Shown here: positions 1 through 64,000 of the stretch, piece after piece
Layout: each line of letters begins with the position of its first letter
Numbering within the stretch: position 1 is the stretch's first letter
Assembly (NCBI RefSeq): GCF_026151205.1
Contig: NC_087077.1
Location: 9,601,983-9,665,982, forward strand
Direction of reading: 5' to 3'
Length of the DNA stretch: 64,000 nt
Origin: Bolinopsis microptera
Lineage: Eukaryota; Ctenophora; Tentaculata; Lobata; Bolinopsidae
Program-made: the position numbers and the translations under genes
Notes under the pieces: model-generated
Databases searched by the model: none
Seen by the model: the letters and a program-made list of their open reading frames with translations, nothing else
Told to the model about the DNA's origin: nothing

Positions 1-1000
1 TTTAGCCTTTAAACACTGTAATAAGGTGATTTTATATAAATTGCTAGAGTTCTATGGAACTCAACAGCACTTGCTGGCAAACCTTTATATTACAATAGCT
101 ATGTAGTCCCAGCCGCTATTTTGATTTATCCCAGTCCCAACCAGAATGAGGTTTTTTTCCCTCTTTTTTAGGGAGCAAACTTGTCACATTGGTCCAAGAG
201 CATAAGAGTATAAACCGGATGTTTAGGCAAGGTGCTAGGATCTCATGACCTTAAATAGGTCAATAAATGACCAATTGCGATATGTTACAATGGAGTTTCT
301 AGCATGTTCGCAAGCATTGTTTATGAACAATGAACATAGGGTTGCATAGAAATATACACAATTTTCAAAATCAATTTAACTTAAATGAACAAAACGAAAA
401 AGTCTTAAAAACATAAAAATCTTAAAAATATGAGGGTTGTCCTCACTTTGCCGCTCCACACAACCTGAGCGTATTATCATGCTTGATAATTTCAATCAAA
501 AACTTTCTCAAAGTCCGTTATGACTCAGATGACACTTTAATTTTTTGAGAACTCAGCTAAATGAAAGGAACCCAACAGTACTGTGCCATCTCCGAGACGT
601 GTAAAGAAAGTAAAACATTTCAGCACTGAAGTTCAGACCTGCGACATGAGTGATATTTCTCAAGTATAGCTAGGGAATGATATAGCAATTAACAGAACTG
701 CTTTGGTAAGAGAGTATTCAAAATTTACTGATGATGGAAGGATAGTCTGCAATAACACGATTTTATTGCAGCCCCCTTCCTATACCCTTTGGAGTAAGCA
801 TTAAGATGGAAGTATTGGTAATGAGTCTCATCTTCAGAGTTAACAGACCAGTGGCTTCTCTGCTATATTTTCGCTCAGATGAGCATACAGTGCTGCACCT
901 ACTTTGAAGTTGTGAGCTTGTCGATATAATTCTAAAATGTCAAAATAAACACATTATCACTTTCTGTAACAGCAAAAGGTCCATGGCCGACTTAACAATA
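1..1000. other. AT-rich stretch with no recognised gene
   Basis: I see no open frame with recognisable protein features, no terminal repeats and no RNA gene here. It is ordinary AT-rich noncoding DNA to the left of an inverted-repeat copy that starts near 1001. Confidence 0.5.
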
Positions 1001-1315
1001 AAACAAAAGTTAATAAAACAAAAGTTAAATTTATTACCAATTATTCAATCAATACATATCATAAATTCTAATATTGGAAACACAATGCAGAATGGATGTC
1101 TTAAACTATAATTTGTTGTCACTAATAATCTATTTACTTTCAAAGTTGAAATTTAGTTAAGTATGAAATGCCACCACATCATAGTTAGGGTAAAATATAA
1201 TTCTTAAAAATTTTAAAATTAAGAAGATTGCTCTATGACTTAAAATTTAAAATTTAGCAAAAGATGTCTAATTTTTAAATAGTTGGTTACAGTCTATGAC
1301 AGTACTGGCATGACC
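1001..1315 (-). repeat. Dispersed repeat, inverted partner of 18021-18345
   Basis: This segment is close to the reverse complement of 18021-18345 over about 315 bp, with small indels. Shared landmarks are a doubled TTAATAAAACAAAAG at the left edge and CAGTACTGGCATGAC at the right edge. The two copies lie about 17 kb apart in opposite orientation. The partner lies inside a segment that interrupts a tandem duplication, so this is probably a fragment of the same mobile sequence. Confidence 0.75.
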
Positions 1316-1778
1316 AACAGCTGAGCAAGGTTCCATCATTCTGAACTGTTCCAGAGATGTGTATGTTGAAATTGTGGGAAGCCAGGGACTAACTTTTGAG
1401 TAAAAGTTTGTTTGTTTAAAAGATTTTATTTTGATAAGCAGAGCATATCTATAAAATTGGAAAATTCCAGAGAAACAAACTTTAGAGGTCGCAACGTGAG
1501 ATAACATCGTTTTGCGGTATGCCCCTATAATAAAGCCGAGTGGGGAAATACTTAAAATTAGTAGTTTATACATACAAATTACCCCCACACATATTGACGA
1601 AATATTGACGAAATATTCTGTAAAACCCTCTGGTGTCGAGATTACTCCATCAGATCCCAAATTCGGATCCACTACTGTTAAGGAGACCCGCATCCAGTAG
1701 GGACTGTCAGCGGTAAGCTACAGCTCCTGCTGGTAATCGACTCGGAAAACAGTGGTGGTCCCCGTTTTTGGGTTGGAA

Positions 1779-2240
1779 ATGATGAAAACCAGATCTAAAT
1801 CTAACAATGAAGTAGACTGTATTCAGTTGGTTCCTTTTGGTGGCACACTGGTACCAGAAATTGACATCAGAAGTGGATCAAGCTCGGACAGTACATTAGA
1901 CATTCTGCTTCAGCCTGATAATCTAAGGGAAGTTACATCTGACAGCCAGACCTCAACTGACATCTCCGGAGAGACCAATGATACCTGCCCTGTTTGTTCC
2001 TCTCTGTGTACTGACCTTGATGCGGCAGTTTGCTGCAATAGTTGCGAAAGATGGTTCCACTGTACTTGTATTAACATGAGTAGCCTAATCTATGAACAGC
2101 TTATAAACACTTCCACTGGTTGGTTCTGTAACGAGTGTGTTGATATACAATCAACTTCTGAAAATAGTACTCAGTTAACTCAGTTCCTTCTGGAACTAGG
2201 AGACCCTGATGTTACAGGAACCCAAAGAGAAGACGAGTGA
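1779..2240 (+). CDS. PHD-finger N-terminal region of the non-LTR element
   Basis: A frame open from 1752 has its first ATG at 1779 and runs to a stop at 2240 (153 codons). Residues about 62-120 carry a C4HC3 PHD-type zinc finger: CPVC, then a CNSC pair, WFHCTC, and CNEC. PHD fingers usually bind histone tails, so a role in choosing chromatin or in RNP formation is a reasonable inference. The reading overlaps the reverse transcriptase frame by 32 nt (2209-2240) in a different frame. This may be real translational coupling or a frameshift in a once-single ORF; related proteins I recall carry these domains in one chain, but I cannot confirm that here. Confidence 0.6.
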   Translation: MMKTRSKSNNEVDCIQLVPFGGTLVPEIDIRSGSSSDSTLDILLQPDNLREVTSDSQTSTDISGETNDTCPVCSSLCTDLDAAVCCNSCERWFHCTCINMSSLIYEQLINTSTGWFCNECVDIQSTSENSTQLTQFLLELGDPDVTGTQREDE

Positions 2241-5123
2241 AGTTGATGAGCAAGAAGTAATGGTTGAGGCTCCGGCTATTCAGTGCTCACTTCCTGACTA
2301 CGAGAGTTCACAGATCTCCTCCCTCCTTTTGTTAGGTCCATGGAAAGGTGAAGAAGTGAAGATTAAGTGTGAGGAAATTTACGATGAGATTGTTCAATGG
2401 AAGAGAAATCTATTTATTCTCCCCTCAGGGGCGATTGGCAAGGTGTTCATAGAGGAGATGACCAAGGTTGTTAAAAACTTTGGATCAGGCAGTGCTATGG
2501 AGAGAATTTGTTTGACACTCTTAATGATAATGCCGGCCTTGCTGCTTCAGAAGCCAACCAAGAAATCAAAGACTGCAGACCACAGCAAAGCCTTGAAACG
2601 AAGAATGGAACTATGGCAAGAGGGAAAGTTGACTGAACTCCTGAGAGAAGGTAGAGAAATCCAGAGGAGGATTGGAGGAAGGAAGTACGAGAAGGGACAG
2701 ATTGAAAAGGTGTTCACTCAACTGATGATGGAGGGAAAAGTATCTGCGGCAATGCGCTGGATAGGAGAGAGAGCAACATGTGCGCTTAACCCCACAGCAG
2801 AAGTTATTAAAGTCCTCAAGGAGAAACATCCGAAAGCCACCCCAGCCCCAGAAGGCAGTTGCCTTAATGGCCCATTTAGACATGTGGAACCGGTCATTTT
2901 TGATAGCATAGACGGAGACAGGATCAGGCATGTAGCCAAGCAAGTTCAGGGTGCTGGAGGGCCTTCAGGCTTGGATTCTGACGGGTGGAAACGGATTCTG
3001 TGTTCAAAGCAGTTCGGGAAAAAGTCAGATGCTCTTTGTAGCGCTATTGCAAACATGGTGAGAGTCCTTTGTGTCAGATATGTTGACCCTGATTTACTGA
3101 AATCCTTCACTGCTTGTAGGCTGGTGCCTCTGGATAAGAAGCCCGGGGTGCGCCCTATAAGGATTGGTGAGGTTATCAGAAGAATTGTTGGCAAATCAGT
3201 TATGATGACATTGCAAGAAGATTTTGCTACCTCAACAGCACCTATTCAGGTTTGTGCGGGCCTTCAAGGAGGAGTGGAGGCTGCAGTCCATGCAGCCAGA
3301 GAGCTCTTTGAAACCCCTGATACAGAAGCAATGATCTTTGTTGATGCTGAGAATGCTTTCAATTTGTTGAACAGAGAAGCAGCACTTAATAACATGTATG
3401 TGGTTTGCCCAGAGGCTGCAACATATCTGATGAACATCTACAGATCCCCTGCGGAGTTATTTATATCTGGCGGAGAGGAGATGATCTTAAGTGAATCTGG
3501 CACTACTCAAGGAGATCCACCTGCCATGGGTTTCTATGCTTGTGCAACTATGCCCTTAATCTACTCTACACACAACATAGAAGGCACCAAACAGATTTGG
3601 TATGCTGATGACTCAGCTGCAGGAGGAAAGTTAGTTGGGCTGCAAAAATGGTGGAAAACTTTGTGTCGCAATGGACCAGGGTTTGGATACCAGCCAAAAC
3701 CTGCCAAGACATGGATAGTGGTGAAGCCTGATTTTGAACAAGCTGCAAAAAAGATGTTTCCTGATGTCAACATCACAACGGTTGGGAAAGGGTATTTAGG
3801 CAGTTTTATTGGGTCAATAGAAGAGCTTTATAGACCAGAAAGTGGAGGAATGGTGTCGTGACGTGAAGCAATTAGCAGGAATTGCATCAAGAGAGCCTCA
3901 AGTTGCATACTCTGCATTTGTATATGGACTTTCGAGAAGATGGAACTATGTGTGTAGGACTACACCTGAGATAGCAGATAGACTTCAACCACTCGAACTT
4001 ACCATCAGAGAGGAGTTCATTCCAGCAATCCTTGATAGAGCATTTAGTTGCACTGACACTCTTAGAGAGATATTTTCTCTACCACCAAGGTATGGAGGGC
4101 TGGGTATCCCTATAATAACAGAACTGGCCAACTCAGAGTTCCTGTATTCAGTCAAAGCTACAGTTTTGCTAAAAACGGCTATACTAAGCCAAGAGGTAAA
4201 CTATCTTGAAGACAAGGATAAAAGCCATGAAATCAAGACATCCATCAGTAAAGATCGCAATGAGTATTACACCAGAAGACAGGAGGCAATTCAGGAGTCT
4301 CTGTCACAAACATCTAAACTTATGTTACAGCTAGCAGCAGAGAAGGGTGCAAGTTCCTGGCTAACCACTTTACCACTCAAAAGCTATGGTTATCTCCTGA
4401 ATAAGCAACAGTTTTCAGATGCTATAGCTTTAAGATATAACCTGAAGCTGAAAGATTGTCCAAAACTTTGTACTTGTGGTGATTCCTACTCCGCAAACCA
4501 TGCCCTCACGTGTAAACTTGGGGGTTATGTGACCTTGAGGCATAACTCACTTCGAGATACAATAGCTAATATCATGCGGACAGTCAAATGCAAAGACGTT
4601 CAGACAGAGCCCCCTCTTCTTCCAGTCAGCGGCATGCAGTTACCATGAGGTACAGTAACTGGAGATCAAGCCCGACTAGATATATCAGCAAGATCAGTTT
4701 GGAATGCGTTGGAAAGAGCATTTTCTGATGTAAGAGTGTTTCACGCTCCTGCTCCAACCAACGCCGCTAAACCAATTCCTATGATGTATTTGGCTCACGA
4801 GACTGAGAAGAAAAGAGCATATTATGCAAGGGTCCTAGAAGTGGGTCCTAGAAGTGGAAAAAGCTACCTTTACACCTTTAGTTTTCTCCACAACAGGAGG
4901 CATGGGAGTCGAAGCACAACGCTTGATTAAAAAGCTTGCACAAAAGATGGAATCTCCAACGGGTCAGCGTTATTCAGACTCAGTTACATATCTTAGAAAG
5001 CGCTTGCGCTTTGAGGTATTAAAGACAACGGTTATTTCGATAAGGGGGGACAGAGGGCCCAAGTTGCGATATAAACCAGACAATATTGAAGATTTAGATT
5101 TAAATATTGAGCCCTTTGGCTAG
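2209..5123 (+). pseudogene. Reverse transcriptase/endonuclease polyprotein, frameshifted and with an internal stop
   Basis: The first block (2209-3861) holds RT motif A (FVDAENAFNLLNR), a TTQGDPPAMG motif and the catalytic YADD (about 3601). The frame then changes near 3840, continuing as EEWCRDVKQLAG (3842-4648) with a CTCG...H...C knuckle. A TGA at 4646-4648 interrupts a continuous frame whose next residues are GTVTGDQARLDIS and FSDVRVFH, which look like a PD-(D/E)XK nuclease core. At 4831-4856 the 13-mer GGTCCTAGAAGTG is repeated exactly twice in tandem, shifting the frame; the original frame continues at 4854-5123 as EKATFTPLVFSTTGGMG. The frame changes at 3840 and 4844 and the stop show it cannot make a full product. 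Confidence 0.7.
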
Positions 5124-5691
5124 AGAATACTTTCTTGAATATTTTCGATAGTTTTTAATATTGGTAATATTAATGAATTGTAATTGATTGATATGTAATA
5201 TTTAGGCCCGTGGCCAGTTTTCACAAAGATAGGGTTTAATGATTAGTAACACATTTGTATTGATAGAGTACAAGTTTTATTACATATTACGCATTACGGT
5301 ATTTAAACAATGTTTATTTTGCTACAATTATAATTGAAAAAATATAAAAGATGAGCTACTAAATAGATCAAAGTGTAGTAAAGTAATATTGACTATGTTT
5401 ATTTGACAGGAAAATTCTTCAATTTAAATATTGCCATAATTTGTAAATTTATAACTTACCAAGACGCGCGCCAACTTGGACTCGTCGACGGTCTTGTACG
5501 TACAGTTTTTTATTAGGAATAAATATTTTACGAGTATCACCCGTTGAAGCAATAATCAGTAATATCACGAAAACAGTTTTTTGTATCTGAGCTGTTTATT
5601 CTACAAAATTTTAACAAAATAAATGCGTTGTACGTAATGTGTATCGAATTTAAAAGTGTTCAGATTCAACATTAAAGTACTAAGTTTTTTA

Positions 5692-5765
5692 CCTGAGGAC
5701 TCCAGGCTTTAATGTTGTTAACGAATAGAGATTAGGCGGAATGACAGGCTGAGCGCGGCCCAGTA
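5692..5765 (+). repeat. Direct repeat copy 1 (partner 6522-6602)
   Basis: The two blocks share ACCTGAGGAC, CCAGGCTTTAATGTTGT, CGAATAGAGATTA and GAATGACAGGCTGAGCGCGG in the same order. The second copy has a few extra bases after AATGTTGT and directly follows the GGACA array. Confidence 0.75.
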
Positions 5766-6214
5766 ATAAGTTTTGTGTCGTTTAGTTAATTATTGACGGA
5801 TGTTACTCGTATAAATTTCTTCGAAGTAGCGCGCGCCGCTTTCTTCTCAAAATGCCCGATGGCATGTGCTATGTACTACGATTGAAGTAGCGCGCGCCGG
5901 GCTAGATCATTAACAATGGTTAAGTTAATTACAACTCCTTAAACCTATTTTGAAATAATAATTGAATTAAAAAACAACAATTTTATTTATAGTACCTATG
6001 TCAATAAATTGTAAGTATTATAGGCCGTGCACCATCGACCGTAAGACGCGCGCGCTGACCATTGAATTTTTAAGCTCGTATTTCGGCCATGAGCACATTA
6101 TTTCGGAAAAAACCAAAAAGTTATAGTACTTCCCATGTAACAATTTTGTTGAAATTTGGTCAGCTCACATAAACATTTATGTTCAACTGAACCTAAATTA
6201 GTTTGTCATGTTTA

Positions 6215-6410
6215 TTGAAGTTTGAGGATATTGGTAAATATTAGTGGCCCTATTAAATGGCACGATGTGATAAAATGTGTCACACTATGAAACTGTATCA
6301 ACCGTAAATGGATAAGATAATCGTCCCATCCTCTAGGCAAACTTTGTCACATAACAATATGTTTATCAAATGATCAGATATCGCTTAAATTCGGCCGGCA
6401 GTGACACGTC
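6215..6410 (+). repeat. Fragment of the 22601-29357 element's right end
   Basis: Starting at ATTGAAGTTTGAGGATATTG this block matches the reverse complement of about 29150-29345, including TAGTGGCCCTATTAAATGGC, the GTCCCATCCTCTAG segment and the CGGCCGGCAGTG end. It is a degenerate solo terminal piece of the same family as the large element in the first intron of the secreted gene at 20.9-29.6 kb. Confidence 0.65.
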
Positions 6411-6446
6411 CGTTTGTGTCCGCTTGCCTCATAGAATCCGAAAATG

Positions 6447-6512
6447 ACAGGACAGGACAGGACAGGACAGGACAGGACAGGACAGGACAGGACAGGACAG
6501 GACAGGACAGGA
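6447..6512 (+). repeat. (GGACA)n microsatellite
   Basis: A pure run of GGACA pentamers, followed by a second shorter run near 6604-6626 and an irregular GGCGGACAT-rich tract to about 6695. The copy of the 5692 block sits between the two runs, so the array appears to have been split or copied around it. Confidence 0.9.
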
Positions 6513-6521
6513 AAGGACTTA

Positions 6522-6602
6522 CCTGAGGACCCCAGGCTTTAATGTTGTAAACAACAACCGAATAGAGATTATGCGGAATGACAGGCTGAGCGCGGCCCAG
6601 TA
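6522..6602 (+). repeat. Direct repeat copy 2 (partner 5692-5765)
   Basis: Near-identical to 5692-5765, differing by a few substitutions and a short insertion. It separates the two GGACA runs. Confidence 0.75.
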
Positions 6603-6798
6603 AGAAAGGACAGGACAGGACAGGAAATAGGCGGACATTGGCGGACATAGGCGGACATAATGCATAAGCGGACATTAGCGGACAAAAGTGGACAAACTTT
6701 GAACTTGGACGAAAAAATTAATGAGGCTGGTGATACTTTTTTTAAAATGTAGAATTTTATGTGGTTCAACCTGTAGCTCCTGTTTTGAAGGTATTTTG

Positions 6799-8066
6799 AG
6801 TGAAACAAATTTTTTAGTGAAACAAATTTAAAATTTTATCCTTTATTTTACAATCATAATATAATAATATTTATAAGCCTCCGTTTTGAAAGTTTTAAAT
6901 TTTAATATATTCAAATTTCTATTTAAAATTCAATTTAATGTATAAGTCAATAACTGGCCGCCAAAGCCGCGCATTCTTAAAAACATGATTAAATTGTTTA
7001 TGATTATACGACAAATAGAAATAAATTTAAAATTATCCGTGGTTTTTTAAAAATAAATTATAATCTTACCTAAATCCAAAGCCAGCTCTGTAAAATTTAC
7101 TTTTAGATCAAAATATATCGTCAATTCTAAATATTTACAATGCAACATTTCATTAATTTACATACAAGCGTACTCCAGCCCCTGCACGCATCCGTTCTTA
7201 TGCGGCGCGGCTCAAGCCGCGCACGCACGTATTATTTTATACTTTTTGCTTTCTAATAAATATCGTGTCAATGTGTACGTCTAAATGTTCATGCGTTGTG
7301 TAAACCGAATCCAATTGAGATTAGTGACAAGGATAAGGACCCAAGTGCCTGTACGGCTTTTTCGGACCCCTGTGGACCACTACTCTTGAAGTCGCTCTAC
7401 AACTATTGAACATTTATAACTGTTATATAATATATAACGACATTTGACAATTATTATCATTAATCTATAATCTAGCTGTCTTGCTGAGGGGGAGGAGTAA
7501 ACGCTTCACAAACTAAAGTGCTTACAACATACAAAATTTAAAACCATCAACACGGTTATAGTTCATATCAAGGGCCAATTTGGTATACCTCTATTTCGTT
7601 GTAATATCTAGTATATCTTCATATCTTAATACTATAATGAAATACAATAGGATACATGTTTCGAGAAAGAAAGGTTGGTCCCGATTATTAACAAAAGTAA
7701 ACAAAAGTCCATCAGGGACTCCACGGAGTCGAAAAAGGTACACGGCTGCTGTCTGGTGCTGCTAGGCATTTATTGATCAAGATGTTTTATTGTATTGGTT
7801 TTTGATGATTCTATTGTTCGTGACTAATCAAGTTCTAAGTGGGGGTATAAAGTGCTGCTTAAGATACTTCGTCATCTCATATCCAGTATAATGAATAAGA
7901 TAGTAAACAATATAGTTTCAGTAGTTGACCCATACAGTTAAGTCCGTCATAACTCACAATTATTAGTCATCTGTCAATTGTCAAAGTCGTTGTGTGTTTA
8001 GTCGCTGAGTTAGCAGTAAGATAAGTTGTTACGCGCGCGCGCGTTTAAATTTGAGAAGTGAGATGT
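6799..8066 (+). repeat. Left inverted arm
   Basis: Reverse-complementary to 14155-15420 over its whole length with scattered differences. Landmarks from outside in are ACTGGCCGCCAAAGCCGCGC (about 6953), the palindrome near 7201, AAGTGCCTGTACGGCTTTTT (about 7343), AACAAAAGTCCATCAGGGAC (about 7700), and the CG-repeat at 8031-8043. No coding sequence is evident. Confidence 0.85.
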
Positions 8067-8830
8067 CGAGGACATATTGCCTTAAAACCGTTTGATCCCT
8101 GCCCTTTAACCAGTGTTGTATCATAATTGTTAGATTTACCTAATGTACTATATTTTAGACTAAGGAAAGATTTGCTCATAACACGACCTATGTCCACCCA
8201 CTTAGTCCACATGCCTTGCAAATTTACAGCAGGGTATTTGTAATGGTTTAAGTCCCTAATACACGCCAAAGATGGTTCCTCTATAGTCTATACTCAACCG
8301 TAGGAGAAGAGAATTAGGTGACTGTATTTTGTTCTAATGTTGATATTAATATTAGTATGTTAAAGTTGTTACTCCTTTTGTTTTAACGTTTTGATGGTAC
8401 TCTCCTTAAATTATTTTAATGCAGTCACTCAGATGATTTTTAAATCAGGACACTTCAACAAAGACACATACTCTGCCCACAATAAGGGGCCATAATTTTT
8501 AAATTATGTAACAGTATAGAATTATTATTATTAGACTAAGGAATGTTAATTGGGCAGCTATGGTTAGCACAGTCACAAAAATTTGACATTTTTCAATATA
8601 GTGCCTAATATAACAACAAATTTACATTTTATTTCTGAGTAGTTTATATGGGAGTATGAGTCATGCACGTGGCTAATGTTCAGAACTTCTGAACACGCTA
8701 GATTAATAAATGCTAAAATTAAGCCACTATCGTCGAAAACGCTATTTTTTTGTTTACCAATATCCTCAAACTTCCATATAAATTGTAACATTTTATCAAT
8801 ATAAAAAATTTGCTCATGCTGTTTAAAAAT
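8067..8830 (-). repeat. Dispersed repeat also present at 22615-22935
   Basis: Blocks 8080-8160 and 8545-8775 match the reverse complement of 22640-22935: the ACCAGTGTTGTATCATAATTG, GGGCAGCTATGGTTA, GTGGCTAATGTTCAGAACTT and CACTATCGTCGAAAACGCTA segments all recur in order. The 22.6-kb copy is the left end of a TIR element, so this is an internally expanded or decayed relative. Confidence 0.7.
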
Positions 8831-8894
8831 AAGAAAAGTGTACCTCAGTTAATGAATATCGGCTTGGTTTAAAGGATTAACAAAAAAAGTTCCC

Positions 8895-10501
8895 ATGGCG
8901 ATGTCAGAGTGCCTATCCAAAGAAAAAGTAAAGTCATTAGACAAATCATTAGAATCAATAAATACCAACATTGCTGAACTACAGAGGGACCTTAAACTTT
9001 TAGCATCTAGACCTTCCCCTGAATCATCCCCATCTACAGACTCATCTGAGCAGTTTCTGAAGAGCATCTCAGAACAACTCACCGCACTTTCTGCAAATGA
9101 GCCCACTGTAGCTGCAGGCATTGCTGAACTAAAACAGTCTATAAGTTCTATACAGCCATTGCATAACCCTGGTCCTTGCATTCCTCCCAACCTACCTCCT
9201 GCACAGCATCCTCGTCCTCCAGCACCACCTGTCCTTTTGCAGCCACCTCATCATGAGCAGAAACCTGTGGAACTGTTCAAAAACGATTTTATAGATCAGA
9301 AGACTGCGGAAGAACTAGTTGACCTATTTGATTTGAGCAGCACAGACTTCAAAATTGAAAACGAACGCTCCTGCCTATCATATGGGGAACGGTACGATTA
9401 TCCTGGATCTAAGTCGTCCAAGACACCAAAGGCAATACCACCACCCTTGAGAAAACTCATCGACAGAATCAACAGTGAGTTTTGTTCAGGTGACCAACCT
9501 CAGGTTAACAGCTGTTTGGTGAATCGGTTTGACGGCACAAGCAGCACCTTGCCTAGACACTCTGATAACGAGCCTTCTATCCACCCGGAATCAAGTATCT
9601 TTACAGTCTCTCTTGGTACTGCATGTCATGTTTCTTTCTCTGATGCTAGTACAGGTATTGATGAGCACAAGCAACTATGTGGCCCAGGATCATTATATGT
9701 AATGACTCGTCGTAGCCAAGCACTGTTCCACCATCGTATCGATGCAGGCGAGATAACTGGGCTGCGCTACAGTATAACATTGAGATCAGTCAGTTCCCTG
9801 AATAGAAACGCTACATGTATCATTGGGGACTCGAACACCGGCGGACTGAAATTCGGTTCTGATCCTGCCAAGTCATTCGGCAAATGGCTTCCTGGAAAAC
9901 GATTCTTTGCCCCAACTGTCGATAGCATTGATCCTTATGTGTCCTGTGGCTATAGAAACTGTGTTATATTGTGTGGGGTTAATGACCTGAAACAACAGAT
10001 GTAAAAAGCCAAAACGATATTGATATAATCTACAACCATCTAGTTTCAAAAATTGCCCAGATTCAATCTATTAATCCGGGTGTGCATGTATATGTTTGTC
10101 CAACAATTCCTTCTAAACGTGCTGATTTAAATAGAAAGCTTATATACTTTAACAGTTTGATTCGATGTAGGCTGCTCCCGTCCAATTTTGGTGTCAGTTA
10201 TGTGGATGGATTTGATGAGTTCTGTGATAGGGATGGTCTCCTTGACCGCTCTCTCTCTCGCGACCTCAACAAATACCAAAAACCGGACTTCCTTCACCTC
10301 AACTGGAGGGGACTAGCAAAGTTAGGTCAATTTATTCGTAACGCTGTTCTTCTCAGGATTAACGGTGGTATCGACAAAAGGAAGAGGAGGTCCACAAGGG
10401 TAGACGATAGATCCTACAGGGATGCGACTGCTGGAAGAGAAACTGGTCCTGTTGTTCCTGCTGCTGCTAGTCAGGGTCACGTGGATGGTTACCAACCATG
10501 A
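8895..10501 (+). pseudogene. LINE ORF1: coiled coil, AlkB-like dioxygenase and SGNH hydrolase, one frameshift
   Basis: The ATG at 8895 lies in CCCATGG. Residues about 1-85 look like a coiled coil, about 90-125 is proline-rich. Residues about 200-305 match the AlkB 2-oxoglutarate/Fe(II) dioxygenase pattern: CLVNRFDG, PRHSDNE (HxD iron ligands), FHHRID (distal His) and RYSITLR (the paired Arg that bind 2-oxoglutarate). Then follows an SGNH hydrolase: CIIGDSN (Ser), CGVND (block III) and DFLHLN (block V Asp/His, about 10289). The frame breaks near 9990: it stops at 10004, while the frame running TTDVKSQNDIDII continues without stop to 10501, so one base was lost or gained. Esterase domains in CR1-type ORF1 are known; the AlkB fusion is unusual as far as I know. 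Likely role: nucleic-acid binding and RNP formation, with possible repair of alkylated RNA or DNA (inference). Confidence 0.75.
10498..10501 (+). other. ATGA stop/start overlap of ORF1 and ORF2
   Basis: The ORF1 stop TGA (10499-10501) overlaps the ORF2 start ATG (10498-10500). This arrangement is used by some non-LTR elements for termination-reinitiation of the downstream ORF; whether it operates here is inferred. Confidence 0.7.
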
Positions 10502-13500
10502 CTCCCCTCATTAAGGAGGTATGTCCTGTCTGTTCTAAGAACATAGTCATCGGCCAAACAATAGTTGAATGTTTTCACTGTGACTGCATAATGCACCATA
10601 AATGCTATCGCAAATCAAATCCAAATAGCCAATCTAATGAGTTTTACTGTACTCGTTGTGTCCATTTAGACAAGGTTAAATACAACCCATTTAAACTACT
10701 CACTGACAATGACGACGACGACAACAACCTAGACGAATACACAACCAAAATCTCAAATACTTTAAATGATTGTAACTCATACACTGCATCTGACCTTACA
10801 ATTCTCTGCAACCAAGTAAAGAAACAATCATCTATTCTCTTTCAAAATATTGATGGAAATAAATCAAATTTTGACAACCTTGCCATTGAAACCTGTAGGT
10901 ACAAAACAAAATTCTCCGTAATAGCCCTAGCTGAAACCAACACTGGAAAAGAATTAAGCAATCTATTTCAGCTCGACGGTTATAATAGTTACTATCAGGA
11001 CACAGCACCTAACAAACAAAAGGGCACTGGAGTAGCCCTTTATGTTGACGATAAATTAAATGCTACTGTAATTGAGAATATATCACAAGTCACAGAACAT
11101 CTAGAAATACTTGTCTTATCATTAAGTAACGAAGATCAACCTGTTAATGTAGGTGTTTTGTATCGTCCACCAAGTGGCTGTATTTCCCAAGCTCTAGTTG
11201 AACTTTCTAACCTTCTTGATCACATGCCGAAGTTTAGTTATCTAGCTGGAGACTTTAATATCGATCTTCATGATAAAGATAACAAAAATGTTCAAAAATA
11301 TGAAGAAATATTATTTAGTAAAGGATTTTGTCCGTTAATATCTATTGTTACCCACGAAAAACCAGGCTGTAAAGCATCCTGCATAGATAACATTATTACT
11401 AACGATATTGAGAATGTGATTACTTCAGGCACCCTAAAAGAACGAATAACTCATCACTCACCTATTTTTAACACATTTAACTGGAATGTTGAAGTCAACT
11501 CTGAAAAAACTTCTTTTAAACAATATTACGACTTCTGTCAATCAAATGTTAACGGCTTCCTAGTGGATCTTGAAGATGAGCTTAAAACTAAAACAATCCA
11601 TAACTTTACTGAATTCCATGACACTTACAAAAACTGCGTCGAAAAATCGTTTAAACTAGAGACCCCGAAAACCTCTAAGAGAACTGTTCAGGTTAACCCT
11701 TGGATAACTCCCGGTCTCATTTGCTCAATTAATAATCAGCATAAACTGTACGAAAATTGGGTTGAGATAAGAAATAGAAAATGTAAACTCGGGGAAACTG
11801 ATAACAAGGGCGGCATTTGCCAGTGCCCTGAATGCTCACTAAAACGTAGTCGCTACCTTATCTACAAAGAATACAGAAAAGTCCTAAAGAAAACACGTCA
11901 AACTGTGAAAACAGAATACTTCTCTGGTAAATTTGCTGAAAATAGCGGTGATAGTAAAAAGACCTGGGAACTAATAAATCGTATAAGAGGTAAACGGCGG
12001 CGTGAAATAAAGCCGCTGTTCACCATAGACAACGTTAAGATAACAAATAGAAGGATCATAGCAAACGAATTCAATAAATATTTTGTATCATTAGCCTCTG
12101 ACCTAAATACCGCTTACAATGATCTTGGACAAATTAACATAAACAGTATACCTAGTTTCTATGATTATCTACCGCTTTCAAACACTTCCAGCATTTACAT
12201 GCATGACTGCACAACAGACGAGGTTAGCAAAATCATATCTGAACTTAAAAATGGCAAGGCAAGTGACATACCGATTCATGTAATTAAGCAGTCCTCTAAA
12301 ATAGTTACTCCTTTACTCACTGTACTGTATAACGAATGTATGAAAGATGGCATATTTCCAGATGACCTTAAAGTTGGAAGGATTAGTCCCATTTACAAGA
12401 AAGATAACCAGGAACTCCTTGAAAACTATAGACCTGTATCAACGCTAGCTGTGTTTGGTAAAATATTTGAAAAGATTATATTCAATAGATTATACAGCTT
12501 CTTTCATTCACAGAACTCCTTATATGAAAACCAGTACGGATTCCGTAAAAATCACTCGACCAGTTATGCCCTAAATTACTCAGTGAACCACGTAGAATCT
12601 TGCCTCAAGAAAAAACAACACGTTCTTGGAATATTTATTGATCTTAGTAAAGCCTTTGATACAATATCACATGAAAAGTTACTGCATAAGTTAGAAAATT
12701 ATGGAATCCGTGGAAATGCAAATAACCTTATAGCAAGTTACCTGTCGAACAGATACCAGTATGTCTCGGTATTAGGTGAAGAATCCGAGAAACTTCCAGT
12801 AGTCTATGGAGTGCCGCAGGGGAGCTGTCTTGGTCCCTTACTTTTTATTATTTATATTAATGACATCCGTAACTCATCAATTATAGGAAAGTTTATACTA
12901 TTTGCCGACGACACTAACATATTTATAGAAGACACATGTGTCAAAAGACTATACGAAAAAGGAAATGAAGTTCTATCATTTGTGTACAAGTACATGAAAC
13001 TAAACTTATTACATATTAACATTAAGAAATGTTGTTTTATTCATTTTAAACCCTCACGGGCCAAAGAGGAAGTAGAAAATGACGAGAACATACTAACTTT
13101 AAATAATGTAGTTATTAAAAGAGTTCAAGAAGCTAAATTTCTAGGCGTTATTATTGACGACCAACTTAAATGGAAATCACATACGCAGTCACTTAACTCA
13201 AAACTTAAATGCGAAGTAGGAAAGCTGTGCAGAATACGACACATTGTCCCAAAGCAGTATTATAAGGATTTATATCATACTCTATTTGAATCACATTTAG
13301 GATTTGGAATATCTGTGTGGGGTGGTATTAGCAATAACCGACTTGAACCTATCTTTAAAACACAGAAAAAGTGTATAAGAATTCTGTTTGGGGATAGAGA
13401 AGCTTACCTAGAGAAGTTTAAAACGTGTGCCCGAACACGACCTGTTGATAAGCAAAGACTGGGGGTGGACTTTTACCAAAAAGAACACTCCAAGCCCTTG

Positions 13501-13848
13501 TTTAAAACCCACAGGTTGTTGACGGTCCACAATCTGTACAAGTACACTTGTCTCTTAGAACTATTCAAAATTAATAAGTTAGAGGAACCATTATCACTGT
13601 ACTCATCATTTAACAGGTCACCACGACGAGAGGATTATTTCATTACATCACAACCATCCTCACAATTCATCTACCAATCATCCTACATGTGGAACAGCTG
13701 TCGACAAACATCAAGTAAGATAAGTTTTAATACCCCGACAAACGGGTTTAAGAATATATTGAAAATTGCCTCACGAGAATTGCAATTCAAGCATGATACA
13801 CTTGATTGGTGTGAGCTTAATTTTGCCACAAATGAGCTCAAGTTCTGA
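10498..13848 (+). CDS. LINE ORF2: PHD-like finger, APE endonuclease, reverse transcriptase
   Basis: An open frame of 1116 codons. Residues 9-53 form a C4HC3 PHD-like finger (CPVC, CFHC, HHKC, CTRC). An exonuclease/endonuclease/phosphatase domain follows at about 115-325: ETN (about 142), YRPP, AGDFNID (about 252), DNIITND and THHSP. A cysteine cluster CQCPEC lies near residue 440. The RT spans about 600-850: NYRPVSTL, QYGFRKNHS, FIDLSKAFD, GVPQGSCLGP and the catalytic FADD (about residue 801). A C-terminal region follows. Catalytic residues are all present, so this ORF could still be active in trans even though the copy's ORF1 is frameshifted. Loss of the endonuclease SDH motif in favour of THHS is a minor oddity. 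Confidence 0.88.
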   Translation: MTPLIKEVCPVCSKNIVIGQTIVECFHCDCIMHHKCYRKSNPNSQSNEFYCTRCVHLDKVKYNPFKLLTDNDDDDNNLDEYTTKISNTLNDCNSYTASDLTILCNQVKKQSSILFQNIDGNKSNFDNLAIETCRYKTKFSVIALAETNTGKELSNLFQLDGYNSYYQDTAPNKQKGTGVALYVDDKLNATVIENISQVTEHLEILVLSLSNEDQPVNVGVLYRPPSGCISQALVELSNLLDHMPKFSYLAGDFNIDLHDKDNKNVQKYEEILFSKGFCPLISIVTHEKPGCKASCIDNIITNDIENVITSGTLKERITHHSPIFNTFNWNVEVNSEKTSFKQYYDFCQSNVNGFLVDLEDELKTKTIHNFTEFHDTYKNCVEKSFKLETPKTSKRTVQVNPWITPGLICSINNQHKLYENWVEIRNRKCKLGETDNKGGICQCPECSLKRSRYLIYKEYRKVLKKTRQTVKTEYFSGKFAENSGDSKKTWELINRIRGKRRREIKPLFTIDNVKITNRRIIANEFNKYFVSLASDLNTAYNDLGQININSIPSFYDYLPLSNTSSIYMHDCTTDEVSKIISELKNGKASDIPIHVIKQSSKIVTPLLTVLYNECMKDGIFPDDLKVGRISPIYKKDNQELLENYRPVSTLAVFGKIFEKIIFNRLYSFFHSQNSLYENQYGFRKNHSTSYALNYSVNHVESCLKKKQHVLGIFIDLSKAFDTISHEKLLHKLENYGIRGNANNLIASYLSNRYQYVSVLGEESEKLPVVYGVPQGSCLGPLLFIIYINDIRNSSIIGKFILFADDTNIFIEDTCVKRLYEKGNEVLSFVYKYMKLNLLHINIKKCCFIHFKPSRAKEEVENDENILTLNNVVIKRVQEAKFLGVIIDDQLKWKSHTQSLNSKLKCEVGKLCRIRHIVPKQYYKDLYHTLFESHLGFGISVWGGISNNRLEPIFKTQKKCIRILFGDREAYLEKFKTCARTRPVDKQRLGVDFYQKEHSKPLFKTHRLLTVHNLYKYTCLLELFKINKLEEPLSLYSSFNRSPRREDYFITSQPSSQFIYQSSYMWNSCRQTSSKISFNTPTNGFKNILKIASRELQFKHDTLDWCELNFATNELKF

Positions 13849-14154
13849 TTTATGTGAGTTACTAAAATGACCATATATCTTTTCTCATACATATAACCAC
13901 TGCACTCCAACCAAAAACATTACTTACACCATACTCCACAAATGATATATATATATATACACAAACACACTAGTACCGAGCAATCGCACTGTAAAACATG
14001 CTCACGATACACTCAAAATTGGAAATATTCAACGGCTTGTATATGAAACTTACACTTACACTCAGTGTACTGCACCCAGTGTTAACTAGTATTACACACT
14101 GGTAAACTCTACGTAACGCGCGAAAATAATAATTCTATGGCGTTCTTATTGTCA

Positions 14155-15420
14155 CATCTCACGTCGACGGGATTAAACGCGCGCGCGCGTAACATCTTAT
14201 CTTACTGCTATCTCAACGAATAAACACACAACGACTTTGACAATTGACCGACGACTTAACGATTGTGAGTTATGACGGACTTAACTGTATGGGTCAACTA
14301 CTAAAACTGCATTGTATACTATCTTAATCATTATACTGGACATGAGATGACGAAGTATCTTGAGCAGCACTTTATACCTCCACTTAGAACTTGATTAGTC
14401 ACGAACAATAGAATCATTATACATCAATACAATAAAACATCTTGATCAATAAATGCCTAGCAGCACCAGACAGCAGCCGTGTACCTTTTTCGACTCCACG
14501 GAGTCCCTGATGGACTTTTGTTTACTTTTGTTAATAATTTGACCGCAACCTTTCTTTCTCGAAACACAAATCCTACTGTACTTCATTACAGTATTAAGAT
14601 AATATAAAGCAAATCATGTGAATATATGACTACGAAATAGATCTATAGACTTGTCCATAATATTTAATACCGTATTGATGGTTTTGAATTTTGTATATTG
14701 AATTTTAATGTGAAGCGTTTACTCTTCCCCCTCGGCAATTAATTAGAAAGTTAGATTAATGACAATAATTGCCAAATGACGTAGTAGATATAGATGTTCA
14801 ATGTTGTAGAGTGATTTCAAGAGTAGTGGTCCACAGGGGCCCGAAAAAGCCGTACAGGCACTTGGGTCCTTATCCTTGTCACTAGTCCCAATTGGATTCA
14901 CTTTACACAAAACATGAACGTTTACAATTTAGACGTACACATTGGCACGATATTTATTAGAAAGCAAACAGTATAAAATAATACGTGCGTGCGCGGCTTG
15001 AGCCGCGCCGCATAACAATTTATGCGTTTAGGGGCTGGAGTACGCGTGTTTACAGATTAATGAATTGTTGCATTGTAAATATTTAAAGTTGACGATATAT
15101 TATGATTTAATAGTAAATTTTTCAAAGCTGGCTTTGGACTTAGGTAAAATTATATAATTTATTTATTTAAAAGAAAAAATCACGGATAGTTTTAAATTTA
15201 CATAGTCGTATAACTATAATCAAGTTAATCCTGTTTTCAAGAATGCGCGGCTTTGGCGGCCAGTTATTGACTTGTACATAAAATTGAATTTTAAATAGAA
15301 ATGTGAATGTATTAAAATTTAAAACTTTCAAAACGGAGGCTTATAAATATTATTATATTATGATTGTAAAATAAAGGATAAAATTTTAAATTTGTTTCAC
15401 TAAAAAAAATTTGTTTCACT
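14155..15420 (-). repeat. Right inverted arm
   Basis: Reverse complement of 6799-8066. The inner edge carries a CGCGCGCGCG tract at 14178-14187 and the outer end is ATTTGTTTCACT. No coding sequence seen. Confidence 0.85.
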
Positions 15421-15429
15421 AGAACATAA

Positions 15430-16560
15430 AAATTGTCAATTTTTTTCCCAAAGAAGAAAAATGTTAGCAAAAATACAAATCGATACTAATTTGTTACACC
15501 TAAAATAAAATAATACAATGCCATTCCTCACATATCAACCATCAGAGAAATGTACAGTCTGAACCTCAAGCACAAAGACAGCCTTCGTGATGAAGATGGA
15601 AAGTAGTCCTTCAGCCAGCTCTCTTCTGCTTTTCTCGTTCTTTCTTTCCTTCTCCTTCTGCTTTGGATCTGTGACGGATGCTATGAGCGACTCTTGGGAC
15701 TTTCCGTCCCTACATGGGCTTCCGGCCGTGCGTCCATGTAGGAACTGTGGGGCCTTCAGAGTGATAGGGTTACAATGGTTGTTAGTACAGCAATGGATCG
15801 CTCCATTGGCCCGACCTCCGAGACGGGGTATCCGAGAGGACCCTGGTCGTGACCAGCTCTGCACCAAAAGGTGTATTCTGGCGCCTGAAATCTTGGACCG
15901 TAGTCTGCGTACGGGGTAGACTGCCACGGACGATTTTGTTACACGGGCCGCTCACTGCATTCTGATTTTAGCCAGACCTCAGCAGGTGGTTTGTCTCCAC
16001 TCTTGTTTCTTTTTTCTTGTCCCCCTGCATCCTTTCCTTCTCCTTTGCTTCCCCCCTTTCAGTCTTCATTTTCAGTATCAGCCTCACAGTCTCATCAGTT
16101 TTAGTCTTCAGAGCCACTTGCTCCTACGACCGCACCTTACTGGCTCACTGCATTTGGCCCAAGCGGCATTTTAATTTTCCTTTTTTTTAACTTGCTTACT
16201 GTGCATTTCTTTTTTTGCCCTAGCGACTAGCGCGCGTTCGTGTTCCCGAGCATGCCATCTCAGAACACCTCGGGTACACTTGTTCGTCCAAGTACCTAGT
16301 GGTCGACACTTTGACAGTCATCACACTGTTCTGGATCATGGCACAGTTGACATGAAAACTTTTTCTTATCAGTCATTATCATGTCACCCATCACAACATT
16401 TTGAACTTCGATAGTACCTCACATGAATTTATCGACAGTTAACTCTCTTTCACTAAGACATTCTTAACTTTGTCACACAGTATCACATTTTCATTAGACA
16501 CCTACATTTTGAGAATCATTTAATTTTCGATTGGAACTTAACCGAATTAAGACCTAGTGT
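15430..16560. other. Unclassified GC-richer stretch, part of a dispersed repeat
   Basis: Frames of up to 130 codons exist on both strands near 15535-15927, but neither shows a domain and they overlap head-on, so I do not call a gene. The segment around 15790-15910 (TTGGCCCGACCTCCGAGACG to GCGCCTGAAATCTTGGAC) has a diverged inverted copy at about 20640-20730, which marks it as repetitive, possibly the 5' region of a retroelement. Confidence 0.5.
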
Positions 16561-16955
16561 GTGTGTTTGAGCGATTTGTACAACATTTCTGTAATGTTTC
16601 AAATTATATTCAAATGTTCTAAAAAATGTTCTATCACAAACTTATCAAGGAATAGACTGCAATTTGTCAGCAGGAGCAATTAATTAAAGATGATATAAAA
16701 AAGTGTTCAAATATTATCACTGATGCTTAATAATATCACTAATAACAGTTCTAATATAATTATATCTTTACTGTCAAATATATAAAATTTGGTGCATTCC
16801 AATTGTTTAAGTTGACTTCACAGAAAGGCGTTTTTCTATATTAAAGTATTAGCTTGCTAGTGTTTCCTGATATCTATTTGCTGTAATATGCTGTTGAACA
16901 CTGTTCTCTATTTGATATTATATAATATTGTCTTCCTTTGGATTTGTGTATTTTA

Positions 16956-17112
16956 GGTTTCATCTGGGATGTTCGGCTCCCTCTAGGATGTTGTTACGTT
17001 CCTTCTGGGACGTTAAGTTCCTTCTGGGATGTTAGGTTCATTCTGGGATGTAGATGATGTTAGGTTCTTTCTGGGATGTTCGGTTCCTTCTGGGATGTCG
17101 TTACGGTCATTG
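16956..17112 (+). repeat. Imperfect minisatellite around GTTCCTTCTGGGATGTTAG
   Basis: About seven degenerate units of roughly 20-25 bp, each containing a version of TTCTGGGATGTTAGGTTC. Units vary in length and sequence, so the array is old. The flanks (16560-16955 and 17113-17660) are AT-rich with no gene visible. Confidence 0.8.
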
Positions 17113-17661
17113 TAGGATGTTAGGTTCCTTTTTGGATACAAGATGAATGACCTATAGTTTTCTGTTTGTAGATACAATCATATTGTGACTCTTGCCCATG
17201 CTCTGAAATATTTAAATGTAGTTCATTATGTGGGCATGTTTGTAATGGTTGAGAATGATATTAATTTGGCTCTCGTTAAAAACATGCATAATAAAAAGGT
17301 TATAAATTCACGAGATCATGCTTTAAGGCCATTAATCTTTTTATACCATTTAGTCCCTAAAAGTCCCTAAAATGTTACTTTCCCTTGCATCATCATAATC
17401 GAAAACTTACAATGATACATATATGCCTCCTCTTGTCTGAAAGCTCCAAGGCTTATTTATGAAATGAAGGTTTATGCTGTCAAACTACTCTGACTGTTGC
17501 TCGTCCATCATTTTTTACTGAAATAATCAGTACAATTTCTTCATGTTGATGGTTTGTGGTTACAAAACGAATACAAATAATGTTAATCTATATCAAATAC
17601 TTAATAAAATATCATCTCAGTCAAATTTTGTTCTCCATCATGATCGAAGACTCTTGAACTC

Positions 17662-19458
17662 ACCTTCCTGTATGCGTTGATTTCCATCTGCAAGGGGAGA
17701 GGGGGATAGCCTAACTGCATGGACATGGACATGGCATTGTGAGATACGCATCTTGATGTTAAGTGGGTGGTACTACTGTTATGATTTTATAATTTATATA
17801 ATTTATATACAAGCTATTTCTTGATTGTTTCACACTTCATATTTCATAATTTGTTTCACACTTATTAAACATGACCACCAGCAATAGCATATAACCATAG
17901 CTCCAAAATAAATAAATTGCTCTACATAGAAACATCTGGCCTGATCTTATCACATTGTGGTCCCCTGGGGTTCGGTAAAGCCCTTACAGGCAACTGGGTC
18001 CTTTTACCAGCCACAATAAAACTAGTCATGCCAGTACTGTCATAAACTGTAACCAACTATTTAAAAATAAGATATCTTTTGCTAGAATTCTAAATTTTAA
18101 GCCATAGAGCAATCTTCTCAATTTTAAAATTTAAAAATAACATTTTACCCTAACTATGATGTGGTGGCATTTCATACTTAACTAAAATTCAACTTTGAAA
18201 GTCAATAGATTATTAGTCACAACAAAATTATAGTTTAAGACATCCATTTTGCATTGTGTTTCCATTATTAGAATTTATGATATGTTTTGATTGAATAATT
18301 GGTAATAAATTTAACTTTTGTTTTATTAACTTTTGTTTTATTACACTTCATATTTCATAATTTGTTTCACACTTCATATTTCATAATTTTATTACTAGGT
18401 GGAGGTGAGGTTATTGAGACTTTGGGCGGCCATAAACCTCGTGTTTTAAAAGTTGTCCTCTGTACTTGTTTCACTGACCCACGCTTTATAGCATTTATAC
18501 ATTTCGGCCCATTTTATATGTTTGTTCGATTTGCTGTACATTTGTATATTTGCTATTTTGTAAAAGTTTCAAATCAAATCATATATAGTACCGACAGTGA
18601 GGGTCAGATCCTATAAATGTGTGGTGCATGGATGGGTAAAAATTACACAACATAACTTAGGTATTAAGCTGATCAAGTGTTCCATGCATTTAGATTCTTC
18701 CCCTCCTCTCCTTCCCCGTACTGCTACAAGTCAAGTCTATAATCTTTGTTCAAGAACTTTGCTGGGGATTGGCAATTATTAACGACTTAATTGTTTCAAC
18801 TCGGACAGTTGTCAATTATGCAACTTTGATGATTCAGTAAAAATAAATAACGCATTGAAAGTACATAAATTATGTAAAATATCAAATTAAAATTCAGTAC
18901 TCCCTGTACTCTAATCTAATGTCACTAGTTAAACTTCGTCACATGGTTTAGAGTTTCTCTGAAGCTGAAAGCAAGAGGTTTTTAAATGAAGATATTGATT
19001 ATTCAGTTTGGTCATGGTTATAGCTTCAGTTAATGCCATAGTACAGATTATTAATTTTATAGTACAGAGAATTTCGAGACCCATTTTGCCAATAACTAGA
19101 TTACAGTATTTGAGGATAGTGTATTAGAAATAATACACATTTCCCATTAAATTGTATGATCTGAAAAGAAGGTGGCCGAGGATGGAACTTAGATAAAATA
19201 TGTATAATATAAGTATATAAACCTTGAAGGAACTCATTCAGGGCAAGATATTGAGAAGGGTCCTTTGTGAGCTGTAGCTGTCCTCTTTTATTTTTTATGT
19301 ACTTTTCATTGCTCTGAAATTAAAACTTTGGTCAATATAATTTAACTACAGTAATAAAGTAGTATCAGCAGTAAAACCGAGTAAAACGTTGTTAAACTAG
19401 CATGAGGATTTAGGTGATTTTATTAATTACAATGTTATGTCAATGTTATAAAAAACTT
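17662..19458 (+). repeat. Tandem duplication, unit 1 (with insertions)
   Basis: Sub-blocks 17662-17785, 18588-19040 and about 19365-19455 recur in the same order in unit 2 at 19459-19592, 19602-20055 and about 20060-20140. Unit 1 carries extra DNA at 17786-18587 (about 800 bp) and 19041-19364 (about 320 bp). The two copies of the 453-bp block are almost identical, so the duplication is recent. Confidence 0.85.
17786..18587. mobile_element. About 800-bp insertion in unit 1 of the duplication
   Basis: Unit 2 joins GTTATGAT to TACCGACAG with only about 9 bp between, whereas unit 1 has about 800 bp there. The inserted DNA includes 18021-18345, whose inverted copy is at 1001-1315, a GTTTCACACTTCATATTTCAT repeat at both edges, and a segment at 17944-18010 resembling the GTCCACAGGGG...GGGTCC block in the 7-kb/14.8-kb arms. 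It is best read as a noncoding mobile sequence; no TIR or ORF supports a class. Confidence 0.55.
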
Positions 19459-20140
19459 ACCTTCCTGTATGCGTTGATTTCCATCTGCAAGGGAGGGGAG
19501 GGGGATAGCCTAACTGCATGGACATATCATGGACATGGCATATTGGCATTGTGAGATACGCATCTTGATGTTAAGTGGGTGGTACTACTGTTATGATATA
19601 CAGTACCGACAGTGAGGGTCAGATCCTATAAATGTGTGGTGCATGGATGGGTAAAAATTACACAACATAACTTAGGTATTAAGCTGATCAAGTGTTCCAT
19701 GCATTTAGATTCTTCCCCTCCTCTCCTTCCCCGTACTGCTACAAGTCAAGTCTATAATCTTTGTTCGAGAACTTTGCTGGGGATTGGCAATTATTAACGA
19801 CTTAATTGTTTCAACTCGGACAGTTGTCAATTATGCAACTTTGATGATTCAGTAAAAATAAATAACGCGTTGAAAGTACATAAATTATGTAAAATATCAA
19901 ATTAAAATTCAGTACTCCCTGTACTCTAATCTAATGTCACTAGTTAAACTTCGTCACATGGTTTAGAGTTTCTCTGAAGCTGAAAGCAAGAGGTTTTTAA
20001 ATGAAGATATTGATTATTCAGTTTGGTCATGGTTATAGCTTCAGTTAATGCCATAATACAGTATTATTAGCAGTAAAACGTTGTTAAACTAGCATGAAGA
20101 TTTAGGTGATAATATTAATTACAATGTTATGTAAAATATG
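19459..20140 (+). repeat. Tandem duplication, unit 2 (uninterrupted)
   Basis: The compact copy of the duplicated unit, about 680 bp. It starts at the CCTTCCTGTATGCGTTGATT block and ends near AATGTTATGTAAAATATG. It preserves the probable pre-insertion state for both insertions found in unit 1. Confidence 0.8.
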
Positions 20141-20639
20141 TAAGAGCTAATATCATTGACAATGATTCCAATTTGAGAAAAAATAAAATTACTATATAAT
20201 ATAGCCTATGGTGGAGGGTTCGTCGTTCATCACGTTGCTTTCTGTGTAGAAATTCCTGCTTCGTTATTAAGTTATATAGGTACCTGAATTAAAATGTTAA
20301 CTACAGATATTGTCCGAAATTATCCTAGAAGCTTCCAAGGGAGATATTCAAAAGGGTAAATACGTTTAACAAAAGATATTGAGCAGATACATTATATTTG
20401 TCTGTTATAAGTGATATCTGAGTTAATGGTAGAGGTAGAGTAGGACCCAAAATTACTGTTAACCCTGGCCTGACTTATGTGTACTAGAGAAAACCTTAAC
20501 CTGGTAACCTTGTTGCCTGCACAGAGCAATTATACCTGCACATTCATATTCTGAAGTATTAACCTTTCCATTGAAATGTAATGAAACATTACAATAACGT
20601 TATCTAAATCACAAAATCACCCGTGGCTGTTCACCCTGA

Positions 20640-20760
20640 CGTTGTCCAAGATTTCAGGCATCAGGATAGAGCTGATTATGACCAGGACCCTCATGGATAC
20701 CTAGCCTCAGAGGTCGAGCCAATGCTCTGCTTTCGGTAATTATGGAAAGCAGAGCATTCA
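20640..20760 (-). repeat. Diverged copy of the 15790-15910 repeat, with a hairpin
   Basis: Read on the - strand this matches the 15.8-kb block: TTGGCTCGACCTCTGAGG, then GGTCCTGGTCATAATCAGCTC and GCCTGAAATCTTGGAC. A perfect 14-bp inverted repeat, AATGCTCTGCTTTC at 20721-20734 and its complement at 20745-20758, could form a hairpin with a 10-nt loop. The surrounding 20140-20900 shows no gene. Confidence 0.55.
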
Positions 20761-20915
20761 TATTTTCTCTACTAGCAGTCACTGAAACCATATTACTCCA
20801 AAGGCCCCACAGGGACGCATGGACCCATGTAGATTATAGGGATAAAAGTGACCACAAGCACTTGACACCACTTTATAGTTATAATTTAGTAATTATAATT
20901 TATTAAAAAATTTAC

Positions 20916-23900
20916 CGCAATTTCTGCATTCCGGTGTTTCTGACCAGTTACCACTTGCTTGACATGTGACTCGCTTCCTTCCCATCAGGACATATTGTTT
21001 CGGCTTTAAACACGTGACTGTGACAACTGTTCCTTCTCTCTGAGGTCCACGGGGTGAAACTGTGCCGTTCTTCACACTCAATTCTTCACAATATTGCTCT
21101 GAAAATGTTTTTAATCGTTTAACAGGGTAAAATTAAATTGGGTCAAACAAGGTTATTTCAATCTTGGATAATTAACAAAATCGAAACAAAAAGAAAGAAA
21201 AATATAGCCAACATTTGAACGATCAGTTTTGCTAAAAATTTGCTCGATAATTCTAAAGGGTAATCACTGTTTATGTTAAGCATGGTTTTTATCAGTTTGT
21301 TTTATCATCAAGTACAATCAAACAGTAAACACCCACCACATTTTGTTTTGTCAGTGTTAGCTTCTTTTCCACTTTCACAAGATGTACAGGAAGAAGCTCC
21401 ACCTTCTTCGCTAACCATGTCTGCAGGGCATTTGGTGCAGTAGGTGAGTGTTGTATCTCGGTACGTCCCCGCAGAACACATAACTGAATAATTTATTGAA
21501 ATTGTTAGATCATATTAAAGTGATTCATGTTTAGAAACATGAGTTTTAATTGCTCTGGATTAGCGTTAAAAACAGAGTATTTATATTGACACAATATGAA
21601 AACTGCCAAGGAATCAGCAATCTGCATGCAGCAGCGACCAATCACATTTTCAAAAGATTTAATTTCTACAGTTTGCCAGATGCCTAGTAAAATTTTTAAA
21701 ATACTGATCATTTAAAAGTTTAAAACCAGATTAGTTCTTACCACACTCGGGAGAGTTAGTTTCAGAGTAATTAAACTCTGCGTCCTCAATGCATGTCACC
21801 TCCTTATCTCCACTCATTTGATGTCCATCCTTGCAGCTGAGAGTCAGAACTGTTCCTTGAACAACCGGAAACATTTCGTTCGTTATCATTTGGCTCCACT
21901 TTGTGTTTAGACTGGTACACACTGAGGAGAAAAGTCATCAAAAAACATCATAAAATTTTTTTGGTACTTAATAATCAAGGATGTAATGCAAGATCGAAGA
22001 TTAGTAGTCGAATATATTCACAAAATATGACTACAACTTGGAAGGGCAAGAAACGCCAAATTATCTTAAATGTCATATCTTTAGAATCCTTTAAGAAACT
22101 ATTAAAAAACAGTATAATATGTTTATCACAACTGTTTTATAATAATCAGTCACCTGGTTTTATAGCTCTATAGAAATCTGACGCAGTGTCGTAGAAGATG
22201 AGAACTCTATCCGCCCTATGCTTCTGCTCCAGTACTGGTCCCAGTCACTGTTACTACATGTTGAGTCTGAGATGAGGATGTTGAGCACCTCCTCCTCGTT
22301 ACAGTGTATGACTAGTCTGATACCTGAGGTTCTGGTTAAGGTTATCCTCCAAACCTTGTCTGCTGCGGAGGGGAGGGTAGTTGGAAAGTTAGTGTAGGAA
22401 GAGCTGCAAAAGTAGATCCAGTACTCTTGACTGGAGGAGAAGTAGATGGAGACTCCTCCTATATAGTATCCGTGTGAAGGGTAGAACCACACAGCTACCT
22501 CATCTTTGCTCCCTAGCATACTATCCGTCTTTATTTCAAGAGGATACTTCTTTAGATCGAACACTATCCTGGCACCACGTTCTACTGGTATCCAGCCTTA
22601 TATGGACACGTTCATTGAAGTTTGAGGATATTGGTAGATTTCTAAAATAGCGTTTTCAACGATAGTGGCTTAATTTTAGCATCTATTAATCTAGCGTGTT
22701 CATAAGTTCTGAACATTAGCCACGTGACCCATACTCCCATATGCACTGCTCAGAAATAAAATGTATTGCTTTTAGGCACTATAATGTAAAAAATGTCACA
22801 TTTTTGTGACATTGTTTACCATAGCTGCCCAATTATCATTCCTTGGTCTGAAATATAGTAGATTAGGTCAATCTAACAATTATGATACAACATTGGTTAA
22901 AGGGCACGGATCGAACGGCTTTAAGGCAATATTTCGTAAACTTTGTCACACTCAGAATACGAGACCTCTTTTCTACTGTGAGGTGTCCTCAAAACCCTTT
23001 CAACTCATTATTTGATGGTTCTTCTGCCAATCATAGCCCTAAAATATGTTGTTTTGAAAAGTTAGCTAATACATGCACTTGGTTATTGGGAAATGATGTA
23101 AATTCTGTCACATTATATGGAATTTGAAATTCTGGGTGAATTTCCGAAATCATTTATATCTGATTTTGGTTTGGAAGGCGGGAAAACTCTATATAAGGAC
23201 GATACACGGATACAGTTGATTCAAGTATAGGGCAGTTGATGTAAACATCGTCACAAAATGATACGACATCGTAAATAGGTTACATTTTGCGGGGAAAATC
23301 TATATAAGGACGATACACGGATACAGTTTATTCAAGTATAGGGCAGTTGTTGTAAACATCGTCACAAAATGATACGACATCGTAAATAGGTTACATTTTG
23401 CGGGAAAACTCTATATAAGGACGATACACGCGGATACAGTTGATTCAAGTATAGGGCAGTTGATGTAAACATCGTCACAAAATGATACGACATCGTAAAT
23501 AAGTTAAATTTTGCGGGAAAACTCTATATAAGGACGATACACGGATACAGTTGATTCAAGTATAGGGCAGTTGATGTAAACATCGTCACAAAATGATAAG
23601 ACATCATAAATAGGTTAAATTTGGAAACAATGATTATAGAATGAAATAGTCTGTGATTAACATATTACATACATTATAAAATGGGCAGGGGTTTTTATAT
23701 TTCCTGTATCTCTGTATTAATCATTTCGGACTGTAATTAGGACTGTTCACGTGAAAGAAATTGTATCTAAATTTTACAATGACGTACTCGTATGTGACGA
23801 AATTTACATTTCTTGACCCTATTTTGAAGAACCATACCTCGGTTAGAATTCAATGTTCTTCCAGGAATTATTGGTTGGTTATTGTTCAGCAAATTAGAAC

Positions 23901-26900
23901 ACAAGTTTAACAATGCTGAGTTTAATTTTACTAAGTTATTGAAATGTGACGAAATTCACTTTTCCTGCCCCAACAGTATAGTTTCAATGTGATGAAAAAT
24001 TGGCATGGGTTTCTTCATTTCTTGTATAAATCCATTCCGACTATAATAAGGACTATTGGTAGGAAATAAAATCTATCTAAATTTTAAAATTACGTATGTG
24101 ACGAAATTTACATTTCTTGCCCCTATTTTAAAGAACCATACCTCAGTTAAAATTCAATTTTCTTGCAGGAATTATTGGTTGGTTATTTTTCAGCAAATCA
24201 GAACCCAAGTTTAACAATGCTGAGTTTGATATCACTAATTTACCGAAATGTGACGAAATTTACTTTTCCTGCCCCAATGTGATGAAAAATGGGCATGGGT
24301 TTCTATATTTCCTGTATAAATCCATTCTAGCTATAATAAGGGCAGTTGATATGAAAGAAAATCTATCTAACTAATGCTATAGCTATGGCTGATGTGACGA
24401 AATTTACATTTCTTGCCCCTATTTTGAAGAATCATACCTCAATCACAGTGCTGGCAAGCACGAGCGGTGTCTTTATTGGGGGTATACTATGTACCCCCTT
24501 TACTATTGTACCCCCTTTACTATTATACCCCCTTTACTATTATAACCCCTTTGGTACTCGTCGGAAGCCTCTTTCGTGCACGCGAAGCGTGCACTCCGGC
24601 CGGAGGTGGCGGCCGAAGGCCGTTGCCTCCGGCAGGAGTTTTTCAGGCATTAAGACTCATCGGAAGTCGTTCAGCAGATTTATTTTTAGTTCAAAACATT
24701 CTAATTTGATGTCGAAGATGACAGGAATAAAAAATAGTTATGTTGAGATTTTTAAGAAATTTGCATAAAATACTCGCCAGCACTGTTATACGAAATTTGG
24801 TAAAAAACCCAAAATCGCCATATTCAGGTGCCTTAAAAACCATGTTAAAATTGAGTTAGAGATCTGAAATTTTTCAGGGCGTCTAGACGTTGACCAAATC
24901 GACTGCAAAAAAAGTTTCAGGTTTCAGGAGCATCGGGAAATGGGTTTTCTAGAACCCCTGTTTTACGATAGATTGTCGTGATATATACATATATATATAT
25001 ATGCATACATATATTCAGGGATAGACGCTTTGCCAGTCAATTGTAGCCTGTATTTAATTGTCCATAGATTCAAAAGTATAAAAGATACAGCCATTTCCGA
25101 CCACAGCACAGGTCTTGCAAATAATTGTTTACACTTTAGTTTACATTGTATAAAAAAATTATTTGACGTCATAAACACCCCTTGATGACGTCATCAAGTT
25201 AACCGTTTTTAAAACTTGGTTTTTGACAAAGTAATAACTTTTAAAATTAATTTTAAACCATTAAGGAGTAATTTTATTCAAAATCTGAGGAAATTTTCAT
25301 CTTAGAAAATTGTTCAAGCATTCTGAAAATCTACCGGAAAGTTTTTCTAGCTTGCTCCTTCATAAAGATATTCGTCATTGAAGTTTGTTCTTTTTTAAAG
25401 AATTATTTTATAAAAACGTCAATTTTGCGATTTAGTATTCTCTGGTGTTGGGCCATGCCTTGGGTTGTGGAGCTCAGTTCTGCTTCCTATAGGTATAAAT
25501 TGTGCATTAGGCTAGTTTTAAAGTTGAAAATCGAAAAGTTGCACACGTGGGGACACGCCCAAATTGATAGAAAATTGCTAAAATCACTGAAAATTGCTGT
25601 TTTCGTCATTTTCTGTCAACTTTAGAGTGCCGTTGTGATTACAGTTCTTCTTGAAATACTTTGAAACTTTGCATGCTTATCAAGCTATATATAAAACAAG
25701 TACATGCAAAAAGTTACGGCGATTCAATATTGGATGCGCACGCAACGTCCACTCAAAGTTTGCACGTGCGAAAGGTGAGAATTTTGCTCATTCGTGATTT
25801 CCAACAAATTCTGCTTTGCCACGACAGTTTAATGTCATTATATATGAATTTAATGCCAACTTGAATGAGTATTAAGTGGCATATTCAGTCAGTGATCGAC
25901 CGATATGCTTCCCTAAACACAAGGAAATGTTTTTAAAGGAAAAATTTCGAAATCGTTGAAACTTCCTCCTTATTAATGAAGATATCAGTTTATATTTCGA
26001 CTTTATAAAGTACCCTGACATTATAATCAAAAAGAGATGATATTTTACCAAAACCCATAATCATGGGTAGAGTGGACCGCTGCCAGTGTCTCTCTTTCCC
26101 AAACAAAAGGAAATGATATTAATTTGATTGACCGTTCTCAAATGCAAAATGATACCGAGAATGAAATCGGTCGCTCGCTTTTCCCATTTATTTACAATTG
26201 TAATAGATTAAGAAGAACTACCCAAAGGCAGCTGTACTCGGCAATGAAGATTCAATAATCAGTGTAGTGAGAAAGTGTTTTTAACAGATTTATTATTAGA
26301 CTTAGGATTATGATTTTTAATATATTACATTGATATAAGATTTATTTTTGATAGGTACTTAATAAAGTTGATGAATTTCCCTCCCTATTAAAATTTTAAA
26401 CCCATTTAGTGAAAATTGATAAACGAAGATCTAGATATTGATACATATTATAACCAACATTGCTTATATTCTGCCTTGTAAACAAAGAGCAAATCTTCTT
26501 AATGCCTTCTTCCTGTCCTAAAACTAAAACTTCATCCTATTAAAGTAAAGGCCAGTTGTTACCACAAGCTATTATACCGTCCCTCTCAAAAACATGCCTC
26601 AGCCTCCATCAAAAACAATTTTAGTTTTCAGTCCTTCTAGTTTCCAAAAATCTACCGAGCTAGTGTTCTGGTGTGCACAAAAGCCCCTAAGCCCGTGCAT
26701 TCCTTGCCCCGCTAGCTGCCAGTCCTTGACAAACTTCCAATAGCAAAGATCAACTAGTCATTTACAAATTGAGCACTATACAATTTTAATTGTTTTAAAT
26801 ATTTGACTTTGTAAAATGAGCTAAAACATTGATTTATTAGTTTCATTGATTTATTAGTTTCATTGAATAAACTTCAGCTTGTTCAATAAGTAATAACTAC

Positions 26901-29606
26901 CACCCTTGTCCCTTACCCCGAAATACTAGGTATCGACCCGAACGCAACCCAAAGAGATTTTTACAGCATCAGATCGATGTAATCAATCGAAACTTATTTA
27001 TACAATTCGTAAGCCGTGAATGAATGGGAAAAGCGAGCGACCGATTTCATTCTCGGTATCATTTTGCATTTGAGAACGGTCAATCAAATTAATATCATTT
27101 CCTTTTGTTTGGGAAAGAGAGACACTGGCAGCGGTCCACTCTACCCATGATTATGGGTTTTGGTAAAATTAGTATATAATGTTACTTTATCACCATCACT
27201 ATGTCGATAAATTAGTTATTTTGCCAACACGGAGCAAATAAAGTTATAATATTTTTTTTGTGACGAAATTTACAAATTTTTACCCTGTTCAGGTGTTGAA
27301 ATTTTGCCAATGTTAACATATCACTGCCATATAATAATTTATATGACCGGCGTATGGTTGAAATATTGTTAATTGATCCATAGTACGTAATATAGGGTGT
27401 TTAAGTTGGTATACTAATATTTACTCAATTTCACACATGTTGAGAAATCATACAAATTTATGTGACTAAATTTACCTATTTCTGCCTTCTGTATTTGTAT
27501 TTGCCTATAACAATGAAATATGTGAACAATACCAAACACATTCAGCTCACAAAATAATGCTAGACTATTCGGCATTTCTTGTCAGGATGTCATAAACATC
27601 CCTCATATAAATTTCTTAAATGTGTGACGGAGTTTACATGGTGCTACCATTTATATTCAGGGATAGACGCTTTGCCAGTCAATTGTAGCCTGTATTTAAT
27701 TGTCCATAGATTCAAAAGTATAAAAGATACAGCCATTTCCGACCACAGCACAGGTCTTGCAAATAATTGTTTACACTTTAGTTTACATTGTATAAAAAAA
27801 TTATTTGACGTCATAAACACCCCTTGATGACGTCATCAAGTTAACCGTTTTTAAAACTTGGTTTTTGACAAAGTAATAACTTTTAAAATTAATTTTAAAC
27901 CATTAAGGAGTAATTTTATTCAAAATCTGAGGAAATTTTCATCTTAGAAAATTGTTCAAGCATTCTGAAAATCTACCGGAAAGTTTTTCTAGCTTGCTCC
28001 ATACTAATATTTACTCAATTTCACACATGTTGAGAAATCATACAAATTTATGTGACTAAATTTACCTATTTCTGCCTTCTGTATTTGTATTTGCCTATAA
28101 CAATGAAATATGTGAACAATTCCAAACACATTCAGCTCACAAAATAATGCTAGACTATTCGGCATTTCTTGTCAGGATGTCATAAACATCCCTCATATAA
28201 ATTTCTTAAATGTGTGACGGAGTTTACATGGTGCTACCATTTAACGAAAAAAGTCGCTAAATATGTACAGGGTGGGCCAAAAGTCAGTGTGCAAACGTTG
28301 GGTCTTATACCTCCGCCGTGTTTTATATTTGAGAGCTGTTGCTTTGCAGATGGCATACTGTACTTACTGGTTCGAGGATTCCGTCGTCAAAATTTGAAAA
28401 TTCGAATATTTTAGACCACGCCCATTCAATATTAAAACACCTATATTGTTTTCTCTGAACATGCTGAATGCCTAATTTTTTCAGAGACGGTAGATTATCA
28501 AATGTTGCATATGATCTGAAAACATGAGGCAAAACGGATTAGAAATGACGAAGTTATCAAGCATTTTCTGTATCTCGTTAACAAAATTGACTGGGTGATT
28601 ATGTGACACCGTGACACAACACCTTAATTGGGCACCCTTAACAATTCCCATAATGTTTAACGGGGTAGTTAACGGGGTCACCTTATCACGTGATTAGGTA
28701 AACCAATCACCTGATCACACGTAATGAATAAACTCGTTATGCTTCATATCTCGGTCATCTGAGAAGCTACAGTTCTAATTCTTTCAGGACAAACGTAATT
28801 CGAATGGCCAAACACAATTCAATAACATTTAGCTTGATCCGACTATCTAAACTATCAAATAAATGTGAAAATGAACCTCCATTTGAAAAAAATGAACGCG
28901 AATATTTTTCGAGTTGACAAATTCCTCGAACCAGTGGTGGTACTAAGTCATACCAGAAGGAAGTATTTCAATTGGGCACTCAGTGACTGAGCTATTAAGG
29001 CCAACGTTTGCACACTGACTTTTGGCCCACCCTGTAGATAATAGTCATATGCAACTATCCTATAAATTTGAAATTCGAAAATTTGGTCAAACACGGCAAC
29101 AAGGGGTCCATATAAACTCTGTCACGTTTTAATAGTGTGACAAAGTTTACAACTCACTGCCGGCCGCATTTAAGCGATATCTTATCGTCTGATAAAGATA
29201 TCGTTATGCGACAAAGTTTATCTAGAGGATGAAACGATTATCCTAACCATTGAGGGTTTATATAGTTTTATAGTGTGGCACATTTTACATCATCGTGCCA
29301 TTTAGTAGGGTCACTAATATTTACCAATATCCTCAAACTTCAATGAACGTGTCCATATACATTCAGTGTCAATATCAAATTTTGCATCAGCCTCACAATA
29401 AGTGTATGATATAATATTGTTCTCCTAAAAAAACAGTGTCCTACTAACTCCTATATAACAGCTAATGTCGTTGAATTATATGATGTTATTGATTTGTAGT
29501 TTTAATAATTCAGTAACTCATAAAAATTGTACAGATATTTACCGTCACCGGCTGAAGCAGCAATTATCTCCACTGCAAAGAGGAGAAGAGAGTAGAAAGA
29601 AAACAT
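20916..29606 (-). CDS. Secreted multidomain protein: signal peptide, unnamed domain, sushi, GCC2/GCC3, sushi (3' end not found)
   Basis: Five exons on the - strand, all joined in phase 1. Exon 1 is 29606-29543 with signal peptide MFSFYSLLLFAVEIIAASA. Exon 2, 22584-22154, holds a domain of about 140 residues with KVWRITLTRTSG, IHCNEEEVLN and a DTASDFY tail. Exon 3, 21921-21742, is a sushi/CCP domain (VCTSLN...LSCKDG...VTCIED...PECG). Exon 4, 21483-21337, is a GCC2/GCC3-like cysteine-rich domain (CSAGTYRD, CTKCPADM, CTSCESG). Exon 5, 21098-20916, is a second sushi domain (QYCEEL...VTCLKP...VTCQASG). The last donor implies further exons that I could not find. Exon 2 is one base short of phase: the frame breaks at the TCATCTTCTACGAC stretch (about 22187), so this copy is a pseudogene or carries a sequence error. 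The first intron is filled by a 6.76-kb transposable element ending 16 bp from the exon 2 acceptor. Probable role: extracellular adhesion or recognition (inference). Confidence 0.7.
23179..23622 (+). repeat. Four-copy 110-113-bp tandem array
   Basis: Copies start at 23179, 23289, 23400 and 23513 with GCGGGAAAACTCTATATAAG or a one-base variant. Each contains GGACGATACACGGATACAGT and ATCGTCACAAAATGATACGA. Copies differ at only a few positions. Each unit contains CTATATAAGG, which resembles a TATA box. Confidence 0.9.
23675..24440 (+). repeat. About 300-bp tandem repeat, 2.5 copies
   Basis: Units start near 23677, 23994 and 24286 with AAAATGGGCATGGGTTTCT or a variant. Each carries TGTGACGAAATTTACATTTC, CAGGAATTATTGGTTGGTTA and AACAATGCTGAGTTT. 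The third unit is cut off after about 155 bp by the nested element starting near 24446. Confidence 0.8.
24446..24786. mobile_element. Nested 0.34-kb MITE-like element
   Basis: Short inverted termini read ACAGTGCTGGCAAG on the left and CTCGCCAGCACTGT on the right. Inside are about four copies of an 18-bp unit TACCCCCTTTACTATTA (24488-24548) and a GC-rich block around GGCCGGAGGTGGCGGCCGAA that can fold on itself. It interrupts the third unit of the 300-bp array. No coding capacity was recognised. Confidence 0.55.
25012..25358 (+). repeat. 347-bp segment B, source copy
   Basis: From TATTCAGGGATAGACGCTTT to TTTCTAGCTTGCTCC this is identical by eye to 27654-28000. It contains TTGATGACGTCATCAAG, a perfect palindrome. 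The flanking sequence differs from that of the second copy, so this is the likely source location. Confidence 0.9.
26042..27169. mobile_element. Foldback element with 146-bp perfect-looking arms
   Basis: 26042-26187 and 27024-27169 are reverse complements over about 146 bp, starting ATTTTACCAAAACCCATAAT and ending at the TTTTCCCATT/AATGGGAAAA edge. The 836-bp interior is AT-rich with no gene. A clear target duplication is not visible. The arm identity suggests recent activity or gene conversion. Confidence 0.75.
27411..27653 (+). repeat. 243-bp segment A, first copy
   Basis: Repeated at 28001-28243 with one difference seen (ATACCAAACA against ATTCCAAACA). The two copies directly bracket segment B at 27654-28000. 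Confidence 0.9.
27654..28000 (+). repeat. 347-bp segment B, inserted copy
   Basis: Identical by eye to 25012-25358, placed exactly between two copies of segment A with no extra bases at either junction. Confidence 0.9.
28001..28243 (+). repeat. 243-bp segment A, second copy
   Basis: Second copy of 27411-27653. After it the sequence diverges into AACGAAAAAAGTCG, whereas after the first copy it enters segment B. Confidence 0.9.
28268..29034. mobile_element. Mariner-like MITE, 0.77 kb
   Basis: Inverted termini of about 32 bp begin CAGGGTGGGCCAAAAGTCAG and end in the exact complement, with TA on each side (28266-28267 and 29035-29036). The length and TA duplication fit a non-autonomous mariner/Tc1-type element. 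A solo terminus of the same family is present at about 62210-62241. Confidence 0.85.
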
Positions 29607-30065
29607 TCTCCGACGATCCTGTCTTCTAGAGAAAGAAAATATTGTACATTCAGCTTCTGTGCTATGAACCGACCAGATATCTGGCTGAATCCGGATCCGG
29701 CCGGATATCCGGCTTCGATATCCGGTTCCGGTTTCAAAAAACTATGCCGGATTTTTGCCGGATATTTCTTCAAAGTAATGTTTTTCTAAAATCTTGAAAT
29801 GCATATTTTTCGTCACATTTTAACTCGAAATTCGAATCCTTAAAAAATCAAAAATGTTTTGACTAGGTGCGGACTTCGGAAAACCGAAAGAATATTTTCG
29901 GCTAATAATGAACTAGCATGAAACGTGGAGAAAAGTGGTTTCCAGAAAAACTTTTGACTTACAACGTACTGCTTGTTGATTTGATATTTAACCTATGTTG
30001 ACTGCTAGAGGTCTAAACAGGAAACATCATTGGTCTGGTCGTATAGCTCTTAGAAATGCGGAACT

Positions 30066-33000
30066 TGATTGATTGAGGAGCACTACCCGAAGGCATTACT
30101 CAGCACTAACGCCTTAAAATCTTTAATTACAATCAAATATAAATATATGCACACAATGTATAAAGTATTAATAATGTATAAAATATGATTATGCTATTAG
30201 CAAATTTAAATAGTACTATTAAGAATTTTAAATAACTCTTATCTCTTGACATAAATTTAGAACAGCGACACAGGGTCTGAAGAATGCGCGGTGATATTTT
30301 TATCTTTTAAAAGTTGTAAATGACAGTGAAATTGCGCGGTGTCGATAGCATTGTAAAAAATGCTCGAAGATAGTCATATTTTGTTATGAGGTTAAAGTTT
30401 TGTTGCTCGTTATTATGATCAACGTATGTTGTACCAAATTATTTAAATTTCTAAAAGTACGAAAGTTGAGTTGTCCCAGTCCTTGTCATCCGGTTTATGT
30501 GCTTGTGCAGTAAGCACATGCTTGTTGACTGTAGACTTGAATGAATTTAGGAATTTGTCTTGTAGGCAAGTGGTGACATATTTTATGTCCTTGTTAATTA
30601 TGTTGACTGTTTGGTTATATAACTTAGGCCCAATGTAAGAAATGCTCTTGTCTGAATTACATAAACGGTTAAATGGTACTGCAAAGAACTCAGGTTCTCT
30701 TCTAGGTGCGTTTAAGTTTGAAACAGTGAACATTCTTATAATATTTGGTGGTGCAGTGTTAGAATAAACTTTGTGCATTAAGCATAATATACATTTAGCT
30801 ATCACGTTCGGTAAAGCTAATACTTCTAGTTTATTGAAAATTTCCTTTGTGTGTGAAGGTGTGCTATTCAGATCTTTGTCATAAAAATAGCGGTGGTATT
30901 GGTTATCTGCAGCGCGAATGCCCTTTTTCTGGGCCGAGAAGACTCTTTTAACGGAGTTTAGCGATCTTGTTCCCCAAACTGTGCAGCAGTAGTACAAGTG
31001 AGACTGAACAAAGCTGTTGTATATCAACTTGAGTGCTTTGTTAGGTACTGAGCCTTTGAGTTTGTAGAGAATACTCGCATTTCTAGATACTTTAGTGGCT
31101 AAATGTCTAATGTGGTGGGCCCAATTTAGCTTAGTATCAATGATCACGCCAAGAAACTTTTCGTGATAACTTTGCTTTAGTCGCTCGCCTCCCATGTAGA
31201 TTTCTATATCCTTAGTTTTCTTATTTGTAAAGATCATATATTTAGTTTTGCTAGCATTTAATTTAAGCCCGTTATTAGTAGCCCAATCAATTATCAAAGT
31301 CAGAATCTCATTCACCAATGCATTAAGTTGTTCAAATGTATCTGTACTTATTATTAGGTTTGCGTCGTCAGCGAAATAAATATGTTTAGCTAAATTACTA
31401 ATCTGAGGAAGGTCGTTGATGTAGATTATGAACAGAATTGGTCCGAGAATGGAGCCCTGTGGTACTCCGTAGTTAAGTTTGAGGTGAGAGGACTTGCAGT
31501 TGTTGACGCTCACGTATTGCTCTCTATCGGTTAGATATGAGTGAAACCAAGATAAAGCCAACCCCCGAACTCCATAGTGCTCAAGTTTTCTCAGAAGAAT
31601 ACTGCTGTCAACCATGTCAAAGGCCTTGCTGTAGTCCAATAGAAGCAGTGCTGTGACCTGCTTTTTTTCTAGTGCCCTGTGAATATGGTTTTGGGCTTCT
31701 AGTAAAGCATGTTCGCAGCTGTGCCCAGCCCGAAATCCGTATTGAGAGTCAAATAGGATTTTCTCTGTCTTTAAGTGATCTAATAGTCGCGCTTGCATAA
31801 TTTTTTCAAAGATTTTTGAGAAACATGAGAGTAGTGAGATAGGTCGATAGTTTGAAACTTCAGCACGTGACCCACCTTTGTGAAGTGGAACTACTTTCGC
31901 GATTTTCAATTTATGCGGAAACTTCCCCTGATGTAGAGACGCAGAGACTAGGCAGCTAAGCACTGGTGCAAGTATATTGCTCACTTTTTTCAGGGGAAGT
32001 ATACTCATATCAGAAGTCGACTTAATCTTCAAACCCTTAACTATTTCAATTATTTCTGATGCGAACGAATCTTCTAGATTCATGCTCCGCTGGCATTTGC
32101 TATCTTGAGTTTCTGTTACGATAGTCCTGCCCTCAGAGCATACGAGACCATTTTCTCTCTTAAGAGTCTCAGCTATATTGCAGAAATAGTCATTGAAGCT
32201 ATTCGCAATTTGCTGAGAATCTGTTATCTCGCTCCCATTATAGTTAATTTTGTTTATCTTAATTTTGCCTTTTTTCTTTCTGTTTAACAAGTTATTAACC
32301 ATTTGCCATTGTTTTCTGCTGTCGCTAGAATATTTTGTAAAGTACGCGTTGTAATATTTGTTTTTGGCCTTATCCACGTGTTTATTCACAAATTTCTTCA
32401 TTTTCTTGTACCTAATATCATTTTCAGTGGTCGGGTTTGTGACAAAATCTTCATAAAATTTATTTTTGCGATCACATGCGCACCGTAACCATTCTTGGAT
32501 CCACGGCTTTGTGTTTTTACGGCGGCCTGGTTTACTCTTTTTTGCCTTAATTGGGAAATTTCGGTCGTATAGTTCACTATATTTTTTATCGAAAGCCTCA
32601 AATTTTTCATCTACAGAATCATAGTTATTAACCAAGTTCCAGTCTACCGCAGAAATGTCGTTCTCGAACTTTTGGATACTGTCATCGTTTATTACTCGAG
32701 AAGAAATTTCTGTTGTATCTTCTTGAAGTTTACAACTGAGCCTATTCTGATCAACCATGATTGTGACAAAAGTTGCCAAGTGGTCAGAGATTGACTCAGA
32801 AATTACTCCCGATTTTGTAACAGCGTGGCAATTATTGACGAAAATATGGTCAATGATTGTCGCACTGTGATCTGTGACTCTAGTTGGTCTAGATATCACA
32901 GGAGCGAACCCATGCTCTGCTAGAGTGTCCATATACTTAGTGACAGAGTCTATTCTCCCGTAATCTAGTAGGTCTATGTTAGTATCACCGGCCAGTATGA

Positions 33001-33600
33001 TATTTTTGTTTCGATGTCTTGCTAAGTTACGGAGGAAAATTTTTAATTGTTCAAGGAAACCATTCAAATCCCCACTTGGAGAGCGATATATATTACAGAT
33101 TAACGCGTTTTTGTGCCCTTTCAAGGTAATTTCTGCAACCAAGAATTCTCCTATCTTAGGATTATCGTGGCAACATAGAGCGCTCTTGACGTTTATGTCA
33201 GATAATTCACATAGTTTTTTGTTAACATATATAACTAATCCTCCACCACGATTTGACGCTCTGGCGGGAGTCTGAACATACGGTGGATAGAAACCGTCTA
33301 GTTCGAGCTCCTCTCCCTGAAAAGGCAAACATTCCGTGTTACAATTTGTTTCATTGAAGCAGAGAACGTCGTATTTTGTGTATTGATCTATATTCTCCCG
33401 AAATTCTTCAATGTTCCCATTAAGTGACCTAACGTTTAGCGAGAAAAGTTTTAATTCATACTCCTTCGTATTTTTTATTGCTTTCGCGGTATAGTATTTG
33501 CAGTTATTTAGAAGACTAGACGTTGTTTCCCATGGATTCAAATCAGCATCAGTATCATCACGATCACCTATTTGATTTGATAGGTGGTCGCGATTAAATA
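30066..33600 (-). mobile_element. CR1/jockey-like LINE, ORF2 intact
   Basis: The element reads on the - strand. The 3' end is marked by a short CAATCAATCAA tail at about 30066-30078, preceded by about 365 bp of 3' sequence. The coding frame extends upstream of the first listed residue to about 33592 without an obvious ATG. No ORF1 was found, so the copy is probably 5'-truncated or lacks ORF1. It lies between the secreted gene's exon 1 (29606) and the metaxin start (34466). Confidence 0.8.
30443..33541 (-). CDS. LINE ORF2: APE endonuclease and reverse transcriptase
   Basis: About 1032 codons without interruption. The endonuclease occupies about residues 30-265: SLNVRSL, NETNCN, YRSPSG, AGDTNIDLL, DHIFVNN and SISDHLA, which is the full EEP set including SDH. 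The RT spans about 540-790: VVPLHKGG, NYRPISLL, QYGFRAGHS, LLDYSKAFD, GVPQGSILGP and YFADDANL (catalytic FADD). A conserved C-terminal segment after the RT includes FLGVIIDTKLNW. All catalytic residues are present, so this is a recent insertion. The frame is read from TTG at 33541 and continues upstream in frame; the true start is not determined. Within the APE-type LINEs I would place it in the CR1/L2/jockey assemblage, without choosing a clade. Confidence 0.9.
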   Translation of the reverse strand: MNPWETTSSLLNNCKYYTAKAIKNTKEYELKLFSLNVRSLNGNIEEFRENIDQYTKYDVLCFNETNCNTECLPFQGEELELDGFYPPYVQTPARASNRGGGLVIYVNKKLCELSDINVKSALCCHDNPKIGEFLVAEITLKGHKNALICNIYRSPSGDLNGFLEQLKIFLRNLARHRNKNIILAGDTNIDLLDYGRIDSVTKYMDTLAEHGFAPVISRPTRVTDHSATIIDHIFVNNCHAVTKSGVISESISDHLATFVTIMVDQNRLSCKLQEDTTEISSRVINDDSIQKFENDISAVDWNLVNNYDSVDEKFEAFDKKYSELYDRNFPIKAKKSKPGRRKNTKPWIQEWLRCACDRKNKFYEDFVTNPTTENDIRYKKMKKFVNKHVDKAKNKYYNAYFTKYSSDSRKQWQMVNNLLNRKKKGKIKINKINYNGSEITDSQQIANSFNDYFCNIAETLKRENGLVCSEGRTIVTETQDSKCQRSMNLEDSFASEIIEIVKGLKIKSTSDMSILPLKKVSNILAPVLSCLVSASLHQGKFPHKLKIAKVVPLHKGGSRAEVSNYRPISLLSCFSKIFEKIMQARLLDHLKTEKILFDSQYGFRAGHSCEHALLEAQNHIHRALEKKQVTALLLLDYSKAFDMVDSSILLRKLEHYGVRGLALSWFHSYLTDREQYVSVNNCKSSHLKLNYGVPQGSILGPILFIIYINDLPQISNLAKHIYFADDANLIISTDTFEQLNALVNEILTLIIDWATNNGLKLNASKTKYMIFTNKKTKDIEIYMGGERLKQSYHEKFLGVIIDTKLNWAHHIRHLATKVSRNASILYKLKGSVPNKALKLIYNSFVQSHLYYCCTVWGTRSLNSVKRVFSAQKKGIRAADNQYHRYFYDKDLNSTPSHTKEIFNKLEVLALPNVIAKCILCLMHKVYSNTAPPNIIRMFTVSNLNAPRREPEFFAVPFNRLCNSDKSISYIGPKLYNQTVNIINKDIKYVTTCLQDKFLNSFKSTVNKHVLTAQAHKPDDKDWDNSTFVLLEI

Positions 33601-34465
33601 TACTTATTGTGTAATTACAAACTATGGCTTATATGCAATAAGGATTAATATCATAATTGATAATTTGACAAAAGCCCAATCCACGTATATAATCTGTGTT
33701 AATAGTGGATTCGGATCTATTATGGGCAAAATAACAAAACATAATTATAAGTGCACGAATCCCAAATACCACTGAAAGAAATGACCTTCAGAAAATTTGA
33801 GCCACGTCAGGAACAATATCTAAGCAAGAATAGCAAAGTAATGCCGAGCAACCACTATTTAACTGCAGTTATGATTTTAGTTCCTTACACAGTTACACCA
33901 CACGCGTGAGAAATGTTGACCATTTTACAAATTGAGTAAGAACGAAGATTGGGTAACAGCCAATCGCTAATCAGCTAAGCTGAGGGAGGAGATGAAAAGA
34001 CTCAATTAATTAATTCTTATGAGAATTGCTGCTCAACTAAAAAATTGATTATTTGGTTTGATCCTTGTCCAGATTTCCTGAGAAAGGATGTGAATATATA
34101 TTTAGATAATACCTACATTTAAACTTTCCAGTCTCTGGACTTCTGGAGATTTTACAGAAACCCTTAAATATTTAGTAGTTTAGCAGAATATGGTTCAGAT
34201 ATCAGTAGATAAGCTGGTATAAATATTGTTTCAAAGATGAAGTGCAATATCAAAAGCTCTTTAAAGATTAAGGAACCTAAGTAGTGTCTATTATCCTGCT
34301 ACGTAACCTGAACTTTAAACTATGTATGATCCGTTGCTCATTTATGTGTGGTTTGTGACATCTTACCCCATGGTATAATAATGTTTATCACTTCATTTTA
34401 TCTTCTAAAAGTAGACTTGGTAAACTTTATGTGATTAATGAATAATTAATGATTATATTTATAGG
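33600..34465. other. Intergenic stretch upstream of the metaxin start
   Basis: No coding exon is recognised. The last bases read TATATTTATAG directly before GATGG, an acceptor-like site one base before the metaxin ATG, so a 5' UTR exon or promoter may lie within or beyond this interval. Confidence 0.4.
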
Positions 34466-37400
34466 ATGGAACTTCAGATTTGGCGTGGAGACTGGGGGCT
34501 ACCCTCGATTGATCCTCAATGTTTGGCTGTGATTGTAAGTAGATTAAATATTGTTTTTAGATAAAAATTTGAATAATATTTTGTTTACCACCACTGCTTG
34601 CTCAAGTAGACTTATTTGCTTTTAAAATTCAAGTTAAATAGTGGCTAGGCACTAGTTTTTAGCATAAAAATTGTATTCTTTGCAATCACGATCAATGGGT
34701 AATACTACACTCTACAGAAGTCTGTACTTCTACTTGTAACTTTATAAACGTGTCTCTCAATACAAACTTATTTTTCAGACATACTGCAAGATGTGCGGAT
34801 TTGATGTTCCCATGTCAGCGTGCAGGGGAGACTGGAATGGTAAGAACCTTCCTGTACTCACACTTGCAGAGACAGAAGAGTATCTGACTACACCACAGAA
34901 CATCATTGGCTATCTAGTATACAAGGTGAATTAAAAAACGTTTTAGTGATACATTTCTTATGTCAGTCTATTACCTTCTAGTTCCTGTTCGTATTCTGAT
35001 CTACTGTGATCCTATTTATAATAACCCAACAATTTGTTTACTTCTCCTAGTATAGTTTATTATAAAAGTTGTCACTTAGGTAGACTGTATTAAGGTGGAC
35101 TGTATAATTTGTATGATCTGGAGATAAGCCCGAGTCAATCCTAATAGCACAAAATACACAATTCCTTCGGACAGTGCTTACTACCTGTATCTGATACAAA
35201 GTAACACAATGAAACACAGTATCAGTGATAGTACTGTATACTCGTGAGTATCACTATCGAAAGGACCAAAAATAATCATATATCTGAGATCTGTAACTTT
35301 TGTGTATTTTGTATCAGGGAAAATTAGATGGGGATACATCACTTCCCCGTAATAAGGAGATTGTATAATAATATATCGTGTTACCTCCTTCGTCCATCTT
35401 AATCTTCCTCCATATAATCAGTTCATTCAGTCTTACTCTGTAAATGCCACAAAACCAAATTATAAGCTATTCAAATTGAATAAATAGCCGGATTTAACAT
35501 GGTAATATTCAGATCGGAATATATTTAAATCTATTGATTGTCAATTTCCTTGGTATTTTAATGGAGCCGTAGTATATGCCACGTTGACCTTTGATCAATT
35601 GGATTCTTTTGCAACCTGCATCCACAATCAGTTCTGTATTATAAGAAAGCAGATATTATTATATAATACGCATCAGCCCACAACTTTACGCACATTTTCA
35701 TATTTTCTTATTTTCATATTTCACTTCTATAATTACTAAACCAAGTCAACTTGTCACGTAATTATAATACAACAAAAACAATATGCTTATTATAAATTGT
35801 GTCAATTACAAAATTGGTCAAAACACATTTTTTACAATAATCGAATGCCGTGACACTCAAATTATTAAAAGTTCATAATCGACAATATCAACAGTTTTTT
35901 AAATTCTTCAGGATATAACATGTTTCAATATTCTTCTTCAGCACGGATAGTATTGGTAAATGAGTGATCCAATAACTTAAAATTTCTTTTTCAGGAGGTG
36001 CAGATGGACGAACATCTGTCCCCAAGAGAAACATCAGAGATTACAGCGATCACATCTCTCATTACTGAGTCACTGTATACTGCCATCGTTAGTGTATATC
36101 TATCTTCACTTTCAATCAGATATTATTATGACATATAAACCACTCTTCTTATTTGAGATTAAATAGGGACTGTTAATTTCAACAATGATATCTGGGTTAA
36201 GATGATTACATAATGAACCATTTAGAAGCTATTATACTGACCGGTTATACAGTAAATTTGCTTGCTGTTCTGTACACAGATGAAAGAAGTTTTCAGCGAA
36301 ATGCACGTTTGAGCACCATGTTCTATGATAAAGTATCACATTGAAATCACAGGCTGCGCACGGCGGGTAGATAGGGGATATTAAACAAAACAAAAAGGAA
36401 CAAAAACACACAAGATACAAGCGACGACATTTTTGTATTAGACATTGAAGACAGATGGTTGCACAGCAATATAAATATTTAAGTGTCAGGAAAAGTAATG
36501 TTTATCGCTAATAATATTGACGGACAACAAACACCACGTGGCCTAGTTACGGTAGATCTGACTAGAAGACGATATGAAATATATCATGATTAACCAAGTG
36601 TACAGATGGTGAATGAGTTTTAAGTGACTATAAAGCTATAAGATAATATTGATTACAATAAATATATAATATAAATATATAACAAATACCTACCCAAACC
36701 ACTAGACTGTTTGTAGAAAGCACTAGCTGTATCCATGGCTCCAAACTTGACCCCCCTGACACTCTCACTCCTGCCCAGCTGACACGGCCCACTCAAACTC
36801 CCCTCATACTGATACTTCAACACCTCCACCCCACCACACCCCACCACCACCTCCCCACGCGTACGGGACACACTCCATGTCAGCTGATCAGGTTGTTCTG
36901 GTACGTTATGGAGCTGCTGCTGGTATTCAGCAGTACAGGGGGAGTAGGTGTAGGAGTTGTCGGAGAACCGGAAGTATAGGGAGGATATTTTGTTGTTTAG
37001 TTTGTTGTAGAGTTCAATGTGCACGATGGAGTCTGTGGTGATGGTGGTAGTTTTAAAGAGGAGAGGTTTTAGGAGGAGGGTGTGGGTGAAGGTTGTTCCT
37101 TTTTCTACTTCTTTCCAATCTGTAGATGGTGGAAGTGTTAGCATTTAGTTGGTTGACGGCTGATTATAGTGTGTATATATATGTATACTGTATACTGTAC
37201 AGTGTATAGATGTACTCAGTTTTAATGGTTGATACTGATTACTGAAAGGAGCCACCCAATTTGGTCCAAACTGTTAAATTATTTCAAATTATTACTGACC
37301 AGGTGAAAGAGTGTTTTTGACACAGTTCATCTTGACTGTGGCAGTTTCTGAAGAGATCTCATCTGTATTTTCTATCCATTTGTCGCTGTTTTTGACCTGG

Positions 37401-40400
37401 CAACCTCGTTCTCTATCAGTATTCGCTGGTTCTGTATTTACCTGAAAAGGTGTTGGGAATGATAGTTTAACATCATGCCCCTTCCTCATAATGAATCAAT
37501 TCGTTTAACCATAAAGTGTTTATGCGAGAAAAAATGTTATATATCAAGAGATTCTTGTATGTATATAAAAGAAAACGAACCCATGTGACTGCCAAACAGC
37601 CATTAAGTTGTAAACAAAAGTTAACACAGTCGTCTTCAGAGGCAATACTCGCAGCATCACTAGAAACTTGTCCTTCATAGTCTCCCCCAGAGAGAGAGGT
37701 TCCTTCTTCTCTGCACTGGTTGTAATCTAGGAGAAATGGGGTTTAGTTTGTGGTATTCCTAGGAAACGGAGACTCACCAACATTTTGCCACTCACTGCAG
37801 AAACGTTGATGCAGCAAGTTATGATAACAAAAAGTTTATTTACAAAATACAAACTTTTAGCTGATACCAAGACTTCTAGTATCCTGGAGTTGGGCACACT
37901 GCATTTATAAACTCTATCTCCTGCCACCTTCTCTACTTCTAGAACAGTTTTCTGTGTTCCCTCAGAGTATGAACCTGATGTCTCTGTTAATGTTGTGTCT
38001 CCTGGAATTACTGAGTTTATCTAGGTGGAACAGGAGCCATCTCCTCTTTCTCATTCTCAATTGTCAGTTATTAATGAACTTATATCTATAATAAAAAGTG
38101 AATTAAACATTAAAACAAACTTTAAAACTAAGTTTACTATAACAATAAATGTATGTGTCGGTTAGTATGTTGAGAGCTTTTAGTGTACTAGTTTCATTGT
38201 ATCATTTTAGTACATTGTAATAAAATATAGTGTACGTATAATGGCAGTATATAAATGGTGTAGTACCATTAAGTCGTATTTACAAAACATGCTACGACTT
38301 ATTGTGTCGCTAAGTATGGGGGTACATACCCAAAGTCCAGGACGCTGTTTGTTCAGACTGGATGTTAGTTATCACACAAGAGATAGTCGCAGTCTTCCCC
38401 ACCACCACGAAACCATGGTAGGCTTCTATAGTTGCTGAGAAATTTCAGATATTTATTTAACTGCTTATCTAAGATACGAGGTATTTACCAAGTTTGAGAC
38501 TGAGTGATTTTTAGAGAACTTAGCGGAGAATAAACGGATTATGTCATGAGGTGTGGACGTTAATTGTGGCACAAGAAATCACTAAAAATAATCCAATCTC
38601 ATAAAATATCCAATCCAGTGGAGAATATTGGATAAAGCTAACAAAAACTAACGCCTTCTTGTGTAGTGATCACATTTCTAGTGACAACAACAAATTAAGC
38701 ACTATATGCTGAAAAACTACAACTACAATTATCAAACAATTACCCTGTCCAGGTCTAACAGAAGAAAGCTTGTCGTTATACACTGACTCAACTCCTGTCC
38801 AACCAACAGGACCTCTTCCTACAAACAATGGCTCCCCGATAAAATCTACATCATCATAAAACTCCCATACTCCATTTCCGTCTATCTTGTATCTGGACAT
38901 GTCGTTGTTGAAGGCTCTGTCAGCTAGATTGCTGATAGCTGCTGTTATCTCTAATGTTTTGTCTCCTTGTTGGGATGCAGAGTAGTGTCTTCCTATCGTG
39001 AGCTTGCCTACAAAAGAGGGTATACTCTTTGAGTTTGAGAATCATACACCCCAGTTCAGTAACAAAAAACAACGCTGCCACTATCACAAAACTGTACAAC
39101 GAGAAATACGAAACAGAATGATGCTCCACACAAGGCAACAAAGAAACAAGTTAAATGGCAAAACGGAAGTGCTATATTATGTAGTATTGCAAGTCGATAA
39201 AAGAGAAATGGTAGTAAAATTTTGAAATAAGAATCCTAGGTCCCACATAAGAACATGTACCTGATATATTCCACTTCACTTAAATTAAGTAAAACAAATT
39301 CAATGTAGTCAGGTAAACATGCGACTCTAGAGCTTTATTCAGATCAATTTGGTTCTCTGAAGCTTATTGTAAAATTAATCTGTCCCTCGGATTATCGTCA
39401 AGTTTCCACAATCAGCGAGTAACACCGCGTGTAACACCTCGTGCATCACCACGTGCAACACCACGTGCAACACCACGTGCAACAACTAGCAAGTTCAATC
39501 AATAATAAAAACACTGAACACTCACGTTTGTTCCTGATACAGGAAACATCAATAGAGACCATCTTAGCCACATAAGCAGTCCCGCTATTCACCGTCCAAC
39601 CGCTCGACTTTTTGTGGCAGCCTTCTAAATGGGCCCCATAATGGCTAGGATTACTACCAACCAATGTGACAGCTATACATTCCGGGAATTCCAGACAGTG
39701 GTTGACACATTGTTCCTCTGTTTGTAGGATAACTTTACCCAGGTCCCCTCCCAAGTAATCTGTACCGGGGAATCTACACGGGTCGTATTCTGCGATAGTA
39801 GTTGTGAGGTGGTATCTGATCAACATCCTGTATTTTATTTAACTTTGTAATTAACCTTTGTAATTGATATATTATAGGGGCTGATTAAGTTAATTAATTA
39901 GGGCGATACTTGCTTAGTATATCTACATATAATATGTATTAATATGAGAAAACAAGGATACATATAAATAAGGTATCGATTCAGAACGTATCGACCGTCA
40001 TTTCCAATGAGTCATATTGAAGAAAATTCTAAAATTAAAAGTAAAAGTAGTTACTTACGATGAGAAAAAGAGATGGTAAACAACTTGAGGATGAAGATAG
40101 CTAAATGTAGCATTCCATTCATCCCGTCATAAATACTTCCTGGAGCACATAATAATATTACAACTATGCCGACATACCAATTCTCTGCACTTTTTGATTC
40201 TGTACTGCCGACATTGCACCACAGCGTAAAATACGGTAGTTTACAAATTAGGAAATTTATATCTGTCCTATAGAAAAACGGAACCGTCCTATAAGACAAT
40301 AGAACAAATACAATAAAACTCACCTACAAGTGGAACATGCAGTCAAATATAATTAACCATACGAACACTGCGTATGTAAGACAAATATTTGCGATATCAT

Positions 40401-43400
40401 TGCTGTGCTATGTTTGTTTAGAGCAAAAATGGTTTATCGCAGTTTTATTTCCGCAACAGAGCCAAAAGCATTCATGGAGTTCATTTTCCATATCATTTTC
40501 CTCGTTAAATATCACGTGCTTATTGTTAACTTCTAGATAACAATTCTAATCTTCTATATCTTTTCACTACTATCATATTTCAGATGTTTTCACTTTGGTT
40601 AGAAGAGAGTAACTATCAGAATGTTATGTTGCCCTACTATAGGAGCGTCTTCAAACTTCCTTATTCTTTTCTTAAAGCTGCTGTGAGTTTTTATTCGCTC
40701 AGATTTCATATTTCATGCTCTTGATCTTCTATTTTTCGGCCTTAAAAGAAATTTGAACTATAGCCATTAGATAATCTTATATAGTTGATAATGTACAAAC
40801 TTTTCAGCAAATGAAGAGATTCGTTAAATGCATGATACTTGCAAGATACAGCCTGGACGATAACGTGGAATTGCCTGAGATAGCTGCCAAGGTAAGCTAG
40901 TTATATCTCATTGATTCCCAGAATCCCAGTGACAAACTCACAATTTGTGTCGCATTCAAATAAAAAGGTTTTGATTTTAATCGTTTAAAAAGAGGAGGTG
41001 TTCTAGCAAATGTGTGGGCGAAATTGCGATTATGTCGCTTTATGTCGCGCGAGGTTTATTTCTCAAAATTGTGGGTATGTCGCTTTTATTTGGATCCATA
41101 AATAACGAAAAGTTACTTGCGTGCGCGTATTTTTATATAGATTATAGCGTTACATATTGTAAATTTGTTGAGCTCCTCGTAGGACGGCGGCTTAGGCCGC
41201 TTAAGTTTATAAGAATACCCCGGTTCGAGCCTCGCTAGAGGTCTTTTTTTTTGGCATTTATTGATTACTTTACTACAATTATCAGCAGAGCACCTTAGTA
41301 ATACACTTTATCAGATAAATTATACTGTTCGGACTTCAGCTAGAGAAGACTTGCCTTCAAGAATTTGTCCGGAGAAGGCCTCGTTCACACTGGAACATGT
41401 CAAATGGCAAACGGAGTTATCTGTTAATGGTTTTTTTGTTGTTTATGGTTAGAATTTAGAATGGAATCAATTTGATGAGGATCCAGAGTTAATTACCTGC
41501 TAGGATTAATAAGTCAGTTCTACAGTTGAAGAGGTCACTTTTTCAAACTTTTAATGGAGAAATTGGCTCGGAACTTCATTCCTAGATTCATCACTTTCAG
41601 TTAGTAACTACGGTGTACCATGGAACCAGTTAAAGCATCGGATCAATTCAAAACATTCACATCCCACATTCTTAGATCTACATCCTTTACCAAAACCAGT
41701 TTGACCACTTAACTTTTCATTACTAATTGCAATATTAGATGCGACAGCCTGTAGCCAGGAACAGTACCTTGAGATTTCGACCGTAACCGGACCATTTTTA
41801 CCGTTACCGGACCATATCATCTCCATCTTGTGGCATGGTTCCCAAGCCTGATAGTAATACATATGCACTATGGCAGTATCTAGTATATCCTGAGCGGTGG
41901 AGATCTATCATTGTATTGGTGAAAACTTCTCTCAATAAAGCACTGTTCGTTACCTGTTTATTAAAGGTATTTCCAATCAATATCATGTGTGATAATTCCA
42001 GCCTATATCTATTTTTCAGGAATCATAAACAATAGTCAATATACGTTAGTGAAGTGTTAAGTTTTCCACCTCAACGTCAGCGAAAGCTCTAACAAGTCAA
42101 TATACGTACAATACAATGCCTTCTCCGGGTAGTCTTCTCCTGACAGTATTATTTATCTATGTAAACTCGCGCACGCACCTACCTTTTTAGTTAGGGAATA
42201 ATGCAAAATGTCTGGGAAAAAATTTGCAACAAGCTGATTTTTACAGGAATGTGTTTTCCATAGTGTCAGGAACCACCCCAAAGAGTTTTCAATCTGGATC
42301 TGTTGAGCAAAAAAAGTTACAGCTAATTTTCTTCAGGCGCGTATGTCAGCCGGAGGACCGCACTCGTAACTATCGTAATAAAGACCCCCAGGAACACCAT
42401 AGGGAGTGAAAAATGACCGCAATAGTGACATTATGTGGGGCGAATCAGTGCTTTAGGGTCGTCAGATCTTTACTTATTGAGATAATTTCATTTTTATAGG
42501 CTAACCTCTCAAAAATTTACTAAAATTTTGAAATTTTACTTAAATTTGGAAATTTAGCAAAATTGTTATACAATTAAAAAATTGTCTAGTTATCAGTATT
42601 TAAATTCTAAAATCTACTTTCAATTGTCAATTGATCCTTATATTAGTATAGTAAATAATATACATATCACATCAAATTCTGTAAAAAAAGGTCCTGAATT
42701 ATTAGCATGTTGTCTTTGATTGGCAACTATTTGGTCACTTCTGGCTATCCCATTTCCTCAGAGTTGTTTGATTCTCCTGAATCGTCCTGTCTTTCGGGTG
42801 CATTAGTGCAACTTAATCCATGACATTGGCCACATGCAGGTAGACATTTAAAGCCATACTTCCGGCAGGAACACCTTAAGTACTTACAAGGGTTCTATTC
42901 TCAACCTCCACCGAGCAATTGCAGCAAATGAGGTTGAGCATCCCTGCCGGGGCACTCGCAGCTTTAGTCGGGATTGGCCGGTAGTATTCTTCAGAACTCA
43001 TCTCCCATCCATAATGTAGTGGATTTAGACTTGCAGTGTCGAGTGTCACCCAGTTATGGTACTGAAGATATGATCTTAATATAATATATATGCTCAGTTG
43101 CAGAGGATGTAGACGGTGGTAGCCTTGATGGGTTGAGTTTTTTCTTTGCTATCATTCTACTGTAGCTGAGAAATCTGAGAGTTTCAAGTGCCTTGGTTTT
43201 ATCTCCATAGATATGTTGAAACAAGGAGAGGCCAGCTTCAATTACTTCATTTGTTGAAACTCTCACAGAGAGTAATGATGCTAAATGACCCTCCTCATGA
43301 AAAGAAACTGAAGTTCGAGATGTTATCGTCGAACAGCCGCACAGCTGCTCTTTGGACAACTTATCATGGTTTCATTTGCTTAATATAAGATTTTATAAGA

Positions 43401-46400
43401 GCAAAACGGTTACATGACTTCGATCTACATCTGTGTGGCTTAGATGTTGCCTATCTTTGCAGCAGCAGGTCGAGGTCAGTACTCCAAAGCTCTACGGCTG
43501 TATCTTGAGCAGATTACCGTACTTGAGATCCAGTATGGGGCACTAGTCAAAACGTTCAAGGTCGTAGGTCTGCACACAGTTCGATATAAATTATAATGAA
43601 CACGAGTGGTCTGGTGTGTGGACAGACCTGACGATCGAACAGCGACTAATGAAGGCTGCAAAGTCATCAGGGGGTTTGTCTGGAAGGAGAATGCGAACTC
43701 ATGAATTTGCCCATAAGTTATGGACTGCAACGCTATCGTACTCAACGGCTTGTTTTCGCATCTGAACGAGAGTCTACACTGGAGGAAAGCTTGCAATATG
43801 AGCTCACAGCAATGCCGATGAGTCTTTTTAACAATGAGCAGATGATGAGAAAGGCAAACAAGGCAGCCCTTGGGCAATACCTCAAGAATGTTGTTGATTG
43901 TACTGTGACATTAAGCAACCCATCCTCTCCATTAATAATTGATGGTGGATGGCTACTCTATCAAGTTACCTCGTTCACAGGCTTTGAAACATACGGCGAC
44001 ATAGCTAATGAATACCTTAAGCTAGTTCCGAAATCCCAACAGCGGAAAGTCATTGTTGTGTTTGATGGCCATGCCCGATCAACAAAAGATCATGAGAATC
44101 AGCGAAGAATCAAGGCATACTGCTCTGATATAGCTATTAAAAGTACTACTGTGTGCACAGTTCCGATGAAAAAACTGTTCAGCAACTCAAAGAACAAGCA
44201 TGAGCTTATAAAGCTTCTTTCAAACGTTTTTACAAAACATGGAATTGAAGCACATGTAGCTACTGATGATGCTGATACCATGGTAGCTAGTAAAGCTTTA
44301 AACTTTTCCTTCTACGAAGATGTTGAGGTAAAAGCAGAGGATACTGATATACTTTGCCTCCTTATTCATCATTTTACTGAGAATCACAATGAAATTGTGA
44401 TGACGACAAGAAACGGCTTACACTCGATCAGTAAAATAGTAAATGCTCTTGATGCCAACATAAAACGCATATATTACTTTTTGTTCACAGTTTCTCAGGA
44501 TGTGACACGGTCAGCAGTATACATGGCTTTGGTAAGGTAAAGATATTGAAAAAGGCAGTTTCTTTTCATGAGGAGGGTCATTTAGCATCATTACTCTCTG
44601 TGAGAGTTTCAACAAATGAAGTAATTGAAGCTGGCCTCTCCTTGTTTCAACATATCTATGGAGATAAAACCAAGGCACTTGAAACTCTCAGATTTCTCAG
44701 CTACAGTAGAATGATAGCAAAGAAAAAACTCAACCCATCAAGGCTACCACCGTCTACATCCTCTGCAACTGAGCATATATATTATATTAAGATCATATCT
44801 TCAGTACCATAACTGGGTGACACTCGACACTGCAAGTCTAAATCCACTACATTATGGATGGGAGATGAGTTCTGAAGGATACTACCGGCCAATCCCGACT
44901 AAAGCTGCGAGTGGCCCGGCAGGGATGCTCAACCTCATTTGCTGCAATTGCTCGGTGGAGGTTGAGAACCCTTGTAAGTACTTAAGGTGTTCCTGCCGGA
45001 AGTATGGCTTTAAATGTCTACCTGCATGTGGCCAATGTCATGGATTAAGTTGCACTAATGCACCCGAAAGACAGGACGATTCAGGAGAATCAAACAACTC
45101 TGAGGAAATGGGATAGCCAGAAGTGACCAAATAGTTGCCAATCAAAGACAACATGCTAATAATTCAGGACCTTTTTTTACAGAATTTGATGTGATATGTA
45201 TATTATTTACTATACTAATATAAGGATCAATTGACAATTGAAAGCAGATTTTAGAATTTAAATACTGATAACTAGACAATGTTTTAATTGTATAACAATT
45301 TTGCTAAATTTCCAAATTTAAGTAAAATTTCAAAATTTTAGTAAATTTTTGAGAGGTTAGCCTATAAAAATGAAATTATCTCAATAAGTAAAGATCTGAC
45401 GACCCTAAAACACTGATTCGCCCCACATAATGTCACTATTGCGGTCATTTTGCACTCCCTATGGTGCTCCTGGGGGTCTTTATTACGATAGTTACGAGTT
45501 TTTCAAGTGCGGTCCTCAGGCTGACATACGCGCCTGGAGAAAATTGGCTGTAACTTTTTTTGCTCAACAGATCCAGATTGAAAACTCTTTGGGGTGGTTC
45601 CTGACACTATGGACAACACATTCCTGTAAAAATCAGCTTGTTGCAAATTATTTCCCAGATGGTCCTGTATTAATGTTAATTGTCCCTAACTATTTTGCAA
45701 TATTTAGGTTCAAATTTGTGCGCATAACCATAGTTTTGAAAAGCGACATACCCACATCTTGAGAAGAAAACATCTACTGTTTAAAAACTTTTTTGTAACG
45801 CGCAGTATAAGATTTTACTGATTATCTGCATAGACTGCATAGCGCTCACGCGCGTACGTCCGCAATATAAGCGCGCTAGACTGGCCGAACGTACACTCGA
45901 TCGAATTGTATCAAAATATTGGATCCGAAATTGGAACTCAAACTTCAAGTACACTTCTACGCTATTTTTACAACTGGAAAAAATCCGAAAATAATGATAA
46001 GAAACAAGTTATGGAATACTTTTGCTTGTGTATATGAAACGCAAGATTACAAATCTTCGTCCCATGCGCACAATAGGAAGTACTAGTTGTCAGCTTATTT
46101 CTTGGAAACGGGAACTTAAGTTAAGAAGAAATGATATTGAAGAACCAAAACGGGCGGAAGAGCAATATTATACAAATTAAAGATAAATGTTCTAAATATC
46201 CCTGAAAGTGATAGCTTCAAATCGTTACAGATTTATGGACTGCTCGAGAACAGAGATCAGGCTAAAATTTTAAACTTCGGCCCAGTCCAAGACAGAACAA
46301 TGGACATCCTGCCATAGCCTGAACGGAGGGTGGACAACAAAGATATCACGCATACAAATGGTGAACATTCAGGGCCAGTGATTATCCACTTGCACTTGGT

Positions 46401-49400
46401 TATTCTGAATGATCCATGGCGCTGGCTGAATCGAAATGATTAAGATTGTCAAGACGTCTCGTATGTAAAACTAACTAGTTACGGTTGGAGATGAGTGTGA
46501 GATTTTTGAGGCGTTAATTTTAGTCAAAAATATTAGACTTCTGAATAAACCGTACATGCTGTAAATTATCTTGAACCCTGACAATAAATCCAGAATTGAG
46601 GTCTCTGATGATATGGGATTAAAGTTAGGCAGTAAAGCAGTGAATTTACAAAAGGTAACCTTTAGGTTCCTCGGTAAGACTGTTTAGTGTATGCATTTAC
46701 ACAATGAAAGAGGGTATAATACTAGGTACTTCCTAATGAACTGCAAAAACATAGACCACAATACGACACACTTCGCTAATAAAGGTACAATTTAAGGTTC
46801 ACAAACAGACCAAAGAAGCGAAGGACGTGACAGATCACTATTCACTAGCCAGTACGCAGGTGGTAATCAGCATCATGAGCTAGTTGTGAAATGTGTGTAG
46901 ATCTGGTATTGTGAAGCTAGCCTGAAATTTCAATGATATGTTGATTACCGCGACGATCACCTGCTACACTGATGGGTCACGCACAGACTCAGGAAGCGGG
47001 GCTGGTTATATTATCACCACTGGTAAACATAATACTAGTACTCTAGAGGAAAAATCATTCAAGCTTCCTGCCTATCATCCTGTCTATCAGATAGATATGT
47101 TAATTACCCTGATGTTTATTCAAGCGGGCACCGAAGGAAACTGGAAAGCTCTGAAGATTCAGTGGAGATTCAACGTTTTGAATACGACCTAAAGTACAGA
47201 TAACCAATTTTTCCAACAGTTCGGTTTGGCAACAAAAGATTCTAGGTACTTCCTAATGAACCACAAAAACATGCACCTCAATACGACACACTTCGCTAAT
47301 AGAGGTACAATTTAAGGTTCAAAAACAGTCCAAAGAAGGACGTGACAGATCACTATTCACTAGCCAGTACGCAGTTGGTAATCAGCCTCATGAGCTAGTT
47401 GTGAAATGAGTTGCGAAATCGATCTTGTAGATCTGGTATTGTGAATCTAGCCTGAAATTTCAATGATATGTTGATTACCTCGATCTTTCAAGCGGACACA
47501 GTGATATAATATCCCCAGTGTAGCGCGACGATCACTTGCTACACTGATGGGTCACACACAGACTCAGAAAGCGGGGCTGGTTATATTATCACCACTGGAA
47601 AAAATGATGTTAGTACTCTAGAGGAGTCAATTACCCTGATCTTTATTCAAACGGGCACCGAAGGAAAGCTCTGAAAATTCAGTGGAGATTCAACGTTTTG
47701 AATACGACCTAAAGTACAGATCACCAATTTTCCCAACAGTTCGGTTTGGCAACAAACGTTAGATGAGAATCAACGTAAACAAATAAATTTCATAAAGAAT
47801 ATTTCAAATACAGGACGCTGTTATGTTAGTAGTCAAAAGTTACAATTTTCATTGAGATTAATATAACGAAAAACCAAATAAAGAAACTTTACGTGTCAAT
47901 AATGTGGTGATGGACACCTTACACAATTTGAAGCCTTAGTAATATGAATGAATATTTTTAGCTGCAGCATTAACTGCCTCCTAGTGTGAGCCTGTATGGT
48001 TCTAATATATTATATGGTTACAATAATGACTTTAATAAACAGTACAGCGAACCCATGCGTTACAATAACATGACATGCGCTTATATCGCTAATATTAACG
48101 GAGCAAGTTAAATAGGAAATATTACCTCACCGAGGAGAACAATAAGCTGAAGCTCCAGAGCTCCGTTATAGTTGGGAGCAGGGAGAGCAGGGAGAGCAGG
48201 GAGAGCAGGGTAGCTAGTAGCTAGTAGCTGGTACCCTCGTTAATATGTATAATTAGAAGCTACTTTGTGCCTTCTAAATATGAGTAATCAGTTAAGGGGT
48301 GTCGACTGTGGGGTATCATATAATATACTGCCGTTTAGTGTGTGGGGTACTTGAATCATATAATATACTGCTGTTTAGTGTGCGGTTAGGAACATAGACC
48401 AATATATAGACGCTTAATGTGGTCCGTGATAATATTATGTCACTCTCAAACGACATTTAAGCTTTTATCATATATCCATTTTGATATATTGTGTAAAAAC
48501 GTTTAAATTACTGTTCTGAGATGTATATAAAAATTGCTGGAATGCAGATATTCGGCTGCCTATTCCTTGTAATGTCTCCTAACCTTCTCTTAGCACCTCC
48601 TAAAATCCCAAATATTTCAGTACCTAAATATTCCAGGTATTTGAGTCGAGCAAGAGGTGCCTACAAATCCTGTCCACGAAACTGGGCAACAACCAGTTTA
48701 TATTCGGAAATGTTCCTTCACAGCTTGACGCCTACATGTTCGCTCATCTGTCTCTCATCAGGTGACGTGTTACACCTTCGTCCTTCATACTTAGTACTAT
48801 CATTCGTGTGAATATAATAGTGAATATAGCGGAAACACAACAGAGTTCACAACATTTTCATGTTCAGTTCTGGTAGATCTCCCAAACTTAGTAATTAAGC
48901 TTAGATTGCTCCCTTAAAACGGGCTCCATAAAACGGGCTCCTTAAAACGGGCTCCTTAAAACGGGCTCCATAAAACGGGCTCCATAAAACGGGCTCCTTA
49001 AAACGGGCTCCTTAAAACGGGCTCCTTAAAACGGGCTTCTTAAAACAGCTTTATTACATAACACTTAGATGATACGTACACGTAACACGTTATACAAATT
49101 CCACAGGTCATGTCCGATGAAGTCCCAACTTAAAGACGATCTGGGGAAGCTCACTAACCTTAATGACTATACTCTCCGAATACACAAGAAATACTATCCA
49201 AGTAAGTTTATTTGAATAATTACCCATTTATTGTAGTAAATCATATCAATACAGAATTGGGGAATGCTATGACCGGCTGAAAATCTCAGAAAATATGTCC
49301 CGATGTATAATACATCTGTATTTTAAAAGACTGCTGTGGAATGGAGCTAATTGACACTAAAATTCGGGATCCTATACATATGAAAACACAGGACTTAGAC

Positions 49401-51841
49401 CGATTTAACCAACCCGCCGCTCTTCTACTATTAATTTAGGAACATCTTGTCCAGAATAAAGGGATAAATGAGCATATTATCTAAGTACTGGATAGGAATA
49501 GCGATCACAGCCAGCTCAGGAAGGTCGTATGTGAATCATAATCATATTCATGATATTGGTTAACTAATTACTCGTATCTGCTTTCTAGGCTTATTTATCA
49601 CGCAGAGCGGGCTCTGGCTCCACTAACGATCTGAGAATCTCTCCCTCAATAATAGTATAGAATTCTCTCATTGTACTTGGCTCTTACATTACAATTCATA
49701 AATTATGAGTCGTTTGAATAATTCAACAGTTAGTCACAAACTTGTGATTTCGTCAGTGGAATCACGCATGGGCCAATATTATAGATGATATTAACTAATA
49801 TAATATAATACATAAATATACAAGCTACAGAACACTGTGAGCAAATAGTCTAAAATCCATACCATATAGATATAGATCTTGTATTTAAAACTAAGGCTTG
49901 GAATCTCAGTAAGAGCAGATGCTTGTGAAAGCTTAACGATTTAATGGCACATCATCGTTCTGTAACATTAAATTGAGTTCCATGATGTACTTCCCGTCTG
50001 TTTAAGTGTAATTTTTGTAGTTCCTTTAAAGGAGGAACTACAACTCAACAAGCGCTCTGTTTAGTCCTGAAGGATATATATATATTGTATAATCAATAGT
50101 GATAAATAATAGTAATAATTAACTTAACAATAATTGATACAAATTAATTTAATAATGAACACCGTAACTGCAAGAAGCATCAGGACCCATGTGCTAAGCT
50201 ACTTTATAAATGTATCGCCTCTGCCGGCCAACAGAATATGATAGCGAAATAAAAAGAATTAACTGATGCTAGGTATTTGGAACGCTCTTTATCGGGGTGT
50301 TTCTATTAATCTATAGACTATACCGTACACTTCTCGTTTCTCCCGCGAAAGGCCGGTAAAGAGAGGTTTTACTGTATCACGAAAACTTCTACTTGTCCTC
50401 ATGGCTCATTGACAGCTCGAAGAAGGCAAAAAAAGATCAGAAAGCCTAAAATGTCAACTCGTTCATTTTAATGCTCTTCGATCCGTCCCACATTGATCCC
50501 GAGCTGATCATTATGGCCCCCAAATATCCTGCTGCAAGAACCTGTCTTTTTAATTCACAACATCCGGATTGCAATCCAACATAATTATTACCGGCTCTTG
50601 CCCATGCCTGACGCTTGTATCTAGATCTTACCTTTGCCCGTATCTTACTCTTTTTGATTTTAGCCGACCCTGAAATATTGGGGTGATTTGATGTATCTCA
50701 CATAGCGAATGAAGCGGTATGCAGAACAACACAGTAGATGTTGGAAGGTGTATATTCACACTTGCTTCCTACTTCCTAGCTCTTCCTTGGTATCCATGGT
50801 CTTTTCTTGCCTTCTTCGAGCTGTAAATGAGCCATGAGGCCAAGTAGACGTTTTCGTGATAAACTTTACCGGGTCTATCGAGGTATAAAGCGTTTCATAT
50901 ACCGCATTAAGGGCCATTTAATACAAATGTATTGTGTCGTATAACTATTAATATTACTATTGTGATTGAGTACAGTCCGATAAGTACTTACATCACCCAC
51001 TAAATGCAATATGAGCTATGATAAATCACATTTTTGCACAATTAGGTCTAATTATTGAGGAAAAGAAGAGGTAGATGGTAATCCAGGTAGGCCGGTTCAG
51101 ATTAGCACTAAAATTTTTTAGATGTTCACAACTAAAGATATTTGATATACAAGAAAGGTGGTAAAAAGTGGTAAAGTGGCAAAAAGTGGCCTTAAGACAC
51201 GTGGAAAAGTTTGGAAATGTTGGTCAGCCATAAAGGACACCTATTAGGACTCAAAAACGTCAAAAATCCTTTGTTAGCTTTGTGTGTCGGCAGATCGATT
51301 TTTTCAGACGGATTTCCCTGTACTACTACAAAATATGTATCTACCTAGCCTGGCGATATTATATATTGTTCAATAATAGAACCTGACATTTTAACAGTAC
51401 TGACTTTTGGCCTCTCCTGTAACATTAAGGGGACTGGCATTTTATTCATTACATTTTTACACAGTCTAATGAACACTTAACAAACTGTATTTTCAGAGCT
51501 GTACAGATTGTACACACCGGAAGACATGCAGGAGAGAATAACGTCAAATCAAATGTTACAACAGGTTAGGGCCCTCATTGCAAATTAATTAGAAACTAAA
51601 CCTATTAAATCCAAAATAGAAGTGGACGTTTTTTACATTGAAACAGTTAGATATTAGGGCTAGGCACTTACTGTACTTACTAATTACCAACTGGTTTCTA
51701 GATCTAGTTACTAACTGTACCCCTATACAGGTAGCGTCAGTAAGCGCTGTAGTGGTACTAGCTGCAGTCTTCATCTGGTTCAGATCACCTAACAGACTGC
51801 TTATCAACGAACAGAGACTACGCGAGGAAGATGTCCAATAG
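34466..51841 (+). CDS. MTX1: Metaxin-1-like outer mitochondrial membrane protein
   Basis: Nine exons: 34466-34534, 34779-34925, 35995-36087, 40584-40682, 40808-40891, 48637-48761, 49107-49201, 51497-51564 and 51731-51841, about 296 aa. All joints have GT/AG and matching phase. The start MELQIWRGDWGLPS resembles the metaxin-1 N terminus (GST_N-like metaxin domain). The exon 4 stretch SLWLEESNY and the exon 6 stretch NNQFIFGNVPSQLDAYMFAH match the GST_C-like metaxin region, whose family signature is F-G-x-x-P-x-x-L-D-A. The C terminus has a hydrophobic segment VSAVVVLAAVFIWF followed by a basic tail, a tail anchor as in metaxin 1. The family helps assemble beta-barrel proteins with the SAM complex. 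Introns 3 and 5 (4.5 and 7.7 kb) hold an antisense gene and transposable elements. Metaxin 3 is the main alternative. Confidence 0.93.
36694..40122 (-). CDS. Multidomain secreted protein: PAN, beta/gamma-crystallin, Ig-like, PAN, unnamed domain
   Basis: Exons on the - strand: 39827-39526 (PAN/apple: CRFPGTDYLGG, EEQCVNHCLEFPECIAVT), 39007-38744 (beta/gamma-crystallin-like: WEFYDDVDFIG, NDKLSSVRPG), 38434-38330 and 38010-37855 (Ig-like halves: KTATISCVITN, then DRVYKCSV), 37726-37581 and 37441-37300 (second PAN, split by an intron after LAVTW), and 37119-36694 (a domain of about 140 residues with QLTWSVSRTRG, VEVLKY and MDTASAFY). Phases agree through these seven exons. A possible signal-peptide exon MNGMLHLAIFILKLFTIS lies at 40122-40059, but its phase (1) does not fit the next exon (needs 2), so a short exon may be missing. 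The 3' end is not resolved; the final donor at 36693 implies another exon. The gene is antisense within metaxin intron 3 (36088-40583). Likely extracellular (inference). Confidence 0.72.
41030..42190. other. Unclassified insertion-rich stretch in metaxin intron 5
   Basis: No gene recognised. A short block at about 41066-41092 (CTCAAAATTGTGGGTATGTC) is close to the reverse complement of about 45740-45766 (GACATACCCACATCTTGAG), suggesting that the outer ends of the palindromic element reach this far. A tRNA B-box-like GGTTCGAGCCT lies at 41222-41232 before a T run, but no cloverleaf fits. Confidence 0.4.
42195..43310 (-). repeat. Left arm, inverted copy of the nuclease gene's 3' half
   Basis: On the - strand 43310-42790 encodes the same residues as 44556-45116, including SFHEEGHLASLLS and the cysteine-rich CRKYGFKCLPACGQCHGLSC segment, but with no 5' portion. 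It ends abruptly at 43310 within codon sequence. Confidence 0.85.
43400..45116 (+). pseudogene. FEN1/XPG-like nuclease with cysteine-rich tail, mobile-element type, frameshifted
   Basis: The longest intact piece, 43701-44540, carries acidic motifs in the order seen in FEN1/XPG-type flap nucleases: LIIDGGWLLYQV, VVFDGHARSTKDHENQRR, VATDDADTMVA and AEDTDILCLL. In a second frame (about 44478-44812) comes HSFSGCDTVSSIHGFGKV, which resembles the GSDY...GIG helix-two-turn-helix. A third frame gives a cysteine-rich end (CCNCSVEVENPC, CSCRKYGFKCLPACGQCHGLSC, 44937-45056). An upstream segment (about 43460-43710) reads AAAGRGQYSKALRLYLEQ and WTDLTIEQRLMKAAKSSGG. Frame changes fall near 43580-43600, 43740, 44480 and 44790, so it is inactive. 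From memory, multicopy proteins of this kind are common and unnamed in cnidarian and arthropod genomes. Role unknown; a DNA-processing enzyme of a mobile element is inferred. Confidence 0.65.
44556..45690 (+). repeat. Right arm of the palindrome
   Basis: Starts at CAGTTTCTTTTCATGAGG within the nuclease pseudogene and runs past its stop (45116) to about 45690. The outer 40 bases differ from the left arm by an insertion before TTGTCCCTAACTATTTTGC. Confidence 0.85.
45830..46700. other. Decayed noncoding stretch
   Basis: No intact gene. The segment near 46590-46690 reads EVSDDMGLKLGSKAV and FRFLGK, which resembles the region just after the RT of a LINE, in keeping with the RNase H remnants that follow, but the frame is broken. 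Confidence 0.35.
46721..47780 (+). pseudogene. Duplicated RNase H remnant of a retroelement
   Basis: Two tandem copies, about 46721-47230 and 47241-47780, share TCACTATTCACTAGCCAGTA, CTACACTGATGGGTCAC and CAGTGGAGATTCAACG. In the first copy a short frame (46938-47192) has CYTDGSRTDSGSGAGYI, the beta-1/beta-2 signature of RNase H (YTDGS...GAG). Only this corner of the domain is left, and both copies lack the downstream catalytic residues. The source is probably a LINE or LTR element; which one cannot be told. Confidence 0.6.
48175..48232 (+). repeat. GGGAGAGCA and TAGC short tandem repeats
   Basis: About four GGGAGAGCA units followed by three TAGCTAG-type units. Nearby 48300-48390 contains two copies of an ATCATATAATATACTGC block. 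Confidence 0.8.
48915..49042 (+). repeat. 14-bp tandem array AAAACGGGCTCCWT
   Basis: About nine head-to-tail units with A or T at the next-to-last base and no spacers. It lies in intron 6 of the metaxin gene, about 65 bp upstream of exon 7. Confidence 0.9.
49202..51496. other. Metaxin intron 7, no feature recognised
   Basis: AT-rich intron of 2.3 kb. The blocks around 50390-50430 and 50800-50850 are partly inverse to each other (CATGGCTCATTGACAGCTCG and CGAGCTGTAAATGAGCCATG), suggesting a decayed TIR element between about 50370 and 50870. No coding sequence seen. Confidence 0.4.
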
Positions 51842-51851
51842 CAACTACAAC

Positions 51852-51857
51852 AATAAA
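51852..51857 (+). terminator. Candidate polyadenylation signal AATAAA of the metaxin gene
   Basis: AATAAA lies 11 nt after the TAG stop of the metaxin gene. It is very close to the stop, so other downstream signals remain possible. Confidence 0.45.
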
Positions 51858-53250
51858 GGATGTCTAATGTTTAGTAGAAACTAGAGGATGTCTAATAGCA
51901 AGTAAAGGATGTCCAGTACTAGTAGGCACAAGACGATCTTGAAGATTAATAAGGAGAATTTAAAATGTTTAATGAATACAGGATTATTAATTTCGCACTA
52001 ATGACACTAATGATAGGTGAGAAATATTATATAATATTAATTAGGAGCATTGATTAATATTAATTAGGAGCATTGATCAATATTAATCAGGAGCATTAAT
52101 TAATATTAATGAATTGTCCACCGTCAGGCCATTACAACGGGCCCTTTGATACCATAGTCCTGTTATCACTAGCAGTTCGACTCTTTATATTTGTATACAG
52201 TACGGAGAGTGAACGTGTAAGATTTTATCATGCGTGTTTTGAACATGGTCAAGCCAGAAAATACAGAGATTCTGAAAATACAGAGATTCTGAGATATATC
52301 GGAAATAAATAACACTGAATATGACACTACCAAACAGAAAGCCTCAATCCCGTACACGCTATCAATAAGTTGACTCGCCTGGGGGTCACGCGAAACTCAT
52401 TATTCTATATTGAACGTACGTCTATTGTAGCTTCAGTTTTCTAAACCTTTGAATAATTTCGATTAAATTTAGGAAATAATTAAAGCTTCAGTTTCAACCA
52501 CCCAATGACCTTGCCTTAAAACCTATTATAGGTATAGTCAGTAAGTATTGGTAACCAATTTTAGCGAGCAGGAGCCTATAATAAACCCCGAATCTAAGTT
52601 GTAAAGGAATTTAATCGATCGCAAAATGTTTTTGAATTAGATAATTTTCCCGCAGCTGAATTACCTGTTCTAGATTATGATCTAGGTTTACTCAACGTAC
52701 GTACACAAGAAAATTGTCGCTAGGAGGTAAGGATTAATGCACCATTTGAAATTCTGGTCTCAATTTGATCCATCATATCCAATATTTGATTCACGTTGTT
52801 AATAAGGAATATCATAGATGTTTTGTATATCGTCAATTCAACAAGGAGAATGCACAACTCGTTGATTTATGCGACACATAACATAGTTACATGTGATAAA
52901 TCACATATAATATGTAATTAAAGCGACATATTACACATGATAATTCACATATTGCACATGATAAACCTGCTCACACGTCAGTGAATGATGGTATGTGGCA
53001 TTAGTGCCATTGTTTAACCCGAGTATCTGTTGTGAAAAGCACGCTTTATTAAAAGTACGCTCAGACACCCACTCACACACACTCTCTCTCTGGCACAGTA
53101 TCTACGAAACCAGGTCACTCACAGTTCAAATACACAGTGTATTGTGCGAGGTTGTGTCTTACTCGTGTTTTAGTTACTATTTAGTACCTACTTGTTTTTA
53201 ACACCGTATATGTGGGTGGAGTGTGATAGTTGGTGTGTTTTAGTGTTTTA
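51858..53250. other. Intergenic region between metaxin and LRRC57
   Basis: No gene is recognised. It includes a 24-27-bp repeat (ATTAATATTAATTAGGAGCA, about 52036-52110, three to four copies) and a doubled AATACAGAGATTCTGA at about 52258-52292. Confidence 0.5.
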
Positions 53251-53259
53251 GTGTACGTT

Positions 53260-53480
53260 AACACTTTATAGGACCGGTTAGTGGGTGGAATATAACACTT
53301 TATAATAGAGCAGTCTAGTGTCAATCATTGTGTTTGTTCATTGGTTCTACTATCAAACGTTTGGTTTGCTTTGGTTTCTAGAGCTACACGCCACATATGT
53401 CCAGGTTCATTATAATATATAATGGAGGACTTCTAGGCAATGTGCTTGGTTGTGGGACTACTATCAAACGTTGTCTGATG
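53260..53480 (+). promoter_or_regulatory. Possible 5' UTR exon and promoter region of LRRC57
   Basis: GATG followed by GTAAGTACTA at 53481 is a strong donor, and TTACATTGCAG at about 54612-54622 is a good acceptor before the coding exon at 54756. Together they would give an upstream noncoding exon and a 1.1-kb 5' intron. A block containing AATAGAGCAGTCTAGTG recurs at about 53303 and 53645. No TATA box or other element was confirmed. Confidence 0.3.
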
Positions 53481-54755
53481 GTAAGTACTAATTTATTCAT
53501 GTTAAGTGGCTGTGTTCAATTCCTATAGAATTATCGGGGTTGTTCCTTTTTCGCTTCACTATCCTGCTAGTCTTGATGATGCTTGTGTGATATTATATGA
53601 AGTGTGAACTGTGAAGGGTGTGATCGTGTGCACCAGCACCTCATAATAGAGCAGTCTAGTGGCTGTCTTGTCATTTGTTCATTGGTTTTTGAGAGTGTTA
53701 ACACTCGCTCAGTGCGGAGGAACTATGTGGTTTGTGGTTGTGTTTTTTATCGTTTAGGGAATCTTCTAGGATAATGCTCGGGATATTTTACAGACTATCT
53801 TTTACATGGCTGTCTTGATTATGGTTCTGTTGAATTAAGGAGATGTCCCAAATTTCACTGAGAGGGGTTGAACTGTTTCTTCTTCTAAGGGCACTATTCT
53901 TCTTTTAATTATAACGTTTGACCTTAAAGTAAAACGATTCATCACTAATTAATCGAACAGAGAAATAAAATCAATCAAAGTTCTCATACTGTACGACTAA
54001 TAAACTACCAGCTGCTCTTGCAAATCCTTTCCAATTATATTATTCTGTTTTTAATAAATATAAGATACAGTGCGTAAATGAGTGCGTCATCACCTACGTT
54101 AGTTGTAAAATACTGTTGAAGTGTGGACGATACTAGATACAAGATAATGTTGTCATAAAGCTTTTGGGAGGAAATGCAGGCTTCGTTATCAAAATACATT
54201 TTTTAGAGTTGAAAATTTTATATTTTTGTGGCTGCGGTCCGATTACTATGAGTTTTATTAAGTTATTACACGTTAGCACACATTATGACTTCCTTTCCGT
54301 TCGGCCATGCTTCGAGTTGTTAAGCCAATTTTCGTGTTAAGCTTTCATTTTCTTATTACATTAGTTAAGTTATTAAGGTTAAATAGATACAGTACATGTA
54401 TCATTTAGGCTGTTGTGATGGTTATTTTGTACATTTCCTTACATGTTTGTAAGTTTTGTCATTATATTTGTATTTAATGGAAGTTCCATCTTTACTTTCT
54501 GATCCCACTCCACGTGTTCTGTATCTAAATTAATTCAGTTCATAATAAATAGCAATAATGTTTCTATTAGAGTATTATATTCCATTCTATAGGGTACAGT
54601 AACTCAACTTATTACATTGCAGCTATGTAAAGTTATCTCTGAAGAGAGATTGAAACTAATGATAATGGAACAGACGTAAAATAACAACAACAGAAACTAC
54701 AACTGAAATAGAGAAGCTGAAACCGAAACAGAGAAGGTGAAACCGAAAGTGAATC

Positions 54756-57700
54756 ATGGGTGGAAACAATCTGAGTGTTCCACTGGATCATGCTAAGAAG
54801 ACTGGAGTGCTGTCTCTACAGAATAAAAAGCTTGACAAGGTACAATGAAATAGATAAGTAACCAAATTTGGCTACTTATAAGTAACCAAATAAGTAACCA
54901 AATAACCAAACTTTCCAACCTTGTGGCCCTTTAGCTCAGAATCTGAAAACACCATGATTGTCATAATATGAAAATGTCAGCTTTTAATCTTTCACTAGCA
55001 CTAATCGTGAACCCCTCCCTTTTTTCGTGCCACTACCCATGGCTTACATGTATAAAGTTTCCAGAAGACATACTGGAGTTGCGGAGGAACCTGCGTACTC
55101 TGGACGTATCTAACAACAGGATAGAAGAGTTACCTGACGACATAGGCTGCATGCAGATGATACGCACCTTCAAGTTAGAGGAGAATAAGTTAGGTAAGAT
55201 TAAAAGCTACGTAAGATGATAAGATAGAAGGTCAGTCACCAAACTATGAAGTTGTCAACAATAACAACTAGAGTGCTTTAAAACCTGGACATGATTTATA
55301 AGAATTGCAGAGCCATGACTTGTTGCAACGAATTTTCTAATATTATCATGTGCTGATTACCACGCTCTAATCAATAAACAATCTTGCGAGATTAATTAGC
55401 ACCTGTTTTACAGTCCAACTTCAAGACAATTCAGCAGTTTGCCAGAATATAATAATGTGAGAAGAATCAATATAATATGTAATCACTATAGAGTCATTGA
55501 AGCCCATATACTCTGCCTAGAATATGTCTGTAAACAAATGTTTAGCATTTTAATGACTCCCCGGCCTCGTGTTGTCAGAAAATTGGCAGGTCAGAAAATA
55601 TACAGTTAACTCATCAATATTCATTAGAGAAAACGGCGGCTGTGACCAAAATTGGGAGCACATGTTATATATTATGAGTATACTGCTGATTAAATGTTGA
55701 AAAGTTAACTGCATATTTTCTGGCACGTGACAGTCCTTAACCAGGAGCACTGTCACGTGCCGAACTTGTTTCCTGGCACCGGACCAATACATAAACTAAT
55801 GTATTCTCCTCCAACTAACTCCCCCAACTAACATCCTATTACAGGTGAGTTACCTAAAACTATAGGTAATCTAGGTAAACTAGAGGCACTACACCTGTCG
55901 GGGAACCCGCTCATGGAATGGCCCACCCCCATACACCGGTGTGGGAACCTTAAACATCTCGACCTGAGTCGGTGTAGAATCTCTGAGGTGAATATAACTC
56001 TAAGTTATCAGTATAATCCTCTAGATCTAGAGTTTTATTTTACATACTTTAGATTACATGAAAATTGAGTTGCTGTATGTTTACACTTTTAAAAAGGTGG
56101 AGATCGAAAATACAAATTCAGTCATACATGAAAAACACAAACGTTGGTATGTTTCTTGATAAACGCACACATGACTTGGAAGCTTTGAGTAAACTACACT
56201 ACAAACCCCGGCTGAACCTACCATGAATCCACGTTTATCGCTCGTAACCAAAGCTAGCAGCTCACTAGTCGGTAGAGATCAGTTAGTTCTGTCTAGTGTA
56301 ACCCACCGGTGCAGGGACAAAAGGAAATCACGGCATGTGCAGAATCTCCATTTTTTCCCATTTTTTGCGACAAATTTTACATGTCGCCTGTTTGGCTTGT
56401 CGCGGTATCGCGATTTTTGGCCAAAGTAATCGCGATTTTCTTTTGTTCCTGCTAGAGATCAGTTAGTTCTGTCTAGTATAAGCCACCCGGTGGGTTATAC
56501 TAGGCAGAACTAACTCATCTCTAGCGACTAGTAATGACTAGTGGCCACTTGTATATTGTTATTCGTGAATCTTGATTAGAGCACGTGCAAAACTCGTCAC
56601 CAGGCGCGGACTATGTAATCTGAATGTTAACACGGGACCTGAATCTTTTGATAATGATAGGTTTAGATCATCATCGTGACATGACACCTGGGGTAAGGAT
56701 CTAAAGAGACAGCTTATGAAAGACACCATTTTCAACAAGTAACATGACGTACGGGCTCAGGATCTGTTATGAGACAGCTTAATTTATATTGTAAATGTAT
56801 TAAATAAAAGTTCTAAACGAGGGAAAGTTAAAATACAACGCCCAAGTCTAATCTTTCCCTAAAACAAATAACTAAATTTATAAATTACTAGAAATATGAT
56901 AATTAATTTTCAAATTACTAGAGATAAAATACTTAATTTATAAATTATTATTATTTATTAAATCAAAGTTCTAAACAAGGGATAGTTAAAAAACAACGCC
57001 CGAGTCTAATCTTTCCCTAAAACAAAAACTAAAAATTAAAAACTTCATTGCAATTTCCGCCAATATCTCTTGTCATAACTCAAATTACGGAGATAATGCA
57101 GGTCAAAGATATTATTCAAATAAAGATTTCTTTTACATAAATCATGCACAATCAGCGAGAATAGATTGCTTTGGGGTCTTCCTCTTCTCCCTGGTAAGTC
57201 CAGTGTATTGATGGCAAAAATGAGGGAAGAAAACGCTGGTCCGTCAATAGGACCCCGCAAAATATGTCCTAACATTCTCCACCGACTACGGGCCACTTTT
57301 TCTGACAATGGTTCAGCATTGCAGCGTTTATACAAGTTTTTATTGGAGATGACTCCTGGGTACTTTATATTCAAAATAGTGCGAAGATGTCTGCGGTGAA
57401 CAACATCTAGTTTTTCAAGGAATATTTTGGGGACGGCCCAACAGGATGAGTTGTACATAAGAACCGATACGACTAAAGCATTATACAGTATTAGACGTTT
57501 GTTTAGGGGCAGTTTATCACTCCAGGCCTTCTTGTAATTGTTAAAGGCAGCATATCCCAGGTTTATGCGACGCTGAATATCAGCTTTGCTACACAAGACG
57601 GACCCTAGAGTGATACTTTTCCTCCATGCTTCATTCCCTTCATTATAAATTAATAGAGAGATAATAACAGTACCCTCCCCTAGATCCCAGACAGTATCTC

Positions 57701-60700
57701 CAGTTTAAAGAAGTTGGACTACATTTGTTTATCTAACAACAGACTACACACCATACCTGATGGAATGTGCGAGCTTAAGTTGGTGGAGATAGATCTGAAC
57801 AGTAATGACATCGCAGGTTTTTAAAGTTTAAACATTGAAATATTTTCAGTTTCTTAGAAAATCATAAAAAACTAGTATTTACAATTTCCTTGAGAAGCTT
57901 GACCCGCGATGACTCTGAGTCAGAATATGCAATCCTATAAAAAAAAACCTGACAAATTGCAGTGATACCGGTTGGTTTGGCGAAGAACCAGGTTCTCAGA
58001 GTCCTGCGACTTGATCACAACTCTATTACGTGTGCCGGCATTCCTACTGAGATCTTGAGCAAGTAAGAGCTTTTCATTGCTCTCATCGCTTATTTAGTGA
58101 TGTATTTATTTTATAACTATAATAGCAATTACTGGGGGGGGGGGGGGGGGGGGGGGACCATATTAAAGTATAGTAAAGTATATCCCCGGGTCAAAATCGG
58201 AAAAAAAACCTGCATTTTAATATATTTAATATACCTACAATTAGTAGATTTATATTCTTCGTTAAGATTTACAAGATAAGCCAGTTGTTAGTCCCCTGAA
58301 CTCATACACGAATTTTCATCCAGTTTGGACAAAAAATGGCCGTGTTATGAGTCAAAAACTATATGCCCATATTTGGAAACACAAACAAAATGTGATAGCT
58401 TTTGGCCCCTAAAATGATTAAATTTCAATATTTTTGTATGAGACTTTAACTTTAGGTCATAGACTAGAATCCCGACAGCATGACCATGTCACAACTTAAC
58501 CATGTAATGACCATGTCATAACCATGTCGTAACGTAAAGTATATTAAAGTATATTAAAGTATATTAAAGTATATTTAAGTATATTAAAGTATATTAAAGT
58601 ATATTAAAGTATATTAAAGAAGAACTCTTAACGCCAGCAGCAGATGCGGTGGATTTCTTTCTATTGGATGAGGACGAAAAGGTACTTTCTTTTGAATATC
58701 TTAGTAATGATGATGAGCCACCGTCCTTGTTTGAAATTGAGGAAGCTATCAAGAAGTTGAAGAACTACAAAAGTGCTGGAATTGATGAAATTTCAAATGA
58801 GCAGTTAAAGTACGGTTCTCCTGGACTTCTGCCTTGGTTAAAAGATTTGTTTGAAACTGTATGGAAAAGTGAGGATATTCCTAGTGATTGGAGGAAAGGA
58901 ATCATCACCATCATCCCAAAGAAAGGGGACCTCACATATTGCAACAACAACAGAGGGATAACTCTACGCTCCACAGTATCGAAGTTATTTCAAATCGTGT
59001 TGTTAAAAAGACTAAGTAATGGGCTTGAAAAGTTACTTAGAGAAAATCAGTGTGGTTTCAGGAGAAACCGTTCTTGTATAGATCAGCTATACTCCCTTCA
59101 TTGTATAATACACAATTGTATAGAATTCAACGTCCCTTTGTATATAAACGTTATTGATTTTAAAGCTGCTTTTGATTCAATCAATCGTGACTTTATTTGG
59201 AAAGCTTTTGAACATTATGGTCTTCCAACAAAATACATCAATGTTTTCAAAGCGTTCTTTAGAGCAACTGAAAGTGCAGTTCGTGTCAATGGGGAATTGA
59301 CAAGATGGTTTGATGTCGATTCGGGGACTGGACAAGGTGATGTGCAAGGGCCCCCCATTTTCAACCTTGTACTTAACTGGGGATTAGAACTTGCCGAGAA
59401 GTTTAAAAATATATCGCGTGGTTTTACTCTTCAGTACAGACAAAAATGTGTCATTGATTTGGACTATGCTGATGACATAGCAGGCATGGATGACACTGTC
59501 GAGGGACTGCAAGAAACAACGGACAATATTGCGAAATACTGTGGGCTTGGGGGTTTAAAGATGAACGCAAAGAAAACAGAGATCATGGTAATTGGGAAAG
59601 ATACGTCGCAGCACCCACTCCCAGAGAATAGGACCATAGATATTACTGTCGATGGAAACTCTGCAAAGCAGGTCACTCAATTCACTTATTTGGGTGCCAA
59701 AATTACATCGGATGGCAAGATCGATAAAGAAATAAGTGTCAGGATTGGAAAAGCAACCGGAGCTTTTAACCAACTCAATAACATTTGGAAGAATAAGAAC
59801 ATAAGCATTAACAACAAAGTGCGAATCTACATCGCAGCTGTTCTTACCATTCTGACCTATGGAAGTGAGATATGGAACACGACTCAAGTGCAGACAAGAA
59901 GATTAGAGTCTTTCCATCAGTACTGCTTACGCAGAATCCTGAGAGTGAGGTGGTTCCATCGAGTAAGAAATGAAGATGTTTTAAGAAGGGCTTCAATAAC
60001 TGCTCTTACTGACATAATAGCAACAAAACGGCTACGTTGGTTTGGACATGTCAGTAGAATGCCTGAAGATCGGTTACCTAACTATCTACTTGAATGGAAA
60101 CCCAAGCATGGGAAACGATCAAGAGGCAGGCCTAGGAAGAGCTTAAATGATGTATTTATTGAAGATGCTGAGCAGAGATTGGATCGTAATGGACTCACGA
60201 TTGATTGTATGAGAAGATTGGCTGCAGATCGAAAAGGATGGAGAAATATTACCCGCCGAAGTTGTATAATACAAAGTAATGACGCAGATGACGCAGACTA
60301 ATCCTTTTGGATGGAGATCTCGCCATGTAACATGTAACATGTATGTAAAGTATATTAAGTAATATGTGAACGACCCCTTAAAGTATATACCCAAAATTTT
60401 CAGCATTATTGGCAACTATAACATAGTAAAACAGTGACAATACGGAGAACTAAATGACATACAGTCCCAAAGCTGGCGAAGCTGGATTTTATTATCATTT
60501 CATTGTTTAATGTTTATGTTAATCATACAGGGTCTTTTGACACTGATTGAACAGATCACTTTCTCATCATCCACATAATATTGTAAAGGTAATCAATTAT
60601 AGATCCAAAGATCTACAATCGTCTGCCTGTTACCATCTCCTTAGCTCAATCCCTGGAATCTTTTAAAGCTCTTCTCAAAACGTACCTTTTCAAACTGTCC

Positions 60701-63700
60701 CTAGATGAACTTGAAAAACGTTATTGATAACTATTTTGGTCATATTTGGTATTCGATCTTTGCGTAATATATTTAAGTACCATTTTCTGGCTTTAGTATT
60801 GACGATATATTTTCAAGCATAATTTATCTTCTTAACTCAGTATTCATGATATTTTCTGGGATGACTAGTTCAAACACTGCTGAGTATAAGTTTTATCTTA
60901 AAAGCGGTGTTATTAAATTTCAATTTATTATTATTACAATTAAATTCAGCAAAATTTACACAATGAGGGTGTGCATGACGTCATATCTACTCAACTCAAG
61001 TTTTGCTTTTAATTTAATAAGCTCTCACATCCGTAGAAGCAATTTAGGTTATCTTGATTCAAGCACGCTCCAGAGTTCTAAGTCTAATCAACTTCCTTTT
61101 TAATAATTACTCAACAGTCAACTGCTCGTGGAATTATACATATAACCCGTAGTGTAATCACATGGCCCGGATCCGAAAAATTCCTTTTTTGTACATGTTA
61201 GAACACTGATATAAAATGAGAGCGTAGTTACTCGGAATTATCACAATATATCATATCAGGCTGACTACAACATTAAAATTGTGATTAATAAGTTTTACGT
61301 TAATGTATTTTGACAACAGACAGACATTTAGCGACAGATCTCATCAGGACTTGGGATCTTACCAATAAACTTGGTCACTGAAGCTGCTCATGCTGTAGTA
61401 TAGCACAATATTTACAGCTTTACCTATGGAGTTAAATCGTATCTAAATTCCTTGATTAATGTATGTCAAGGAGTGGCAGAAAGAATTGAAAATGGTTATT
61501 AAGCTTGTTGAGCAGTGTTTTTAACCCTTTTATAAATAAGATTGTAAAATTGACCATTACTGACTAACACAGTACTTAGGAGGTTCTGGAGGAGGTTCTG
61601 GAAACATAATATAAGTGTAACAACAGGTTGTTTGATTCAGACAATGTGTTTTTATCATCAGGGGATAGTGGAGTGAAGATTTATATATTATGTTTTAGTG
61701 GTGTCAATGTTGAGGTAGTTAAAGGAGCGATGGTGCATGCAACCGAGGTTGATTAGTAAACTCTCAAAATTTGACAGGGGGCATAGGTTGGTCACGTTGT
61801 CACTTCCCACCGCCACCTACAGGAAGCTAATATTTAATAACTTAGAGCTAATCTCCTTCCCTCTTGAAGAGCGAGCCTAGGGAAGGAGATGTAGTTCTTC
61901 CTCCGAGTTACGTGAAAGCTTGCTGTATTAAATACCATGTTGAGTAGCTAAACTGTCCCATGTCTAGTGCAACTGGCCCAACTTGCATGATAATTATAGA
62001 AATACTAGAAAGCCCGTGGTAACAGGGATGATGCTAGTAGTAGTAGTGTTCTTTGAAAGAAAGTTTTAATCGCATAAAAAAATGTTCATCTTAACCGAAG
62101 ATACAGCCGATATAAATGTACAACACACAACGTAATTACCACAACACCGATCAACAGACAGACATACATACAGAAAGAATCTTAAGAATTATTCAGGGGG
62201 GGGGGGGGACCAAAAGTCAGTGTGCAAACGTTGGGTCTTATAATTCCCGAACCAGGGACTAGTGAAATGGGTCTAGTGAGCTTACTTTTATTAACATGAT
62301 ATGATAAAGTTGTGATATTAAAATACTAAGATAAGTTTGAAAAGTTTCCATTTGTCATATTTTGTTTGATCATACCTGTTTGTATACTGAATGTTTGAAT
62401 TTTTCTCGATCAAATTAGGTTTATACCGATATCCTGGTAAAGTTCTCCGTGTCGAACGAAAATCTGAAAATTCCACAAACCGTAAGTCCTAGTCCAGCAT
62501 TTATTGATGGCTCTAATTCCGTCGGTGGTCAGTCCCCATGCGTGGTACTTTTCGGCGGGTATTGGGTATTTACGACCCACTTGGAGCATAACTATTCGGA
62601 ACTTCTCGGCGCAGTACGCCCGTAGGTCTACCTTACCAAAACCTAGGGTAACTTTATTTAGAAAGGAGGTTCTATTAGAGATCTCAAGTCATATGTGATC
62701 CCTATTTTATTACATTTTAAAATCTGTATCATGGATTTTCGATTTAGAATTAGTCTGAGTTGTAATTCGTAGTGTGGCTTTGTATAACGTGACCCAAATT
62801 TTTAAAGCAGCAACTTTGACATCCTTACAGATAACAATCCTTCGAATTTTCATACAATGTCATCAGGAGATCAGGAAAAAACGCACAATATTTCAGAAAG
62901 TTTCTTGGGAAAGCTAAAAAGGGGGATTAAATAACAGGAAAACAGAAAACTGCAGCTACTCACAGCTGGGATTGTTGAAGGAGGACAGATCAGTACACTT
63001 CGTGCTGATAGACTCCTTGCCCCTAGTAATGGAGCAAACCTTTGACTTGTAAAATGTACCCACAGTAATCTACTCTGTTACCCGGGAAATATTATGTTTT
63101 GAGATAGTTGAATATAGATAGCTTTTGGCCTCTAAGTCTAATGCAAATGATTTGATTTCAATATTTTTGTATGAGACTTTAACTTTAGGGCATATTCTGT
63201 CCAAACCAAGGATGCACTACATGAAGAATTCGTTGTAACTTTGTTTGAAAAGTATTAATAGACTAGAATCCCGACAGCATATTAAAGTATATAAATATAT
63301 TAAAGTATATTAAAGTATACCCCGGGCCAAAATCTGAAAAAACCTACATTTCAATATACTTTAATATGGTTACCCCCCCAATTACTTCCATCACTTAAGA
63401 CACGTTGATTTATCTTTATTTGTGATATTCTTTGCCCGAACACTCCAATAACAAAGTTTCCACTCCCAGTTCGATGATCTCGACCCTCTCTTTGGAGGCT
63501 AACCCTATTGATCTGAGAAAGTTTAGAGAAATGAATGGGTACGATAAGGTAAACAATAAACATGCGTGTAGGATTCGGCTATCTTTAATACGATTATTGT
63601 TGTAAGTTTAAGGTTTTAACTGAAAATATCCCTTTTCACCGAATTCTATTCATATTCGCTTCGAAATCTCAATCTTGTTTTCTATCAGTACCAAGAGAGG

Positions 63701-63730
63701 TTTACAGCAACCAAGAGAAAGTGCGATTGA
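54756..63730 (+). CDS. LRRC57: Leucine-rich repeat-containing protein 57
   Basis: Seven exons: 54756-54839, 55058-55193, 55845-55987, 57684-57816, 57963-58062, 63470-63548 and 63689-63730, 238 aa, against about 239 aa for the vertebrate protein as I recall. Phases agree at every joint. The start MGGNNLSVP has Gly2 with a small residue context typical of N-myristoylation, as in the family. Leucine-rich repeats follow: LRTLDVSNNRIEELP, LEALHLSGNPLMEWP, LKHLDLSRCRISEIP, LDYICLSNNRLHTIP, LVEIDLNSNDIAVIP and VLRVLRLDHNSI. The end, PIDLRKFREMNGYDK then YQERFTATKRKCD, matches the family's C terminus. The role is a membrane-associated LRR scaffold of unclear function. Intron 3 and intron 5 contain LINE insertions. 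The exon 4 donor (GTTTTT) is weak. Confidence 0.95.
56800..57663 (-). mobile_element. 5'-truncated LINE in LRRC57 intron 3
   Basis: On the - strand 57663-57045 encodes the C-terminal end of a LINE protein: ITLGSVLCSKADIQRRINLG, SVLMYNSSCW, WRMLGHILRG and GRRGRPQSNL, features of the region after the RT in RTE/CR1-type elements. Its 3' flank (57044 to about 56800) holds two copies of a 75-bp block (56808-56893 and 56965-57040, GTTCTAAACGAGGG...TCTAATCTTTCCCTAAAACA). The truncated end lies only about 20 bp from the LRRC57 exon 4 acceptor. Confidence 0.75.
57045..57663 (-). pseudogene. C-terminal fragment of a LINE ORF2
   Basis: About 200 residues open to a stop at 57045, with no RT catalytic domain left. 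The frame runs in from the truncation edge without a start codon. The CWAVPK and GHILRG...GRRGRP motifs mark it as the tail of a LINE polyprotein. Confidence 0.8.
58134..58156 (+). repeat. Run of 23 G
   Basis: An uninterrupted 23-base G tract in LRRC57 intron 5. A shorter run of about 12 G lies at 62197-62208, and a C7 run at 63364-63370. Length may vary or be misassembled. Confidence 0.95.
58535..58618 (+). repeat. AGTATATTAA satellite array
   Basis: Eight to nine copies of the 10-mer AGTATATTAA. The array resumes briefly at about 60348 after the LINE and again at 63280-63320. The LINE therefore inserted into this array. Confidence 0.9.
58618..60350 (+). mobile_element. RTE-like LINE, 5'-truncated
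   Basis: The coding frame is open from the satellite junction. The 3' end carries a short ACATGTA repeat (about 60326-60346). The flanks AAAGTATATTAAAG on the left and AAAGTATATTAAG on the right fit a target-site duplication, but this cannot be told apart from the satellite itself. The endonuclease half is missing. Confidence 0.8.
58621..60301 (+). pseudogene. Reverse transcriptase half of an RTE-like LINE
   Basis: About 560 codons without a stop, beginning EELLTPAADAVDFFLLDE with no start codon. RT motifs are IITIIPKKGD, NNRGITL, QCGFRRNRSC, VIDFKAAFDSINR (motif A), SGTGQGDVQGPP and LDYADDIAG (catalytic YADD). The post-RT region includes FTYLGAKI, SEIWNTTQ, LRWFGHVSRM and a basic RSRGRPRKS. 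These features fit RTE-type elements. Because the APE domain is missing the copy cannot mobilise itself. The RT frame remains open, so truncation was recent. Confidence 0.85.
60602..60727 (+). pseudogene. C-terminal tail of a CR1/L2-type LINE
   Basis: Forty-one residues and a stop reading DPKIYNRLPVTISLAQSLES then FKALLKTYLFKLS. The N-x-L-P ... S-L-x-x-F-K-x-x-L-K-T-x-L-F pattern is the characteristic end of CR1/L2-type ORF2 proteins. Only this 3' piece and some following AT-rich sequence are present. Confidence 0.75.
60780..62190. other. LRRC57 intron 5, unrecognised sequence
   Basis: No coding exon or clear repeat was recognised in this AT-rich part of the intron. A short complementary pair near 61854-61895 (ATCTCCTTCCCTC and GGGAAGGAGAT) could form a hairpin. 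Confidence 0.4.
62210..62241 (+). repeat. Solo terminus of the 28268-29034 MITE family
   Basis: ACCAAAAGTCAGTGTGCAAA and the following CGTTGGGTCTTATA match the left end of the mariner-like MITE at 28278-28309. It abuts a G run at 62197-62208, and no matching right end was found nearby. Confidence 0.8.
63115..63375 (+). repeat. Second copy of the intron-5 flanking repeat
   Basis: Shares GATAGCTTTTGGCC, TTTGTATGAGACTTTAACTT, TAGAATCCCGACAGCAT and the AGTATATTAA satellite with 58395-58620, then a CCCCGGGCCAAAATCTG block matching 58182-58200. It ends about 95 bp before LRRC57 exon 6. Confidence 0.75.
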
Positions 63731-64000
63731 CAAGGCAGGGGCGGCACACAAGAAACTTAAATCTGAATGAGTAGTTTATCTCCTTTGTGAAATCCGAGGA
63801 ATGAGAAATGAGGAGAGATGAAGAGATAGAGTTTATAAAAGGACTGATTTAGTTTTCGTTTTTTGGAGTCAGGGATTAAAACTTGTTTTACTTTCCGTGT
63901 TATCAGATGAAGTATCAGTTTTAATTTAAAGTGATATTACTTTTGTTAAAGGGTTTTTGAAACTTTGCCTTTCATTTTGTACGAAACTCTTGATAAACGA
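63731..64000 (+). other. 3' flank of LRRC57
   Basis: Probable 3' UTR and downstream sequence. No AATAAA is visible before the window ends, so the polyadenylation site may use a variant signal or lie beyond 64000. Confidence 0.4.

Follow-up and report, generated by a model that had tools for sequence, protein, structure and literature searches.

Does a LINE of the ctenophore Bolinopsis microptera carry an AlkB-type dioxygenase next to an SGNH hydrolase in its ORF1, and what use could a retrotransposon make of such an enzyme? The question arises from a stretch of 64,000 nucleotides (hereafter the window; contig NC_087077.1, positions 9,601,983 to 9,665,982), in which an earlier note, made from the letters alone, had read positions 8895-10501 as an ORF1 that fuses the two enzymes.

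The element in the window

The element that comprises this ORF1 and the following ORF2 is a LINE (a non-LTR retrotransposon, probably of the APE type). The reverse transcriptase match in ORF2 lies far above the curated cut-off for RVT_1 (126 versus 29.6 bits). The endonuclease match is weaker (Table 1), and the same profile, PF03372, attains 54.2 bits on a homologous LINE in the window. The zinc finger at the N terminus of ORF2 is indicated by two Pfam matches that are both below the cut-off (Prok-RING_1, E=5.6e-4; PHD_2, E=0.034). The PHD finger, the esterase and the 3' tandem repeats only suggest membership in the CR1/L2 clade.

Full-length copies elsewhere in the genome measure approximately 7.2-7.3 kb, and the copy in the window is a truncated one. 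The first genome search returned seven other copies, the eighth locus being the window itself, and by blastn six of these seven match the window from position 8940 and the seventh from 8971. Because the similarity begins at 8940, the ATG at 8895 lies outside the element and is, on sequence comparison, a chance start; at its 5' end the window copy therefore lacks about 0.7 kb of native sequence, the PHD finger among it. The copy in the window starts inside ORF1, and the same terminal repeats end all 12 copies compared; a truncated 5' end with a constant 3' end is the pattern that target-primed insertion should leave. Two (A)nTTTGTTTCACT units are found at the 3' end of 11 of these 12 copies and one unit in L013, while L014, whose match ended earlier, was left out of this comparison.

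The frame opened at 8895 stops at 10004, the remainder of ORF1 continues in another frame (9986-10501), and a small frameshift near 10,000 splits the SGNH part. Thus, the reading of a LINE ORF1 in which AlkB is followed by SGNH stands, but not as a single ORF at 8895-10501, since that interval consists of two frames and the element begins at 8940. The motifs quoted in support of that reading are all in place: HSD at 9558-9566, the later His at 9732-9734 and RYSITLR (R-x5-R) at 9765-9785 for AlkB, and GDSN at 9825-9836, CGVND at 9972-9986 and, in the other frame, DFLHLN from 10286 for SGNH.

Table 1. Features of the LINE copy in the window and of its inverted neighbour (window coordinates)
Feature	Position	Strand	Basis
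Related LINE reduced to its 3' UTR, inverted, in apparent fold-back with the main copy	6794..8048	-	Same 3' terminal repeat on the minus strand
5'-truncated LINE copy	8940..15421	+	blastn against other copies; match to L011 at 99.4% across 6.5 kb
ORF1, first frame: linker, AlkB, beginning of SGNH	8940..10003	+	ORF list; intact ORF1 in other copies
AlkB-type 2OG/Fe(II) dioxygenase domain	9264..9797	+	PF13532; predicted fold; ALKBH2/ALKBH3 best in PDB
HxDxE: iron ligands H and D, followed by E	9558..9572	+	H and D invariant in 48/48 other ORF1s
Second iron-ligand His	9732..9734	+	Invariant in 48/48
RxxxxxR: 2OG-binding Arg and AlkB-specific Arg	9765..9785	+	Both Arg invariant in 48/48; role as described in PMC544882
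SGNH hydrolase, N-terminal part (GDSN, CGVND)	9798..10003	+	Sequence; D, S and N invariant in the alignment of relatives
SGNH C-terminal part (DFLHLN) and basic tail, other frame	9986..10501	+	ORF list; PF13472 E=0.0048 alone
ORF2, 1116 aa, open throughout	10498..13848	+	ORF list; RVT_1 126 bits, E=2e-36
Zinc finger (PHD/RING-like), ORF2 N terminus	10519..10660	+	Weak Pfam matches below cut-off; Cys/His spacing
Endonuclease (EEP) domain of ORF2	10915..11406	+	PF03372 E=3.2e-4, 21.0 bits, cut-off 24.5
Reverse transcriptase domain	12397..13155	+	PF00078 E=2e-36
3' UTR, ~1.6 kb, with short (A)nTTTGTTTCACT tandem repeats at its end	13849..15421	+	Common 3' end across copies

The enzymes of ORF1 and their conservation

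Computation shows that the AlkB domain is real, that its iron and 2-oxoglutarate residues are complete, that it is under purifying selection and that its predicted fold is that of ALKBH2/3. The profile PF13532 (2OG-FeII_Oxy_2, AlkB family) matches the window frame with 61.5 bits (E=1.6e-16), almost twice its curated cut-off of 31.2 bits. The double-stranded beta-helix, for which a structure prediction had been suggested as a check, appears in a model of high confidence (pLDDT 92.8, pTM 0.90). In the comparison of this model with the PDB, where Z-scores less than 1 apart were counted as tied, ALKBH2 and ALKBH3 share the best place, and ALKBH5 (Z=19.5) and FTO (Z=18.4) are not far below them. 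Polyproteins of RNA viruses are among the best fold matches.

According to PMC544882, HxD, H and RxxxxxR are basically the only totally conserved residues of AlkB proteins, and the last Arg of RxxxxxR is most likely specific to them. This set was found in all 49 ORF1 sequences examined, and the other copies that had to retain it if the prediction was correct do so in 48 of 48 aligned ORF1s; L053 and L058, which lack a complete AlkB frame, stand outside both counts. At 80% identity the 48-member alignment (L009-L052 and L054-L057, without L053, L058 and L001-L008), from which the motif search removed no sequence, forms 18 groups, and its most distant pair is 22% identical. It contains 14 invariant columns (G, H, D, S, T, G, S, M, Q, H, R, S, T, R), within which the whole HxD...H...RxxxxxR set is located. 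Correspondingly, H399, D401, H457, R468 and R474 (L009 numbering) are invariant in 21 of 21 representatives. Of 49 rows, one of them the window, 48 have kept the Glu two residues past the Asp (HxDxE); the exception is L014, a near-identical copy that has lost it.

Synonymous and nonsynonymous changes, compared by the Nei-Gojobori method in hand-picked pairs, some of which share a sequence, give dN/dS of 0.08-0.23 for the AlkB domain in 10 of 12 pairs, with one pair saturated and one without synonymous change. For SGNH the values are 0.08-0.59 in 9 of 12 pairs, the two highest resting on no more than 7 differences, and in the short N-terminal and tail parts several pairs with few changes exceed 1. 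At the level of sequence, purifying selection on the AlkB domain is thus shown; selection on a protein of a retrotransposon shows that AlkB matters for propagation and says nothing of its activity.

The SGNH hydrolase is less conspicuous to profile searches. The C-terminal piece of the window copy alone reaches 17.9 bits with PF13472 (E=0.0048), below the cut-off of 32.9. Among 21 intact or near-intact relatives the best E-value is 4.7e-07 and 18 are at E<=0.1, with L009 at 27.4 bits against the same cut-off of 32.9. All 21 family representatives share Ser490, Asn540, Asp642 and His645, i.e. the catalytic Ser, the block III Asn and the Asp-x-x-His pair. In L030 and L033 the Gly of GDS is replaced by Ser, and in L054 and L057 the SGNH Asp is not in its usual position.

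Distribution, controls and exchange between families

In the genome assembly (264.65 Mb in 232 contigs) a search with the AlkB domain gave 771 first-look candidates, of which the best 150 were scored; all 150 match at E<=6.1e-31 and 143 of them have no stop inside the match. At least 13 loci, including the window, are 100% identical in protein sequence across the domain, and among the same best 150 of 771 candidates the full-length matches of other families follow at 72-74% and then at 42-51% identity. An analogous search with the reverse transcriptase gave 5963 candidates, of which 150 were scored. All these copy numbers are lower bounds.

From the AlkB list we selected 20 loci of 10 kb and 20 of approximately 2.5 kb for long frames and diversity. 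ORF1 is open over at least 676 aa in 36 of these 40 (among them L032, which runs off the sequence end), and the shorter frames are those of L022 (660 aa), L025 (646 aa), L027 (645 aa) and L026 (545 aa), where the shortness of L022 and L026 apparently results from 5' loss. Intact copies of ORF1, anticipated by the earlier note, therefore exist, with open frames of about 645-751 aa, e.g. a 742-aa frame in other copies and an ORF1 of 712 aa in L009. The latter begins with a PHD finger that is absent from the window copy, and the complete order of ORF1 is a PHD finger (in most groups), a linker, AlkB, SGNH and a basic tail. With Pfam at E<=0.1, AlkB was detected in 20, Lipase_GDSL_2 in 18 and PHD in 12 of the 21 representatives; in L043, L044, L045 and L048 the PHD cysteines were not seen, and ORF1 yielded no recognisable RNA-binding domain. 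In L001, the intact ORF1 is closely preceded by a piece of a different AlkB-LINE family in the opposite orientation (L001:2-487, minus strand).

Most loci came from AlkB-based searching, and two controls with other baits were used against circularity. The first bait, the L045 SGNH domain, gave 525 candidates, of which 150 were scored; four loci with long frames that were absent from the AlkB match list were taken from it, and AlkB is present in all four (E=3e-17 to 3.7e-21). The second bait was the endonuclease of a different LINE of the window, and it supplied six regions upstream of plus-strand copies with long ORF2 frames. Four of these six regions keep the AlkB motif: L054, L056 and L057 contain both AlkB and SGNH, and in L055 the N-terminal side of AlkB is replaced by a sequence resembling reverse transcriptase. 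In L058 an internal deletion joins the N-terminal part of AlkB to the end of SGNH, leaving no complete AlkB, and this copy is perhaps a non-autonomous derivative; in the 2.4 kb examined of L053 no ORF1 was found, and the ORF2 of this copy, whose frame is longer, begins with a zinc finger. The LINE that served as the second bait has its ORF2, with endonuclease and reverse transcriptase, at 30443-33541 of the window (minus strand), and this ORF2 is 30% identical to that of the element described above. Across that divide the AlkB domains are 30-34% identical in pairwise comparison (E=3e-15 and 2e-21), a similarity that fits one old acquisition, although later exchange of ORF1 may also account for it.

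Signs of exchange are seen between the sister families L011 and L017. From the 5' end to L011:2273 they share 93-99% nucleotide identity, which drops to 72-82% over L011:2274-3473 (the late linker, AlkB and the first two thirds of SGNH), returns to 95-100% over L011:3474-4673, and further downstream varies again (ORF2, 80-99%; 3' UTR, 65-96%). The simplest reading of so sharp a block in ORF1 would be a cassette exchange or a template switch. Other jumps of identity that follow the domains were found between L029 and L037 and between L034 and L038. We consider it slightly better than an even guess that the AlkB-SGNH ORF1 is an old and common type within a large radiation of LINEs in the host lineage, shuffled as a cassette between families and common to groups whose ORF2s are only about 30% identical, so that a nucleic-acid demethylase of their own would have been long in use.

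Possible role of the dioxygenase and its known counterparts

We propose that the AlkB domain of this ORF1, set between the PHD finger and linker on one side and SGNH and the basic tail on the other, demethylates the RNA of the element, and we put the probability of this reading at about 0.5; the activity and the substrate are inferred. Bases such as 1-methyladenine and 3-methylcytosine have their base pairing blocked and stop reverse transcriptases. The ORF1 protein would coat the element RNA, AlkB would strip methyl adducts, most likely these two, from it, and target-primed reverse transcription could then run through; in a variant of this mechanism AlkB would act on single-stranded cDNA. The esterase may anchor the particle at membranes, a function suggested for ZfL2-1 (PMC3905857). 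The suggestion that a retrotransposon carries its own demethylase gains support; the choice of substrate is a guess based on likeness to known members of the family.

It is possible, albeit unlikely, that the domain is instead an eraser of N6-methyladenosine (m6A), which would remove host-written marks from the element RNA and allow it to escape decay or sequestration, as has likewise been proposed for the AlkB of an orchid Gypsy element. However, in the sequence-profile comparison ALKBH5 is the weakest AlkB-family match among those listed (E=0.81, versus 4.6e-12 for ALKBH2), even if the predicted structural margin of repair-type over m6A-type relatives is small. Moreover, m6A promotes and ALKBH5 suppresses the retrotransposition of human L1 (PMC7873242), so that, if the same holds elsewhere, a LINE would not necessarily profit from an eraser. 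It is because human L1 profits from m6A, and because the repair enzymes are nearest by sequence, that we favour lesions of the repair type. ALKBH2 repairs DNA, and the PDB titles of the relevant structures name DNA; together with the first place of ALKBH2 by profile and its structural tie with ALKBH3, this would suit a domain that repairs methylated single-stranded cDNA or opened target DNA during integration. We nonetheless regard a DNA substrate as improbable, as ORF1 proteins are presumed to package RNA (PMC3905857) and no sign specific to DNA was found.

Families that otherwise resemble each other diverge abruptly in the AlkB-SGNH region, as if it had been exchanged as a block; this would also suit a docking function, and some 2OG oxygenases act on proteins. 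Nevertheless, the invariance of the iron-ligand set and of the AlkB-specific second Arg goes beyond what a scaffold needs, and retention of the domain as a binding module or a protein hydroxylase, without demethylation of nucleic acids, seems to us improbable. That the window copy is 5'-truncated and frameshifted could suggest a dead fossil or a chance resemblance; this very remote explanation is ruled out by the profile match, by the 150 of 150 scored copies, by the open frames in many families and by the dN/dS values given above.

The demethylation of element RNA proposed here has a counterpart in the Phalaenopsis orchid, where a Ty3/Gypsy element carries an ALKBH5-like AlkB ORF with RNA demethylase activity in vitro (PMC9289625). 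Both cases present a retrotransposon AlkB with intact cofactor residues, in the orchid kept through several subfamilies as described in that source. The orchid element, however, is a plant LTR retrotransposon whose AlkB occupies an additional ORF of its own and is closest to the m6A erasers, whereas in the present LINE AlkB resides inside ORF1, between the PHD finger or linker and the esterase, is closest to ALKBH2/3 and occurs in 18 groups among the 48 ORF1s. Plant and other RNA viruses, as presented in PMC544882, are likewise selfish RNA-replicating elements with their own AlkB and the same HxD, H and RxxxxxR, but they have no DNA stage and their AlkB belongs to a replicase or polyprotein. 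Human ALKBH2 and ALKBH3, on the other hand, are stand-alone cellular repair enzymes, 20-24% identical to the LINE AlkB in structural alignments.

With respect to the esterase, the closest likeness is to the type IV ORF1 of the zebrafish L2 element ZfL2-1, which has an SGNH esterase after a linker (PMC3905857, PMC4120745), and the SGNH profile of our ORF1s matches its crystal structure 4c1b (E=8.5e-4). In type IV the esterase is preceded by a coiled coil; the esterase residues are present here, but AlkB is no part of the published type, and the main text of PMC4120745 contains neither "AlkB" nor "dioxygenase". The ORF1 domains in a figure legend of that paper are CCHC, CTD, coiled coil, esterase, PHD, RRM and zinc finger/leucine zipper, and its text places the esterase-type ORF1 in two vertebrate groups only. 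CR1-like elements (Kapitonov and Jurka 2003, as cited in PMC4120745 and PMC5408684) employ PHD fingers and esterases as building blocks of ORF1, and the present ORF1 unites both with AlkB. The capture of a nucleic-acid enzyme into ORF1 is paralleled in insect LINEs of the Jockey family, where the enzyme is a different one, a viral RNA helicase, and AlkB is absent from the text of PMC5563155. A search of the open-access literature, with subscription journals, preprints and Repbase outside its scope, revealed no LINE with AlkB. What appears to be new is the union of AlkB with an esterase and a PHD finger in a LINE ORF1, as retrotransposon AlkB, ORF1 esterases and PHD fingers were already known. 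Relatives were found neither in phage records, nor in viral contigs with the window protein or an alignment of relatives as the query, nor in one prokaryote genome scan; among eukaryotes the searches covered the genome of the window.

The RNA that a LINE has to copy may carry methyl groups or damage, and the control of retrotransposition by base modification is an active question. If the proposed role is true, a built-in ALKBH2/3-like domain would make this question directly testable, and ORF1 would have to be regarded as an enzyme platform beyond an RNA coat. The capture of AlkB, known from RNA viruses and a single plant LTR element, is extended to LINEs.

Several neighbouring elements of the window deserve mention. 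The long inverted arms of the apparent fold-back are 84-95% complementary, and a fold-back transposon carrying the LINE was considered and ruled out, because one arm is the 3' UTR of the LINE itself and the other the inverted 3'-UTR copy at 6794-8048. At 58649-60301 there is an ORF with a reverse transcriptase match (RVT_1, E=2.1e-27) and a weak match to DUF6451, with no endonuclease match in frame. At 42876-45116 inverted repeats that encode much the same peptide flank an ORF (43701-44540), which gave no useful Pfam match and reads like a putative nuclease of the FEN/PIN type. At 1737-4648 an ORF with a PHD finger (E=1.7e-6) overlaps one with a weak reverse transcriptase match (RVT_1, E=0.0068), next to a further ORF that is unmatched, and we read this region as probably a different retroelement with a PHD finger.
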